Assembly: GCA_947587615.1 (NCBI GenBank) | Contig: CANPYC010000003.1 | Coordinates: 1-64,000, forward strand | Direction: 5' to 3' | Source: Candidatus Gastranaerophilales bacterium | GTDB taxonomy: Bacteria; Cyanobacteriota; Vampirovibrionia; Gastranaerophilales; Gastranaerophilaceae | Length of the DNA stretch: 64,000 nt | Shown here: in pieces, positions 1 to 64,000 of the stretch | How the letters are laid out: each line of letters starts with the position of its first letter | How positions within the stretch are numbered: position 1 is the stretch's first letter | The notes under the pieces: model-generated | What the model was told of the DNA's origin: nothing | Databases searched by the model: none | What the model saw: the letters and a program-made list of their open reading frames with translations, nothing else | Program-made: the position numbers and the translations under genes

Positions 1-1
1 T

Positions 2-1570
2 ATATCTTTCTTTGCTTTTACGGCTACTCCAAAAAATAAAACCCTGCAATTATTCGGGGAAAAACAACAAGACGGAAGATACAGAGTGTTTCATATATAT
101 TCAATGAGACAGGCTATTGAAGAAGGCTTTATTTTAGATGTACTTCAAAATTACACAACTTATCAACAGTATTATAAAATTGCTAAAAAAATAAAAGGCG
201 ACCCTGAATATGATAAAGCAAAGGCTGCAAGAGCGGTTTCAAAATTTGAAAGTCTGCACCCTCATAATATTGCACAAAAAACAGCAATTATTATAGAACA
301 TTTTAGAAATATTACAAAAAAGAAAATAGATGGACGTGCAAAAGCAATGGTCGTAACCGCTTCAAGGCTTCATGCAGTCAGGTATTTATTTGCTTTTAGA
401 GATTACATAAAAGCTCATAATTATAATGATTTAGATGTTTTAGTAGCTTTTTCGGGCAGTCTTGAAGATAACGGGCAGGAATATACCGAAGAAAAAATCA
501 ACGGAATAAAAGAAAATCAGCTAAAACAATATTTCCATGATGATTATAACATGCTTATTGTTGCCGAAAAATATCAAACAGGGTTTGATGAACCGCTATT
601 ACATACAATGTTTGTTGATAAAAAATTAAACGGCGTAAAAGCAGTTCAGACTCTATCAAGATTAAATAGGACAACAAGAGGTAAAGAAGATACTTTTGTT
701 CTTGATTTTGCAAATACTCAAGATGAAATTCGACAAGCATTTCAACCGTATTATGAAACAACGGTTTTAGAAAAAGAAACAGACCCTAATTCTATTTATA
801 AAATAAAAAATAAACTTGATGATTTTCATGTATATCAATATAGCGAAGTTGAAAATTTTGCTAAAAAATTCTATCAAAAAACAATTCCAACACTTGATAC
901 CTTATCGGCTATTTTAAAACCTGCGCAAGAAAGATATGAGGCTTTAGAAGACAAGCAAAAAGACGAGTTTAAATCATTATTACACTCATTTAACAGAATT
1001 TATTCTTTTGTAATTCAAGTAGTAAGAATGTTTGATAAAGATATGCAAAAACTTTATGTTTATACAAAATATTTATCAAAAGCAATAATTAATAATAGTC
1101 CGGAAAAAATTAATTTGAATGATGCACTTTTACTTGAATATTATAAATTGCAAAAAACAGCCGAAGGAACTATCGCTCTTCAAGAACAAGAAGGATATCT
1201 TCCGCCCGTGTCAGGCAGCTCAGCAGGAAATAACAAAGAAAAGGACACATTATCTGAAATTATTGATAAATTTAATAAAAAATTCGGAACATCATTTACA
1301 AAATTGGACAGAGTTTTAAACGATTTCAAACAGGATATATTGAATGATGAACAAATATCAGCCGCAGGCAAAAAAGGAGATAAAACCGCATTTAATACGC
1401 TTTATGAGAAAAAATTTCCTGAAATTGCAATAAACAGATATGAAGAAGCAATGAAAGAAAATAAAGAAACAGATACTTTCTTTAAAAATCTGTTTGAAAA
1501 TTCCGATAAACTTAAATTTGTTAAAGAATTATTACTGAGCGAAATATATAATGAATTGAGGAATAAATAA
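2..1570 (+). CDS. Type I restriction endonuclease subunit R, C-terminal part (5' end outside window)
   Basis: Frame is open upstream of the listed GTG at 86: ISFFAFTATPKNKTLQLFGEK (helicase FTATP motif), then YQTGFDEP...QTLSRLNRTTRGKEDTFVLDFAN typical of HsdR helicase C-terminus. Confidence 0.85.
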   Translation: MSFFAFTATPKNKTLQLFGEKQQDGRYRVFHIYSMRQAIEEGFILDVLQNYTTYQQYYKIAKKIKGDPEYDKAKAARAVSKFESLHPHNIAQKTAIIIEHFRNITKKKIDGRAKAMVVTASRLHAVRYLFAFRDYIKAHNYNDLDVLVAFSGSLEDNGQEYTEEKINGIKENQLKQYFHDDYNMLIVAEKYQTGFDEPLLHTMFVDKKLNGVKAVQTLSRLNRTTRGKEDTFVLDFANTQDEIRQAFQPYYETTVLEKETDPNSIYKIKNKLDDFHVYQYSEVENFAKKFYQKTIPTLDTLSAILKPAQERYEALEDKQKDEFKSLLHSFNRIYSFVIQVVRMFDKDMQKLYVYTKYLSKAIINNSPEKINLNDALLLEYYKLQKTAEGTIALQEQEGYLPPVSGSSAGNNKEKDTLSEIIDKFNKKFGTSFTKLDRVLNDFKQDILNDEQISAAGKKGDKTAFNTLYEKKFPEIAINRYEEAMKENKETDTFFKNLFENSDKLKFVKELLLSEIYNELRNK

Positions 1571-1625
1571 TAACAAAATTATATAAATATTAAAACGTCA
1601 AAAGATAGCCATATAGAACATTGAT

Positions 1626-1654
1626 TTGCATTGCATTAAAAAAACAAGTATAAT
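1626..1654 (+). promoter_or_regulatory. Putative sigma70-type promoter TTGCAT-N17-TATAAT for the radical SAM operon
   Basis: -35 at 1626-1631, -10 at 1649-1654, 17-nt spacer, upstream of the first operon gene. Confidence 0.6.
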
Positions 1655-1682
1655 TTTAGTGTAACAAGTTAAGTAGCAGGAA

Positions 1683-2354
1683 GTGAATCAGAGGTTTTTT
1701 AATATATATCAATATATTGCTGTGCTTATTTTTTTCCCGCTTGCGTTTTATTTGTGGCATAGGGAATTAGCAGATATTACTTATGTAATCTTAATATTAA
1801 GTTTACCTGTTATAACAGCATATATAGTTCCTGCTGTCGGGACTAATATTACAAAATTATGGGAATTTAACAATAAAAAATTTATGATAGGTAAATTTAG
1901 GCTATACCATGGCTTTGTATTGGGTTCTGTTACAAGTATTTTTGGATATTTTATATATAAAGTTTCGCCCCTTTGGACTAATATGACAAATGCTTTTATA
2001 ATTTCTCTTTTGGGTGGAGCTTTCATTGCTTTTTGGAATGTAATTTATGATATTCATGCGGTTAAATGCGGTTTTATTGTTGTAAATAACAAAAGTGCTT
2101 ATGAAAAAAAATCAGCCCATGAAATTGTTTTTGAATATGCACCTGTATATTTTTATTGTTTTGGTTTTATCTATTGTTTTTATATAAAACTTATTGAATA
2201 TTTCATTGATAAACCAATGAACAATTATTTTTGGACGGTTATTGTATTTGCGCATTTAGCTTCAATTTTTATACCGACATTAATTTATGCAATTTTTTCA
2301 AAAAAAATAAACGGATATTGGGGAATTGGCAGATACAAGGAGAATGATAAATGA
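1683..2354 (+). CDS. Polytopic integral membrane protein, function unknown
   Basis: Multiple hydrophobic helices; 3' end overlaps the next ORF. Confidence 0.7.
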   Translation: MNQRFFNIYQYIAVLIFFPLAFYLWHRELADITYVILILSLPVITAYIVPAVGTNITKLWEFNNKKFMIGKFRLYHGFVLGSVTSIFGYFIYKVSPLWTNMTNAFIISLLGGAFIAFWNVIYDIHAVKCGFIVVNNKSAYEKKSAHEIVFEYAPVYFYCFGFIYCFYIKLIEYFIDKPMNNYFWTVIVFAHLASIFIPTLIYAIFSKKINGYWGIGRYKENDK

Positions 2355-3658
2355 AAATAGCTTTTATTCGCCCGAGTATGTTTGGTTCTGCTTCAAAAGA
2401 TGCAATGTATCCGTTGGTTTTTGGTATTGTAAAATCATTAACTCCCGATGATTTTGATATTGTTTTTTATGATGAGCGAATTGAAAAAATTCCCGATATA
2501 ATTGACGCTGATGTTGTAGCATTAAGTGTTGAAACATTTAGCGCTAAAAGAGCTTATAAATTGTCTAAAAAATATATGGTGCAAGGTAAAAAGGTAATAA
2601 TGGGCGGTTTTCACCCGAGCGCTTGCCCTGATGAAGCGATTACTTATTGTAATAGCGTTATAATTGGAGAAATTGAAAATATTTGGGCAAGTGTTTTAGA
2701 AGATTTAAAAAACGGAAATTTAAAACAAATATATAAAGCTGAAAAATTAGCGGATTTATCAAAAATTAAATACGATTATTCGGTTTTTAAAGGCAAAAAA
2801 TATAATAAAATCGCTCTTGTACAATTTTCAAGAGGGTGCAGGTTTGCTTGCGAATTTTGCAGCGTCCATGCATTTTTTAAAAATTCAATTCGAACAAAAC
2901 CTATTGATGATATTCTTAATGAATTAAAAGAAATAAAAGAAAATGTAATATTTTTTATTGATGATAATTTATTTTCTAACGAGCAAGAAGCGCAAAAGCT
3001 TTTTGAGAGTTTAATTCCTCTAAAAAAGAAATGGGCATGCCAGATAAGTATTGATGCAGCAAAAAATCAAGACTTGCTTAAACTTATGAAAAAGGCAGGG
3101 TGCGCTCTTGTTTTAATCGGGTTTGAATCTTTAAATATTGATAATTTAAAGCAGATGGGTAAAGGCGCAAATATTAAATATAACGATTATAAGACGGTTA
3201 TTAAAAATATTTATAGCGCAGGGATAATGATTTATGGAACATTTGTTATAGGTTATGATAATGACACAAAAGACACGGCAAAAAATTTAATGAACTTTGC
3301 GCTTGAAAATAAATTTGCAATTGCAAATTTTAATCCCTTAATGCCAATGCCCGGGACTAGGTTATATGAAAGATTAAAAGAAGAAAACAGGCTAATTTAT
3401 GATAAATGGTGGCTTGATGATAACTACAGATACGGCGATGCTATGTTGAAACCTAAAAACATGAGCGAAGAAGAATTAATGCAAAGCTGTAAATGTGCCA
3501 GATACGAATTTAATTCTTATAGAAATATTTTTAGAAGATTATTAAATTTTAAATCAAATTGCGCAAATTTTACTAATCTTATTTTATTTTTGTGCGCCAA
3601 TTTAATATCAAAATCGGAAATACATACAAAACAAGGGAAAAAATTAGGCGGTGAGTAG
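2351..3658 (+). CDS. B12-binding-domain-type radical SAM protein (paralog 1)
   Basis: SRGCRFACEFC (CX3CX2C) after an N-terminal Rossmann-like region ending KKVIMGGFHPSACPDEA; LIGFESLN and PMPGTRLYERL motifs. Confidence 0.9.
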   Translation: MKIAFIRPSMFGSASKDAMYPLVFGIVKSLTPDDFDIVFYDERIEKIPDIIDADVVALSVETFSAKRAYKLSKKYMVQGKKVIMGGFHPSACPDEAITYCNSVIIGEIENIWASVLEDLKNGNLKQIYKAEKLADLSKIKYDYSVFKGKKYNKIALVQFSRGCRFACEFCSVHAFFKNSIRTKPIDDILNELKEIKENVIFFIDDNLFSNEQEAQKLFESLIPLKKKWACQISIDAAKNQDLLKLMKKAGCALVLIGFESLNIDNLKQMGKGANIKYNDYKTVIKNIYSAGIMIYGTFVIGYDNDTKDTAKNLMNFALENKFAIANFNPLMPMPGTRLYERLKEENRLIYDKWWLDDNYRYGDAMLKPKNMSEEELMQSCKCARYEFNSYRNIFRRLLNFKSNCANFTNLILFLCANLISKSEIHTKQGKKLGGE

Positions 3659-5030
3659 CGATTTAAAAATAGCATTAATAAAACCGACAATCGGAACAAA
3701 ACTTCATTCTTTATATATTGATGAAGGGAGAATGGAGCCTTTATCACTCGGCGTTTTGGCGGGGCTTCTTGATGATTATGCACAAATTTCTCTTTATGAT
3801 GACAGGATGGAAAAAATCCAATATGATAAACCTTTTGATATAGCAATGATTACCGTTGAAACTTATACGGCAAAAAGAGCCTATGAAATATCGGAAGAAT
3901 TTAAAAAGAGAAATGTTACGGTTATAATGGGCGGAATGCACGCAAGATTAATCCCTGAAGAAGTGCTTGAACATTGCGATTGCGTAATGCTTGGTGACGG
4001 GGAAAATATTATTGAAAAAGTTATAGAAGATTTTAAAAATAATAATCTTCAAAGAATATATGATGGTAAAGTTGCGCTTGAGCCTCAAAAAGGTTTTTTT
4101 CCAAGGCGAGATTTATACAAAGGAAAAGGTTATCTTCCAATTTCTTTATTACAGTTTTCAAGAGGCTGTGTGTATAATTGCAACTATTGCGCCGTGAGCA
4201 GATATTTTGACAGACGCCATTTCACAAGAAGCGTTGATGAGGTTATAAAAGAAATAGAATTTCAAAACAGAAAGTTTTTATTTTTTGTTGATGATAATTT
4301 TGTCGCTAATAAAGAAAAAGCAAAAGAACTTTTAAGAGCTTTAATCCCATTAAAGGTTTATTGGGTCAGCCAAGGCAGTATTGATATGCTCTATGATGAT
4401 GAATTAATGGAGCTCATTGTTAAATCGGGCGGTATGGGTTTTGTTATGGGCTTTGAATCGATTAATGAAGCAAGCCTTGATTATATGGGAAAAAAGGTTA
4501 ATAAATTAAAAGGATTTGATAAATTCAAATGGGAAATAGAAAGATTAAGATATTGGGGACTTCAAACCTGGGCTGCTTTTACAATCGGGCATGATAGCGA
4601 TACAATTGAAAGTATAAAAGCAACTTGCGATTTTTCAATTCAGAATAAATTTACTTTTGCGGCGTTTAATATTTTAATGCCTTATCCCAACACTCCTTTA
4701 TATAATCAGCTCAAAGAAGAAAACAGGCTCTTATACGGCGGTAAATGGTGGCTTGATGATACATACCGATTTAATAATGCTGCTTTTATTCCAAAAAATA
4801 TGACACCTGATGAATTAACGGATGTCGGGTTTTATTGCAGGAATGAATTTAATAAACCGTCTTCATTACTGTATCGTATGTTTGAACCTCACACAAACTT
4901 AGCTTCATTCCATAGATTTATCACATATTGGATTTATAACCCCCTATTCAGAAAAGAAGTTTATAAAAAACAAGGTATGCTCTTTGGTTTAAAGAGATAT
5001 TTAGAAAGGAATAACAGTGCTGAAAGGTAG
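3651..5030 (+). CDS. B12-binding-domain-type radical SAM protein (paralog 2)
   Basis: SRGCVYNCNYC; VIMGGMHARLIPEE; GFESINEASLDYMGKK; GTG start. Confidence 0.9.
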   Translation: MSSDLKIALIKPTIGTKLHSLYIDEGRMEPLSLGVLAGLLDDYAQISLYDDRMEKIQYDKPFDIAMITVETYTAKRAYEISEEFKKRNVTVIMGGMHARLIPEEVLEHCDCVMLGDGENIIEKVIEDFKNNNLQRIYDGKVALEPQKGFFPRRDLYKGKGYLPISLLQFSRGCVYNCNYCAVSRYFDRRHFTRSVDEVIKEIEFQNRKFLFFVDDNFVANKEKAKELLRALIPLKVYWVSQGSIDMLYDDELMELIVKSGGMGFVMGFESINEASLDYMGKKVNKLKGFDKFKWEIERLRYWGLQTWAAFTIGHDSDTIESIKATCDFSIQNKFTFAAFNILMPYPNTPLYNQLKEENRLLYGGKWWLDDTYRFNNAAFIPKNMTPDELTDVGFYCRNEFNKPSSLLYRMFEPHTNLASFHRFITYWIYNPLFRKEVYKKQGMLFGLKRYLERNNSAER

Positions 5031-5718
5031 AGTATACCGGTTAGATGAAATAACTCAAAGTGATATTAATTCAATGTATGAATTAATGGCAATGTATTAT
5101 GATAATTTAAAAAAAGAAAATTTTATCTCGGATTTAGAAAAAAAGAGCCGATTAATTATCCTAAAAGATAATGATAATCAAATAAAAGGCTTTACAACAA
5201 TTGTTTTATATGACGCAACAATAGAAAACATAAAAATAAAATTGCTTTTTTCGGGTGATACCATTATTCATAAGGACTATTGGTCAAATAATGATTTAGC
5301 GCAGGTTTGGATAAAAAATGCGCTTGAGCTTAAAAAAGGGTTTGATGAAAAACTATACTGGCTTTTAATATCAAAAGGCTATAAAACCTATAAATATTTA
5401 TCTGCTTTTTATAAAGAATTTTATCCTAAGTATGACAAACAAACACCGAATTTTGAACAAAAAATCATTGATTTTTTTGGCGAGAAATTCTATTCAAAAT
5501 ACTATGATAAAAAAACAGGTATTATTAAGATGAATAAAACAAAAGATTATCTGAAAGAAGAATATTCAAAAATCCCTAAAGAAAAATTAACGGATAAAAA
5601 TATAGAATTTTTTGTACACAAAAACCCTCTTTATTATAAGGGAAATGAACTTGTCTGTGTAGCTGAACTTGATGAAAACAATTTGAATAAGGCGGGAAAA
5701 CGTGTACTTGGAATATAA
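5017..5718 (+). CDS. GNAT-like/unknown protein in the radical SAM operon
   Basis: Intact 233-aa ORF overlapping both neighbours; weak GNAT-like N-terminus (RLIILKDNDNQIKGFTTIVLYD). Confidence 0.55.
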   Translation: MLKGRVYRLDEITQSDINSMYELMAMYYDNLKKENFISDLEKKSRLIILKDNDNQIKGFTTIVLYDATIENIKIKLLFSGDTIIHKDYWSNNDLAQVWIKNALELKKGFDEKLYWLLISKGYKTYKYLSAFYKEFYPKYDKQTPNFEQKIIDFFGEKFYSKYYDKKTGIIKMNKTKDYLKEEYSKIPKEKLTDKNIEFFVHKNPLYYKGNELVCVAELDENNLNKAGKRVLGI

Positions 5719-7147
5719 AAAATTATTTGAAAATACAAGAAAAGACTTTTTATCCGCAATAAATAGCATTGATAAAATTCAATTTGATATTTTAAAAAAA
5801 ATATTGAATGATAATTCAAATACAAAATATGGTGAAAAATATAAATTTGAAAAAATTCAAAATATTTCGCAATATCAAAACGAAGTCCCAACAACTGTTT
5901 ATGAAGATTACCGCCCCTATATAAACGAAATAATGCGAGGTGAAAAAAATATCTTAACTTATGAAGATGTAATTTTGCTTGAACCCACAAGCGGCTCAAG
6001 CGGAAGCGCAAAACTTATTCCCTATACAAAAAGCCTTAAAAAAGCATTCAATAACGGAATCAAACCCTGGTTGAGTGATTTATTTTTAAATTATCCTGAT
6101 ATTATTAATCTTCCTATGTATTGGTCAATATCTCCTAATGTTAAACAGGATATTATAAAATCAAAAGTTAAAATCGGGTTTGAAAATGACCTTGATTATC
6201 TTGAAGATGATTTTGCTCAAATTATTAAAAAAAATATTGTAGTACCGCCAATTTTAAATAATAAAGAGGATTTTATTAAAACAAGCGCAGATTTTCTTTC
6301 AAAAATTAATAATCTTGGGCTTATTTCAATTTGGAGTCCGACATTATTAATGCTTTTTGTTGAAAAATTAAAAGATAAACCAAAAAATATATGGAAAGAA
6401 TTAAAGCTCATTAGCGCTTGGGATGATAGTAATTCTCAAATGTATTTTGAAAAATTAAAAACATTATTTCCCGATGTAAAATTTCAAGGTAAAGGACTAT
6501 TATCAACAGAAGCAATAATTACAATACCCATTTTAAATATCGGTAAATTGCCTTGTATAAATTCTCATTTTTTTGAATTTTTTGATATTGAAACAAGCAA
6601 AATAAAGCTGCTCAATGAACTTGAAAAAGGAAAAAATTATAGAGTAATCGTAACCACTCAAGGCGGTCTATACAGATATAATACAAATGACATTATTAAC
6701 GTATATGATTTTTATAATAATTGCCCGCTTTTAAAATTTATCTCAAGAGGAGATAATATTTCTGATTATTTTGGAGAAAAACTCAATGAAGCATTTGTTT
6801 TAGACATAATAAAATCACTTAAACTTGACAGTATAGCGGATTTTTGTATGTTTGCGCCATATACAAATAGGGAAAACTTTTATTATGTTTTATATCTTGA
6901 AACAGATAAAACAATTAATTTAAAAGAAATTGAAGAAAAATTTGAAGAAAAGTTATTAATGAATTTTCATTATAAATACGCAAGAAAACTTAATCAATTA
7001 AAACATTTTAGAATTATTAAAGTAAAAAATGCAATTTTGCGCTATAGTGAAATATGTCAAAACAGAGGTCAAAAGGCAGGAGACATCAAGCCAAGGATTT
7101 TTTCAAATTGTATTAGCTGGAATTTTGAAGAGGATTTTGAAAGATGA
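5702..7147 (+). CDS. GH3-family acyl-adenylate-forming / acyl-amido synthetase-like protein
   Basis: NTKYGEKYKFEKI...YQNEVPTTVYEDYRPYI...LLEPTSGSSGSAKLIPYT (GH3 ATP-binding motif) and RVIVTTQGGLYRYNTND. Confidence 0.85.
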   Translation: MYLEYKKLFENTRKDFLSAINSIDKIQFDILKKILNDNSNTKYGEKYKFEKIQNISQYQNEVPTTVYEDYRPYINEIMRGEKNILTYEDVILLEPTSGSSGSAKLIPYTKSLKKAFNNGIKPWLSDLFLNYPDIINLPMYWSISPNVKQDIIKSKVKIGFENDLDYLEDDFAQIIKKNIVVPPILNNKEDFIKTSADFLSKINNLGLISIWSPTLLMLFVEKLKDKPKNIWKELKLISAWDDSNSQMYFEKLKTLFPDVKFQGKGLLSTEAIITIPILNIGKLPCINSHFFEFFDIETSKIKLLNELEKGKNYRVIVTTQGGLYRYNTNDIINVYDFYNNCPLLKFISRGDNISDYFGEKLNEAFVLDIIKSLKLDSIADFCMFAPYTNRENFYYVLYLETDKTINLKEIEEKFEEKLLMNFHYKYARKLNQLKHFRIIKVKNAILRYSEICQNRGQKAGDIKPRIFSNCISWNFEEDFER

Positions 7148-8475
7148 AAATAGTTTTTATATCACCGGCAGGTGCAATGCACAGGTATAACGGGAGCTTT
7201 AAAAAAGCGCTGCATTATGCCCCTATGACAGTTCCTACTCTTGCTTCACTAATTCCACAAGAGCTTAATGCGGAAGTTAAATTTTATGATGAAACGGTTG
7301 AAAAAATCCCTTTGGATATTGAAGCCGATATAATTTCAATTACCGCTATAACGGGAACCGCTTCAAGAGCCTATGCTTGGGCTGATTACTACAGGAAAAG
7401 AGGAATAAAAGTATTTTTAGGCGGAGTTCATCCTTCTTTAAGACCCGACGAAGCAAGAGCTCATTGCGACGTTTTATTCAGAGGTTTAGGGGATTATACG
7501 TTTCCTCAAGCGCTTTTAGATTATAAAAACGGGTGTTTAAAAAGCGAATATTGTGACTATGAAAGCAAATCCATTGCAAACAGACCACTTCCAAGACGTG
7601 ATTTATTAAAGAAAAATTCTTATGTTACATATAATACAATGGAGGTAATAAGAGGCTGTCCTCATCATTGTTCTTTTTGTGCTTATCCTGCGGCATTTGG
7701 AAGAAATATATTATATCGCCCGATAGATGATGTTATTGATGAAATGAAAACTCTAAAGGGCAGAGAAGTATTATTCCCCGATGTAAACCTTATAAGTGAT
7801 ATAAATTATGCTAAAAACCTTTTTAGAGCAATGATACCATTAAAGAAAATGTGGTTTGGTCTAACGACATCCGCTGTTGTACTTGATAAAGAATTAATGA
7901 ACCTGCTTCAAAAAAGCGGCTGTAGGGGCTTATTAATCGGGTTTGAATCGATTAATCAAAAGGCGCAAGCTTTTGTAAATAAGGGTGTTAATAAAACGTC
8001 AAACTATGAATTATTAATGAAACAGCTTCATGATATAGGGGTAACCGTCAACGGATGTTTTGCTTTTGGCGGAGATGAAGATGATAAAGACGTTTTTGAA
8101 AAGACGGTGGAAGCTGTTCAAAAATTAAAAATAGATTTACCGAGATATTCAATTATAACACCGTTTCCAGGTACACCTTTTTATAATGATTTAATTGCGC
8201 AAAATAGAATCATAGAAACGGAAAACGCTATGTATGATGTTGAACATGTCTGTTTTCAGCCTAAAAATATGAGTGTTGAAGAACTCTACCAAGGTATTGA
8301 TTGGGCTTGGAAAGAAACTTATAAACCGTCTAATATAGTGCATAGGCTTGGTTTTAAGCCTGATAAAATGTTTTTTATAAAATATGCAACAAATTTTGCA
8401 TATATGCACTGGGCAGACAAATTTAGGGCGTATACAAAAGAAAGACTATGTGATAACAGCGATATTCCGCTATAA
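7144..8475 (+). CDS. B12-binding-domain-type radical SAM protein (paralog 3)
   Basis: IRGCPHHCSFC; KVFLGGVHPSLRPDEA; LIGFESINQ. Confidence 0.9.
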   Translation: MKIVFISPAGAMHRYNGSFKKALHYAPMTVPTLASLIPQELNAEVKFYDETVEKIPLDIEADIISITAITGTASRAYAWADYYRKRGIKVFLGGVHPSLRPDEARAHCDVLFRGLGDYTFPQALLDYKNGCLKSEYCDYESKSIANRPLPRRDLLKKNSYVTYNTMEVIRGCPHHCSFCAYPAAFGRNILYRPIDDVIDEMKTLKGREVLFPDVNLISDINYAKNLFRAMIPLKKMWFGLTTSAVVLDKELMNLLQKSGCRGLLIGFESINQKAQAFVNKGVNKTSNYELLMKQLHDIGVTVNGCFAFGGDEDDKDVFEKTVEAVQKLKIDLPRYSIITPFPGTPFYNDLIAQNRIIETENAMYDVEHVCFQPKNMSVEELYQGIDWAWKETYKPSNIVHRLGFKPDKMFFIKYATNFAYMHWADKFRAYTKERLCDNSDIPL

Positions 8476-8487
8476 AGAAGGTAATTT

Positions 8488-9825
8488 ATGAAAATTCTTT
8501 TTATAACTCCTGCAATTGGCAAAAAAGATAATGAAAAATATATAGGCACCTGGAAAATGGAGCCTTTAACAGTTGCTACCTTAAAATCATTGACTCCTAA
8601 AAATATTGAAACTTTCTTTTTTGATGACAGGATTGAAAATATTAACTATAATATTGACGTTGATTTAGTTTCAATAAGTGTTGAGACTTATACAGCTCAC
8701 AGAGCCTATATTATAGCCGATACCTTCAGAAAATCAGGTAAAAAAGTAATACTCGGAGGCTATCACGTTCAGGCAATTCCCGATGAAGCATTGGAACATG
8801 CTGATTCTATTGTAATCGGTAACGCTGAATGTATCTGGGAAAAGGTTTTAGAAGATTTTCAAAATAATAATTTTAAAAAAATATACTATGGCGAAAACAA
8901 GTTTTCATCCATGACCCCCGATAGAAGCATATTCAAAGGAAAAAAATATCTTCCTTTATCGTTAATTGAAACAGGGAGAGGCTGCCCTAACAGGTGCGAA
9001 TTTTGTTCAATTACAACGTTTTATAATCATAAATACACAATAAGACCGATTGAAAAAATCATTGAAGAAATTAAACAATTAAAACCAAAGATGATATTTT
9101 TTGTTGATGATAATATTTGTGCTAATAAAGAACATTTAAAAGAATTATGCAGAGCTCTGATACCGCTTAAAATATCCTGGACATCTCAAACGGCACTTAA
9201 TGTTGCGCAGGATGATGAATTGTTAGATTTAATGGCAAAAAGCGGATGTAAAAATATCTTAATCGGCTTTGAATCGATGGATGAGAGAAATCTTGATCAG
9301 ATGAATAAAAGCTGGAATTATAAATTAGGCGAGACTGATAAATTAATTGAAAAGATACATAAAAAAGGTATAAGTATTTATGCTACGTTTTTATTCGGGT
9401 TTGATTTTGATAACCTCGCAAATTTTAGAAGAACAATAGATTTTGCGCTAAAACACAAATTCTTTTATGCAGCATTTAATCATCTTTTACCTTTCCCGGG
9501 TACTCCTTTATATCAGAGATTAAAAGATGAAAACAGGCTCTTATATGATAAATGGTGGCTCAAGGATGATTATAAATACGGAGATATTCCCTATAAACCC
9601 GCTGCTTTATCATATATGGAGTTAAGAAACTTTTGTGCGGACGCAAGAAGAGAATTTTTCAGTATCAAAAACATTATAAAAAGAGGAATAGCTCAATTCT
9701 TTAGAAACAAAGATTTATATTTATTGATGATATTTTTTACCCAAAATTTCAATTTAAGAAGAGAGATAGATGAAAAATTAAATCTGCCTGTCGGAAAGGG
9801 TCTTGATAATGTCATTTCAAAATAA
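8488..9825 (+). CDS. B12-binding-domain-type radical SAM protein (paralog 4)
   Basis: GRGCPNRCEFC; KVILGGYHVQAIPDEA; LIGFESMDERNLDQM; PFPGTPLYQRLKDENRLLYDKWW. Confidence 0.9.
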   Translation: MKILFITPAIGKKDNEKYIGTWKMEPLTVATLKSLTPKNIETFFFDDRIENINYNIDVDLVSISVETYTAHRAYIIADTFRKSGKKVILGGYHVQAIPDEALEHADSIVIGNAECIWEKVLEDFQNNNFKKIYYGENKFSSMTPDRSIFKGKKYLPLSLIETGRGCPNRCEFCSITTFYNHKYTIRPIEKIIEEIKQLKPKMIFFVDDNICANKEHLKELCRALIPLKISWTSQTALNVAQDDELLDLMAKSGCKNILIGFESMDERNLDQMNKSWNYKLGETDKLIEKIHKKGISIYATFLFGFDFDNLANFRRTIDFALKHKFFYAAFNHLLPFPGTPLYQRLKDENRLLYDKWWLKDDYKYGDIPYKPAALSYMELRNFCADARREFFSIKNIIKRGIAQFFRNKDLYLLMIFFTQNFNLRREIDEKLNLPVGKGLDNVISK

Positions 9826-10837
9826 AAAATATAAATATGAATTGGCAAAAGTCTCTGATGGTGAAGAAATATCAAATTTACTTGAAAAAACTGCTTTTAA
9901 AGGTGATATCAGCCTGATATATTCAAGGCGTCCCAATGCGGTTTTATCAATAAACAAAGATTGTGCGGCAAGTGCCGTTGTGATTGGTAAAGAAGTTGAT
10001 ACCGGCAGAATAAAAGGTGTAGGGGTTTGCCAGATATATAGAATGCTGGTAAATGACAAGTATGAAAATATTGCATACTTAGGCGGTTTTAGAATTGATA
10101 ATGACTCTTGCCTCAATATTGTTGAAGCGTATAAAATTCTTGAAAATTTTATCAAAGAAAACAACGTGAAATATACTTTTACTACAATTTTAGAAGATAA
10201 TATTTACGCTCAAAAAATGCTCACCAAAAAAAGAAAAATAATGCCATATTACCTTAAAACAGCCGATTTTACGGTTAATATTTTTGCAAAAAATCTAAAA
10301 TATAATACAAAATATACTGTTGAAAAAATTAAAGAACAAGAAAAACAAAAATTAATTGATTTTATTAATTTTTATTCTAAAGATAAGACTTTTTTCCCTG
10401 AAATTAATGATTTAGATAATTTTTATGCATTAAAAGATAATGAAGATAATATTTTAGCTTGCGGAAATTTATGGGAGCAGACGGATTATAAACAGTTGAT
10501 AATAAAAAAATATTCACTTAAATATAAAATTTTAAAAACAGTTTTTAATCCTGTTTTAAATTTTTTTTCATATCCAAAATTTCCAAATGAAAATGAAATT
10601 ATAAAATATGAAACACTTTCTTATGTTTTATATAGAGATGAAGAAATATTAGCGGATTTTATAAAACAGATGTCAAATAAAATAAAATATGATTTTTTTG
10701 TATATGGTAACACAAAGGAATTAAAAGAAATAAAACCTCCAATAAAGTATAGAAGTTTTGTTTACCTTGTTGATTGGGATAAAAATATTAATATAAAAGA
10801 TTTTAATAATATATATATGGAATGTGCGCTGTTATGA
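9809..10837 (+). CDS. GNAT-family N-acyltransferase-like protein
   Basis: KGDISLIYSRRPNAVLS...GRIKGVGVCQIYRMLV...IAYLGGFRI resembles a GNAT fold; ATG at 9809 preferred over TTG at 9803. Confidence 0.65.
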   Translation: MSFQNKKYKYELAKVSDGEEISNLLEKTAFKGDISLIYSRRPNAVLSINKDCAASAVVIGKEVDTGRIKGVGVCQIYRMLVNDKYENIAYLGGFRIDNDSCLNIVEAYKILENFIKENNVKYTFTTILEDNIYAQKMLTKKRKIMPYYLKTADFTVNIFAKNLKYNTKYTVEKIKEQEKQKLIDFINFYSKDKTFFPEINDLDNFYALKDNEDNILACGNLWEQTDYKQLIIKKYSLKYKILKTVFNPVLNFFSYPKFPNENEIIKYETLSYVLYRDEEILADFIKQMSNKIKYDFFVYGNTKELKEIKPPIKYRSFVYLVDWDKNINIKDFNNIYMECALL

Positions 10838-11688
10838 TTATTGATATTCATTCACACATGATTAATCAAAATTTTGATATAAATACGTTTAAGCATAATT
10901 TCACAACAAAAATGTTTTTCTTGAGGCTTCAAACAAAAAATTTTGAACAGTATTATATAAAAATGTCTTCTCAGCTAAAAAACAGCAAAGTTGATAAAGC
11001 GGTTATTTGCGCTCTGGAAGGTGCTTCGACCTGTTCAAATAACGAACAGAGCGCAAAAATATGTAAAGAAAACAAAAATTTTCTTTTTGGTGCTAACCTT
11101 AACCCTAATGATAATGATATTGAAAACAAATTTAAAAAAGTTATTGAAGATAATGCCGTTTTAATAAAAATTCTGCCGTCATTTCAAAATATTGATTTAG
11201 CGGATAAGTGCTGTTATAAATTTTATGAACTCTTAAAAGAGTATGATATTCCCCTGTTGGTTCATACGGGGATTGAACACACAATCAAAGGAGGAAATCA
11301 AGAATATAATAACCCTTTAAGAGTAGAAAATGCGCTTAAAGCGGGAGTAAGAGTAATTTGCGCACATTTGGGCGCAAAGTTAAACTTTTGGGAGAGGGAT
11401 TATTTTGAAAACTGGTGTAATTTAGCTTATAAATATGAAAATTTATACGGCGATTTAAGCGCTATGATATGGTTTTATAGAAAAGATTATTTAAAAAAAC
11501 TTTTGAAAGATAAGGTTCTTTGCCAAAAATTAGTCTTTGGAAGCGATTATCCCTGTTATCCTTATATAAATTTAAAAAAAGACGCAAATATTTTTGATGA
11601 TTGGTATAATATGTTTAAAGATTTAGGGTTTGATGAAAGTATATTTTTAAGAGCGCAAAACCTTTTAAGGCTAAACAAAACCGCATAG
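10834..11688 (+). CDS. Amidohydrolase (amidohydrolase_2-like metal-dependent hydrolase)
   Basis: MIIDIHSHM N-terminus, PLLVHTGIEH, VICAHLGA, LVFGSDYPC; ATGA overlap with the upstream stop. Confidence 0.85.
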   Translation: MIIDIHSHMINQNFDINTFKHNFTTKMFFLRLQTKNFEQYYIKMSSQLKNSKVDKAVICALEGASTCSNNEQSAKICKENKNFLFGANLNPNDNDIENKFKKVIEDNAVLIKILPSFQNIDLADKCCYKFYELLKEYDIPLLVHTGIEHTIKGGNQEYNNPLRVENALKAGVRVICAHLGAKLNFWERDYFENWCNLAYKYENLYGDLSAMIWFYRKDYLKKLLKDKVLCQKLVFGSDYPCYPYINLKKDANIFDDWYNMFKDLGFDESIFLRAQNLLRLNKTA

Positions 11689-12810
11689 TTTATATTTGCA
11701 CAATAAAGGAATAGTTTTATTAACGGTAAATCTTAAAAAATTAAGCATAATTTGTCTATTTAGGGGAAGATGTTTATAATAAATCATTAAATATTCAAAA
11801 TAAGCTTTAGCGCCTCGCTGTATTTTAAAATCTCCTACACCTGCGCTCATATTATGTATTTCATAATTTTTTTCATACATTTCATCTATAAATGCTGAAA
11901 TTATTCTATATAGCCCTAATTCTTTAGGCAAGGTTAAATCATAACCAACGGCAGGAGCTGCAAGAGTATTATTTTTTGCAAAAGTTAAACACATTGAAGC
12001 AATTGTATCTTTGTTTTTAAATACTTCTAAATTAAATATGGGGTTGAAACTAACGAGTTTAAAGTATTCTTTAGTATAGCAAGGATTGTATTTTGAATAT
12101 TTTTCAATATAAAGCATTGTATAAATATCTTTTATTCTTTCAAAATCATCGTCATTTTGAACTTTATGTGCTTTAAAGGATGAATTTTTATAAAATTTTA
12201 AGTCTTTTTTTGTTTTGTACTTATACTTTGAAATTTCTTTTAATTTTTTATCTTTTATAAAAATTTGCCTTGAAACTATTTCTTTATATCCTTGTTTATT
12301 TAGATTTTCATATAAGTTAGTATTATATTCTTTTGTAATATTTTTAAAAACAATACAGTAGTCTTTAAATTCATTTTTTAGAAAATTTGTTATCTTGTAT
12401 ATTTGTTCATTATCTAATTCAGGATAAAGATTAGTTGATATAAACCATTGATTTACATAAACCGTTTTATTTATTTTGTTTTTTATAAAATAATTTTCTA
12501 AAAATTTAAAAAGAAAACCAAGCTTTAAATTGTTTTTATTAAATTCTTCTTTTATATATTTTACATAGTGCGAAAGCATTGATATATAAAGAGTATCGTT
12601 ATAATTGTTATTGCTAATTGCAAGCGGAATAAGGATATTATTAATTTTTAAAATTTTAACTTCGCAGTCGATGTTTTTAATGAAATATTTTGTTCCTTTG
12701 GTCATTAAAGCTTTGAAATAATCAAGAAGAGCTTCTTGTTCTTTTGTGAGGTCTTTTGTTAATTCGGTTAAATTTTTTATGTCGTATATTTCTAACATTC
12801 GCCCTGCCAT
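11671..12810 (-). CDS. GNAT/FemAB (BioF2-like) acyltransferase-like protein
   Basis: C-terminal IHNMSAGVGDFKIQRGAKAYFEYLMIYYKHLP resembles the BioF2-like acetyltransferase signature. Confidence 0.6.
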   Translation of the reverse strand: MAGRMLEIYDIKNLTELTKDLTKEQEALLDYFKALMTKGTKYFIKNIDCEVKILKINNILIPLAISNNNYNDTLYISMLSHYVKYIKEEFNKNNLKLGFLFKFLENYFIKNKINKTVYVNQWFISTNLYPELDNEQIYKITNFLKNEFKDYCIVFKNITKEYNTNLYENLNKQGYKEIVSRQIFIKDKKLKEISKYKYKTKKDLKFYKNSSFKAHKVQNDDDFERIKDIYTMLYIEKYSKYNPCYTKEYFKLVSFNPIFNLEVFKNKDTIASMCLTFAKNNTLAAPAVGYDLTLPKELGLYRIISAFIDEMYEKNYEIHNMSAGVGDFKIQRGAKAYFEYLMIYYKHLPLNRQIMLNFLRFTVNKTIPLLCKYKLCGFV

Positions 12811-12982
12811 AGCTATTTTACCTTAAGGTGTATTATATCATATTTAAAGATTGACAAAAAGTGCTCTATACCCCCAAAAATAGACAACAAAATTCTGCCT
12901 CTAGTCCAAAAGAAGTGTCAGCGTGGCAATCTTGGGACTCGAAACAATCCCAAAACGTCATTCGAGGAGCAATAGTCGTGGA

Positions 12983-13428
12983 GTGGACTTAAGTCCACCA
13001 TACTTTAAGTTAAAACCAATAACCCGCTAGTCGGGTTTCAGGATGGTAGATTAAAGACCCTGCAATTATAATTCTCCACCATAGCAGTTTGATATCCGCA
13101 GGGTGGACTTCAGTCCACCATATATAACTTACCCTGCAATTATGACTCCTCGCTGTAGTAATTTCAGGATGGTAGACTAAAGTCTACCCTACAATTATAA
13201 TTCTCCACTATCTCGGTTTGGTATCCGTAGGGTGGACTTCAGTCCACCGTTTATAACTAAAGTCTACCCTACAATTATGACTCCTCGCTGTAGTATCCGT
13301 AGGGTGGACTTCAGTCCACCATACACTAAGTTAGAAACCAAAAACCTGTAAATCAGGTTTCGAGATGGTAGACTAAAGTCTACCCTGCAATTACAACTCC
13401 CCATTGTACGCTAGACTTTAGTCTAGCG
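12983..13428. repeat. Intergenic hairpin-repeat block 1 (REPIN/MITE-like)
   Basis: 18-nt hairpins at 12983-12998, 13102-13119, 13171-13188, 13231-13248, 13303-13320, 13367-13384, 13409-13428; intact doublet 13299-13388. Confidence 0.9.
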
Positions 13429-13487
13429 TTTATATATACTTTTATCTGTCCTTGCATGACAAAGCGGGAATATATTTTTCTAAACGC

Positions 13488-14027
13488 TTAAATATTCTTC
13501 CCCATATTATAGGCAGCTTCCAAAAGCTCAGGTCTTTTTTGAACGTCGTTTGGCGCCTCAAGCCCGCCTGCTTCTAAATATCCCTTTGATTCTAAGTTAT
13601 CAAAGCATGCAATCCAACCTTTTATCCCGTTTAAAACCGTTTGAACAACGCCTTTTGAGCTATCGGCTGATGTTGTAATTACATAAACTTCAGAAAAATT
13701 TTTACCCGTTGCAAATAGTGAATTTGCCCTATCTATCAATGTTTTCATCTGTCCCGACATTTCATAATAATATATCGGAGTTGCCCAAACAATTACATCC
13801 GCTTCTTTCATTTTTAAAGTTATCTCGTTAGCGTCATCATCTATTACACATTTTGCGAGTTTTTGACAGGCAAGGCAACCTTTGCAAAATTTAATTTCTT
13901 TATCTTTTAATGTTACAAATTCAACGCTATGACCGCTATCCAGCGCCCCTTTTTCGGTTTGGTGAGCTAAGATTTCTGAATTTGCGCTATTTCTTAGACT
14001 TGTTGATATAATTAAAACTTTTTTCAT
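13488..14027 (-). CDS. Flavodoxin-like / NADPH-dependent FMN reductase family protein
   Basis: MKKVLIISTSLRNSANSEILA...CKGCLACQK...ADVIVWATPIYYYEMSGQMKTLIDR. Confidence 0.85.
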   Translation of the reverse strand: MKKVLIISTSLRNSANSEILAHQTEKGALDSGHSVEFVTLKDKEIKFCKGCLACQKLAKCVIDDDANEITLKMKEADVIVWATPIYYYEMSGQMKTLIDRANSLFATGKNFSEVYVITTSADSSKGVVQTVLNGIKGWIACFDNLESKGYLEAGGLEAPNDVQKRPELLEAAYNMGKNI

Positions 14028-14042
14028 AAAAACACCTTTTCT

Positions 14043-15101
14043 TTATTTCAAATATTCCCTATAAAAACCCTCAATCTTATCAAAAGGAATTTTTTCCGTA
14101 TTATCATATAAATCAACGTGGTTTGCGTCTTTTATTATTAAAAGTTCTTTGTTGTCTCCTTTTAATTTTTTAAAAGCGTCTTCGCCAAAATATCTGCTGT
14201 GTGCTTTTTCGCCATGGATTATTAAAACTGCACTTTTAATCTCGTTTGCATATTGTAAAATCGGCTGATTAATTAAAGATAGCGCTGAAGTCATATTCCA
14301 TTTGCCGTTTGAATTAATTGAGCGAGGATGATATCCTCTTTTTGTTTTGTAATATCCCCAATAATCCTTAACAAATTGAGGTTCTTCGCCTGTTAATTTT
14401 TCGGGGAGTCCGTCTGCTCCTTTATAAGTTCCGCCGTTTTGGATATTTTTAAAATCTTCATTTCTTTGTTCGTTTAGTGCTTTTTTCATTTCATAGCGAG
14501 CATTTTCATCAATTGTATCATTGTAGCCAAAAGCACTTACTCTTGTCATATCATACATTGTACTAGCTACAGTTGCTTTAATTCTTGTATCAATTGCGCC
14601 GGCATTAAGAGCAAACCCGCCAAAACCGCAAATCCCTAAAACCCCGATTTTTTCAGGGTCAACATTTTTATAGCTGCTTAAATAATCAACTGCGGCAGAA
14701 AAATCTTCCGTATTTATATCAGGGCTTGCAACATTCCTTGGAGTGCCCGAGCTTTCGCCCGTATAGGACGGGTCAAAGGCAAGAGTTATAAAACCACGCT
14801 CAGCCAATGTTTGAGCATACAAGCCGCTTGCCTGTTCTTTTACTGCCCCAAAAGGTCCTGAAATTGCAATCGCAGGTAATTTAGCATTTTTTTCCATATT
14901 CTTTGGAATGTATAAGTCACCAACAAGAGTTATTCCAAACCTGTTTTTAAATTCAACTTTTTTAACATCAACCGCTTGAGATTTATCAAACACCTTATCC
15001 CAATTTTTTTCAATTTTGTTAATATTTTTTGCTTCGCTCATAAGATTACCTCCTATTAAAACTGAAACCATAAGGCTTAATAAAAAAAATTTTTTAATCA
15101 T
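14043..15101 (-). CDS. Alpha/beta hydrolase (dienelactone hydrolase-like), exported
   Basis: N-terminal signal/TM segment; AIAISGPFGAVKEQASGLYAQTLAERGF, GVLGICGFGGFAL. Confidence 0.8.
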   Translation of the reverse strand: MIKKFFLLSLMVSVLIGGNLMSEAKNINKIEKNWDKVFDKSQAVDVKKVEFKNRFGITLVGDLYIPKNMEKNAKLPAIAISGPFGAVKEQASGLYAQTLAERGFITLAFDPSYTGESSGTPRNVASPDINTEDFSAAVDYLSSYKNVDPEKIGVLGICGFGGFALNAGAIDTRIKATVASTMYDMTRVSAFGYNDTIDENARYEMKKALNEQRNEDFKNIQNGGTYKGADGLPEKLTGEEPQFVKDYWGYYKTKRGYHPRSINSNGKWNMTSALSLINQPILQYANEIKSAVLIIHGEKAHSRYFGEDAFKKLKGDNKELLIIKDANHVDLYDNTEKIPFDKIEGFYREYLK

Positions 15102-15122
15102 TTTTTACTCCGTTTAAACCCT

Positions 15123-15749
15123 TTATTCTTCTATTTCTCTTATCGCTTTTGCGGGGTTCCCTGCTGCTATTGTGTTTTTAGGAACAGATTTTGTAACAAC
15201 ACTTCCTGCACCAATTATTGCACCGTCACCTATTTTAACACCCGGTAATATGGTAGAATCCGATCCAATCCATACATTCTTCCCGATTTTAACAGATTTT
15301 GGAGTAATATTTTGTCTTGTCTTGGGGTTAAAATCGTGGTTTAGCGTGGCGATTGTAACATTATGCCCGATTAGCGCACCATCACCTATTTCAATTCCGC
15401 CTTGGTCTTGAAAACGACAGCAAGCATTTATAAAGACATTTTTGCCGATTTTAATATTCACTCCGCAATCCGTGTAAAATGGCGGGAAAAGACCAAAATC
15501 ATCACTGATTTCATTTTGAATTAATTTAGCAAAAAGTTCTCGAATTTCTTCGGGGCTGTGGTATTTATTGTTTATTTCATTTGTTATTTTAAGAGCATTT
15601 TGGCTGAATTTGTGAAATGCTGAATATAAAGCTGAGCCTGTTTCAACGTGTGTACCTTTTGCCATCAGGTTTCTAAATTCATCTGTTGTTATTTCTTTTT
15701 CAATCATTAGCATTATTTTTTCCTTTGCTTTTTTATTATTATTCATCAT
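15123..15749 (-). CDS. Hexapeptide-repeat sugar O-acetyltransferase (maltose/galactoside acetyltransferase-like)
   Basis: Left-handed beta-helix hexapeptide repeats, VKIGKNVWIGSDSTILPGVKIGDGAIIGAGSVVTKSVP. Confidence 0.85.
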   Translation of the reverse strand: MMNNNKKAKEKIMLMIEKEITTDEFRNLMAKGTHVETGSALYSAFHKFSQNALKITNEINNKYHSPEEIRELFAKLIQNEISDDFGLFPPFYTDCGVNIKIGKNVFINACCRFQDQGGIEIGDGALIGHNVTIATLNHDFNPKTRQNITPKSVKIGKNVWIGSDSTILPGVKIGDGAIIGAGSVVTKSVPKNTIAAGNPAKAIREIEE

Positions 15750-15964
15750 AAATTTATAAATAGCAAATACTTATGAGCTATGTTGAGATATGTTTAACAG
15801 GTATTTTGCTAATCCGCAAGGAGTGTTATTTGGGGCGGAATAATTTAGTAGATAGTAAGATAATAGTAAAACACTTTTAATTATTACGTAAACTTAAATA
15901 CCTTAAAAAATGTCATTACTTTTACCTTGTCCCCGCTGTCATTAGTGAGGGTGCAGCCTTGCAT

Positions 15965-16155
15965 AAATTGAGTTTACCATGGAATATATATGCCTGTGGC
16001 AATCTTAGAATTTGGGACATGTGTTTATTCAGCAAGATTGCCATGGGTTAAACCTTAAAAACGGCAGACTAAAGTCTACCCTGCGGCTTCTCTTTCAAAT
16101 AGTTATAATCAACCGCAGCTTAAGGATGGCAGACTAAAATCTACCCTGGGCTTTC
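15965..16155. repeat. Intergenic repeat block 2; longer module also present inverted at ~27085-27320
   Basis: Hairpins 16063-16080 and 16128-16145 (47-nt spacer); the intervening TCTTTCAAATAGTTATAATCAACCG matches the reverse complement of 27125-27160. Confidence 0.85.
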
Positions 16156-16316
16156 TAGCTCCATCTTTTTTATCATTCCTGCGCTTACAATTATCCGGTT
16201 TTAGAGCACCAGTACCATCATATTCTTGCCCCCACCCTTACCCGCCACATCTTTAGCAAAGGTGCAGCATGCCCCCCCCCTTTTTTTTCTCAAAAACACA
16301 AAAGCCAAAAAACTAC

Positions 16317-16346
16317 TTGTACATATTTTAAAACTTGGAGTATAAT
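16317..16346 (+). promoter_or_regulatory. Putative promoter TTGTAC-N18-TATAAT, 6 nt before ATG (leaderless)
   Basis: -10 at 16341-16346; ATG at 16353. Confidence 0.6.
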
Positions 16347-16352
16347 TTACCT

Positions 16353-18269
16353 ATGGGAATTTTAGATTGGATATCACAATCAGCTAAAAAATTAAAAGAC
16401 GTTGAAAGCCAAATCAGTGACGAATCTAAAGATGTTTTAGAAGTTTATCAGAGAAACGCAGCACTGGAGAGAGAAATTGCGCAACGCACGGAAGAATTGC
16501 GCCTTGCAAATCAAACGCTTCTTACTTTAGAACAGGTTTGGGATATGATGAATTCCTCAAGACCCCTATCAAGCGTTCTTGAAACAATTGTTTCAAGCTT
16601 ATACGGTGAATTTGGTTATATTTACAGCTTTATTGCTCAAAAGCAATATGACGAAAAAGGTTCTCATTACGCAGTTATAACCTATTTAGAAACAGATTTT
16701 TCTTCAAAGATTATAAATACTCTAAATTCCACAATTTACGACTTTAAACTATACCCTAAGGAAAACAGCGTAATTGAAAATGCAATAAAAAATAAGCAAA
16801 TAGGTTATTATTTCAGCCTGAAACATTTAATCGAAGAAAATATTCCCGAGTGTAAAAATATAAATTTACCTGATTTTGTTGAGAATAATGAAGTTAAAAC
16901 GATTATCATTCTGCCCATAACCGTTAGCGACCAATTTAGCGGCTTTTTATCCGTATTTTCACCGAGAAAAGAATTAAAAGACGATGAGATAAGTTTTCTT
17001 ACTCTTTTTTCAAGACAAATTGAGCTTGCAATAACAATTGCAAATCTTTTTGAAACGGTTAAAAAACAAGCCGTAACAGACCATCTAACAAATTTATTCA
17101 ATCGAAGATTTTTTGAGGACGCACTTCACAGAGAAGCCACCCGTTCTCTTAGAACAAAACAGCCTTTTTGCTTAATCGGGCTTGATTTAGACCACCTAAA
17201 AAGAATTAACGACACATACGGACACTCGATGGGCGATAAGGCAATTTCAACAATAGCGGATGTTATAATTAAAACCTCAAGAAGTGTCGATATTCCTTCA
17301 CGATATGGCGGTGAAGAATTTTTCATAATTTTACCGGGCATTGATTCAAAAGGCGGTTTAATTGCGGCAGAGCGCTTAAGATTGAAAATTGAACAAGCTT
17401 TGGTTGATGGTCTTAAGGAAGGAATAACCGCTTCTTTAGGTGTTGCAAACTTTATCGAGCAAACAACAAATATTGATGAACTGTTTGAAATGTGCGACAA
17501 AGCAATGTATTCTTCAAAGCAAAAAGGCAGAAACCGTGTTACTTTAGCCGATGTTGACAATAAGACCTCTTGGCAGGAGGTTGCAATTGACGCTTTTGTT
17601 GATATCTTAACCAGTCATAGAATTCCTTTCAACAAAACCCTTGCGCAGGATTTAATTGAAAAATTGCAGTTAAAACAGCATGATTCCTCAGGCGCTTCAA
17701 CTCAAGAAATGCTATATAGCATTGTTGATACAATTTCAAAATCTTACTTTCCTCTCTATCAGGATGGAAGCACCAAAAACAAAGTTACTCTTGCAACTTT
17801 AATAGCAAAAAGATTAAACCTTGCAAAAATTGACGTCGACAGATTAAAAATTGCAATGCTTCTTTATGATATAGGTAATACAATGATGCCGCAGGATATT
17901 TTGAAAAAAGCTGCGCCTTTAGACGAAAAAGAAAAAGATGAAATTCAAAAACATCCGATTATTGGTGCTCAAGAAATTCTAAAACCAATAGGGGCAATAT
18001 CGGGCATTATTCCGATAATTGAAAATCATCACGAAAACTGGGACGGAACAGGCTACCCCGCCAATAAAAAAGGCGGAGAAATTCCCATAACTTCACAAAT
18101 TGTCTTAATAGTTGACAGCTACTTTGCAATGATATCATACAGACCATACAGAAAAGCATACACAATTGACGAAGCAATTGAAGAAATTAACTCCAATTCA
18201 AATAAAAAATATTCCCCCGAACTTGTTGAAGCATTCAACTTTGCAATTGATGAATTTAAAAAGATTTAA
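16353..18269 (+). CDS. GAF-like + GGDEF + HD-GYP-like (degenerate) c-di-GMP signalling protein
   Basis: RYGGEEFFIILPG (active GGDEF); ENHHENWDGTGYP (HD-GYP). MGILDW at 16353 preferred over TTG 16335. Confidence 0.9.
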   Translation: MGILDWISQSAKKLKDVESQISDESKDVLEVYQRNAALEREIAQRTEELRLANQTLLTLEQVWDMMNSSRPLSSVLETIVSSLYGEFGYIYSFIAQKQYDEKGSHYAVITYLETDFSSKIINTLNSTIYDFKLYPKENSVIENAIKNKQIGYYFSLKHLIEENIPECKNINLPDFVENNEVKTIIILPITVSDQFSGFLSVFSPRKELKDDEISFLTLFSRQIELAITIANLFETVKKQAVTDHLTNLFNRRFFEDALHREATRSLRTKQPFCLIGLDLDHLKRINDTYGHSMGDKAISTIADVIIKTSRSVDIPSRYGGEEFFIILPGIDSKGGLIAAERLRLKIEQALVDGLKEGITASLGVANFIEQTTNIDELFEMCDKAMYSSKQKGRNRVTLADVDNKTSWQEVAIDAFVDILTSHRIPFNKTLAQDLIEKLQLKQHDSSGASTQEMLYSIVDTISKSYFPLYQDGSTKNKVTLATLIAKRLNLAKIDVDRLKIAMLLYDIGNTMMPQDILKKAAPLDEKEKDEIQKHPIIGAQEILKPIGAISGIIPIIENHHENWDGTGYPANKKGGEIPITSQIVLIVDSYFAMISYRPYRKAYTIDEAIEEINSNSNKKYSPELVEAFNFAIDEFKKI

Positions 18270-18309
18270 AATTTTAACAATTTAATAGTTTTTGTAATAT
18301 AATGTTTTT

Positions 18310-20184
18310 ATGGAACAAAATTATTTGCCGTTATTTAGAAAATATCGTCCTCAATCTTTTGAAGATGTTGTAGGACAGGAAAGTCTGGTAAAAGCTCTTT
18401 CGAATGCAATTGAACTAAATAGAATAGCTAATGCCTACTTGTTTTGCGGCCCGAGAGGAACAGGGAAAACTTCAAGCGCTCGAATTTTTGCAAAATCCCT
18501 AAATTGCGAGCATGGTCCGACTCTGAAACCATGCCAAAAATGCGCAAGCTGTATTGATATTACAAACGCAACGGGGCTTGATGTTATTGAAATTGACGCT
18601 GCTTCAAACAGGGGTATTCAAGACGCAAAAGAATTAATAAGTCAGGTGCAGTATGCTCCGATTAACGGCAAGTATAAAATTTTTATAATAGACGAAGTTC
18701 ACATGCTCTCAAACGACGCTTTTAATGCTCTTTTAAAGACGTTTGAAGAACCGCCTAAAAATGTTATTTTTATCTTAGCAACAACAGAACCTCATAAGGT
18801 CTTAGAAACAATCGTTTCACGCTGTCAAAGGTTTGATTTAAGAAGAATAACAATTGAAGATATTATTAAAAGATTAAGAGAAATATCCGATAAAGAAAAT
18901 ATAAAAATAACTTCTGACGCTCTTTATACAATTGCAAAAAATGTTTCAGGCGGTTTAAGAGACTCTTTGGCGCTTTTAGATCAAGTTAGTATTCTTGGCG
19001 TTAAGGAAGAAATTACAAAAGATTTAATAGAAGAATTATTGGGAAAAATTAATTTTGATGTTCTTCTAAACCTTTTAAAGAATATTTCCGAAAGTAATAT
19101 TGAACAATCTTTGGCCGATATTAATCAAATTTATGCTAAAGGAAACGAGCCGAGGAATTTAGCGGAAAACTTTATTGAATTTTTAAGAAATATTGTTCTT
19201 GTCTTAAATTCATCCGATAAGGAAAATATTAATAAATTTACTTCTTTTGTCGAAGCGGATATTGAAAAAATTAAAAATTGCAACTTTGATAAAGATAAAA
19301 TAATAAAAATTCTAAATACTATAATTGAATATTATAAAGAAATTAAGGTTTCAACAAATCCTTATCTTTGGATGGAGCTTGCTTCAATTGCCTCATGCAA
19401 GCTTGATTTAGTGTCGGTTCCGCTAAATCAAATGCTGCCCCCTCAAACAACTCAAACGGCTCGAATTCAACAAACGCAACAAATTCAACAAAGCGCCATA
19501 AAAAGTTCAAATATACAGCCTCAAAAGCCTTTAGTATCAAATGTTATGCCAATTAAGCCGAATGCTCAAGAGCAGGTGCCAAAGGCAGCTGACGGGGTAA
19601 ATATAATTGATAAGACTGAGGCTGCAGTTGCTTCATCTTCATCTTCTCAGGAGTCAAAAACCCCGCAAACGGTTATACAAAGCAATAATAATCTTGCAAA
19701 TAATTCTCAAAACCAAGATGGGGCTGAAATTTGGATGAATATTGTTCATACTATTCAATCGTTACCCGCAAGAGCTTTTTATTCCGGCGTTGCAAAGCTT
19801 GTCAGGGTTGGGAATAATAAAATTACTCTTGGTTTTTTGCATGAGAATGCTCTTATTCAAGCAAAGTCTCAATCAAAATATGAACAGCTTGAAAATGCAC
19901 TAAAGGCGACTTATTCTAATTTTAGTGTTGAATTTATAAAAATTGATTCAGCAACAAAAGTTGTAGAGCTTAAACCAAGAACAATGTCTTCAAGACCTGT
20001 CGCAGCGCATAACCCGTCTTTTGAGTCAGCTAAACCCGCCCCAATTGAAAATATTGAGCAAAAAAATATTCAACAACCCAAGCAAAATGCTGATAATCAA
20101 CAAGCTAAAACCTCGAAGAAGCACCATTGCGCTATGGTTCAAAGCATGATTGAACAGTTTAGCGGAAAGTTGATTGAAGATTAA
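18310..20184 (+). CDS. dnaX: DNA polymerase III subunit gamma/tau
   Basis: LFRKYRPQSFEDVVGQE, FCGPRGTGKTSSARIFAKSLNC, IDEVHMLSNDAFNALLKTFEEPP. Confidence 0.97.
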   Translation: MEQNYLPLFRKYRPQSFEDVVGQESLVKALSNAIELNRIANAYLFCGPRGTGKTSSARIFAKSLNCEHGPTLKPCQKCASCIDITNATGLDVIEIDAASNRGIQDAKELISQVQYAPINGKYKIFIIDEVHMLSNDAFNALLKTFEEPPKNVIFILATTEPHKVLETIVSRCQRFDLRRITIEDIIKRLREISDKENIKITSDALYTIAKNVSGGLRDSLALLDQVSILGVKEEITKDLIEELLGKINFDVLLNLLKNISESNIEQSLADINQIYAKGNEPRNLAENFIEFLRNIVLVLNSSDKENINKFTSFVEADIEKIKNCNFDKDKIIKILNTIIEYYKEIKVSTNPYLWMELASIASCKLDLVSVPLNQMLPPQTTQTARIQQTQQIQQSAIKSSNIQPQKPLVSNVMPIKPNAQEQVPKAADGVNIIDKTEAAVASSSSSQESKTPQTVIQSNNNLANNSQNQDGAEIWMNIVHTIQSLPARAFYSGVAKLVRVGNNKITLGFLHENALIQAKSQSKYEQLENALKATYSNFSVEFIKIDSATKVVELKPRTMSSRPVAAHNPSFESAKPAPIENIEQKNIQQPKQNADNQQAKTSKKHHCAMVQSMIEQFSGKLIED

Positions 20185-20587
20185 AATTTGCAATTTAAAT
20201 ATGAGCTTAATTTCCAAGACTCGCTCTAAAATTTACCAAACCTTTTTGCGCTTGCTTTAAAAGATTTAAAAGAAATTCCAATTCATTATCTGAAAAATTA
20301 TTGATAATTTTTAAATATTTTTATGAAATTTTTTAATGTTGCTAAATATAATAAATGATACATTTAACAACAAAACAAACCATCCTGTTTTGCCAAACAT
20401 CTCCAAGTTATTTGAGCATACCCGTTTGTCGTTACAAGTGCCTGTTTATTGCTAATTTTTTCCCTATCAAGTTATTGAAACTAAACGTAAGACAGGTTTT
20501 AAAAGCGAAGTGCTAAGTCTACGAGTTGTCGGTAATCCGGGCGGATGCTTCAGCCCTTAGCGAAGTTATGAGCTTTGGTATCCGCAG

Positions 20588-21138
20588 GGTGGACTTCGCT
20601 CCACCATTTATCCACCATTTATAACCAATGCTTTCTTTTTTCATGTCATCAACAAAGGCGTAAGAAGCAGTTTTAGGATGGTAGACTAAAGTCTACCCTA
20701 CTGTTTAATAAGTAATTATGTATAATAAAATTTAATTAAAAACGCTTTTTTGTTTTGAAACATGTACCTATTCTGTTTTGGGATGGTAGACTAAAGTCTA
20801 CCCTACTGTTACACCCTTACTAATGATATGATGGGTAAGATGGTAGACTAAAGTCTACCCTACGGCTTTTTATTTTCATCTTTTTATAATTCTTCACCCT
20901 TGTTAATGACAGTTTTAGGATGGTAGACTAAAGTCTACCCTACAATTATAATTCTCCACTGTATCAGTTTGGTATCCGTAGGGTGGACTTCAGTCCACCG
21001 TTTATAACTACCCTGCAATTATAATTCTCCACCGTAATAGTTTGGTATCCGTAGGGTGGACTTCAGTCCACCGTTTATAACTAAGCTAGAAATCAAAAAC
21101 CTGCAAGTTGGTTTCGAGATGGTAGACTAAAGTCTACC
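20588..21138. repeat. Intergenic hairpin-repeat block 3
   Basis: Hairpins at 20588-20605, 20680-20697, 20785-20802, 20842-20859, 20922-20939, 20982-20999, 21055-21072, 21121-21138; intact doublet 21051-21142. Confidence 0.9.
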
Positions 21139-21413
21139 CTGCTGTTTTTCCCTCCTTTTATCAATAACTCGCCCTTGCAAAGACAAATGGAGACAGAGTG
21201 GAGGGGATTAATTTCTTTTTTATATTCCGCTCTTATTAAAATAATCACCCTCATAATAGCAATTGAGAGACAACAAACAGTCTTCCTTTATACTATTTGT
21301 TTAATATTTGCAGCATTTCTCTTTTAAACATTAATAACACTTTTGTTTATCATCTACACATATAAACTTTAAAATGATATAATTTTTTTATAGATAAGAG
21401 TTTATTTTAAAAA

Positions 21414-22577
21414 ATGATTAAAACGGTTGTTATAGACAAAAATAAAAATCAAAGAGATATTTTATCGAAATATTTGAAAAATATTGATAATTTAGCTGTT
21501 GTTGCTCTTCTTGACGAGTTTATTTTAGAATATTTAAACTTAGATGAAATTAATTTAATAATATTTGACATCGGGGTAAAAAATAAGGAAAATATCCTTA
21601 ATCAAATTAAAGAAATTAAAGAAAAACATAAAAATATTAACTTTATTGCGCTTTCATCGGAAATTAATTCAAGCCTTGTTGAAGATACAATGGCGCAAGG
21701 AATTAAAGACTTTCTTTTAAAGCCCGTTATACCAAATATCTTAGAAAGCGCCGTTTCAAAAATCAGCGATAAAAACGAACTTGCAAAAACCATCTGCATA
21801 TTTTCAAACAAAGGCGGAATAGGTAAAACCTCAATAGCCGTTAATTTAGCCTATGAGATTGAAAATTTAACAAAAGAAAAAGTTTGTCTGCTTGATTTAA
21901 GCTTTAACTCGGAAGAAGCTACAACTTTTTTAAATATCGAGCCCAAATATAATGTTGACTATATAATTCAAAATATTGAATCATCCTCTAAGGAGCTTCT
22001 TTTATCTTTAATTGATACATACCCCGGCACAAATTTATACGTCTTATCAAGCAGAGCCGAGATTGAACCCGCTCAAAGACCTTTGGTTAAAGATATTAAC
22101 AAGATTATTAATTCCCTGAAAAATATTTTTTCATATATCATAATTGACACATCAAGCACATTAGACGAAGTCAGTCTTTCAATTTTAAACAACAGCGATT
22201 TAATTTTACTTGTTGCTCTTTTGAATATGCCTTCAATCAGAAATTCACAAAAGCTTCTTGAAATGTTTGAAAGTATTAAAATTCCTCAAGATAAAGTTAA
22301 GCTTATAATAAACAGGTTTATAGAATGTGAAATCACGCTTGAGGATGTTGAAAAAACATTGAGCAAGGAAGTATTTAACAAAATTCCCAATAATTTTTTA
22401 ACCCTGGAAGACGCAATCAACCTTGGTTGTCCTGTTTCAAAGACTAATCCTCAATCTAATATTGCAAAAGCTTATCAAAAAATCGCTTTGGATATTACAA
22501 AAATTAATTTTTCAACTTTGGATAAATCTCAATACAATCACGGAATATTTAACCTTATTCATAAAATAGGAGAATAA
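21414..22577 (+). CDS. CpaE/TadZ-like protein: receiver-like N-terminus plus ParA/MinD-type ATPase
   Basis: IFSNKGGIGKTSIAVNLAYE deviant Walker A; N-terminal REC-like IIFDIGVKN...FLLKPV. Confidence 0.85.
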   Translation: MIKTVVIDKNKNQRDILSKYLKNIDNLAVVALLDEFILEYLNLDEINLIIFDIGVKNKENILNQIKEIKEKHKNINFIALSSEINSSLVEDTMAQGIKDFLLKPVIPNILESAVSKISDKNELAKTICIFSNKGGIGKTSIAVNLAYEIENLTKEKVCLLDLSFNSEEATTFLNIEPKYNVDYIIQNIESSSKELLLSLIDTYPGTNLYVLSSRAEIEPAQRPLVKDINKIINSLKNIFSYIIIDTSSTLDEVSLSILNNSDLILLVALLNMPSIRNSQKLLEMFESIKIPQDKVKLIINRFIECEITLEDVEKTLSKEVFNKIPNNFLTLEDAINLGCPVSKTNPQSNIAKAYQKIALDITKINFSTLDKSQYNHGIFNLIHKIGE

Positions 22578-22579
22578 AA

Positions 22580-23941
22580 TTGTCACTCAAAGATAGATTA
22601 AAAAACGACAGATTAAATAATGAAAACAAGCCTGATTTACTAAAAGCAACTCCGCAAGTTAATGCAAAGGATACACAGCCGCAGTATTATGAATCGTCTG
22701 AAGTCGCAAACAGCGAATCTTCATTAGATGTTATAGATATTATGTTGTCTGATGACGAACTTAATTCAATCTGTGTAAATGGGGCAAAAAATATATTCAT
22801 TGAAAAAAAAGGAAAATTTCATAAATCTTCCTCTTGTTTTGCTGACGATTCAAAGCTTGAAAATATAATAAGAAAAATTGCGTTCAATAATTCTTACGGT
22901 GCGGATAAAAATTATATAAAATTTAACTACGAAAAAGGTGTTAATATTAGCGCAACTCTTCCTCCTTTGAGTAACAACATTATTCTTTTTATAAAGTGCT
23001 ACAAAGATAAATTTGCGAATATGCAGGTGCTTCAGGATGAAAACAGTCTTTCAAAAGAAATTGCCCTTTTTCTTGAAGCAATCGCAACAATGAAATGTAA
23101 TATCGTAATTGCAGGAGAAAAAAACAGCCTTAAAACTACTCTTTTAAGCTCTTTAATTAAAAAAACAACAGCAAATGCAAGAAATGTTTTAATTGATAAT
23201 CTTAATGAAATTGAGCTGAAGAATACTAATCTGTTAAGTTTTGATATGTCAAAAACGGATAACTCCGAGCTTAAAAAAGAACTTCTTGAAACAATTATAA
23301 ATTCAAAGCCTGATAAACTTTTTGTTGATGTTTCGGATAGCGAAGCTCAAAGCTATATCCTGCGCAGGGTTTTAGAAGGTTTTAGCGGGTGCAGCTTTAC
23401 TCTTGAAGCAGCTTCAAAAGAAAAAACGCTTGAAAAGATTGTTTCTTTTTTAACAAATGAAAATAATTTATCAAATTTAAATCAAATAAAATCACAAATT
23501 GCAAAAAATATTAATCTGATTATCTTTACAAAACTTGATAACAACAGAAGATTAGTTTGTTCAATCTCTCAAATTAAGCTTGATGAGAACAACAATCTTA
23601 CACTTGAAGATATTTTTTATTTGAATGATGTAAAATATCATCAATCAAATGATATAATTCCTCAATTTTTAAAAGAAGCAAACAACAGCGCTTCTTGTTT
23701 GAATTTAAATATTTTTGATAAAAATTATACTCATACATACAGTGCTTTTATAGCTCAAGAAGAAGAGCAGAGCACAAATGATTCAAGTCTTGAAATGTTG
23801 AAAAAATTAAAAAAAGAATACTCACAAAATCAGGATGAAGAAGTTGTAAAAAAAGTTCAGGAAAAGTTTAATAAACTTAGAAAAAATATTCAATCAAACG
23901 CTCAAGAGCAAATAAATTCAAACCAAGATGACAACAATTAA
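22580..23941 (+). CDS. CpaF/VirB11-like secretion-ATPase homolog with degenerate motifs
   Basis: Domain layout of CpaF (SDDELNSICVNGAKNIFIEKKGKFHK...; IAGEKNSLKTTLLSSL; PDKLFVDVSDSEAQSYILRRVLEGFSGCSFTLEA) but key residues lost; starts 3 nt after the CpaE-like gene. Confidence 0.7.
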   Translation: MSLKDRLKNDRLNNENKPDLLKATPQVNAKDTQPQYYESSEVANSESSLDVIDIMLSDDELNSICVNGAKNIFIEKKGKFHKSSSCFADDSKLENIIRKIAFNNSYGADKNYIKFNYEKGVNISATLPPLSNNIILFIKCYKDKFANMQVLQDENSLSKEIALFLEAIATMKCNIVIAGEKNSLKTTLLSSLIKKTTANARNVLIDNLNEIELKNTNLLSFDMSKTDNSELKKELLETIINSKPDKLFVDVSDSEAQSYILRRVLEGFSGCSFTLEAASKEKTLEKIVSFLTNENNLSNLNQIKSQIAKNINLIIFTKLDNNRRLVCSISQIKLDENNNLTLEDIFYLNDVKYHQSNDIIPQFLKEANNSASCLNLNIFDKNYTHTYSAFIAQEEEQSTNDSSLEMLKKLKKEYSQNQDEEVVKKVQEKFNKLRKNIQSNAQEQINSNQDDNN

Positions 23942-24998
23942 GACTTATGAAAAGCTTATGAAAAAATGTTTTTCTCTTGCTAAATCGGCAAAAGGAGAAA
24001 ACATGCCAAACCCTTTTGTTGGGGCGATTGTTTATGATGAAGAAAAAGAAGAAATAATCTCGGGCGCTTTTCATAAGAAATATGGTGAAGCACATGCGGA
24101 AGTTAATGCAATTAACGCTGCAAAAGGTGATACAAAAGATAAGACAATAATAGTTAATCTTGAACCCTGTTCGCACTTTGGAAAAACCCCTCCCTGTGCC
24201 GATTTAATAATAAAGTCGGGTTTTAAAAAAGCTGTTATAGCGCATTTAGACCCAAACCCTCTTGTTTCGGGCAGAGGAATAGAGAAGCTTAAAAAAGCGG
24301 GTCTTGAAGTCACGGTTGGAGTTTTGGAAAAGCAGGCAAGAGAGCTTAACAAGGTTTTTATAAAAAACATTTCATCTAAAACACCTTATGTTATGCTAAA
24401 AAGCGCTGTGACGCTTGATTCTAAAATTGCATTAGATAACGGGGTGTCAAAGTGGATAACAAATTCTAAAGCAAGAGGATATGTTCAAAAATTAAGAAGT
24501 TCTTATCAAGCGATAATGTCTGCGTCGGGTACAATTTTAGCTGATAACCCGAGGTTAAGTGTTAGAATTAAGAATAAAAAATCTCCAATCAGGATAATTT
24601 TTGACCCAAATAATAAAATTCCTTTGAATTATAATGTTTTTAATGATGACGGGGTAAGAATAATACTTATTAATAATTCAAAAATTGAAAAAAGAAGCAA
24701 TATTGAACAAATTAACTTTGAGGGAGATTTTAAAAAACTTTTTAAACAGCTTTATGAGCTTGGAATTTATTCCATTATGATTGAAGCAGGGTCTAAATTT
24801 AATTCAAGTATGCTAAAAGAAGGGCTTGTTGATGAGATTAATTTGTTTTATGCAAATAAGATTTTCGCAAGCGGATTGAATTTTGTAGAAGGATTTAATT
24901 TGAATAAAATTGAAGATTGCATTGAACTTAAGGATATTAAGATTAAACAACTTGAGGATAATTTTTTGCTTCAAGGCAAGATTAAATATCCTTTTTAA
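23928..24998 (+). CDS. ribD: Bifunctional riboflavin deaminase/reductase
   Basis: NPFVGAIV, HAEVNAI, LEPCSHFGKTPPCADLII; C-terminal reductase domain. Confidence 0.95.
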   Translation: MTTIKTYEKLMKKCFSLAKSAKGENMPNPFVGAIVYDEEKEEIISGAFHKKYGEAHAEVNAINAAKGDTKDKTIIVNLEPCSHFGKTPPCADLIIKSGFKKAVIAHLDPNPLVSGRGIEKLKKAGLEVTVGVLEKQARELNKVFIKNISSKTPYVMLKSAVTLDSKIALDNGVSKWITNSKARGYVQKLRSSYQAIMSASGTILADNPRLSVRIKNKKSPIRIIFDPNNKIPLNYNVFNDDGVRIILINNSKIEKRSNIEQINFEGDFKKLFKQLYELGIYSIMIEAGSKFNSSMLKEGLVDEINLFYANKIFASGLNFVEGFNLNKIEDCIELKDIKIKQLEDNFLLQGKIKYPF

Positions 24999-26551
24999 TG
25001 TTGTTTGAAAATTTTGTTAATTTCTTCATCGTAATCATGATTAAGATTAATTTCATCTGCAACAACTTTATAGGTATAGATTTCAAGCTTATCAAACCAA
25101 ATTGAAAAATCAATTTCGTTCATTTTAAAATTAACAGTATCTTTTAAAAGCGCTTTTCTTTTTTCATGGTTTTCAATATAAGAGTTGAATTTGTCGTTTG
25201 TGAATTTTGAGTTTATGATTCCTTGAGCAATTTTATCGTAGCATTCGCTATATGAGCGCATTGTTATAATGTTATCATGCTCATAATTATCGCTATAAGT
25301 ATCAACGATTTTTTGATAAGTATATAATTCAAGTTTTCTGATTGTTTCATCATAAGAATTAATTAACAAGGGAAAAATTGTTCCGTATTCAGACTGTCTG
25401 TCGTCGTCATTTGCCTTAGGATAGGCTAAAAGCTCAAATTCTTCAATTCTTTCAGCATAAGAATTGATATATTTTGCTACTGCTCCGCCGTCATTTAAAT
25501 CAAGTTTTTTAAATTCATAAGCTTTTTTTAAAAATTTCTTTTCAAGAGCAATATTTTCGTCGTAGCTATGAATACTCATATCGCTTTGAGTAATGATTGG
25601 TGTTGTATCGTCATAAAATGCGGAATTTTTCCATTCAGTATATTTTGTTTGATAATCGCTAAGAGAATTTTTTAAATATAGTTCGTATAATTCTTTTGCG
25701 CAGTCTTTTGTAAAGCTTCCTTCGTCTAAGAGATTGATAACTTTTTTAAACAGGCTTATATTTTCTTCTCTTGTAATTGTTTCATTATCAGAAGGGCGCA
25801 AGAATGCATCTATTAGTATATATTTATCAACCATCGCCTGATACCACAAAGGAAAATCCGGGTTTTCTCCGATTAAGATTTTTAATTTGTTAAGGTATTC
25901 AACAATGTCTGCTTTGGTAATATTTTCATTCAGGTTGTTTTCGCTCCAAAGGGGCATATAGCCTCTTTTGTTCTGCTCTTTTTCTTTGAATTTTAAATAA
26001 TTAACAAAAGGAGCGCTTAATTTTTCTGCGTAATTATCGAGTAAATAGCTAAAGTTAAGTTCAACAATTAAATTATCGGTATTTATTGTTTTAATAAAGT
26101 CTATTTCTGCTATTTGTTGTTCATTTGCTTTTTTGTTTAAAGCTTCGACTAAATCGCAAGCATTTGAATAGAATATTGTAAAAATTTCGTCGTTTTGTTC
26201 TTTGGTTTGATTGCTTGAGAAGTATTCTTTTAAATCTTGTTCTTGTTGATTAAGGGTTGAGATAGCGGTTTTTGTGTCAAGTTCATCAATGTTTATAGTC
26301 TTTAGTGATTTATATTCATTCGTTTCATTTTTTGGCAGTTCGATATTTATTTTATTTTTCATATTGTCCGATAATTTGTCAAAGGCAAAAAACGAAACAA
26401 GAACCAAGGAGGATAGAGTAATAATTGCAAGTAAGATTATGATAATTAGAGTGCTTTTTTTTGCGGTTTTTTTAGGATTCAATCTCTCGCCGCAATTTGG
26501 ACAGAATTTTAAATTTTCTTCTGTTTCATGACCACAGTTTTGACAAAACAT
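24995..26551 (-). CDS. Zinc-ribbon, single-TM protein of unknown function
   Basis: MFCQNCGHETEENLKFCPNCGERL then a TM helix; GGAGG SD upstream. Confidence 0.8.
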   Translation of the reverse strand: MFCQNCGHETEENLKFCPNCGERLNPKKTAKKSTLIIIILLAIITLSSLVLVSFFAFDKLSDNMKNKINIELPKNETNEYKSLKTINIDELDTKTAISTLNQQEQDLKEYFSSNQTKEQNDEIFTIFYSNACDLVEALNKKANEQQIAEIDFIKTINTDNLIVELNFSYLLDNYAEKLSAPFVNYLKFKEKEQNKRGYMPLWSENNLNENITKADIVEYLNKLKILIGENPDFPLWYQAMVDKYILIDAFLRPSDNETITREENISLFKKVINLLDEGSFTKDCAKELYELYLKNSLSDYQTKYTEWKNSAFYDDTTPIITQSDMSIHSYDENIALEKKFLKKAYEFKKLDLNDGGAVAKYINSYAERIEEFELLAYPKANDDDRQSEYGTIFPLLINSYDETIRKLELYTYQKIVDTYSDNYEHDNIITMRSYSECYDKIAQGIINSKFTNDKFNSYIENHEKRKALLKDTVNFKMNEIDFSIWFDKLEIYTYKVVADEINLNHDYDEEINKIFKQH

Positions 26552-26747
26552 TACAACCTCCGATTTGATTTTTTTGAATTTAGATAATCATAGCATGGTT
26601 TGGATATTTTTAAAATAGGGATGGATGAAAAAGTGGCGGGACGGTTTGTGTCTTGCATGTTATTAACGAAGGCAGGGAGGGTGTTTTAAGGGTATGCCAT
26701 TAACAAGGGCGGGGGGATGATAAAAGGATGGGAATAGGAAGTCGCAG

Positions 26748-27259
26748 GGCAGACTTTAGTCTACCATCTTGCCTATCACACAATTAGCGAGGGTGTAACA
26801 GTAGGGTAGACTTTAGTCTACCATCTTGAAACTGACTTGTCGATTTTTGGTTTTTAACTTAGTTATAAACGGTGGACTGAAGTCCACCCTACGACTAAAG
26901 CGGGGGTTGCAATTGTAGGGTAGACTTTAGTCTACCATCTTACCCATCACATCATTAGCAAGGGTGTAACAGCAGGGTAGACTTTAGTCTACCATCTCGA
27001 AACCTGATTTACCGGTTTTTTAGTTTCTAACTTAGCGCATGGTGGAGCGAAGTCCACCCTACGGATATCAAACCGAGATAGTGGAGAATTATAATTGTAG
27101 GGTAGACTTTAGTCTACCATCCCAAAATTACGGTTGATTATAACTATTTAAAGAGCAGCCGCAGGCTAGACTTTAGTCTACCGTTTTTCAGGGTTTAGCT
27201 CATGGCAATTGTGCTGAATGTATACTTGTTTCAAGCGTAATACCAGACTAAAGCCTACC
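26748..27259. repeat. Intergenic hairpin-repeat block 4 (mostly opposite orientation to blocks 1 and 3)
   Basis: Hairpins at 26748-26765, 26805-26822, 26871-26888, 26919-26936, 26976-26993, 27041-27058, 27101-27118, 27165-27182, decayed 27242-27259; doublets 26801-26892 and 26972-27062. Confidence 0.9.
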
Positions 27260-27501
27260 CAGCTTCTTTACTCCAAGGTTAAAAATTGCCATGGGCGTAT
27301 ATATATTCCATAGCAAAACCAATTTATACTATAATAACGGACGGGGTATTTCAGCACCTTAGATAACCCTATCTTCCTCCTTTATAATAAAATTTTTACA
27401 CACCTTAATACATGATATTAATTTTTTTTAATAAATTGCCTTGAAAAAAGATAAAATTATATAATATCGATGGGGAATTACAGCTAAAAACGGATGTTTT
27501 T

Positions 27502-28707
27502 GTGTCTAATAACAAAAAAAACATATTCCAAGATATAGATTTCAATGCTTTGACCTCGCAACTTACCGAAGCGGTTAAGTCTGCCGTAGAAAAATATTGG
27601 GAGCAGGATATTCAAATTGTTTTTCAGGCGATTAACAACTTTAGAGAGGTACGAGAAGAAAGGCTTTGCGCAAATATTGATTTCTTTTCAAGTCAAATTA
27701 AAGTTGAAGTACATAAACCCGTCACAATCAGACTCAGCAAAGATTTTGTCGAAAATTTCTTAACAATAACTCTCGATAGCCGCATATCCAATTTTAGCTT
27801 AACAAAGCTGACGGGGCTTGAAATAAAAATATTAAACAATTTTTGTGAATTTCTCTATAAAAGGATAAAAGAAGTTTTAATTTCCCCTCGTGATGTTAAA
27901 ATTAGCGAAAGAAGCGAAAAAAATATCAATTTTCTGTTTTATTTATCGCTTGATAATACCTGCTGTTCGCAATTAATGCTGACAATTCCTCAAGACAGAA
28001 TTAACATGCCCCAAATTAAACCAACCCAAAACTTTAAAGACGAAGACTTTTTAACTTCGTCAACGCAGGTAAGAATAAAAGCGGGAAGCTCAAAAATTAC
28101 CCTGAACGACTTAAAAAATCTTTCAAGCGATGATATCGTGCTTTTAGAGTCAAGCGATATTACAAAATTAACTTTAATATCGGGAAATTTAGAAAAAAGA
28201 TTTAATGTTAAAGTAAATCCTGCTTTAGTTTTAAAGCTTGATAATGAAGATAATCAGGACAACGGTGAAACTTATAATGAGGTAGCAATGGAAAAAAACC
28301 TTTGGGATGATATACAAATTGAAGTAAATGCTGAATTTGAAAAAGTAAAAATGACAATAGGAGAGCTGAAACAGATAACTCAAGGTCAGGTTGTTGACTT
28401 AGGCTCTGTTTTTAATAATGAAATTTCACTTTATGTTGAAGAAAAAAAGGTCGCAAAAGGCGAGCTGATAATAATTAATGACAGGTATGCCGTAAGGTTG
28501 AATGAGGTTTTAAGCTCCAATAAACCGCAAATTCAACCTAAAGTCCAAACTCCGCCAAAGGCTCAAGTGCCCCCGCCTGCTCAAGCAAGACCGGCGCAAT
28601 CAAGACCTCCTCAACCTAAACAGGCGCCGCCTGCCCAAAAACCTCAGCCAAAACCTCAAAAGGCAAATGAGGATGAAGAATTTGACTATTCGGATTTTGA
28701 AAAATAG
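27502..28707 (+). CDS. FliM/FliN (SctQ-like) motor-switch family protein with two SpoA-like domains
   Basis: Two SpoA-like segments (TQVRIKAGSSKITLNDLKNL... and IQIEVNAEFEKVKMTIGELKQITQGQVVDLGSVFNNEISLYVEEKKVAKGELIIINDRYAVRLNEVL); adjacent to fliOPQR; GTG start. Confidence 0.75.
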   Translation: MSNNKKNIFQDIDFNALTSQLTEAVKSAVEKYWEQDIQIVFQAINNFREVREERLCANIDFFSSQIKVEVHKPVTIRLSKDFVENFLTITLDSRISNFSLTKLTGLEIKILNNFCEFLYKRIKEVLISPRDVKISERSEKNINFLFYLSLDNTCCSQLMLTIPQDRINMPQIKPTQNFKDEDFLTSSTQVRIKAGSSKITLNDLKNLSSDDIVLLESSDITKLTLISGNLEKRFNVKVNPALVLKLDNEDNQDNGETYNEVAMEKNLWDDIQIEVNAEFEKVKMTIGELKQITQGQVVDLGSVFNNEISLYVEEKKVAKGELIIINDRYAVRLNEVLSSNKPQIQPKVQTPPKAQVPPPAQARPAQSRPPQPKQAPPAQKPQPKPQKANEDEEFDYSDFEK

Positions 28708-28718
28708 AGGAAAATAAA

Positions 28719-29237
28719 ATGATAACATACATTAGCGCATTTATATTTTATACCTTTGCAATGGTTGGAATTATCCTTGTCGGCTTTATTATTTACAAAA
28801 AAGTAATGTCAACAACAAAAAGCGAAAACAAAGGATTAATTAAAATTATAGATTGTACTACGATTGGCCCGAAAAAAAATCTTCTTGTCGTAAAAATTAA
28901 AAATGAAAAATTTTTAATTGCTTCCGGAGCTGAACACACAACGTTTTTATCAAAATTAAATTACGAAGAACAAAATAATATTCAGATACCAAGACAGCGA
29001 GAGCGGCAAAATAATCAACAACAAGAAGAAACGGATTATGAACAGCAAGAAAGACTTGCCGCTCAACGTGCGCAGCTTGAGCAAATTAAAATGGCAAAAT
29101 TAAATAAAATTAGAAATCAATTTAAACAACTGTATAATCAGGATGAAATTCAACAAACACCGCAAAGAAAAGCGATAGTAAGGAAACTTTTAAAAGATTT
29201 GGATAATACTACAAGCTCACAAGGGGGCAGGTTTTAA
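28719..29237 (+). CDS. FliO-like flagellar biosynthesis protein
   Basis: N-terminal TM, IDCTTIGPKKNLLVVKIKNEKFLIASG (FliO-like), directly upstream of fliP. Confidence 0.65.
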   Translation: MITYISAFIFYTFAMVGIILVGFIIYKKVMSTTKSENKGLIKIIDCTTIGPKKNLLVVKIKNEKFLIASGAEHTTFLSKLNYEEQNNIQIPRQRERQNNQQQEETDYEQQERLAAQRAQLEQIKMAKLNKIRNQFKQLYNQDEIQQTPQRKAIVRKLLKDLDNTTSSQGGRF

Positions 29238-29878
29238 TGGACAATTTATTAAAAGATATTAACCCTGTAATTCAATTGCTGGTTGCAATGGCGGCATTCT
29301 CCCTTTTGCCTTTTGTCTTTGTTTCAATGACACCTTTTCTAAGATTTGCAATTGTATTTTCAATGTTGAAAACAGCGCTTGGGACAAATTCAGTACCTCC
29401 CGTTATTACTTTAATAGGCTTGTCGTTAATTTTAACGGTTTATACAATGGCTCCGGTTTTTGATAAGATGTATCAGGAGTATCAAATTCCTTATCAAAAA
29501 ACTCATAATGTTGTAGTTGCGCTGGATGCAAGTTCAAAACCTTTAAAAGAATATATGTTAAAGCAGACAAGGCAGAGTGATTTAGCGTTTTTTGTCGAAA
29601 AAACAAGAAAAATTCCCCCTCAAACACCTGATGAATTAACTTTGTGGGAAGTAGCACCCGCCTATATAATTTCTGAATTAAAAACATCTTTTGAAATCGG
29701 CTTTATAATTTATGTTCCTTTTATTGTTCTTGATTTGGTTGTTGCAAATGTACTTTTGGCGCTCGGGATGTTTATGCTGTCTCCTCAAATTGTTTCAACA
29801 CCTTTCAAATTGTTGATTTTTATTGCGGTTGACGGTTGGAGTTTAATTGTAAAAGGTCTTGTGGAGAGTTTTAGTTAA
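29237..29878 (+). CDS. fliP: Flagellar export apparatus protein FliP
   Basis: PFLRFAIVFSMLKTALGTNSVPPVITLIGLSLILTVYTMAPV; gene order P-Q-R. Confidence 0.9.
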   Translation: MDNLLKDINPVIQLLVAMAAFSLLPFVFVSMTPFLRFAIVFSMLKTALGTNSVPPVITLIGLSLILTVYTMAPVFDKMYQEYQIPYQKTHNVVVALDASSKPLKEYMLKQTRQSDLAFFVEKTRKIPPQTPDELTLWEVAPAYIISELKTSFEIGFIIYVPFIVLDLVVANVLLALGMFMLSPQIVSTPFKLLIFIAVDGWSLIVKGLVESFS

Positions 29879-30369
29879 TGGAAACTTTAGTAGAATATCT
29901 TGCAAAAGGTTTTATGGTAATGCTTTCGATTAGTATGCCCTGCGTACTTATGGCGGCACTTGTGGGTCTTGTTGTCGGAATTTTGCAAGCCGTTACTCAG
30001 GTTCAAGAGCAAACAATTGCCGCTGCTCCTAAGATTGTTATAGTTTTTTTAACAATAGTAATTCTGGGAGGCTACTTTATAAAAGTTCTGACAAACTATA
30101 TCCTTGAAGGGGTGCATATTGCTTTTGAGATTGTTCCAAAGAATGATACTTTTGTTCTTCCTTCAGATTATTACAGATATACCCGCCCTTTTGACGCTGA
30201 AATGCAAGACAGATTGAGATATGACAGGTCGTTAAACAAAGCTCTTTTAAATCAGGGTAAAATTCCATGGGATAAAAAAGCTACAAAGCATTCTGTTTAT
30301 GTTAAATCAAAGCAATCTGCGGCTCAAGAAGCAAACTTTATAGAAAAAAGAAAGATTAATCAAAGGTAA
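29878..30369 (+). CDS. fliQ: Flagellar export apparatus protein FliQ, with long C-terminal extension
   Basis: Two-helix core VGLVVGILQAVTQVQEQTIAAAPKIVIVFLTI; 163 aa total. Confidence 0.9.
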   Translation: METLVEYLAKGFMVMLSISMPCVLMAALVGLVVGILQAVTQVQEQTIAAAPKIVIVFLTIVILGGYFIKVLTNYILEGVHIAFEIVPKNDTFVLPSDYYRYTRPFDAEMQDRLRYDRSLNKALLNQGKIPWDKKATKHSVYVKSKQSAAQEANFIEKRKINQR

Positions 30370-30374
30370 AAATA

Positions 30375-31154
30375 TTGGATGAAATTTTAAAACAATTTGC
30401 AACACTCTTTCCTGAGCTGAATAACGCTCTTGGCGCAGGTATTATGATTTTTTTGCGTCTGGTGGGCTTGATGAGGCTTGCCCCTGTTTTATCAAAGAGT
30501 GAAATTCCTTCCATAGTTAAAATTTCAATAGCTTTAATTTGTACCGTTATTTTAATGGGAGTGATAAAACCTCAAGCGCCGCCTGCTAATACACCCATAT
30601 ATCTTTGTATGTTTTTAAATTTCTTTTTTGGAATGATTATTGGTTTTGTTGCGAACTGTATTCTTGCAACCATCTTAGCTGGTGGTGATATGATAAATAA
30701 TCAAATGGGTTTATCTTCTGCTATGATTATGGATCCCAGTACAAGAAGCCAAGTAAGCGTTATGGCAAATTATTTTTCAACTTTGGCTCTTTTAATCTTT
30801 ATTTATTCGGGCGGAATATATTGGCTTTTTAATGCACTTATAAAAAGTTTTACGCTGTTACCTATGTATAGTGTTGATTTTCATTTTGAAAAATTTGTAA
30901 ATATTCAATATTTAAGCGATGTAACCGCTAATATTCTCTTTACGGGTCTGCATATTGCAAGTCCTGTTTTGCTTGCTACAATGGGGCAGGATATAATTCT
31001 TGGTATAATTTCCAAAACAGCGCCTCAAGTTAATGTTTTTTCTCTCAGCTTTTTATTCAAACCCGTTATGGGAGCTTTTATTTTAATTGTAATTCTTCCT
31101 GGTTTGATTAATGTAATCACTGACTATCTGGTTTCTTTTGCGAGCATTTTTTAA
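30375..31154 (+). CDS. fliR: Flagellar export apparatus protein FliR
   Basis: GGDMINNQMGLSSAMIMDPSTRSQVSVMANYFSTLALLIF; TTG start. Confidence 0.88.
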   Translation: MDEILKQFATLFPELNNALGAGIMIFLRLVGLMRLAPVLSKSEIPSIVKISIALICTVILMGVIKPQAPPANTPIYLCMFLNFFFGMIIGFVANCILATILAGGDMINNQMGLSSAMIMDPSTRSQVSVMANYFSTLALLIFIYSGGIYWLFNALIKSFTLLPMYSVDFHFEKFVNIQYLSDVTANILFTGLHIASPVLLATMGQDIILGIISKTAPQVNVFSLSFLFKPVMGAFILIVILPGLINVITDYLVSFASIF

Positions 31155-31856
31155 TCTGTTCTTATTATCTGCTTTTGGCTTCATGCAAACCCAAAACAGA
31201 TTTTTAATATAAGGTGCGACTGTAACCGTAGCTAAAGAAATTATAATATCATAGATAAATTTAGAGCCTGAAACGGTACTTACAATCGGAAAAATTAAAT
31301 TGAAGTTAATTACTTTAAACATTGCAAGAAATATGCAATAAAAAAAACCGCAGATATGAATTGCTAAAACACCGAACAATGCGCCTAAACATCTTGTTTT
31401 AAAACACATGTTAATTTTAAAAATCGTACCCGAGATTAAAATTGCAAACGCAAAACCGAGCAAATACCCAAAAAGATAGTTATGTACATATCCCAGTCCG
31501 CCGCCAAAAACAAAAACGGGCCAAACAAAAAAGCCGATTATTAAATAAGCTATCAACAATAAAAATGAATAACCCTTCCCTAAAATATATATTATTAAAA
31601 TCATAACGGGAATTTGAGGATTATAAAGAATGGTTTTTGTATAACTCACTAAACCTTCGTCAGTCGTTATTTTTAGCCAAGGGTGAGAAATTGGAATTTG
31701 AGAAAAAGTTGCAATCAAAAAAATAACAAAACAAAATGCGCATACTACAAGAGCGCCAATGCTTAAAGGTACATTTTCGCCCCTGTGAATATATTGCAAG
31801 AATATATCTCTATATCTTTTGTTTATTTTAAATTTATTGATTATGGTTTTTAACAT
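31083..31856 (-). CDS. BioY-like membrane transporter component
   Basis: WPVFVFGGGLGYVHNYLFGYLLGFAFAILISG resembles the BioY family; 72-bp antisense overlap with fliR. Confidence 0.6.
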   Translation of the reverse strand: MLKTIINKFKINKRYRDIFLQYIHRGENVPLSIGALVVCAFCFVIFLIATFSQIPISHPWLKITTDEGLVSYTKTILYNPQIPVMILIIYILGKGYSFLLLIAYLIIGFFVWPVFVFGGGLGYVHNYLFGYLLGFAFAILISGTIFKINMCFKTRCLGALFGVLAIHICGFFYCIFLAMFKVINFNLIFPIVSTVSGSKFIYDIIISLATVTVAPYIKNLFWVCMKPKADNKNRLKNARKRNQIVSDYINQTRKNYN

Positions 31857-32524
31857 TCAAATTTGTTGCCTATTGATTCAAAATGTACAACATCATCAAA
31901 GTCTTTTCTGATTTTATTTTCTAACTGTGTGGTTTCTTTATTATAACCCAAAGTTATAATTGTAATCAAAGTTTGTCCGTTTGTTAAATTTAAAGTTTTG
32001 TTAACTTCTTTAATTAACTCACTTACCGCACCATTCGGGGCATTTGTTGTGGCTTCGTTAGAAATTGCACCGACTATACAAGAATCAATACCAAGCTCTT
32101 TTGCTTCAAGCATCATATAAGAAATTGCATACGTAACCTGTTCAACAGAGCGCAGCAATACTTTATCATCTCCTAAAATCTTGGGATAAAATATCGGCAT
32201 GGTAAGTATTTTTTCAATACCTTTTTCTCCAATACCGCACGAAGCAAGTGTTTTAGAAAACTCTTCTTTATTCCAAGCGTTTTTATCTGCTATGCAGACT
32301 ATTAAAGCATTAGCATTTTTAACATGGGGCTGATTAAGCGCCAATTTTGACAACAGCTCTTTAGTTTCTTTCTTTTTTACGAGAATAAATTTCCATGGCT
32401 GGCTATTCATCCAAGAAGGGGCAAGATATCCCGCAAGTAAAATCTTTTTTAAATCATCGTTAGGTATATCTTTTTGTAAATATTCTCTTGTGCTTTGTCT
32501 TGTTTTAATTAAATCAAGCAGCAT
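31850..32524 (-). CDS. Nitroreductase family protein
   Basis: IKTRQSTREYLQKDIP...GYLAPSWMNSQPWKFILV. Confidence 0.88.
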   Translation of the reverse strand: MLLDLIKTRQSTREYLQKDIPNDDLKKILLAGYLAPSWMNSQPWKFILVKKKETKELLSKLALNQPHVKNANALIVCIADKNAWNKEEFSKTLASCGIGEKGIEKILTMPIFYPKILGDDKVLLRSVEQVTYAISYMMLEAKELGIDSCIVGAISNEATTNAPNGAVSELIKEVNKTLNLTNGQTLITIITLGYNKETTQLENKIRKDFDDVVHFESIGNKFEC

Positions 32525-32623
32525 GTTTTTCTCCTCAATTTTTTATAATTATACTATCATTTATGTTTATATTTATCATCAAAATTGAGTAAAAAAATAA
32601 TTTTATATTAAAAAATGTTCTAA

Positions 32624-33274
32624 TTATATATTAAAATCAAGCTCTGAAATTGCTTTTTTAATGTCATTTGCGCTATAAATATAATTACCCGCAACGAGCG
32701 AATTTGCGCCTTTTTCTATACAGAGCTTTGCGGTTTTATCGTTAATTCCGCCATCAACTTGAATTATTACATCCTTATTTAGCGCCCTGATTTGAGAAAT
32801 TTTATTTGTGCACTCTTCAATAAATTTTTGTCCTCCAAACCCCGGTTCAACGCTCATAACAAGAATTAAATCAACTAAATTAATATATTGCTTAATTTCA
32901 TCAACCGATGTTTTTGGTTTAATTGATAAACCCGCCATTTTATTAAAAGATTTGATTTTTTCAATTGTTTCAATAACTCTATCTCGACAAGCTTCATAAT
33001 GAAACGTTATAAGGTCGCTTCCTGCGCTAATAAAAGGTTCAACATAATTTATCGGGTTTTCTATCATCAAATGAGTATCTAAAAAAAGCTTGGTAACTTT
33101 TCTGATTGACTTAACAACAGGTACCCCGATTGAAATATTTGGAACAAAATGCCCGTCCATAACGTCAATATGAAGCCAAGGCGCATAAGGCTCAACTTTT
33201 TTAATATCCGCTTCAAGATTAGCAAAATCGGCACTTAAAATTGAAGGAGAGATTATAATTTTTTTCTTTTCCAT
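32624..33274 (-). CDS. rpe: Ribulose-phosphate 3-epimerase
   Basis: ISPSILSADFANLE, LHIDVMDGHFVPNISIG, VMSVEPGFGGQKF, QVDGGIN. Confidence 0.97.
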   Translation of the reverse strand: MEKKKIIISPSILSADFANLEADIKKVEPYAPWLHIDVMDGHFVPNISIGVPVVKSIRKVTKLFLDTHLMIENPINYVEPFISAGSDLITFHYEACRDRVIETIEKIKSFNKMAGLSIKPKTSVDEIKQYINLVDLILVMSVEPGFGGQKFIEECTNKISQIRALNKDVIIQVDGGINDKTAKLCIEKGANSLVAGNYIYSANDIKKAISELDFNI

Positions 33275-33283
33275 CTTTTATTC

Positions 33284-34021
33284 TTATTCCTTTAAACCCA
33301 AATTTAAAAGCGCACTTTCAGCGGCATTTTGCTGTGCTTTTTTAATGCTGTTTGCAAAACCATGCCCGATTATCTTTTTTTGATAAATTACTTCAACAAA
33401 AAACGTTTTTTTATGCTCCGCACCCGTTTCTTTTGTCAAACGATATTCGGGAAGCTCTTTACTTCTGGCTTGGGTGTATTCTTGCAAAATTGCTTTAGGA
33501 TTAAGTTCATTAATTTTTTTATCAATTGATAAAATATCATCAATAAAGTTTTCTTCAAGAAAACTTTTTACTTTTTTATAACCGTTTTCCCTGTATTGAA
33601 TGAATATTGCACCAAGTAAAGCTTCAAATGAACATGCCAGAATTGACTCTTTTTGCGCTCCACCTTGTTTTTTTTCGTTTTTCCCTAAAACGATTAATTC
33701 TTCAAAGCCGAGCTGTTTTGCGTATTCAAAAATGTTTCTATCTGAAACTATTTCTGCTCTTGTTTTTGTCAGCTCTCCTTCCGTATAATCTTTAAAATGA
33801 TTATATAAAAAATCACTAACAGTAAGCTTTAAAACAGCGTCGCCATAAAACTCAAGTTTTTCATAGGATAGCGCTATATCAAGATTATTTTCTCTAATAA
33901 AAGATGAATGAATAAATGCCTGATTTAAAAGCTCAATATCCGAAAAATGAATATTATATTTTTGCTGAAATTCTTCTAGTTGGTTTTTTCTTTCTTGCGT
34001 AATTTCAATAAAAGACGACAT
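33284..34021 (-). CDS. rnc: Ribonuclease III
   Basis: YEKLEFYGDAVLKL motif, C-terminal dsRBD. Confidence 0.96.
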   Translation of the reverse strand: MSSFIEITQERKNQLEEFQQKYNIHFSDIELLNQAFIHSSFIRENNLDIALSYEKLEFYGDAVLKLTVSDFLYNHFKDYTEGELTKTRAEIVSDRNIFEYAKQLGFEELIVLGKNEKKQGGAQKESILACSFEALLGAIFIQYRENGYKKVKSFLEENFIDDILSIDKKINELNPKAILQEYTQARSKELPEYRLTKETGAEHKKTFFVEVIYQKKIIGHGFANSIKKAQQNAAESALLNLGLKE

Positions 34022-34038
34022 TTTAAATACCTTTTAAT

Positions 34039-34938
34039 CTAAAATAAACCGTTTAAGTAGCTGAAAAATTTTATAAATAAATTATTCCCTTGCGTGAAGT
34101 ACATAAAATAGTAATATGCAACGGGAATTGCAAAAATATACCCGTCAAACCTGTCCAGCATACCGCCATGCCCGGGTAGAATGTCGCTTGAGTCCTTAAC
34201 CCCCGCATCTCTTTTAATTAATGACTCGGATAAATCTCCAAGCTGTGCTGATAGAGTTATGATTAAACCCCCGATAATCGCTTGGCACAAGCTAAGCTCC
34301 GTATAAAAAACCCCAAGACATGAAACTAAAACAGCACAAATCCCCCCGCCAAGAGCTCCTTCAATTGTTTTTTTAGGGCTTATTACTTCTGCAAGCTTAT
34401 GTTTTCCAAACCTTACTCCAAAGTAATATGCGCCAATATCTGTTATTGCAACGGCAACAAAAACAAACATCAAAAGAAAAAGCCCTTGTGAAATTAAAAA
34501 TTCAAAAGCGCCGACTCTGCTAAGACCAATTTGCCTTAAAAGAAGAATATGACAGGGAAGCCAGCCGCAATAAAGTGCGCCTAAAGTCGTTGTTGCAACA
34601 TTAACAATATAGGGTTGTCTTCCTCTAAATAAAACAATTAAAAAAGAAGCCATAATTGTTAAAGTGAGCATTGAAGGCACCATATCAAATTTATGGAAAA
34701 AAGTTAAAGTTGCAAATACAATATCGGAAAAAAGAATAATTGATAAACTCGGGTGAAATCCTTTATATCTTAATATTTTAACAAATTCTTTAGAACAGAG
34801 CGCAATTATTATTACAAGCATGATATATAAAGGTAGCGCCCCTAAAATTATTGCTATAATTGATATTAAAGAGATAATAACCCCTGTTACCACTCTTAAA
34901 AACTTATTCTTTTTTGCCGATATTTCTTCCTGACTCAA
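34039..34938 (-). CDS. cdsA: Phosphatidate cytidylyltransferase
   Basis: C-terminal DSSDILPGHGGMLDRFDGYIFAIP signature. Confidence 0.95.
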   Translation of the reverse strand: MSQEEISAKKNKFLRVVTGVIISLISIIAIILGALPLYIMLVIIIALCSKEFVKILRYKGFHPSLSIILFSDIVFATLTFFHKFDMVPSMLTLTIMASFLIVLFRGRQPYIVNVATTTLGALYCGWLPCHILLLRQIGLSRVGAFEFLISQGLFLLMFVFVAVAITDIGAYYFGVRFGKHKLAEVISPKKTIEGALGGGICAVLVSCLGVFYTELSLCQAIIGGLIITLSAQLGDLSESLIKRDAGVKDSSDILPGHGGMLDRFDGYIFAIPVAYYYFMYFTQGNNLFIKFFSYLNGLF

Positions 34939-34940
34939 AT

Positions 34941-35501
34941 TTATATCTCCATTACTTCTTTTTCTTTTGAAGAAATTGTTTCATCAACAACTTTTATAAA
35001 TTTATCGGTAATTTTTTGAACCTGATCAACCCCGTCTTTAATAGCGTCCTCGGGCAGATTATCCGACTTTTCAAGTTTTTTAACGGCGTCTGTTGAGTCT
35101 CTTCTAACGTTTCTTATTGCAACTTTTGCTTCTTCACCCATTGCTTTAACGCTTTTTACAATTTCTTTTCTTCTATCTTGAGTTAAAGGCGGAAAAGCAA
35201 GTCTAACAACAATACCATCCGAGTTTGGAGTAATCCCCAGTTCTGCTTTTACAATTGCTTTTTCAATTTCTTTTATAATTGTTTTATCAAACGGAGTAAT
35301 AACAAGCGTTGTACCTTCAACAACCGAAACTTGCGCTAATTGGCGAAGTCCCGTGGGCGCTCCGTAGTAATCAACTAAAACTTTATCAAGTATCATCGGA
35401 TTTGCTCTACCCGTTCTTACTGCTGAAAGCTCCTTTTTAAGCTGATTTACGCATTTATCCATTTTTTCATTTGTTTGTTTTTTAATTTCATCAATTGACA
35501 T
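34941..35501 (-). CDS. frr: Ribosome recycling factor
   Basis: LSAVRTGRANPMILDKVLVDYYGAPTGLRQLAQV. Confidence 0.98.
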   Translation of the reverse strand: MSIDEIKKQTNEKMDKCVNQLKKELSAVRTGRANPMILDKVLVDYYGAPTGLRQLAQVSVVEGTTLVITPFDKTIIKEIEKAIVKAELGITPNSDGIVVRLAFPPLTQDRRKEIVKSVKAMGEEAKVAIRNVRRDSTDAVKKLEKSDNLPEDAIKDGVDQVQKITDKFIKVVDETISSKEKEVMEI

Positions 35502-35525
35502 TTTTTATTCTCCTAACATTTTCCC

Positions 35526-36245
35526 TTATTCTACAATTGTTCCGACGTTTTGACCTTCTAAAACTTTCAAGATACTATCTTTTAAATTAAAGTCAAAAAC
35601 AATAATCGGAATATTATTTTGCTTGCAAAGTGCGCAGGATGTTAAATCCATAACCTTTAAGCCGTTAACTATAATATCATCATAACTTATTTTATCATAT
35701 TTCTTAGCATTTTTGTCAACTCGAGGATCAGCGCTATACACTCCATCTACTCCATTTTTTGCCATAAGCATAATATCAGCCCCAATTTCAGCTGCTCGAA
35801 GCGCAGCAGCCGTGTCTGTCGTAAAGAAGGGGTTACCCGTTCCCGCTGCAAAAATAACCACTCTTTTCTTTTCAAGATGTCTTATTGCCCTGAAGCGGAT
35901 ATAGGGTTCTGCTATTTTTTCCATATTTATCGCACTTTGAACCCTGCAATCAACCCCGATTTTTCTTAATTCGCTCTGAAGCGCAATTGCATTCATAACG
36001 GTTGCAAGCATGCCGACATAATCCCCCGAAGCCTGATCCATTCCGAGCTTGGAGGAGCTTTGCATGCCTCTAAATATATTTCCTCCGCCGACAACAACCG
36101 CAATTTGAACTCCTTTATCATAGGCTTTTTTAATCTCCCGACAGATACTTGAAACAGGCACGGGGTCAATTCCAAATTGTTGAGAACCCAAAAGAGCTTC
36201 TCCCGATATCTTTAGAAGAATTTTTTTATAATTTTTTTCTGACAT
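35526..36245 (-). CDS. pyrH: UMP kinase
   Basis: KILLKISGEALLG, VVVGGGNIFRG, AAGTGNPFFTTDTAAALRA. Confidence 0.98.
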   Translation of the reverse strand: MSEKNYKKILLKISGEALLGSQQFGIDPVPVSSICREIKKAYDKGVQIAVVVGGGNIFRGMQSSSKLGMDQASGDYVGMLATVMNAIALQSELRKIGVDCRVQSAINMEKIAEPYIRFRAIRHLEKKRVVIFAAGTGNPFFTTDTAAALRAAEIGADIMLMAKNGVDGVYSADPRVDKNAKKYDKISYDDIIVNGLKVMDLTSCALCKQNNIPIIVFDFNLKDSILKVLEGQNVGTIVE

Positions 36246-36338
36246 TTAACACCTTTTTTCTAATTAAAAAATTTAGCCGAATTAAAAATAATATAAATTC
36301 ATTATACACAAGAATTTTTAATATGTAATAATAAAATC

Positions 36339-37541
36339 ATGTCATCAGAAAATTTTATAAAAAACTTAACGTCGAAAGACAAAAATTTATATAAACAAAC
36401 ACTTCAAGAACTAATAAATTCAAGTGATAGTAAGCAATTTAGCGAATTATGCCAAAATTGCGATTTTATTTTTCCTTTTGTAAAAGAAAGAATAATTTCA
36501 GATTTTGTTAAGTTAGTTAACAAAGAAAATTTAAAAACAGTTTTTGAATTTTCAAAAATATACTGTGCTGATTTTGAAGATTTAATTGTTAAATCATGGG
36601 TAAAATTTGCGAATGAAGCTTTAAGCGATGAAATTTTAGAACTTTTAGACAAAGGCGAAGTTGAGCAAAAGGCTTATGCGGTACTATATTTTAAATATAT
36701 AAAAGATAATTTATGTCTTGAAGCTCTTGATAAATTGTCAAAAAGCGACTTTCAACCTTTAAAAATTAATTGTGCCAAGGTTTTAGCAGAATTTAAAGAT
36801 ACAAAAACATTGAATGAGATGATGGAGATTGCAAAAAATTCAAAAGATGATTTTGAAATTCTCTCGGCTTTTGAGTTTATAAGTGCTTATAACGATATTA
36901 AAGCAATTGAATTTATTTTGAAAAACGGCTTTAATACTTCGTTTTCATCAAATATTATCTCTAATTTGCTTGATTATAACGATATTACGGTAATCAGAAA
37001 AAATTCTGATGATGAAACGTTTATCAAAATTTTTACAACCATAATCGAAGCATACCCCGAAGATATTGAACTTAATACGCTTTTATACTATCAAATTTTT
37101 GATTTTGTCGAGCTTATTTCAAAAATCAACTCTCAATATGCAAAAAACAGTCTGATTGTTGCAAGAGAAAAATTTAGAGAATTTTTCTCCAATGAGATTT
37201 ATTCTTTTGATTTAGACAAAAATTTAAAAAATGAATTGAAAAATATTACAGACTTTTTAAATGAATTGGATTTATCAACAAAAGATATTGACCTTGAGCT
37301 TGATAATTACAACAATTCAAAACGCTTCATAACGGCTCTTGAAGTTGTTGGGATAGTTAAAGATAAAAATTATTCAAAAAAAATTGCAAACTTAATTAAT
37401 AATAATAAGCTTTCTTACGATTTAATGGCACAAGGCGCATTAACTTTGAAAGAATTGAATGAGATTTCTTTAATTGACAAAGAAATTGTTGAAAAAATTG
37501 AGAATGAAAACGTTAAAGCCCTTATAAAGAGTTATTATTAA
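36339..37541 (+). CDS. HEAT-like repeat protein, function unknown
   Basis: Alpha-helical repeat-like sequence; intact 400-aa ORF. Confidence 0.6.
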   Translation: MSSENFIKNLTSKDKNLYKQTLQELINSSDSKQFSELCQNCDFIFPFVKERIISDFVKLVNKENLKTVFEFSKIYCADFEDLIVKSWVKFANEALSDEILELLDKGEVEQKAYAVLYFKYIKDNLCLEALDKLSKSDFQPLKINCAKVLAEFKDTKTLNEMMEIAKNSKDDFEILSAFEFISAYNDIKAIEFILKNGFNTSFSSNIISNLLDYNDITVIRKNSDDETFIKIFTTIIEAYPEDIELNTLLYYQIFDFVELISKINSQYAKNSLIVAREKFREFFSNEIYSFDLDKNLKNELKNITDFLNELDLSTKDIDLELDNYNNSKRFITALEVVGIVKDKNYSKKIANLINNNKLSYDLMAQGALTLKELNEISLIDKEIVEKIENENVKALIKSYY

Positions 37542-37553
37542 CATTAAAACGCT

Positions 37554-38105
37554 TTATTTATTTGAAACTTTATTTATAAAGTTTTTTAAAACACCGTTGT
37601 TTATAACTCCGACATAGGTATATGTAGCGCCTTTTGACCTGTTTGGATATGTCAAATATTCCATGCTTGGTTCGTTTTGAAATTTTTTCAAAATTAAATC
37701 CGAATATTCTTTAAAAACTTTTTCCCTGCTTCCGTCTTTTGCTGTCGGCACAACGAACACAACCTGCGCTTTTTTTGATTTATCAAAATTTTCAAGAGCG
37801 GATGCAATTGCTTCTTTCATTCTTCCTTGCATAAACGGAGGAAAATGTGCAAAGAACATCTGTTCATCCGAGTATATACCTACGCCGTGACAGCCGTTAA
37901 ATTTAGGAGAGATTATTTTTTCTCCGTTTGTCATTTTTTTCTCTAAAGCATTAAAAACATTTACGACGCTTTTAGTGTTTGAAAGCTCTAAACTATCTGC
38001 TTGCAGGGGTATTTTTAGAGTGTTTATCTTTTTGTCGATATTTGAAGCTGCTTTTAGGGTGCTTGTTTTAAGTGTATCTACAGTTTTGATTAAATTTATC
38101 GTCAT
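37554..38105 (-). CDS. Conserved-looking hypothetical protein
   Basis: Intact 183-aa ORF; no motif recognised. Confidence 0.5.
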   Translation of the reverse strand: MTINLIKTVDTLKTSTLKAASNIDKKINTLKIPLQADSLELSNTKSVVNVFNALEKKMTNGEKIISPKFNGCHGVGIYSDEQMFFAHFPPFMQGRMKEAIASALENFDKSKKAQVVFVVPTAKDGSREKVFKEYSDLILKKFQNEPSMEYLTYPNRSKGATYTYVGVINNGVLKNFINKVSNK

Positions 38106-38245
38106 AATTATATAAAGTCTATTTTATTCAAAATATTGCTTAAGAATAAAATTCTTATTAATATGGCTCAATCAGATGAGTTAAAAAATCTGTCAGCAGG
38201 TATAATTGCTAAAAGAAGAGTAAAATTTTTAAGGAATTAGTATTT

Positions 38246-40654
38246 ATGAAAAATTTTTTGAAAAGCTTTTTAGCTTTAGCTCTTTTAAATATTCCGGTTT
38301 TTGCTTCGGAAGCAGATTTAATTGTTCCGGATATTAAAGCTGATTCATTCCACTATAACCTTTTATTAGTTGGAATTTTAGTTGCTGTTTTAGGAGCTGT
38401 TTTTGGTTTAGTTGAATTTGCCAAAATTAAAAAAATTAAAGTTCACCCTCTGATGGAGAATGTAGGGACAACAATTTTTGAAACATGTAAAACTTATTTA
38501 ATTCAACAAGGCAAATTTTTAATTTTATTAGAAGTATTAATTGCAATTTGTATTGCATACTATTTTGGAGTTTTAGCTTCAATGGGAGTTAAGGGAGTTT
38601 TATTAATACTTCTTTGGTCGATAATAGGTATTTTAGGCTCTTATTTTGTTGCATGGTTTGGAATTAGAATGAATACTTTGGCTAATGCTCGAACTTCATT
38701 TCTGGCACTTCGCTCAAAACCATTATATTGCTTAAATGTACCTTTAAGAGCAGGCATGAGTATAGGTGTATTACTTGTTTGCGTTGAATTAATTTTAATG
38801 CTTGTTATATTACTTTTTGTACCGGGCGAGTTAGCGGGCGCTTGTTTTATCGGTTTTGCAATCGGTGAAAGTTTAGGAGCTTCCGCACTTCGTGTTGCAG
38901 GCGGTATATTTACAAAAATCGCCGATATCGGTTCTGACTTAATGAAAATTCAATTCGGAATTAAAGAAGATGACCCCAGAAACCCCGGTGTTATAGCAGA
39001 TTGTACGGGAGATAACGCAGGAGACTCAATAGGGCCATCTGCTGACGGTTTTGAAACTTACGGCGTCACTGGTGTTGCTCTTGTAAGCTTTATTTTGCTT
39101 GGAGTATTCCCTGAATTTCAAATTCAGCTTTTAGCGTGGATATTTACAATGAGATTTTTGATGATAATAACTTCAATTGTTGCTTATTGGATATCAAATA
39201 TCATGAGCTGTTCTTATGCTAAAAAATGCACTAAAAAAGGTGTAAGATTTGATTTTGAAACACCTTTAACAAACCTTGTTTGGCTAACTTCAATTTTATC
39301 AATGATTATGACTTTTTGTGTAAGTAAATGGCTTTTAGGAAACTTAGAAGGTAGTGCTTGGCTTGTTTTAGCTTCGATTATTTCATGCGGAACACTTGGA
39401 GCAGCGCTAATTCCTGAAGCAACAAAAATATTCACTTCGCCAAAATCAAAACACACAAAAGAAGTTGTTACGGCTTCAAAAGAAGGCGGAGCAAGTTTAA
39501 CAATATTATCGGGTATTGTATCGGGTAATTTTTCAGGCTTTTGGATTGGAGCTATCATAGTATTGTTAATGGGTCTTGCATATTACGCAAGTACTTTTAT
39601 TAACGGTATTATGGATTATCCTTCAGTATTTGCGTTTGGTCTTGTTGCATTCGGCTTTTTGGGAATGGGTCCTGTTACAATCGCAGTTGACAGCTACGGA
39701 CCTGTTACGGATAACGCTCAATCCGTTTATGAATTGTCGTTAATTGAAGAACAACCCGACATTCAACTACAAATTGAAAAAGCTTACGGTTTTAAACCCG
39801 ATTTTGAAAATGCAAAAACGTTCTTAGAAGAAAATGACGGCGCAGGCAACACCTTTAAAGCTACTTCAAAACCTGTTTTAATAGGTACAGCGGTTGTCGG
39901 TGCAACTACAATGATATTTTCTTTAATTCTTGTAATTAAAGAAACACTGGGTATTCAGCCCGAATCAATATTGAACCTTTTAAACCCTTATACTTTGCTT
40001 GGTTTTATTGCAGGCGGTGCCGTAATATATTGGTTTTCGGGTGCTTCAATGCAGGCTGTTACAACAGGAGCTTATTCTGCAACAGAATATATTAAAAATC
40101 ATATAAAACTTGGTGAAGCTGATGATAAAAAAGCAAACCTTGAAAATTCAAAAGAAGTAGTAAAAATCTGTACTCAATATGCTCAAAAAGGTATGTTTAA
40201 CATATTTGTAGCATTATTTTCTTTTGCATTAGCTTTTGCGTTTTTATCTTCACCAACAAGCACAAATAACGCTGTATCATTCTTTATAAGCTATTTAATT
40301 GCAATTGCCGTATTTGGTTTATTCCAAGCCGTATTTATGGCAAATGCGGGCGGTTGCTGGGATAATGCAAAGAAAATTGTTGAAGTTGATTTAGCTCAAA
40401 AAGGAACACCTTTGCATGACGCAACGGTTGTTGGTGATACTGTTGGAGACCCCTTCAAGGATACATCATCCGTTGCAATGAACCCTATAATTAAATTTAC
40501 AACCCTGTTTGGATTGTTGGCAATGGAAATAGCAATAAGCGAACAATTTAAAAATGCTTCAAAAACGGTAGGCGTGATATTTTTAATTATAGCTTTAATA
40601 TTTGTTGTTCGTTCTTTCTATGCAATGAGAATACCGAAAAGAAAAGCACAGTAA
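38246..40654 (+). CDS. hppA: Membrane-bound ion-translocating pyrophosphatase (divergent type)
   Basis: EDDPRNPGVIADCTGDNAGDSIGPSADGFETYGVTG and GDTVGDPFKDTSSVAMNPIIK; AAGG-type SD. Confidence 0.95.
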   Translation: MKNFLKSFLALALLNIPVFASEADLIVPDIKADSFHYNLLLVGILVAVLGAVFGLVEFAKIKKIKVHPLMENVGTTIFETCKTYLIQQGKFLILLEVLIAICIAYYFGVLASMGVKGVLLILLWSIIGILGSYFVAWFGIRMNTLANARTSFLALRSKPLYCLNVPLRAGMSIGVLLVCVELILMLVILLFVPGELAGACFIGFAIGESLGASALRVAGGIFTKIADIGSDLMKIQFGIKEDDPRNPGVIADCTGDNAGDSIGPSADGFETYGVTGVALVSFILLGVFPEFQIQLLAWIFTMRFLMIITSIVAYWISNIMSCSYAKKCTKKGVRFDFETPLTNLVWLTSILSMIMTFCVSKWLLGNLEGSAWLVLASIISCGTLGAALIPEATKIFTSPKSKHTKEVVTASKEGGASLTILSGIVSGNFSGFWIGAIIVLLMGLAYYASTFINGIMDYPSVFAFGLVAFGFLGMGPVTIAVDSYGPVTDNAQSVYELSLIEEQPDIQLQIEKAYGFKPDFENAKTFLEENDGAGNTFKATSKPVLIGTAVVGATTMIFSLILVIKETLGIQPESILNLLNPYTLLGFIAGGAVIYWFSGASMQAVTTGAYSATEYIKNHIKLGEADDKKANLENSKEVVKICTQYAQKGMFNIFVALFSFALAFAFLSSPTSTNNAVSFFISYLIAIAVFGLFQAVFMANAGGCWDNAKKIVEVDLAQKGTPLHDATVVGDTVGDPFKDTSSVAMNPIIKFTTLFGLLAMEIAISEQFKNASKTVGVIFLIIALIFVVRSFYAMRIPKRKAQ

Positions 40655-40678
40655 TAAATTTGCTAAAAAGAGTTAAAT

Positions 40679-40712
40679 AAACAGCCTTTTTAATTTAAAA
40701 AGGCTGTTTTAT
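40679..40712 (+). terminator. Rho-independent terminator after hppA
   Basis: 13-bp stem AAACAGCCTTTTT / AAAAAGGCTGTTT, loop AATTT, T-rich tail. Confidence 0.85.
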
Positions 40713-40777
40713 TATAGATTGAAGGAATAATATTTAAAGGTTGTTAATTTTTGTTTTTATTAAAACAGTTTAGACTG

Positions 40778-40806
40778 TTGCAAAGTATATGCTATTAAAC
40801 TATAAT
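40778..40806 (+). promoter_or_regulatory. Promoter TTGCAA-N17-TATAAT for tRNA-Leu
   Basis: -35 40778-40783, -10 40801-40806. Confidence 0.7.
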
Positions 40807-40835
40807 GTAAAAAGATTAAAAATTAAATAAGCTTT

Positions 40836-40917
40836 GTCGATATGGCGGAATCGGTAGACGCGCACGTTTGAGGGGCGTGTGGAGAAATCCATGGGGGTTC
40901 AAGTCCCCCTATCGACA
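40836..40917 (+). tRNA. tRNA-Leu (anticodon GAG)
   Basis: Acceptor GTCGATA/TATCGAC, anticodon loop TTGAGGG on stem CACGT/GCGTG, T-arm GGGGGTTCAAGTCCCCC; CCA not encoded. Confidence 0.95.
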
Positions 40918-41036
40918 TTTATTACCTTTATTTGCAACAATTCCGCAGGTTTTACATTTCTCTTGTGTTTGTTTTGTGTATGTTTTAAATATTGTTTAAT
41001 AAATATAATTGTCTGCTTTTATGATATAATAGCCTT

Positions 41037-41711
41037 ATGGCAAAAGCTTTTGAAGAAAATTTAGTAAAATTACTCAGTTCAAATCGTTTAAATTCTTATA
41101 AATATGATAATAATGATGGTTATTCGATTGTTCTTGAAAGATATTTATACAATATCGAGTTGTCAAAATCTTTGTATCCTTTGTTATCTTTTCTTGAAAT
41201 ATCTTTGCGCAATAGAATAAATCAAGCTATTGAAACAGTTGTACGGAATGACTGGTTATTAAAAGAACTTAATCAACGCAATATTTTGTTATCAAATGAA
41301 CATAATAAATTACTTGAAGCTAAACAAAAACTCATAAATAAAAGACGTAAAAATATCAGCAAGGATGATTTAATAGCCGAATTATCATTGGGTTTTTGGA
41401 TTCATCTGTGCACAAAAAGATATAAAACAGCATTGTGGCACAAGCAAGGGTTTTTCAGGATAGTATTTGCCGATTACCCTAATTTTTCAGAATTTGATAA
41501 ACTTAGTAAAATATTTCCCAAATTGCAACTTATGCTGAAATTAAGAAATAGAGTATTTCACCACGAAATAATTATAAACCATCCCTATGGAATAGATAAT
41601 TGCTATACGGATTTAAGAAAACTTTTAAGTTATATATCTAAGGATAGTATACAGTATCTTGATAGGATTTGCGACTTTAAAGAAGTTTCAATAAAGCAAA
41701 AACCTCAGTAA
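41037..41711 (+). CDS. Abi-like (Abi_2/HEPN superfamily) protein
   Basis: YPLLSFLEISLRNRINQAI...LIAELSLGFWIHL...LKLRNRVFHHEII (RX4H-type HEPN motif). Confidence 0.8.
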   Translation: MAKAFEENLVKLLSSNRLNSYKYDNNDGYSIVLERYLYNIELSKSLYPLLSFLEISLRNRINQAIETVVRNDWLLKELNQRNILLSNEHNKLLEAKQKLINKRRKNISKDDLIAELSLGFWIHLCTKRYKTALWHKQGFFRIVFADYPNFSEFDKLSKIFPKLQLMLKLRNRVFHHEIIINHPYGIDNCYTDLRKLLSYISKDSIQYLDRICDFKEVSIKQKPQ

Positions 41712-41914
41712 CTCAACTTAATGGAAGTCATCTGAGGTTGTACATTATTATTATAAACTACAAATAAATATTTGTGAAGTGTCTAGCCTTATTTTGTTAC
41801 ATGGAATTAACTTTTTCCCAAGTTTTATAGTTCTTTTAAGGTATTTATAATATTATTATAAAGTTCCAAAGTCGGGAGTTTTATGACATTTTTAAAAAAC
41901 CATGCACCGGCAAA

Positions 41915-42868
41915 CTATTTTTTGCCTTTTGCTTTATTCTCTATTTGTTTTTGAGCTTTTCTAACGCTTTCAAGAAAATGTTTTTCAACTTCCGACAGTT
42001 CGTCTTTTATTATTTCTTTATATTTTGCATATTCGGCTAAAGCCTTGTTTTCAGCCTCAAGTCTTGATATCGTTCCTGCATTTTGCAATAATTCGCTTCC
42101 TGTCGTTTTAATATAGTCGTAAAGTTTAATAATCCAATCTTTCATTGTCATTTTATTTTGTCTTAGCGCCTGCAACTCGGCAAATTTAAGATAAGCTGAT
42201 GTAATTTCTGTTTAAAATATTTAATTCTCTTCGCTAAGATAATTTTTTGCAATCGTTACTTCGTCTTTTCTCGGGTGTTTACCTTGAATAACGGTTAAAC
42301 CCATATTGGTTTTGTGCTATCTGCTCTTAAATATATAATTTCAGGAGATAATTTCAGGGGTAGTATGACCGTGCGCTGCGAAGTGCATTTTATTTTGAAC
42401 AACTTTAAAAAATTTCTTTGTTTCAGCTGAATTTGGGTTATAGTCTATACTCTTAGCGTAAATATCAAGTATTTGACGATAAAAAACTTTTTCTGATGAA
42501 GCGGATATCTCTAATGCGTTGTAATAATTCCTGCCAATATCCGCTGCCGCCTGCTTGTTTTAATAAATCATGATTCAGAACAAATCCTTTTTTTAAATAT
42601 TGCTTTAAAACTTGCGCTGCATATTTCAAATTGAGTACCTCTAAGAGATTTAACCCTATAACCTACGGAGATAATAACATCTAAATTGTAGTATTTTGTG
42701 TTGTAATTTTTACCGTCTTGGGCAGTTGTCAAGAAATTCTTTACAACTGAATTAACGTCCAATTCTTCTTCTTCAAAAGCATTTTTAATATGTTGGCTTA
42801 TGTTTTGTTTTGTTGTTTCAAGCAATTTGCAGTGCTGCTATATATCACTAAAACAAATATCTTCCATT
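41915..42868 (-). pseudogene. RhuM-family protein pseudogene (multiple frameshifts)
   Basis: Fragments in order on the - strand: SQHIKNAFEEEELDVNSVVKNFLTTAQDGKNYNTKYYNLDVIISVGYRVKSLRGTQF; (shifted) VLKQYLKKGFVLNHDLLKQAGGSGYWQELLQRIRDIR; FYRQILDIYAKSIDYNP...MHFAAHGHTTPEII; MQALRQNKMTMKDWIIKLYDYI. Confidence 0.85.
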
Positions 42869-42987
42869 TATAAATAATATATCAATTAATATGCCCTTTT
42901 CTGACATGGTTATCTTGTACCATGAGTATGCTTAACAAATTGCCCCGCTAAAAGGGTTGCTGTATGATGAAAACATAGGAGAAATAT

Positions 42988-44601
42988 ATGGCAGATAATA
43001 AAAAAGAGCAAGAAAGAGATGAACTTCACAGAACTATTTGGGGGATAGCAAACGACCTCAGAGGTTCGGTAGATGGCTGGGATTTCAAACAATATGTTTT
43101 GGGAATGTTGTTTTACAGATACATTTCAGAAAACCTGGCTAACTTCATCAATGCAAGTGAAATTGAAGCCGGCGCAGGGGATTTTGATTATGCTAAGTTA
43201 TCAGATGCGGAAGCTGAATCAGCAAGAGAAGAACTTGTTAATGCTAAAGGCTTCTTTATATTGCCAAGCGAATTGTTTTGCAATATTAAACAGAAAGCGT
43301 CTGGGGATGAAAACTTGAATGAAACTCTTGAAAAGATATTTAGAAACATTGAAAATTCTGCCATGGGTACTGACTCTGAAAGAGACTTTAAAGGTCTGTT
43401 TGATGATATGAATGTTAATAGTAACAAGCTGGGTGGAGGGGTTAAAGAACGCAACGAAAGACTTGTCAAACTGATTAACGGTGTTGCAAATATGAATTTG
43501 GGCAACTATCAAGACAATACCATTGACGCTTTTGGAGATGCTTATGAGTTCCTTATGGGCATGTATGCTTCTAATGCAGGAAAATCCGGTGGAGAATTTT
43601 TCACTCCGCAGGAGGTATCAGAACTGCTTACAAGAATAACTTTAGTAGGTAAAACAGAAGTTAATAAAGTTTATGACCCTGCTTGCGGTTCAGGTTCTCT
43701 GTTGTTAAAGTTCGCTAAGATACTTGGTAAAGATAATGTAAGAAATGGCTTCTTTGGGCAAGAAGTTAATATAACAACTTATAACCTATGCAGAATAAAT
43801 ATGTTTCTGCATGATATAGGCTACGAAAAGTTTGATATAGCGCATGGCGATACTTTAAAATCACCGCAACACTGGGATGATGAACCGTTTGAAGCAATAG
43901 TTTCAAATCCTCCATATTCAATTCAATGGGAAGGAGACAGTAATCCTTTACTGATAAATGATGAGAGGTTCACTCCGGCAGGGGTTCTTGCTCCAAAAAG
44001 TAAGGCAGATTTAGCTTTTGTTATGCACTCGCTCTCATGGCTTGCTCCAAACGGTGCTGCTGCCATAGTATGTTTTCCGGGAATAATGTACAGAGGTGGA
44101 GCTGAACAGAAAATCCGCAAATATTTAATCACTAACAACTTTGTAGACTGTGTGATTCAACTGCCGGACAACTTATTCTTTGGCACATCTATTGCTACTT
44201 GTATTATGGTATTGAAAAAGAATAAGACGGATAACTCAACACTATTCATAGATGCAAGTAAAGAATGCGTTAAAGTAACTAATAATAACAAGTTAACCGC
44301 CGATAATATTGCATCAATAGTTAAGTATTATACAGATAGAAAAGATGTTGAGTATGTTTCAAAACTTGTACCTAATTCAAAGGTAGAAGAAGAAGACTTC
44401 AATCTCTCGGTATCAACTTATGTAGAGCAGCAAGACACAAGAGAAGTTATTGACATCACTGAACTTAATAAAGAAATTTCACAAATTGTTGAAAAAGAAG
44501 CTCAGCTAAGAGCGCAAATAGACAAAATAATAGCTGAATTAAGAGAAGAAGCAACTACCGAGAAAATCTCGGCAGTTCAAAAAGAGGGTGCAGATGAGTA
44601 G
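42988..44601 (+). CDS. hsdM: Type I restriction-modification DNA methyltransferase subunit M
   Basis: VYDPACGSGSLLLKFA, EAIVSNPPYS (N6-MTase motifs), GGEFFTPQEVSELL. Confidence 0.97.
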   Translation: MADNKKEQERDELHRTIWGIANDLRGSVDGWDFKQYVLGMLFYRYISENLANFINASEIEAGAGDFDYAKLSDAEAESAREELVNAKGFFILPSELFCNIKQKASGDENLNETLEKIFRNIENSAMGTDSERDFKGLFDDMNVNSNKLGGGVKERNERLVKLINGVANMNLGNYQDNTIDAFGDAYEFLMGMYASNAGKSGGEFFTPQEVSELLTRITLVGKTEVNKVYDPACGSGSLLLKFAKILGKDNVRNGFFGQEVNITTYNLCRINMFLHDIGYEKFDIAHGDTLKSPQHWDDEPFEAIVSNPPYSIQWEGDSNPLLINDERFTPAGVLAPKSKADLAFVMHSLSWLAPNGAAAIVCFPGIMYRGGAEQKIRKYLITNNFVDCVIQLPDNLFFGTSIATCIMVLKKNKTDNSTLFIDASKECVKVTNNNKLTADNIASIVKYYTDRKDVEYVSKLVPNSKVEEEDFNLSVSTYVEQQDTREVIDITELNKEISQIVEKEAQLRAQIDKIIAELREEATTEKISAVQKEGADE

Positions 44602-45775
44602 ACTTGATGACCTAATACAAGAACTTTGCCCTGACGGGGTTGAGTATAAGACTGTTGATGAAGTTTGTTCTATTTCTAAAGGGGTACAGTATAATAAAGA
44701 GAATATGAACGATATAGGTTCATACCCTGTTATGAATGGAGGAATGAATCCTTCAGGTTACATAGAAAAATACAATACAGATGAAAATACTATAATAATT
44801 TCACAGGGCGGTGCTTCAGCAGGTTATGTAAATTATCAAACCGTTAAGTTTTGGGCTGGAGCTCATTGTTATATTGTAAGACCAAAAAGTATCGTACATA
44901 ATAGATATTTGTACCATTTTCTAAAACAAAAGGAATACTTATTGCAAAAATGCCAGTATGGTGCAGGAATACCTGCATTGGCAAAATCAACCGTTACGAA
45001 ACTTGAAGTTCCTGTACCTCCTATGGAGGTACAGTGTGAAATTGTCAAGTACCTTGACAATTTCACAGAGCTTACAGCAGAGCTTACAGCAGAGCTTACA
45101 GCTCGTAAGAAACAGTATGAGTATTATAAGCAATATTGTTTCGATAGTATTCAAAATGCTCCTATAAAACACATTACTGATATTGCATTAGTAAAAGCGA
45201 GGGTTGGTTGGCAAAGACTAACTAAGGCTGAATATTTAACACATGGAGAATATTATCTAATAACTGGTACTGATTTTGATATGGCTGGTGGAATTAATTT
45301 TGAACATTGTGTATATGTAACAAAAGAACGATATGACATGGATGCAAATATACAAGTTCATAAAGATGATATTTTAATTACAAAGGACGGTACTTTAGGC
45401 AAAGTCGCACTACTAAAACAAGAACCAACAAAATTAACAACTCTAAATAGCGGTGTCTTTAGAATACATATTACTGACAAATTAGTTTTACCAAAATATC
45501 TATATCATTTCTTTACTTCAAAGTACTTTATCGACTTTGTAGAGAGCGTAAAAACAGGTTCGACAATTCCACATTTAACACAATCAGGTTTAGTATCATT
45601 AGATATTCCTATTCCTCCACTTGAAGAGCAAGAACGTATTGTTTCAATCTTAGACAGGTTTGATGCCTTGTGTAATGACATATCCATAGGTCTTCCGGCA
45701 GAAATTGAAGCACGCAAAAAACAATACGAGTATTACAGAGACAAATTACTAACATTCAAGGAAAAAGTTCTATAA
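44588..45775 (+). CDS. hsdS: Type I restriction-modification specificity subunit S
   Basis: Two TRDs separated by TELTAELTAELTARKKQYEYY; PIPPLEEQERIVSILDRFDALCNDIS. Confidence 0.97.
   Translation: MQMSRLDDLIQELCPDGVEYKTVDEVCSISKGVQYNKENMNDIGSYPVMNGGMNPSGYIEKYNTDENTIIISQGGASAGYVNYQTVKFWAGAHCYIVRPKSIVHNRYLYHFLKQKEYLLQKCQYGAGIPALAKSTVTKLEVPVPPMEVQCEIVKYLDNFTELTAELTAELTARKKQYEYYKQYCFDSIQNAPIKHITDIALVKARVGWQRLTKAEYLTHGEYYLITGTDFDMAGGINFEHCVYVTKERYDMDANIQVHKDDILITKDGTLGKVALLKQEPTKLTTLNSGVFRIHITDKLVLPKYLYHFFTSKYFIDFVESVKTGSTIPHLTQSGLVSLDIPIPPLEEQERIVSILDRFDALCNDISIGLPAEIEARKKQYEYYRDKLLTFKEKVL
45068..45103 (+). repeat. 12-bp tandem repeat x3 in hsdS spacer (GAGCTTACAGCA, ELTA/TAEL)
   Basis: 45068-45079, 45080-45091 identical; 45092-45103 one mismatch. 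Confidence 0.95.
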
Positions 45776-45829
45776 ACACAGTTGCAAATTGTATCTGTAT
45801 TTAATAAAGAAAAGCAAAGGAAGATAATA

Positions 45830-48800
45830 ATGACAAGCAGTTATAATATAGTTGCATCTACAAATCAAAGTACGGTTGTATCAGAGTACACACCTGATAC
45901 CCAAAAGTCCGACAGCTTTCAAAGCGAAGCAGAACTTGAAGCCGAATTTATCAGACTGCTTTCAACTTTGGGATATGAATATATAACTATACATGATGAA
46001 CAAGCTCTTATTTTAAACCTCAGAAAGCAGCTGGAAGCACTTAATGACTACACTTTTTCCGATACAGAGTGGGAACAGTTTTTCACAAATGTTATTGCAT
46101 CTAATAATGACGGTATTGTAGAAAAGACAAGGAAGATACAGAAAGACCATTTACAACTACTGAGGTGCGATAACGGTATTTCTAAAAACATAAAGCTTAT
46201 AGACAAAGACTGTATCCACAACAACAAACTGCAAGTAATTAATCAATATGAAACGCAAGACGGCAATCATCCGAACAGATATGATGTTACTATCCTTGTA
46301 AACGGTTTGCCGTTGGTTCATATAGAACTCAAAAGACGAGGGGTAGCTATCAGAGAAGCATTTAACCAAATCAAAAGGTATGAAAGAGACAGTTTCTGGG
46401 CCAGCAATGGGTTATTTGATTATATACAAATCTTTGTTATATCAAACGGAACTAATACCAAATATTATTCCAATACAACCAGAGAAACTCATATCAAAGA
46501 AATGTCTTGCGGCAGAAACATCACCAAACAGACAAGTAACAGTTTTGAGTTTACTTCATATTGGGCAGACGGTAATAATAAGGTTATTTTTGACCTTGTG
46601 GACTTTACTAAAACTTTCTTTATAAAGCACACGATATTAAACATCTTAACCAAATACTGTGTATTCACATCAGAAGACTTGTTGTTGGTTATGAGACCAT
46701 ATCAAATTTCAGCTTGCGAAAGGATATTGAACAAAATAGAACTCGCTCATAACTACAAGAAATATGGTTCTATTGAAGCAGGAGGATACATTTGGCATAC
46801 TACGGGCAGCGGTAAAACTTTAACATCTTTCAAGACGGCTCAGCTTGCTACAAATCTTCCCTACATTGACAAGGTATTATTTGTTGTAGATAGAAAAGAC
46901 TTAGACTACCAAACAATGAAGGAGTATGACAAGTTTCAAGAAGGTGCTGCCAACAGCAATACTTCTGTGGAGGTATTGAAAAGACAATTAAAGGATGATA
47001 ACGCTAAAATCATTATCACAACCATACAAAAATTGTGCATATTCATTCAGAAAAATAAAGGACATGAGGTATTTAATAAGCAAGTAGTCTTAATCTTTGA
47101 TGAGTGCCATAGAGGACAGTTCGGAGAGTCTCACGACGCAATAATTTCAAACTTCAAGAACTACTACATTTTTGGATTTACCGGTACACCGATATTTGCG
47201 CAAAACGCACAAAGTACAATGGCTCGCACAAAACAGGGTAAGCCGGTGTTTAAAACTACACCTCAATTTTTTGGAGACAAACTGCATACATATACTATTG
47301 TGGACGCTATTAACGACAATAATGTTCTTCCGTTCAGAATTGACTATGTTAATACCGTTAAAGAAAAAGACAATTTGAAAGACAAACAAGTTAGAGCGAT
47401 AGATATTGAAAAAGCTATGGCATCAGACAAAAGAATAAGTAATATAGTTAGTTATATTCTTGAACACTTTAACCAAAAGACTAATAGATTTGACGGACAC
47501 TACCAATTTAACCAGCTTCAAAATGTTAAAGATGTTGCCTGCGCAAAAGTTAGAGGTTCTGTTGCCGAAATCAAAGAAAAAGTAAGACTAACCGGCTTCA
47601 ATTCAATATTTGCAGTTGCATCTATTGAGGTAGCCAAAAAATACTATAATGAATTTAAGCGACAAATGGAAGCTAATCCTGAAAAAGCATTAAAAATCGG
47701 GCTTATATACAGTTACGGAGCTAATGAAGATACTGACATATTAGAAGAAGAAAATCCGGAAGATACTTCCGGGCTTGATAAGTCATCAAGAGACTTTTTA
47801 GATATGGCAATTAAAGACTATAATGAAATGTTTGCTACAAGTTATGATACTTCTGCCGATAAATTCCAAAATTATTACAAGGATGTCTCGCAGAGGATGA
47901 AGAATAGACAGCTTGACCTTCTAATTGTAGTTAATATGTTCTTAACTGGTTTTGATGCAACAACACTCAACACTCTTTGGGTTGATAAGAATTTGAAGTA
48001 TCATGGACTTATTCAAGCATTTTCCAGAACAAACAGAATACTTAATTCCGTTAAAACATTCGGCAATATTGTATGTTTTAGAGACCTTCAAGAAGAAACG
48101 CAAAAAGCTATTGCCCTTTTTGGAGACAAAGAAGCAGGTGGAATTGTCCTTTTAAAAAACTATGAAGACTACTATTTTGGCTATAATGATAATAAAGGAC
48201 ATCATAAAGGTTATGTTGAAATTATTTCTGAGCTGCAAGAGAAATTTCCTTTAGGACAACAAATAATAGGCGAAAAAGCGCTGAAGATATTTGTTGCGTT
48301 GTTTGGCGAACTTCTAAGAGTAAGAAATATTCTGTCAGCATTTGACCAATTTGAAGGGGACAATAAAATCTCACAACGAGACTTACAAGATTACCAGAGC
48401 ATTTACATTGACTTCTATCATGAACTGAACAAAAGAGCGAAGGCAGACAAGGAAAATATCAATGACGATGTTGTCTTTGAAATGGAGCTTATAAAACAAG
48501 TTGAGATAAATATTGACTACATCTTGCTTCTGGTTGAAAAATATCATAAAGGAAACTGCAATGACAAAGAAATCTTAATCGATATTCAAAAGGCGATAGG
48601 TTCAAGTCCGCAGCTCAGAAGCAAGAAAGAACTTATAGAGGCATTCATAGATAATATTAACGCTCAGACTCAAGTAGATGAAGACTGGAAGAAATTTGTA
48701 ACAGCACAAAAGGAAACAGATTTGAAGACTATTATTGAAGAAGAAAATCTTAAACCGGAAGCTGCAAAGAAGTATATAGAAAATTCTTTCAGAGACGGTA

Positions 48801-48943
48801 TGCTAAAGACTACCGGTACGGATATAGACAAAATCCTGCCTCCCGTAAGAAGGTTCGGCGGCGGTTTAAATAACAGACAAGAAAAGAAGTACAGTATTAT
48901 TGAAAAGCTGACGAAATTTTTCAATAAATATATTGGTTTGTAA
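45830..48943 (+). CDS. hsdR: Type I restriction endonuclease subunit R
   Basis: HIELKRRGVAIREAFNQIKRY (nuclease region), WHTTGSGKTLTSFKTA, FDECHRGQFGE, FGFTGTPIF; ATG at 45830 with upstream AGGAAG preferred over TTG 45782. Confidence 0.96.
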   Translation: MTSSYNIVASTNQSTVVSEYTPDTQKSDSFQSEAELEAEFIRLLSTLGYEYITIHDEQALILNLRKQLEALNDYTFSDTEWEQFFTNVIASNNDGIVEKTRKIQKDHLQLLRCDNGISKNIKLIDKDCIHNNKLQVINQYETQDGNHPNRYDVTILVNGLPLVHIELKRRGVAIREAFNQIKRYERDSFWASNGLFDYIQIFVISNGTNTKYYSNTTRETHIKEMSCGRNITKQTSNSFEFTSYWADGNNKVIFDLVDFTKTFFIKHTILNILTKYCVFTSEDLLLVMRPYQISACERILNKIELAHNYKKYGSIEAGGYIWHTTGSGKTLTSFKTAQLATNLPYIDKVLFVVDRKDLDYQTMKEYDKFQEGAANSNTSVEVLKRQLKDDNAKIIITTIQKLCIFIQKNKGHEVFNKQVVLIFDECHRGQFGESHDAIISNFKNYYIFGFTGTPIFAQNAQSTMARTKQGKPVFKTTPQFFGDKLHTYTIVDAINDNNVLPFRIDYVNTVKEKDNLKDKQVRAIDIEKAMASDKRISNIVSYILEHFNQKTNRFDGHYQFNQLQNVKDVACAKVRGSVAEIKEKVRLTGFNSIFAVASIEVAKKYYNEFKRQMEANPEKALKIGLIYSYGANEDTDILEEENPEDTSGLDKSSRDFLDMAIKDYNEMFATSYDTSADKFQNYYKDVSQRMKNRQLDLLIVVNMFLTGFDATTLNTLWVDKNLKYHGLIQAFSRTNRILNSVKTFGNIVCFRDLQEETQKAIALFGDKEAGGIVLLKNYEDYYFGYNDNKGHHKGYVEIISELQEKFPLGQQIIGEKALKIFVALFGELLRVRNILSAFDQFEGDNKISQRDLQDYQSIYIDFYHELNKRAKADKENINDDVVFEMELIKQVEINIDYILLLVEKYHKGNCNDKEILIDIQKAIGSSPQLRSKKELIEAFIDNINAQTQVDEDWKKFVTAQKETDLKTIIEEENLKPEAAKKYIENSFRDGMLKTTGTDIDKILPPVRRFGGGLNNRQEKKYSIIEKLTKFFNKYIGL

Positions 48944-48995
48944 AAGCTTTTTAAAACCATCCGCTAAATTGTGAAATTCTAAACAAACTTGCCAA

Positions 48996-49634
48996 TTATT
49001 GATAATTACTTCCAAAATACGGATTATATTTTTTCTCATGCGCAATTGTTGTTTTTTCGCCATGTCCCGGGTAAACGGTAATATTTTCATCAAGCTTGAA
49101 AAGTTTTTCTCTTATACTATGTTCAATTTCACTTATTGAACCGCCAAATAAATCACATCTTCCGATTGATTCTTGAAACAAAGTATCCCCCGAAAACAAG
49201 CTGTTATCAATTAAATAGCATACCCCGCCTTTTGAATGCCCTTTTGTGTGAATAATTTGAATCGGGGTTTTTCCTAAAGTAAGATTTTGACTTTTTTCAT
49301 CCAAAAGCCCATCTATACAAGGAACTTGAATATTTTCCACTCCTGCCATATTGCATTGCGTTTCAACCTGTTTTAACAGGGGCATGTCGTCTTTGTGCAT
49401 CATAATAAGAGCGGAGGGAAATTTTTCTTTCATTCTTGATACATGATACACATGGTCAAAATGTCCATGGGTAATAAGAATATATTTTAAATTTAATTTA
49501 TTATCTTTTATAAATTTTTCAATTTCATCAACCGAACTTGTACAGTCTATTATCAAAGCTTCTTTTGCTTCTTTATCATAAACAAGATATGTTGTTGCGC
49601 CGTAAATTCCGTTAGGGAATATTTTTATTTCCAT
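48996..49634 (-). CDS. MBL-fold metallo-hydrolase (glyoxalase II-like)
   Basis: ILITHGHFDHVYHV, HTKGHSKGGVCYLI, LFSGDTLFQESIGRCDL, VYPGHGEKT. Confidence 0.93.
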   Translation of the reverse strand: MEIKIFPNGIYGATTYLVYDKEAKEALIIDCTSSVDEIEKFIKDNKLNLKYILITHGHFDHVYHVSRMKEKFPSALIMMHKDDMPLLKQVETQCNMAGVENIQVPCIDGLLDEKSQNLTLGKTPIQIIHTKGHSKGGVCYLIDNSLFSGDTLFQESIGRCDLFGGSISEIEHSIREKLFKLDENITVYPGHGEKTTIAHEKKYNPYFGSNYQ

Positions 49635-49652
49635 GGTTTTATCCTTAAATTA

Positions 49653-49883
49653 TTATTTTTCATAAAAGGATTTTACCATATCAAGCCAATTTTTCATAAA
49701 ATTAACAGGGCATAAATCTTTATAGATTTTATATATAATTAAGCGCATTTTTTCATCAGGCATGTCAAAATGTCTTTGAAGTTCTTTGATATATTTATCG
49801 ATATATTCTTTTACTTTTATTTCATCGAGCTTTTGTCGGGTAATTTTTTCCATATCGCCCGTCTTTTTAAAAAAGTTTTGCAT
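49653..49883 (-). CDS. Small hypothetical protein
   Basis: 76-aa ORF between MBL hydrolase and the spoIID-like gene. Confidence 0.45.
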   Translation of the reverse strand: MQNFFKKTGDMEKITRQKLDEIKVKEYIDKYIKELQRHFDMPDEKMRLIIYKIYKDLCPVNFMKNWLDMVKSFYEK

Positions 49884-50037
49884 AATACACCATCTATAAA
49901 AATATTTTAGTTATATTTTTCTTTAAATACATTAGAAAAATGAATAATGTAATTGATATACACAAGTTTACAAAACAATGATAAAATATTAATGTAAAGT
50001 TAGCTTTTTTATTTATAATTAATAAAAAGTGTAATTT

Positions 50038-50943
50038 ATGAAACAATTTAAATTTAATAAAAAGTTTATATTGACATCAATATTACTTATACTTGCCTGT
50101 TTTCTGTTCACCACGCAAAAATCTCATGCAATCAGAATAGGGCTGATTGAAGGTGCAAAAAAAACTTATATCGGCAGTTCTCAAAATGCGCAATTTTTTG
50201 ACGGCAAAACGGGTAAAAGCCTTTTTGTTGCCCGCTCTTTTATTCCATATCCTATTAAAGCAAGAGGAAATTCAATTGCCATAAAGATTAAAGGAAGATA
50301 CTACGATTGTTCAACTAATGCAATATACATTAAAAACCCCGACAAAAAAGGTTTTTTTGCGACAAAAAGAAGATGGTATCGAGGGGACATGATAATATAT
50401 AACGTAGGGGGAAGGTTGACTGTTGTAAATTCACTTCCTCTTGAAGAGTATCTTCTTGGCGTTGTTCCTTCTGAAATGCCCTCAAAGTGGAACTTGGAAG
50501 CGCATAAAGCTCAGGCAATTGCAGCAAGGAGTTATGCTCTTGCAAATTTAAACAAAAGAGGCTCTCACGGCTATGACCTGAAAGATACTCCTCATGATCA
50601 GGCATACGGAGGCGCAAGCAGCGAAACACCCCAAACAACAAGGGCGGTATTATCAACCAAAGGTGAAGTTTTAACTTACAATAATAAAATTATACCCGCA
50701 TATTACCACGCTTCTTCAGGTGGAAAGACAATTTCCGCAGGCTCAGTTTGGAGCCATGACCTGCCTTTTATAAAATCTGTTGACGGATTTGACAGAGGAA
50801 TAAGAAAAAACGGGCATGGTGTAGGCATGAGCCAGCATGGGGCTAATAATCTTGCAAATAGAGGTTTTAGCGCAAGACAGATACTCGGATATTTTTATAA
50901 AGATGTCAGTATTGCACGACTAAAGCCGAAAAATAACTTTTAA
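50038..50943 (+). CDS. SpoIID/LytB-domain protein
   Basis: GGRLTVVNSLPLEEYLLGVVPSEMPSKWNLEAHKAQAIAARSYAL...GHGVGMSQHGANNLA. Confidence 0.93.
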   Translation: MKQFKFNKKFILTSILLILACFLFTTQKSHAIRIGLIEGAKKTYIGSSQNAQFFDGKTGKSLFVARSFIPYPIKARGNSIAIKIKGRYYDCSTNAIYIKNPDKKGFFATKRRWYRGDMIIYNVGGRLTVVNSLPLEEYLLGVVPSEMPSKWNLEAHKAQAIAARSYALANLNKRGSHGYDLKDTPHDQAYGGASSETPQTTRAVLSTKGEVLTYNNKIIPAYYHASSGGKTISAGSVWSHDLPFIKSVDGFDRGIRKNGHGVGMSQHGANNLANRGFSARQILGYFYKDVSIARLKPKNNF

Positions 50944-50988
50944 AATAGGCTAAAAATATTATTTTTAAAGCACCTGCTAATTTAACCC

Positions 50989-51016
50989 TTGCCAAACCCG
51001 ATAAATAGTGTATAAT
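50989..51016 (+). promoter_or_regulatory. Promoter TTGCCA-N16-TATAAT upstream of HU gene
   Basis: -35 50989-50994, -10 51011-51016. Confidence 0.65.
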
Positions 51017-51044
51017 AAAAGCTATATTAGACAAGGAGTTAGAT

Positions 51045-51326
51045 ATGAATAAAGAAGAATTGGTAAAAGCAGTTGCTACAAGCACAAAAGTATCACAAAA
51101 AAACACAGCAGAAATTATCGGCGCTATTACTGAAGCAATCGAAAAATCTGTTTCTAAAGGCAAAAAAGTTACTTTAGTAGGCTTTGGTACTTTTGAAGCA
51201 AGAAAAAGAGCTGCAAGAGTTGGCAGAAACCCTCAAACAGGTAAAGAAATTAAAATTGCAGCAAAAACAGTACCGGCTTTCTCAGCAGGTAAAAAGTTCA
51301 AAGAACTTGTTAAAAACAAAAAGTAA
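51045..51326 (+). CDS. HU-family DNA-binding protein
   Basis: MNKEELVKAVA...VTLVGFGTFEARKRAARVGRNPQTGKEIKIAAKTVPAFSAGKKFKELV. Confidence 0.97.
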   Translation: MNKEELVKAVATSTKVSQKNTAEIIGAITEAIEKSVSKGKKVTLVGFGTFEARKRAARVGRNPQTGKEIKIAAKTVPAFSAGKKFKELVKNKK

Positions 51327-51343
51327 GTTTTTAAAAAAAGATA

Positions 51344-51371
51344 AAACCGCTTCAAAGAAGCGGTTTTTTTG
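51344..51371 (+). terminator. Rho-independent terminator after HU gene
   Basis: AAACCGCTTC-AAA-GAAGCGGTTT followed by T-tract. Confidence 0.88.
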
Positions 51372-51398
51372 TGTTTATCAATCTTTAAAATCATCATA

Positions 51399-51427
51399 TT
51401 GAAACAATTACAAATTTTTTGTAGAAT
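51399..51427 (+). promoter_or_regulatory. Promoter TTGAAA-N17-TAGAAT, 6 nt before nadK ATG (leaderless)
   Basis: -35 51399-51404; -10 51422-51427; ATG 51434. Confidence 0.65.
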
Positions 51428-51433
51428 GGTTTT

Positions 51434-52231
51434 ATGTTTGAAACATATAAAAAAATAGGAATAGTTTATAATAAAGATGTAGCTCAAAGCTATGAACTTG
51501 CGCTTATAATTAAAGAAAAAATTAAAAATGCGGATATTTTTCCAATATCTTCTCTTAAAAAAGATGTTGATTTTGCAATTATTATTGGAGGAGACGGGAC
51601 TCTTCTTAAAGCTGCAAGGTTTTTTAGCGAACATGATATTGCAATTATTGCTTTTAATACGGGTAGACTTGGTTATTTAGCTCAGGCAAAACCCGAAGAA
51701 GTTGATTTAGTCTTAGAAAAATTAAATTCAAAAGATTATGAAATTGAAAATCGCTTAATGCTAAAGGCAAACAATAAAACTGCCCTAAATGATATTGTCA
51801 TTAAAGGAATTAATTGTTCAAGAACCGCTACAATGGAGTTATATATCAACGATAAAAAATTATGCTCCTATGTTGCAGACGGGCTAATTGTTTCAACTCC
51901 GACAGGCTCAACTGCTTATTCGCTCTCCGCAGGCGGTCCTATTGTTTCACCGAGCGTTGATTGCTTTTTAATTATCCCGATTTGCCCGCATACGCTTAAT
52001 ATTCGTCCTCTTGTAATTCCGAAAAACGAAAAAATAACAATAAAATCTCTTGAAAAAAATGAAAAGCTCTATATTTCTTATGACGGACAGGTTGATGATG
52101 TTTGCGACGATGAGATAACAATATTTAAAAATGAAAAATATTCAAAATTAATAATTTTAAACAAGCAAAAAGATAAATTTTATGATATCTTAAAAGAAAA
52201 ATTGCACTGGTCGCTATCATTCAAGAAGTAA
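51434..52231 (+). CDS. nadK: NAD kinase
   Basis: IIGGDGTLLKAARFF, FNTGRLGYLA, STPTGSTAYSLSAGGPIV. Confidence 0.96.
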   Translation: MFETYKKIGIVYNKDVAQSYELALIIKEKIKNADIFPISSLKKDVDFAIIIGGDGTLLKAARFFSEHDIAIIAFNTGRLGYLAQAKPEEVDLVLEKLNSKDYEIENRLMLKANNKTALNDIVIKGINCSRTATMELYINDKKLCSYVADGLIVSTPTGSTAYSLSAGGPIVSPSVDCFLIIPICPHTLNIRPLVIPKNEKITIKSLEKNEKLYISYDGQVDDVCDDEITIFKNEKYSKLIILNKQKDKFYDILKEKLHWSLSFKK

Positions 52232-52234
52232 AAA

Positions 52235-53839
52235 ATGCTAAAATCATTATTAATTAAAAATTTTATTCTGATTAAAGAAGCAAACCTCGATTTTACTAAA
52301 GGTTTTAATGTTTTATGCGGTGAAACGGGAGCAGGTAAAAGCGTTATTATAAAAGCGCTTGATTGCGTTTTGGGTGCTAAAGTTACAAAAGAGATGACGC
52401 TTAATAAAGATAAGCCGATTGTAATTGAAGCGGTGTTTGAAAATAATGATAAAAATAGCGAAGAAACGGTAATTTCAAGAGAAATTGCAACTAATTCAAA
52501 ATTTCGCTTAAACGGGGTTTTATCTTCTTTGGATGAAATTAAAGATTTAAGAGAACATCTTGTTGATATTCACTCTCAACATCAAACTTATTCTTATATG
52601 GCTCAAAAGGCGCATATTCATCTTTTGGATAACTATATAATTAAAAAAACACCTGAATACAATGAACTTTTAAAAACTTATAAAGACACGTTTTTTGAAT
52701 ATAGAGAAGTTGAAAAAAAGCTTAATTTATTAAAAGAAAATTTTGAAAATAATGAAAAAGAGGTTGATTTTCTTCGTTTTCAATTGAATGAACTTGATGA
52801 AGCAGCGATTTATCAAGGTGAAGAAGATGAACTAAAAGAAGAATTAAATATTTTATCAAACATTCAAGAACTGAAAGAAGGCTCTTATTCTTCTTATTAT
52901 GCCCTATATGGCGATAATCAAAGCATAATTGAAGCAATGGGAAAAATAAAATATACCTTATCAAACTTAGCTGAACTTGATAAAAATTTAAAAGATACGG
53001 AAAACTCTCTATATGACGTTTTTGAAAATTTAAAAGATATTGCAAACTATTTAAGAGATTATTCATCTAACCTTGAATTAAACCCGCAAAGGCTTGATGA
53101 AGTTAATGAAAGACTTTCTTTAATTCAAAAGCTTAAAAGAAAATACGGGGCTGAACTTGATTTAGAAAGAGAAAAAATTGAAAAAAGACTCAAAGAGCTT
53201 ACATCCGGAGATAATAACATTGAAGAATTAGAGAAAAATTATAATATTTTAGCTAATGAAATTGAAATGTTATCACAAAAAATTGAAGAATACAGAAAAA
53301 ACAACGCTCAAATTTTATCAAAACAAATTGAAGAAAAATTAAAATCACTCGAGCTTAAAGAAGCTAAATTTGAAATCAGCGTTAAAAAAACAAATAATAA
53401 CGAATTTGGTTTTAACAGCGTTGAATTTTTAATTTCAACAAACAAAAATCAAACCCCAATGCCTTTAGCTCATGTTGCTTCAGGCGGTGAAATTTCAAGA
53501 GTTATGCTTGCTCTAAAAACAATATTTGCAACGGTAGATAATGTTTCTGTGGTTGTTTTTGATGAAATAGATACGGGTATATCTGGAATTACATCAAATG
53601 CAGTTGCACAATCAATTCTTGAATTATCTCAAACAACTCAAATAATCTGCATTACTCATCAGCCCATTATTTGCGCTCGTGCTAATAATTTTATTTGGAT
53701 ATCAAAAGAACATAATCAAAATACGGATGTTAAAATTGAAATTCTTGACGATAATAAAAGACTTAAAGCGCTTGCGCAATTGGCAAGCGGAGAAGTAAGC
53801 GAAAAGACCCTTGAATTTGCTAAAACTTTGGTTAAATAA
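52235..53839 (+). CDS. recN: DNA repair protein RecN
   Basis: LCGETGAGKSVIIKAL, VDIHSQHQTYS, VASGGEISRVMLALKTIFA, VVFDEIDTGISG. Confidence 0.96.
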   Translation: MLKSLLIKNFILIKEANLDFTKGFNVLCGETGAGKSVIIKALDCVLGAKVTKEMTLNKDKPIVIEAVFENNDKNSEETVISREIATNSKFRLNGVLSSLDEIKDLREHLVDIHSQHQTYSYMAQKAHIHLLDNYIIKKTPEYNELLKTYKDTFFEYREVEKKLNLLKENFENNEKEVDFLRFQLNELDEAAIYQGEEDELKEELNILSNIQELKEGSYSSYYALYGDNQSIIEAMGKIKYTLSNLAELDKNLKDTENSLYDVFENLKDIANYLRDYSSNLELNPQRLDEVNERLSLIQKLKRKYGAELDLEREKIEKRLKELTSGDNNIEELEKNYNILANEIEMLSQKIEEYRKNNAQILSKQIEEKLKSLELKEAKFEISVKKTNNNEFGFNSVEFLISTNKNQTPMPLAHVASGGEISRVMLALKTIFATVDNVSVVVFDEIDTGISGITSNAVAQSILELSQTTQIICITHQPIICARANNFIWISKEHNQNTDVKIEILDDNKRLKALAQLASGEVSEKTLEFAKTLVK

Positions 53840-53867
53840 TTTAATTATAAAAAAGTTGATTTTGCTT

Positions 53868-54095
53868 TTATTTCAAAATATAACCCAGCATAAAGCTTGA
53901 CAATACAAATATTCCTACAAAAAAGTAAGTAACTTTATTTAAGCCTTTTTCGGTTGATTTTTGAGAAGAAAACAATTGACTTGCAGCACCAATTGAAGCT
54001 ATTCCGTCGCCTTTAGGGGAATGCAGCAAAACAAGCAGAATGCTAAAAAGTGCGCTTATAATTTGTAATGCGTAAAAAAATGTTGTTATTTTCAT
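53868..54095 (-). CDS. secG: Preprotein translocase subunit SecG
   Basis: 75 aa, two TM segments, LLHSPKGDGIASIGAASQLFSSQKSTEKGLNKVTYF. Confidence 0.88.
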   Translation of the reverse strand: MKITTFFYALQIISALFSILLVLLHSPKGDGIASIGAASQLFSSQKSTEKGLNKVTYFFVGIFVLSSFMLGYILK

Positions 54096-54181
54096 TTTAA
54101 AAATCCTTTTAATGATTATGTTTTATGTCTTTCAATTATGTCTTTGAATTCAGATTAACATAAACAAGAAAAATTTAAAAT

Positions 54182-54835
54182 CTAAAACTTAACAAAAAGT
54201 TTCAGTTTGTTGTCATCACCTCTGAAATTAATCCAGCCTGTTTTTGCTTGATTATCAAAGTCTATTACTTTAACTAAAATCCAATTGCCTCGAACAAGCC
54301 ATGGAATAACAGATTTTGCAAGCTCAATTGAACCTGTTGTATTCGTTTCTTTGATTGGTGAAGCATAAAGAAGCTTATCTTTTTTTTGTAAGTCTTTAAA
54401 AAGATAAATTCCATATTTTTTTCCATAAATATTAAAAAATTCCGCCCAGCCGTAGTATCTGTTTTTGCTTGTTTCAACCCAGCCGCAAACGGGTGAATTA
54501 ATCTGATTAAAGCATACCATATTCCAATCTTGCGTTTCATCAAGTGTTGTTAAAAGGGCAATATTTTTTGATTCCGAGTAAGCTGAAAATATTTCATTAA
54601 TATCGCACCTGTCAGTGTTTTTTTGACAAGCAACATTGCCTTTAAAATCAAACTCCAATGTTTCAAGAATTTCCCCGTTGCTATCGGGTGTTCTTCTCAT
54701 AACTAAAGGACTTGAAACGGAAGTATAGCCGATACCATACCTTTTAAGAGAATTAATATAATAAGGAATAACATCTGCTTTTGCAATTGAGAGTAAATTT
54801 AAAAATATAAAAATTGTAAGAATTATTTTATTCAT
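54182..54835 (-). CDS. Exported SH3-like hypothetical protein
   Basis: Signal peptide; VMRRTPDSNGEILETLEF and VCGWVETSK SH3-like segments. Confidence 0.55.
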   Translation of the reverse strand: MNKIILTIFIFLNLLSIAKADVIPYYINSLKRYGIGYTSVSSPLVMRRTPDSNGEILETLEFDFKGNVACQKNTDRCDINEIFSAYSESKNIALLTTLDETQDWNMVCFNQINSPVCGWVETSKNRYYGWAEFFNIYGKKYGIYLFKDLQKKDKLLYASPIKETNTTGSIELAKSVIPWLVRGNWILVKVIDFDNQAKTGWINFRGDDNKLKLFVKF

Positions 54836-54992
54836 AATTTAATTTTACTATACCTTTTAATTAAAAGATAGCTACCCCCCCCTTTTTTTTTCTTTTTTCT
54901 TTTCTCTTTTCTCTTTTTTATTAAAAAATTATTTTAAATTATTGGTCTTCATGGTAAAATATCAATAAAACCATGGGGATAAGGTAAAAATC

Positions 54993-56645
54993 TTGAAAAA
55001 AAATAAAAAAATTGCCATAACTTTACTTTTTGCTATGCTTTTCTTAAATAACAGTCTGCTTTTTGCTATTGAAGAAAATGTTGAACAAAATAATAAAAAG
55101 AATTTTTTTGCCCCATTCAGCCTTTTTGGAGATAAAAACAAAAATAAAAAAAACGCTGATGATAGCGCCAACGCAGACGATAACTCAAAAAACAGCGCAA
55201 AAATCGCAAAACAAAAAACTCCAAAAAAAACTAAAAAATTAAGGGTTGAAGAAATTAAACTCCCGCAAGTAACGGAAGGACGTCCTAAAATACCTTTCAA
55301 TCAATTAAGCGTTATGACAATTGATGATTGTGTTGAATATGCGCTAAGCCACAACCCCAATTTATTTGTATCAAACGAAAGAATAAAAGCTTCAAAATCT
55401 TCAATCGGAGAAGCTCGCTCAAGCTACGCTCCGAGATTAACGGGTAGAGTAAATTATAACCACGATACAAATAACGGAACAAGAATTGTAAATTCTCAAA
55501 ATAATTCAATAGGTTTTAATGTCGGAATTTCAGAGATGATTTGGGATTTTGGAAGAACAACCGCAAGAATTAATATGGCAAAATATGACACAATGTCTGC
55601 TCAATATGACTATGATTTTGATGTATTAAATGTTGTATATAACGTTAAAATCAATTATTATCGTGTTTTATCAGCTCTGGCAAATTTAGATATTTATGAA
55701 CAAAACGTAAGAATACAAACCCTTAACTTTGAAAGAACAAAAGCTATGTTTGATGAGGGTTTGAAATCTAAAATTGATGTTGTTAATGCGCAAGTTAACC
55801 TGACGGACGCTAAAATTCAACTTGTTGAAGGGCAGAATAATCTTCAAACAAATTTAATTGCTCTTAAAAATTCAATGTATTACCGGGAAGATACTCCTTT
55901 TATTGTTAAAAATACTGAAAATTTCGGATTTTTAAAAGCCGATTACAGAAAAAAAATTGAAAGTATGACAACAATTAAACCCGTATCGGATGAGGTTAAA
56001 AAGACAAAAGACGGTTTGATTATGCTATCATCAGGGATTGTACATAATGATATAATTCAAAATTTTGAATTTAAACCTTTAACAATATCAAAAAAAGAAG
56101 CGGTGGAGCAAGCGCTTGAACTTCGCCCTGATTTAAAGTCAAATGAAATGCTTGCTTCGGTTCAAGAAGAATCGCTCAAAGCAATTAAAAGACAATACAT
56201 GCCTGAAATAACAGGAGATGTCAGCTGGGGTTATACTAAAAATGAACAAACCTATTCAAGTCCTTTTCAGGTGGGCGCAAGTATCGGCTTAGGTTCGATT
56301 AATCCTTACGGCATTCATTATCAAATTAAAGAAGGCGAAAGCTATTTAGATATTGCTCTTCATAATATTAACATTGCAAAATCGGATATATTTTGGGAAG
56401 TTCAGACAAATTACGTTAATATGCGCCAATTGGAGAGAAAAATTCCTCTTATGAATTTAAAAGTTAAAGCAACCTTAGAAAACTTTGAACTTGCAGATGG
56501 CAGATATTCCGTCGGCTTAAATAACTATGTTGAACTTCAAGATGCTCTAACGAATTACAACAATTCGCAGTTGAATTTTGTTGAAGCAGTGTTTAATTAT
56601 AATGTAGCAAGAGAAACCTTATTAAAGTCAATGGGGGTTAAATGA
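54993..56645 (+). CDS. TolC-family outer membrane efflux protein
   Basis: Signal peptide, coiled-coil repeat pair (SIGEARSSYAPRLTGRVNYN; FDEGLKSKIDVVNAQVNL; LADGRYSVGLNNYVELQDALTNYN); TTG start. Confidence 0.93.
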   Translation: MKKNKKIAITLLFAMLFLNNSLLFAIEENVEQNNKKNFFAPFSLFGDKNKNKKNADDSANADDNSKNSAKIAKQKTPKKTKKLRVEEIKLPQVTEGRPKIPFNQLSVMTIDDCVEYALSHNPNLFVSNERIKASKSSIGEARSSYAPRLTGRVNYNHDTNNGTRIVNSQNNSIGFNVGISEMIWDFGRTTARINMAKYDTMSAQYDYDFDVLNVVYNVKINYYRVLSALANLDIYEQNVRIQTLNFERTKAMFDEGLKSKIDVVNAQVNLTDAKIQLVEGQNNLQTNLIALKNSMYYREDTPFIVKNTENFGFLKADYRKKIESMTTIKPVSDEVKKTKDGLIMLSSGIVHNDIIQNFEFKPLTISKKEAVEQALELRPDLKSNEMLASVQEESLKAIKRQYMPEITGDVSWGYTKNEQTYSSPFQVGASIGLGSINPYGIHYQIKEGESYLDIALHNINIAKSDIFWEVQTNYVNMRQLERKIPLMNLKVKATLENFELADGRYSVGLNNYVELQDALTNYNNSQLNFVEAVFNYNVARETLLKSMGVK

Positions 56646-57793
56646 AAAAAAAGATTATTATAATAAGCTCTATAATAGTTGTTTTAATATTATGTATCAT
56701 TCCTTTTTTTATTAAAAAAAGTACGGAAAAATATGTTACACGTGAACTTTTAAAAGATACAATAGTACAAACCGTTGAAGCTTCGGGAACAATTAAACCA
56801 ATTAATACAATTGCGGTAGGTACGCAAGTTTCTGGTACTGTTTCAAAAATATATGTCGATTATAACTCTGTTGTAAAAAAAGGGGATTTATTGGCTGAAT
56901 TAGACCCGAGTTTATTTCAGGCAAATGTTGACCAGTCAAGCGCAAAATTAAGAACTGCAAATGCAAGTTATTCTAAAGCAAGCTCTACATTGGCTTATAA
57001 GAAAAATAATTATCAAAGATATAAACATCTCTATGAAAAAAATTATGTTTCAAGAGATGATGTTGAATTGGCTCAAGCAAACTATCTTCAAGCTAAAGCG
57101 GAAGTTGACGCAGCTCGAGCAGAGATGAGTGCCGCTCAAGCAACTCTAAACAATAATCTTACAAATTTAAGATATTCAAAAATTGTTTCTCCTGTTGATG
57201 GTACGGTTATATCACGTGCGGTTGACGTTGGTCAAACTGTTGCTGCAAGCTTTAATACTCCGACACTATTTGAAGTTGCTAAAGACTTAACAAAAATGCA
57301 AATAGAAACAAGTGTCTCAGAAGCCGACATAGGAAGAATAAAAGTCGGTCAAAAGGCTACTTATACGCTTGACGGATATCAGGATAAAACATTCAACGGT
57401 GAAGTAACGCAAGTCAGACTTGCTTCAACTACCACAAATAACGTTGTAACATATACCGTAATCGTTTCTGTTGATAACTCTGACGGTTTTGCAATCCCCG
57501 GAATGAGCGCAAATGTTACAATAATTACAAGTGAAGCGCATGATATTTTATGTGTTGAAAATAGAGCGCTTAAATTTAGCCCCGAAGATAATAAGCAAAA
57601 ATATGAAAAACAGGGAATTTGGATTTTAACAAAACAAGGACCGAAAAGATACGATGTTGAACTTGGTTTATCGGATGATAATAAAACGCAGGTAATTTCA
57701 AACGAAATAAAAGAACATGATAAAGTTATAATTTCTTCAACTTCTTCAAAAAAGAAAAAACAAGCCCAAGCAATGAGAAGACCGCCAATGTAG
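56642..57793 (+). CDS. Periplasmic adaptor (MacA/HlyD family)
   Basis: VEASGTIKPINTIAVGTQVSGTVSKIYVDYNSVVKKGDLLAELDP; SPVDGTVISRAVDVGQTV. Confidence 0.94.
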   Translation: MKKKIIIISSIIVVLILCIIPFFIKKSTEKYVTRELLKDTIVQTVEASGTIKPINTIAVGTQVSGTVSKIYVDYNSVVKKGDLLAELDPSLFQANVDQSSAKLRTANASYSKASSTLAYKKNNYQRYKHLYEKNYVSRDDVELAQANYLQAKAEVDAARAEMSAAQATLNNNLTNLRYSKIVSPVDGTVISRAVDVGQTVAASFNTPTLFEVAKDLTKMQIETSVSEADIGRIKVGQKATYTLDGYQDKTFNGEVTQVRLASTTTNNVVTYTVIVSVDNSDGFAIPGMSANVTIITSEAHDILCVENRALKFSPEDNKQKYEKQGIWILTKQGPKRYDVELGLSDDNKTQVISNEIKEHDKVIISSTSSKKKKQAQAMRRPPM

Positions 57794-57804
57794 GGGTAGA
57801 AAAA

Positions 57805-58524
57805 ATGGGAAGCTTAATTGAAGTAAAAAATGCGGTTAAAATTTATCAAATGGGAGAAGAAACTTTCTATGCTCTGCATGGTGTTTCTTTTTCAATTGAA
57901 AAAGGCGAGTTTGTTGCAATTATGGGTACATCAGGTTCAGGTAAATCAACCTGTATGAATATGCTTGGAACACTTGATAAACCGACATCGGGTGAATATT
58001 ATTTAGACGGAGTTGATGTTTTTTCTCTTAATAGCGATGAGCTGTCGGATATAAGAAACAATAAAATCGGTTTTGTTTTTCAAGGTTTTAATTTAATTTC
58101 AAGAACATCAGCCATTGATAATGTCTGCATGCCAATGATTTATAAGGGCATACCCGAAGCCGAGCGGTATAAAAAAGCAAGAGAAGCGCTCAAAATTGTA
58201 GGGCTTGAAAATAAAGAAAATAATATGCCCTCTCAAATGTCGGGCGGGCAGCAGCAGAGAGTTGCAATTGCAAGAGCTATTGTTAATGACGCACCGTTAA
58301 TTTTAGCGGATGAGCCGACAGGAAACCTTGACACTAAAACAAGTATTGACGTTATGGAGTTTTTTGTGAATTTGAACGAAAACTTAGGAAAAACGGTTGT
58401 GCTTGTAACTCATGAACCTGATATTGCGCAATATACAAAAAGAATAATTAAATTTAAAGACGGGAAAATTGTTTCCGACCTTCCTAAAAGCGAGTGGGAA
58501 AAACAGAGAACAAAAGAAACTTAA
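57805..58524 (+). CDS. ABC transporter ATP-binding protein (MacB/LolD-type)
   Basis: GTSGSGKSTCMNMLGTLDKPTSGEY, MSGGQQQRVAIARAIVNDAPLILADEPTGNLD. Confidence 0.96.
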   Translation: MGSLIEVKNAVKIYQMGEETFYALHGVSFSIEKGEFVAIMGTSGSGKSTCMNMLGTLDKPTSGEYYLDGVDVFSLNSDELSDIRNNKIGFVFQGFNLISRTSAIDNVCMPMIYKGIPEAERYKKAREALKIVGLENKENNMPSQMSGGQQQRVAIARAIVNDAPLILADEPTGNLDTKTSIDVMEFFVNLNENLGKTVVLVTHEPDIAQYTKRIIKFKDGKIVSDLPKSEWEKQRTKET

Positions 58525-58526
58525 AG

Positions 58527-59342
58527 CTAATTTACAAGTTTAAATATTTTATTGCAAATATCAAAAACTCTTTCGCATTCGTCAAGTGATAACATATTAT
58601 CCCCGTCACAAAGGGCACATTCGGGATTTGGATGAACTTCAAAAAATAAACATTTAGCACCCGCTGCAACAGCAGATTTAGCCAACAGTTCAACAAATTT
58701 CTTTTCGCCCGATGAGCTTTCCCCGTGTCCTCCGGGCAATTGAACGCTGTGTGTTGCGTCAAATACCAAAGGATAACCTAAGTCATCTTGAATTATTTTA
58801 ACGCTTCTCATATCAACTATAAGATTGTTGTAGCCAAAACTTGCGCCTCTTTCAGTTATTAGAATTTTGTCGTTATTACAGCTAAGAACTTTTGAAGCAA
58901 TTGATTTCATCTGATACGGAGATAAAAATTGTCCTTTTTTAATGTTAACAATTTTTCCTGTTTTCGCTGCCGCAACAACGAGGTCTGTCTGACGACACAA
59001 AAAAGCGGGAATTTGAATAATATCGCAAACTTTAGCTGCAATATCCGCCTGATTGGGTTCGTGGATATCTGTTACAATTGGCAAATTTAGAGAATTTTTA
59101 ATATTTTCTAAAATTTTTAAACCTTTATCAATTCCAAGTCCTCTGTATGAATTTATCGAAGAACGATTTGCTTTGTCAAAAGAAGTTTTAAAGATAAAAT
59201 TAATATTTAAACGTGTACAAATTTCTTTCAGTTTTTTTGCTGTTGTAAATGATATTTCTTCACTTTCCGTTGCGCATGGGCCTGCTAAAATCGTGAGTTT
59301 GTTTGCGCCTATTTCAAAATCGTTTAGTTTAATCGGTTTCAT
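58527..59342 (-). CDS. kdsA: 3-deoxy-8-phosphooctulonate synthase
   Basis: TILAGPCATESEE, FKTSFDKANRSSINSYRGLG, VFDATHSVQLPGG; ATG at 59342 preceded by GAGGGG. Confidence 0.95.
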   Translation of the reverse strand: MKPIKLNDFEIGANKLTILAGPCATESEEISFTTAKKLKEICTRLNINFIFKTSFDKANRSSINSYRGLGIDKGLKILENIKNSLNLPIVTDIHEPNQADIAAKVCDIIQIPAFLCRQTDLVVAAAKTGKIVNIKKGQFLSPYQMKSIASKVLSCNNDKILITERGASFGYNNLIVDMRSVKIIQDDLGYPLVFDATHSVQLPGGHGESSSGEKKFVELLAKSAVAAGAKCLFFEVHPNPECALCDGDNMLSLDECERVFDICNKIFKLVN

Positions 59343-59539
59343 TTTTCCCCTCAAAAAGTCTTTTTAACTATATTAATAAATTGGTAAAAAAAAATCAAAC
59401 TCGGATTTTTTAATCAGATATTTTGATTGTTCTAAAGAATGCTCTAAGTTAAATAATATAATGTTTTTGGTTTTTAGCTGTTTTTATAGAATAAATATTT
59501 CTTGCTTAGATTTTTTACTTTATGTAAAATTAAACTGTT

Positions 59540-60664
59540 ATGAAAAAAGAAAAAATCAAAATAGCGCTTGTATTTGGTACTCGTCCTGAAGCTATAAAAA
59601 TGTGTCCTTTGGTTAAAAAACTGAAGGAAAATATCTCTTTTAACGTTATCACAATTGTAACGGCACAGCATCGTCAAATGCTTGACAGTGTTTTAGAGTT
59701 GTTTGAAATTAAACCCGATTATGATTTAAATTTAATGAAACCTAATCAGGATTTATGGAATTTATCAAGCGATATTTTGCTTAGTTTAAAAGATGTTTTT
59801 GATAAAGAAAAGCCCGACCTTGTACTGTTCCATGGCGATACAACAACCGCAGGAATGGGAGCTTTGAGCGCTTTTTATTCAAGAGTTAAAATTGCTCATG
59901 TTGAAGCGGGGCTTAGAACGTTTGATAAAAACTATCCCTTCCCTGAAGAAATAAATCGAGTAATTGTTGATTCTGTCTGCGATTTAATGTTTTGTCCGAC
60001 GGATAAATCGGTTTTAAATCTTCATAACTCGGGAATTAAAAAAGGTGTTTATAAAACGGGAAATACCGTAATTGACGCCCTTTTATACGTTGTTAAAAAC
60101 AAAAACACCAACCTTGATTTTATCGGTTTAAATAAAAATTTAAAAACAATTCTTTTAACTTCTCACAGAAGGGAAAACTTTGGAAAACCTTTGGAAAATA
60201 TCTGTCTTGCGGCAAGAGAACTCGTGGAAAACAATAAAGATATTCAGCTTGTTTATCCCATGCATTTAAATCCGAATGTCAGAAATACCGTTATTCCAAT
60301 TCTAAAAGATATTGAAAGAGTTAAATTAATTGAGCCTTTAGATTATGTTCCTTTTTGTAATTTAATGAAACAATCTCATATAATCTTAACCGACTCGGGA
60401 GGGGTTCAAGAAGAAGCACCTTCATTAGGAGTTCCCGTTTTGGTTTTGAGGGATGAAACAGAGCGCCCTGAAGCGCTTGAATACGGCTGCGTTAAGCTGG
60501 TTGGGGCAAATAAGGAAAAGATTATAAAAGAAGTCCAAAACCTGCTTTGCAATAAAGAAGAATATCAAAAAATGTCAAAAGCAGTTAATCCTTACGGGGA
60601 TGGGCATGCATGCGAGTATATTGAAAAAATTATTCTTCAATATTTTGATGAAATTCAAGAGTAA
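59540..60664 (+). CDS. wecB: UDP-N-acetylglucosamine 2-epimerase
   Basis: VFGTRPEAIKMCPLV, LFHGDTTTAGMGALSAFY, HVEAGLRTFDKNYPFPEEINR, LTDSGGVQEEAPSLGVPVLVLRDETERPE. Confidence 0.96.
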   Translation: MKKEKIKIALVFGTRPEAIKMCPLVKKLKENISFNVITIVTAQHRQMLDSVLELFEIKPDYDLNLMKPNQDLWNLSSDILLSLKDVFDKEKPDLVLFHGDTTTAGMGALSAFYSRVKIAHVEAGLRTFDKNYPFPEEINRVIVDSVCDLMFCPTDKSVLNLHNSGIKKGVYKTGNTVIDALLYVVKNKNTNLDFIGLNKNLKTILLTSHRRENFGKPLENICLAARELVENNKDIQLVYPMHLNPNVRNTVIPILKDIERVKLIEPLDYVPFCNLMKQSHIILTDSGGVQEEAPSLGVPVLVLRDETERPEALEYGCVKLVGANKEKIIKEVQNLLCNKEEYQKMSKAVNPYGDGHACEYIEKIILQYFDEIQE

Positions 60665-61394
60665 AATTGTTGTTTGAACAGGTCGTACAAGTCGGATTTT
60701 TAGAGAATGTCAAGGTTTTAAATACTCCCTTTGTTCCGTCAAAAACAATTAATCTGTTTAAAAGCAGCTCGCCTTTACCTGTTATAACTTTAAAGGTTTC
60801 ATGAGCTTGAAGTGCGGCAATTGTATTAACAACGGGAGAAAACGAAGCAAAAACATCATTTTTAAAAGTTTTTGCCCTTGGAATTATGCAAGAAAGACAG
60901 CCTGTTTGAGAAGGAATAATAGTTGTCAATTGCCCGTTAAAACCTTTTGTGCCGCCATGGATTAAGATTTTATTGTGTCTGATTGCAATATCGTTTAACA
61001 TATATTTTGCTTCATTTGAATCAAAACAATCTACAATTATATCATAGCCTTGAATTACATTGTAATAATTAATTTCATTTAATTTTATCTTATCAAGCTC
61101 AACTTTAATGTCGGGGTTAAATTCCTGTATCCAGTCTTTAGCTGAAATTACTTTTGCTCTGCCTAAATTTTTGTATTTATGGATAATTTGTCTGTTAAAG
61201 TTGCTTTCTTCTAAAATATCTCCGTCTATTATTTTAATTTGACCAACACCCAAGGCAGCTAAATTCATAATAACACCCGAACCAAGACCGCCTGCGCCCA
61301 TAACAAGCACTTTGGAAGTGATTAATTTTTCTTGTTCTTCAAGGGTTATGCCCTCAGGAGCCATATTTCTTTGGTATCTATTCAGCTTCGCCAT
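60630..61394 (-). CDS. ThiF/MoeB/HesA-family adenylyltransferase
   Basis: VLVMGAGGLGSGVIMNLAALGVGQIKIIDGD, NRQIIH, CLSC and CTTC zinc ligands. Confidence 0.92.
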   Translation of the reverse strand: MAKLNRYQRNMAPEGITLEEQEKLITSKVLVMGAGGLGSGVIMNLAALGVGQIKIIDGDILEESNFNRQIIHKYKNLGRAKVISAKDWIQEFNPDIKVELDKIKLNEINYYNVIQGYDIIVDCFDSNEAKYMLNDIAIRHNKILIHGGTKGFNGQLTTIIPSQTGCLSCIIPRAKTFKNDVFASFSPVVNTIAALQAHETFKVITGKGELLLNRLIVFDGTKGVFKTLTFSKNPTCTTCSNNNFTLEFHQNIEE

Positions 61395-61683
61395 TTTTGT
61401 TGTTTTCTAAATTTTTATTTTCGACTATTTCGACTATCTTAATTCCGTATGTGTCTTCTATTGCAACTATTTTTCCTCGTGCAATTAAAATACCATCTAC
61501 ATAAATATCAATAGGGTCGTCTTCAGCCTTATCAAGAGTTATAATTGAGCCTGTGTCATATTCTATGGCATCTTTCAGCAAGAGCTTTGCTCGCCCTAAT
61601 TCAGCACATAGAGTAACTTCAACATTACCTACTTTTGTAATGTTGTTGTAATTCTCTTTCTCATCTGTTACTTTTTCAGGCAT
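61378..61683 (-). CDS. fliN: Flagellar motor switch protein FliN (SpoA domain)
   Basis: NVEVTLCAELGRAKLLLKDAIEYDTGSIITLDKAEDDPIDIYVDGILIARGKIVAIEDTYGIKIVEI. Confidence 0.9.
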   Translation of the reverse strand: MPEKVTDEKENYNNITKVGNVEVTLCAELGRAKLLLKDAIEYDTGSIITLDKAEDDPIDIYVDGILIARGKIVAIEDTYGIKIVEIVENKNLENNKNGEAE

Positions 61684-61764
61684 TAATCCCCCTTGTATAT
61701 TATATTTATAACACATAAAGCGTGCTATATATAAATAATTACAAAATTTTACAATATTTTATAA

Positions 61765-64000
61765 TTAAATAACAACTTCGATTAATTTTTCAATTTCTTT
61801 CATTTCGCAAGTCAGAAGATTTTTTTTGTAATTTAAAATTTTTTCAAATTCTTCTTTCAAAAGCTCAAACATAGAGCTGTCTTTAAACTCTTGCCAATTA
61901 AAAGCTTTATTGTATTTAATTTTATCAATATCCAAAATTTCTATTGTTTCAATACTTTCTAATATTTCAAGCATTATTTGAATAAAATTTTCGCTAACGC
62001 CAAGCACTAAAGCCAGTTTTGCAATATCAACCGCTCCTTCAAGCCGATTTGAACAATATTTCAACATGCCCGCCGCTTGTTTTATATAATTTTCAATATC
62101 TTCATCGATTTTTGCATTCATGAAATGAATTTTATCGGGCTTAATTTGTTTAATAATATCAATAAATTCGTCATTACCCGAAGGATAGTCGAAAAACATT
62201 ATTCCTTTATGATTTTTATTATCCTCAATAAAGTTTTCTTTAATATTCTTATATTTTGAAAGGGTTTCTTTTGTCGAGCGGGTTTTTGCCCAAATACCGA
62301 TATCAAGCCCATCTTTATCAAGATATTGAGAAATTAAATCCAAAATCCCGGTTTTTTTTCTATGGTCGTAAAGCTTTAGAGCATTGTTTACTTTGATGGC
62401 TGCTTCTTTTGAATAAACGTCTATAATTTCAAACTGTATGCTTTTAGTATCGTTAAAAGTGTTTAATCTCGGATAAAAGGCGATGTCGCAAATCGCCCCT
62501 AAGGGAATTTTTATCTCGTCTTCATTCCATTTGACACATTGAAATTTTTTATCTTCAGAAGAAAAAACAAGTTTGAGATGATTTTGCTCTTTCCCGACAG
62601 GTTTAAACTCATCAAGCTTAACGTTAAACATTGCAAATAAGGGAGGTGCGTTGTTCTCTCCAAAAGGCTCAAGCTTATCAAGCGTTTTAAGAATTTCAAG
62701 ATTTACTTCATCACTTTTAAGCTCAACATCGGCTAATAGTACATCATCTCGTTTTTCGTCCGATGTTAAATTTTTAATGGTATTTAAAAGATTTTCTTTA
62801 ACTTTATCAAAATCGCAAGCATTAAACGAGCAGCCGCCCGCAAGTTTATGCCCTCCAAAACCTTCAAAAAGAGCTTCATTTTCTTTTAAAGTTTGATAAA
62901 CATTAATTACATCATTACTTCTTATTGAACATCTCGCATAATTATTTTCATCCACAGTCATTAAAAAGCAGGGCTTATTGTACTCTTCAACGATTTTTGA
63001 GGCAACTATCCCGATAATTCCTATATGCCAGCTTGGATTAATCAAAATAACAGCAGGATTTTTAAGCTCGTCTTTGTTTTTTTCCAGATATTCTTTAATC
63101 TCTTCATAAGTTTCAGCACATTTTGCCTGTCTTATTTTATTATAATTATCAAGTTGAGAAATTATCATATTGATTTTATTTTCATCATCCGTCGTTAAAA
63201 ATTCAAATGATAATCTTGCGTTTGCCAATCTTCCGACCGCATTAATTCGAGGTGCGAGAATAAAACCTATGTCATAACTTGTAATATCTCTATCCGTAAC
63301 GTTTTTGGACAGAAGCCGAAAAATTCCCTTGTGAATTTTTTCTTTTTTTGTATTTAGTAAATCAAGCGCAACACTTACCATAGAGCGATTTTCCCCTAAA
63401 AGAGGAACAACGTCTGCTATAAGTCCGCAAGAAGCTATCAGCAATAGTTCGTCTTTTAAATTATCGTTATCAACTTCATCCAAAAGTGCTGTGGCTAACT
63501 TATAAGCAACGGCAGAACCCGAGTTATAAGTAAGAGAAGTTATATCTTCAACGTTTATCTCTTCTTTTATTGCCCCCCTTACCTGAGGATTTATTATGCA
63601 ATATGCGCTTGGAAGCTCGGTATCGGTCGAGTGGTGATCGGTTATTATTGTATCAACCCCGAGACTTTTTAAAAGATTAACTGAAGATACGTTGGAAGTT
63701 GCGCAATCAACTGTTATTACAAGCTTAATTTTTTCTTTTGAAACAAATTTCAAAAGTTCTTTTGTATTAAGCCCATGCCCATGTAGAAGTCTGTCCGGGA
63801 TAAATACTTCAATATCAGCTCCAAGCGCATTTAAGGCTTTATATAATACGGCGCTTGAAGTAACTCCGTCGCAGTCAAAATCGCCCCAGATTAAGATTTT
63901 CTCATTGTTTTTTATTGCAAGTTTTATCCTTTCTTTAGCTCGTTCCATATCACAAAAGCAATAAGGAGAAAGGAATTGACTTCTTGAAGGATTTAAAAAT
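61765..64000 (-). CDS. recJ: Single-stranded-DNA exonuclease RecJ (N-terminus beyond window end)
   Basis: ILIWGDFDCDGVTSSAVLYKAL, ITDHHSTD; frame stays open past the listed start: FLNPSRSQFLSPYCFCDMERAKERI. Confidence 0.93.
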   Translation of the reverse strand, partial: FLNPSRSQFLSPYCFCDMERAKERIKLAIKNNEKILIWGDFDCDGVTSSAVLYKALNALGADIEVFIPDRLLHGHGLNTKELLKFVSKEKIKLVITVDCATSNVSSVNLLKSLGVDTIITDHHSTDTELPSAYCIINPQVRGAIKEEINVEDITSLTYNSGSAVAYKLATALLDEVDNDNLKDELLLIASCGLIADVVPLLGENRSMVSVALDLLNTKKEKIHKGIFRLLSKNVTDRDITSYDIGFILAPRINAVGRLANARLSFEFLTTDDENKINMIISQLDNYNKIRQAKCAETYEEIKEYLEKNKDELKNPAVILINPSWHIGIIGIVASKIVEEYNKPCFLMTVDENNYARCSIRSNDVINVYQTLKENEALFEGFGGHKLAGGCSFNACDFDKVKENLLNTIKNLTSDEKRDDVLLADVELKSDEVNLEILKTLDKLEPFGENNAPPLFAMFNVKLDEFKPVGKEQNHLKLVFSSEDKKFQCVKWNEDEIKIPLGAICDIAFYPRLNTFNDTKSIQFEIIDVYSKEAAIKVNNALKLYDHRKKTGILDLISQYLDKDGLDIGIWAKTRSTKETLSKYKNIKENFIEDNKNHKGIMFFDYPSGNDEFIDIIKQIKPDKIHFMNAKIDEDIENYIKQAAGMLKYCSNRLEGAVDIAKLALVLGVSENFIQIMLEILESIETIEILDIDKIKYNKAFNWQEFKDSSMFELLKEEFEKILNYKKNLLTCEMKEIEKLIEVVI

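Follow-up and report, generated by a model that had tools for sequence, protein, structure and literature searches.

What pathway is encoded by a compact operon that joins four radical SAM paralogues to a GH3 enzyme in a gut bacterium, and does it have a counterpart elsewhere? The host group is the Gastranaerophilales, non-photosynthetic gut Cyanobacteriota without a haem-copper oxidase, and the window analysed here is a 64,000-nucleotide stretch of contig CANPYC010000003.1. The initial annotation had described an undescribed biosynthetic operon of nine consecutive plus-strand genes, and this held: the ORF check found nine tightly spaced ORFs at 1683-11688, all joined by overlaps except for a single intergenic gap of 12 nt upstream of 8488. 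The ATGA-type junctions at 2351, 7144 and 10834 are confirmed as overlaps of 4 nt each, and the others are of 8 nt (3651), 14 nt (5017), 17 nt (5702) and at most 23 nt (9803). This gene order was found again in four other genomes and is thus beyond chance. Scattering of the genes in relatives was looked for and not seen; the neighbourhood is conserved and holds together, without a match to any characterised pathway. The composition given earlier was nevertheless incomplete, since the convergent gene gnC and an aerobic cyanobacterial counterpart had been overlooked. The single promoter that had been proposed is present as a sequence, but such sites are no more frequent than chance would give (72 observed versus 70 expected from shuffles) and we rejected it; a TGTATAATT-like -10 element is shared only with L006 and L007, two close relatives. 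The features are collected in Table 1.

Table 1. Features of the locus, with positions in the window.
Feature	Description	Position	Strand	Evidence
Promoter-like site	Possible promoter TTGCAT-N17-TATAAT	1626..1654	+	Present, at chance level
mem	Multi-pass membrane protein, 223 aa	1683..2354	+	No accepted Pfam, NCBIfam or PDB match
rS1	B12-type radical SAM, rS4-like clade	2351..3658	+	Radical_SAM 2.4e-17, CX3CX2C; tree
rS2	B12-type radical SAM, rS4-like clade	3651..5030	+	Radical_SAM 6.6e-13; tree
gnB	Predicted GNAT-fold protein, 233 aa; core marker common to aerobic cyanobacteria	5017..5718	+	AF2, Foldseek, HMM
GH3	GH3 acyl-acid amido synthetase homologue	5702..7147	+	Three GH3 Pfam domains (N, middle, C)
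rS3	B12-type radical SAM, rS3-like clade, core	7144..8475	+	Radical_SAM 8e-18
rS4	B12-type radical SAM, rS4-like clade, core	8488..9825	+	Radical_SAM 1.3e-19; tree
gnA	Conserved protein, 344 aa	9803..10837	+	Kept in both cluster types and in lineages f8 and f16
amd	Amidohydro_2 metal-dependent hydrolase or decarboxylase family	10834..11688	+	Pfam 1.3e-10
gnC	Conserved convergent protein	11671..12810	-	Same position in relatives

Pfam bore out the identities assigned to the GH3 protein, the amidohydrolase and the four radical SAM proteins, and the CX3CX2C motif is kept in all four of the latter (CRFACEFC, CVYNCNYC, CPHHCSFC and CPNRCEFC). A B12-type N-terminus had been claimed for every paralogue; the B12-binding Pfam score is over the cut-off of 32.1 bits in rS2 (35.3 bits) and rS3 (36.7 bits) but under it in rS1 and in rS4 (29.1 bits). 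A cobalamin riboswitch, sought as support for cobalamin use, was not found in the host. The nearest NCBIfam families of these proteins are BchE and HpnJ, at 71-109 bits against equivalog cut-offs of 481 and 578, and a BchE or HpnJ function was therefore rejected. The best PDB match is AprD4, which is named an oxidoreductase and not a methylase. For the amidohydrolase, the start at 10834 (MIIDIHSH) is backed by homologues beginning at the same point, and the DIHxH motif, H148, H182 and D242 are invariant in seven homologues.

Two GNAT-like proteins had been proposed, and the proposal stands better for gnB than for gnA. The AlphaFold2 model of gnB (pLDDT 73) has GNATs as its top Foldseek matches (E about 1e-5, TM about 0.4), from which we assign it a GNAT fold with moderate confidence. 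gnA is possibly made of two GNAT-like halves, its structure prediction being of low quality (pLDDT 36). No accepted Pfam or NCBIfam match was obtained for gnA or gnB, no accepted Pfam or PDB match for gnC, and no profile match for gnA or gnC; profile comparison found no homology among the three. gnC probably belongs with the locus, as it lies convergent at the equivalent site in L045 (67%), L046 (50%) and the type B locus L050 (35%).

The GH3 assignment is firm, with scores of 122, 67 and 37 bits for its three domains against 23.6. Plant GH3 structures match the protein at E 5e-27, plant GH3.12 can be aligned with its N and C parts, and the adenylation motifs TSGSSGxxK, TE and GGLYRYxxxD line up across ten homologues, the first of them with one residue differing in L006, L007 and L045. 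In a tree with 14 other bacterial GH3s, 18 of the GH3s from these loci, of both the window's version and the aerobic one, form one clade (support 100/99), separate from the sampled Bacteroidota-type GH3s. The best NCBIfam match is OlsH, and varied N-acyl amino acids have been proposed as products of bacterial GH3s (PMC12493201). These observations, together with an OlsE-like hydroxylase in the aerobic version of the locus described below, would fit an OlsH/OlsI-type pathway for lipids of ornithine or another amino acid, to which extra modification enzymes had been added. The OlsH score is however only 44 bits against a cut-off of 620, Pfam found no OlsI-like alpha/beta hydrolase among the nine operon genes, and the clade stands apart from the Bacteroidota-type enzymes; we regard such a pathway as quite improbable. 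The known ornithine-lipid operon itself was rejected on the OlsH score and the absent OlsI.

Some form of the locus occurs in eleven sampled species of the host family, five genomes having the conserved operon order (type A) and six a diverged form (type B). mem is 60-77% identical across four type A relatives, and of 192 family genomes just two had the GH3, these being the only ones with amd. Two additional families, f8 (L072) and f16 (L079), have rS3, rS4, gnA and gnB together with GH3; the window's rS3 groups with the rS3 proteins of both in the tree, and a mem homologue adjoins the f16 core (1.4e-48). Across lineages, the minimal core of the radical SAM version consists of gnA-gnB-GH3 and two radical SAMs, one of rS3 type and one of rS4 type; mem, rS1, rS2 and amd are additions. 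Its most stable part is GH3 with gnB, gnA usually being present too. The flanks of the locus vary between species. It appears to be a horizontally mobile biosynthetic operon, and the window copy looks horizontally transferred; a plasmid-borne locus was rejected, since the plasmid collection held nothing closely similar. In other phyla, gnB was absent from 18 genomes with distant GH3s, a search that had no positive control and shows little. A search at the level of the order gave three weak gnB matches (G122, G270 and G389, E 2e-4 to 7e-4).

gnB and a GH3 of the same clade are also found in aerobic cyanobacteria (gnB HMM matches of 1e-34 to 1e-69), where they lie beside oxygen-dependent enzymes, namely Rieske proteins, a ferritin-like protein, a CylC-type dimetal halogenase and a fatty-acid hydroxylase, and a ferredoxin. 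These aerobic loci represent an orphan cluster already in the literature, the 'Rieske-containing CylC' type that Eusébio et al. 2021 (PMC8406957) described as having several Rieske proteins, a sterol-desaturase-family protein and one CylC homologue. Our aerobic loci fit that description, including the primer peptides NQLYWVA, NQTSAA and DESFHF. GH3 is unmentioned in the main text of that work (PMC8406957). The two versions have gnB and the GH3 clade in common and, in part of the loci of each, gnA, an LbH membrane protein (seen on the radical SAM side in type B) or both; they differ in that the window has four B12-type radical SAMs, amd and gnC. Membership of the Rieske/CylC cluster would call for two to four Rieske proteins with a CylC homologue, and profiles for the Rieske, CylC, ferritin-like and fatty-acid hydroxylase proteins found no match in the whole window or in the loci of its relatives. 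In the literature searched, on GH3 occurring with Rieske or radical SAM clusters and on radical SAM clusters of Gastranaerophilales or Melainabacteria, the radical SAM version is not described.

The two enzyme sets are distributed without overlap. Among 43 gnB-bearing genomes, 13 carry radical SAMs alone, 27 oxygenases alone, three neither and none both; in a subset of 38 the counts are 13, 22, three and zero, the five hosts found later (G649, G663, G685, G712 and G713) all having the oxygenase version. Within this subset of 38, the haem-copper oxidase COX1 is present in none of the 13 radical SAM hosts and in all 25 others, although 11 of those 13 belong to one family, so that only three lineages underlie the oxygen correlation and its P values are too optimistic. 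GH3 lies inside the locus in all 13 radical SAM genomes and in 14 of the 25 others. Hosts of family f12 have COX1 but no PsaA/PsaB and carry the oxygenase version, hence the split follows oxygen use and not photosynthesis. The enzyme sets thus switch completely between radical SAMs and oxygenases, tracking the terminal oxidase.

We consider it somewhat probable that the locus is an oxygen-independent version of the pathway behind the orphan aerobic Rieske/CylC cluster. Perhaps gnB and GH3 are instead an amide-making module that two unrelated pathways took up independently, the radical SAMs being no stand-ins for the oxygenases. The two versions could also yield different molecules built on a common acyl-amide core. 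Recruitment of a shared module would agree with the unrelated folds and unequal numbers of the tailoring enzymes, which do not correspond one to one, with the lack of an aerobic counterpart for amd, mem and the radical SAM duplications, and with the rarity of gnA among aerobic loci. The distribution of gnA, amd, mem and LbH is uneven, and the resolution of the gnB tree is weak. We nevertheless find two separate recruitments rather unlikely, because gnB and GH3 are related across lineages, type B and the aerobic version both have the LbH membrane protein, gnA is found in both versions (L076 and L095), and the enzyme switch is complete and parallel to the terminal oxidase.

In an oxygen-independent pathway of this kind, GH3 would adenylate an acyl carboxylate and couple the acyl group to an amine, and gnB, perhaps with gnA and gnC, would act as a transferase for an acyl or some other group. 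Unactivated carbons of the acyl chain could be functionalised by rS3 and rS4, with their duplicates rS1 and rS2, through SAM radicals and possibly cobalamin, carrying out the C-H chemistry for which aerobes would use O2, and amd may hydrolyse or decarboxylate an intermediate to strip a group from it. A lipid-like product, probably a modified acyl amide, is hinted at by the nearest NCBIfam families of the GH3 (OlsH), the radical SAMs (HpnJ and BchE), the aerobic hydroxylase (OlsE) and the Rieske protein (methylsterol monooxygenase), all far below cut-off. A small aromatic or polar metabolite would be made if GH3 conjugated a non-fatty carboxylate and the radical SAMs methylated the conjugate. 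The structures matched by GH3 are named for plant enzymes acting on jasmonate, indole acetate and benzoates, B12 radical SAMs frequently methylate in natural product pathways, and the aerobic version has AurF/CylC-type enzymes; the resemblances to fatty-acid hydroxylase, desaturase and methylsterol monooxygenase and the membrane proteins around the core speak against such a metabolite, which we hold to be unlikely. More tentatively, and at somewhat less than even confidence, the oxygenase cascade (two Rieske proteins, the ferritin-like protein, the CylC-type dimetal enzyme and the fatty-acid hydroxylase) and the B12-type radical SAMs may be alternative routes, built on a conserved core, to one acyl-amide lipid or to two homologous ones, with Cyanobacteriota switching between them as host oxygen use dictates. 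If so, a cyanobacterial-type lipid not seen before would be produced without oxygen by the gut version.

The gut operon is now tied to a widespread cyanobacterial cluster that has no assigned product and that often has an activating enzyme, GH3, absent from the published text. Should the products be related, a multi-step O2-dependent process would have been replaced by an O2-independent one within the phylum where oxygenic photosynthesis arose. Four radical SAM paralogues working on one scaffold would also offer new C-H chemistry.

Among known systems, the OlsH/OlsI ornithine lipid pathway of planctomycetes (PMC12493201) is similar in that a few-gene operon includes a GH3-type amide synthetase, but the window's protein reaches 44 of 620 bits for OlsH, there is no OlsI match, and radical SAMs are present instead. 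BchE and HpnJ share with the four paralogues a radical SAM core with CX3CX2C and, putatively, a B12-binding-like N-terminal domain, and differ in the low equivalog scores, the genomic context and the presence of four paralogues. A precedent for the substitution of O2-dependent by O2-independent enzymes is the AcsF/BchE pair of chlorophyll synthesis (PMC4500134), in which two such enzymes serve one pathway according to oxygen; here, the pathway is uncharacterised and the switch extends to all of its tailoring enzymes.

The operon at the left end of the window, on contig C3 (genome size 2.13 Mb), is real and conserved. Its nine ORFs have the tight junctions that the initial annotation had described, and the promoter named there is indeed present in the sequence, although comparable sites occur in the window at chance frequency. 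Three products, the membrane protein mem and the proteins gnA and gnB, had no Pfam or NCBIfam match at accepted scores. The earlier proposal of two GNAT-like proteins is supported for gnB, whose predicted structure (pLDDT 73) has GNAT acyltransferases as its top structural matches; gnA is a possible GNAT-like protein. The amido synthetase homologue GH3 retains the domain set and motifs of its family, the metal ligands of the Amidohydro_2 protein amd are conserved, and a B12 domain scored above the cut-off in two of the four radical SAM proteins (rS1-rS4).

Locations of the operon and of other features in the window and in L045, a related locus
Feature	Location	Strand
HsdR-like type I restriction ORF, adjoining the cluster on its left and open at the window (and contig) start	window 1-1570	
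Operon: mem, rS1, rS2, gnB, GH3, rS3, rS4, gnA, amd (nine ORFs, in this order)	window 1683-11688	+
Flagellar-type export gene run downstream: FliM/N-, FliO-, FliP-, FliQ- and FliR-like ORFs (by translations)	window 27502-31154	
Second type I system: HsdM-, HsdS- and HsdR-like ORFs (by translations)	window 42988-48943	
Protein of ~570 aa after gnC, with WG repeats	L045:830-2551	
Five proteins of 325-377 aa, each with CX3CX2C and an N-terminus rich in cysteine, immediately upstream of the type A cluster (genome G260)	L045:13720-19200	reverse

Using GH3 as query against 85,462 species genomes, we found the gene order conserved in two rabbit-gut assemblies (75-95% identity) and, in diverged form, in one assembly whose record title points to the rumen; these relatives are labelled Candidatus Gastranaerophilales. 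Of 387 genomes searched in the order, a gnB profile identified nine more as carriers, two of them (G348 and G391) being the rabbit-gut assemblies again; counting G148 from a family search, the locus is present in eleven members of the family. Gene maps resolve two types. Type A (the window, L006, L007, L045 and L046) has the tabulated order throughout, complete in three genomes and truncated at contig ends in the other two, and is followed by the convergent gene gnC wherever the contig extends far enough (the window, L045 and L046). In type B (L003 and L047-L051, several cut by contig ends), radical SAM genes of the same two clades precede gnA-gnB-GH3, which is followed by LbH (a membrane protein with hexapeptide repeats), amd and one more radical SAM; L050 has gnC, L048 has a fragment of it, and no gnA was seen in L051, a short contig. 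The ~570-aa protein next to gnC is found in L045 and L046 and is absent there in the window, and the five CX3CX2C proteins of L045 seem to form a radical SAM-like array of their own. In the GH3 of L006, L007 and L045 a glycine replaces the first serine of nucleotide motif I (TGGSxG versus TSGSSG), a change possibly relevant to activity.

Searching the phylum with a profile of 11 gnB sequences against 387 genomes gave 30 carriers, of which 27 lie outside the window's family. Among these 27, G444 (family f8, same class) and G405 (family f16) combine a single rS3-type and a single rS4-type radical SAM with gnA, gnB and GH3 in a minimal arrangement, adjoined in G405 by a mem homologue. The neighbourhood of the remaining 25 differs from the radical SAM form, and in full consists of gnB, Rieske, ferritin-like, AurF/CylC-like, 2Fe-2S ferredoxin, Rieske, fatty-acid hydroxylase, LbH and GH3 genes. 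Next to gnA, GH3 and gnB, two hosts positive for the oxidase marker COX1 (L076 and L080) encode FG-GAP/ASPIC repeat proteins of 955 and 562 aa, and one of the two also has a fatty acid desaturase.

The partition of these partner sets is our strongest and most surprising result. Among the loci of the first 38 hosts, 13 have radical SAMs only, 22 oxygenases only, none both and three neither (L075 and L080, on short contigs, and L095). Haem-copper oxidase was found in 0/13 radical SAM hosts versus 25/25 others, an association with P = 7e-10 when shared ancestry is ignored, the radical SAM version representing three lineages by honest count. PsaA/PsaB are present in 20 of the 25 other hosts versus none of the 13. 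The f12 hosts lack them and have both the oxidase and the oxygenase version, and photosynthesis is therefore not the deciding factor. Five later hosts of the same class as Gastranaerophilales, additional to the oxidase comparison, all carry the oxygenase version.

GH3 proteins of radical SAM and aerobic gnB loci group together in a single clade of 18 sequences (support 100/99) that excludes 14 other bacterial GH3s. The radical SAM tree has rS3-like and rS4-like clades, each with members from all three host lineages, and rS1 and rS2 nest inside the latter. Type B genomes encode extra rS3/rS4-type paralogues on other contigs (G217:C38, L088; G366:C14, L089); together with rS1, rS2 and the type B duplicates, they show repeated expansion of the family in this lineage. 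In the gnB tree the 13 radical SAM hosts do not group (one-clade test p 0.034), a result weakened by long branches.

The operon is also mobile. Type A genomes all differ in their left flank, a pattern that defines the left border of the cluster and points to a cassette; in L007 a McrBC-like pair lies directly left of the cluster. No other sampled member of the window's genus has gnB. The window's rS2 and rS3 reach 91-95% identity in the two nearest type A copies, whereas its pyrophosphatase mostly shares 76-80% identity with its counterpart in the genus carrying the other type A copies, and this comparison of sequences indicates acquisition by horizontal transfer.

The best reading of the operon is as the anaerobic counterpart of an orphan cluster of cyanobacteria. 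In composition the oxygenase-type loci fit the "Rieske-containing" CylC clusters described by Eusébio et al. 2021 (PMC8406957), and the AurF-like member of the loci found here has the peptides encoded by the published CylC primers. Those published clusters are orphans in which the authors saw no substrate-activating gene, and the paper also places two Melainabacteria sequences in the same group (PMC8406957), consistent with the gnB hosts found here without PsaA/PsaB. Enzymes of the GH3 family activate carboxylates by adenylation and couple them into amides; OlsH does this with fatty acids and ornithine (PMC12493201). The window's GH3 would make an acyl amide, gnB would transfer an acyl or similar group, and amd may hydrolyse or decarboxylate an intermediate. 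A lipid product is suggested by weak resemblances of GH3 to OlsH, of the aerobic hydroxylase to OlsE, of the aerobic Rieske protein to methylsterol monooxygenase and of the window's radical SAMs to HpnJ. The radical SAMs would take over from O2-dependent enzymes by functionalising unactivated carbon, much as the O2-independent BchE stands in for the O2-dependent AcsF (PMC4500134).
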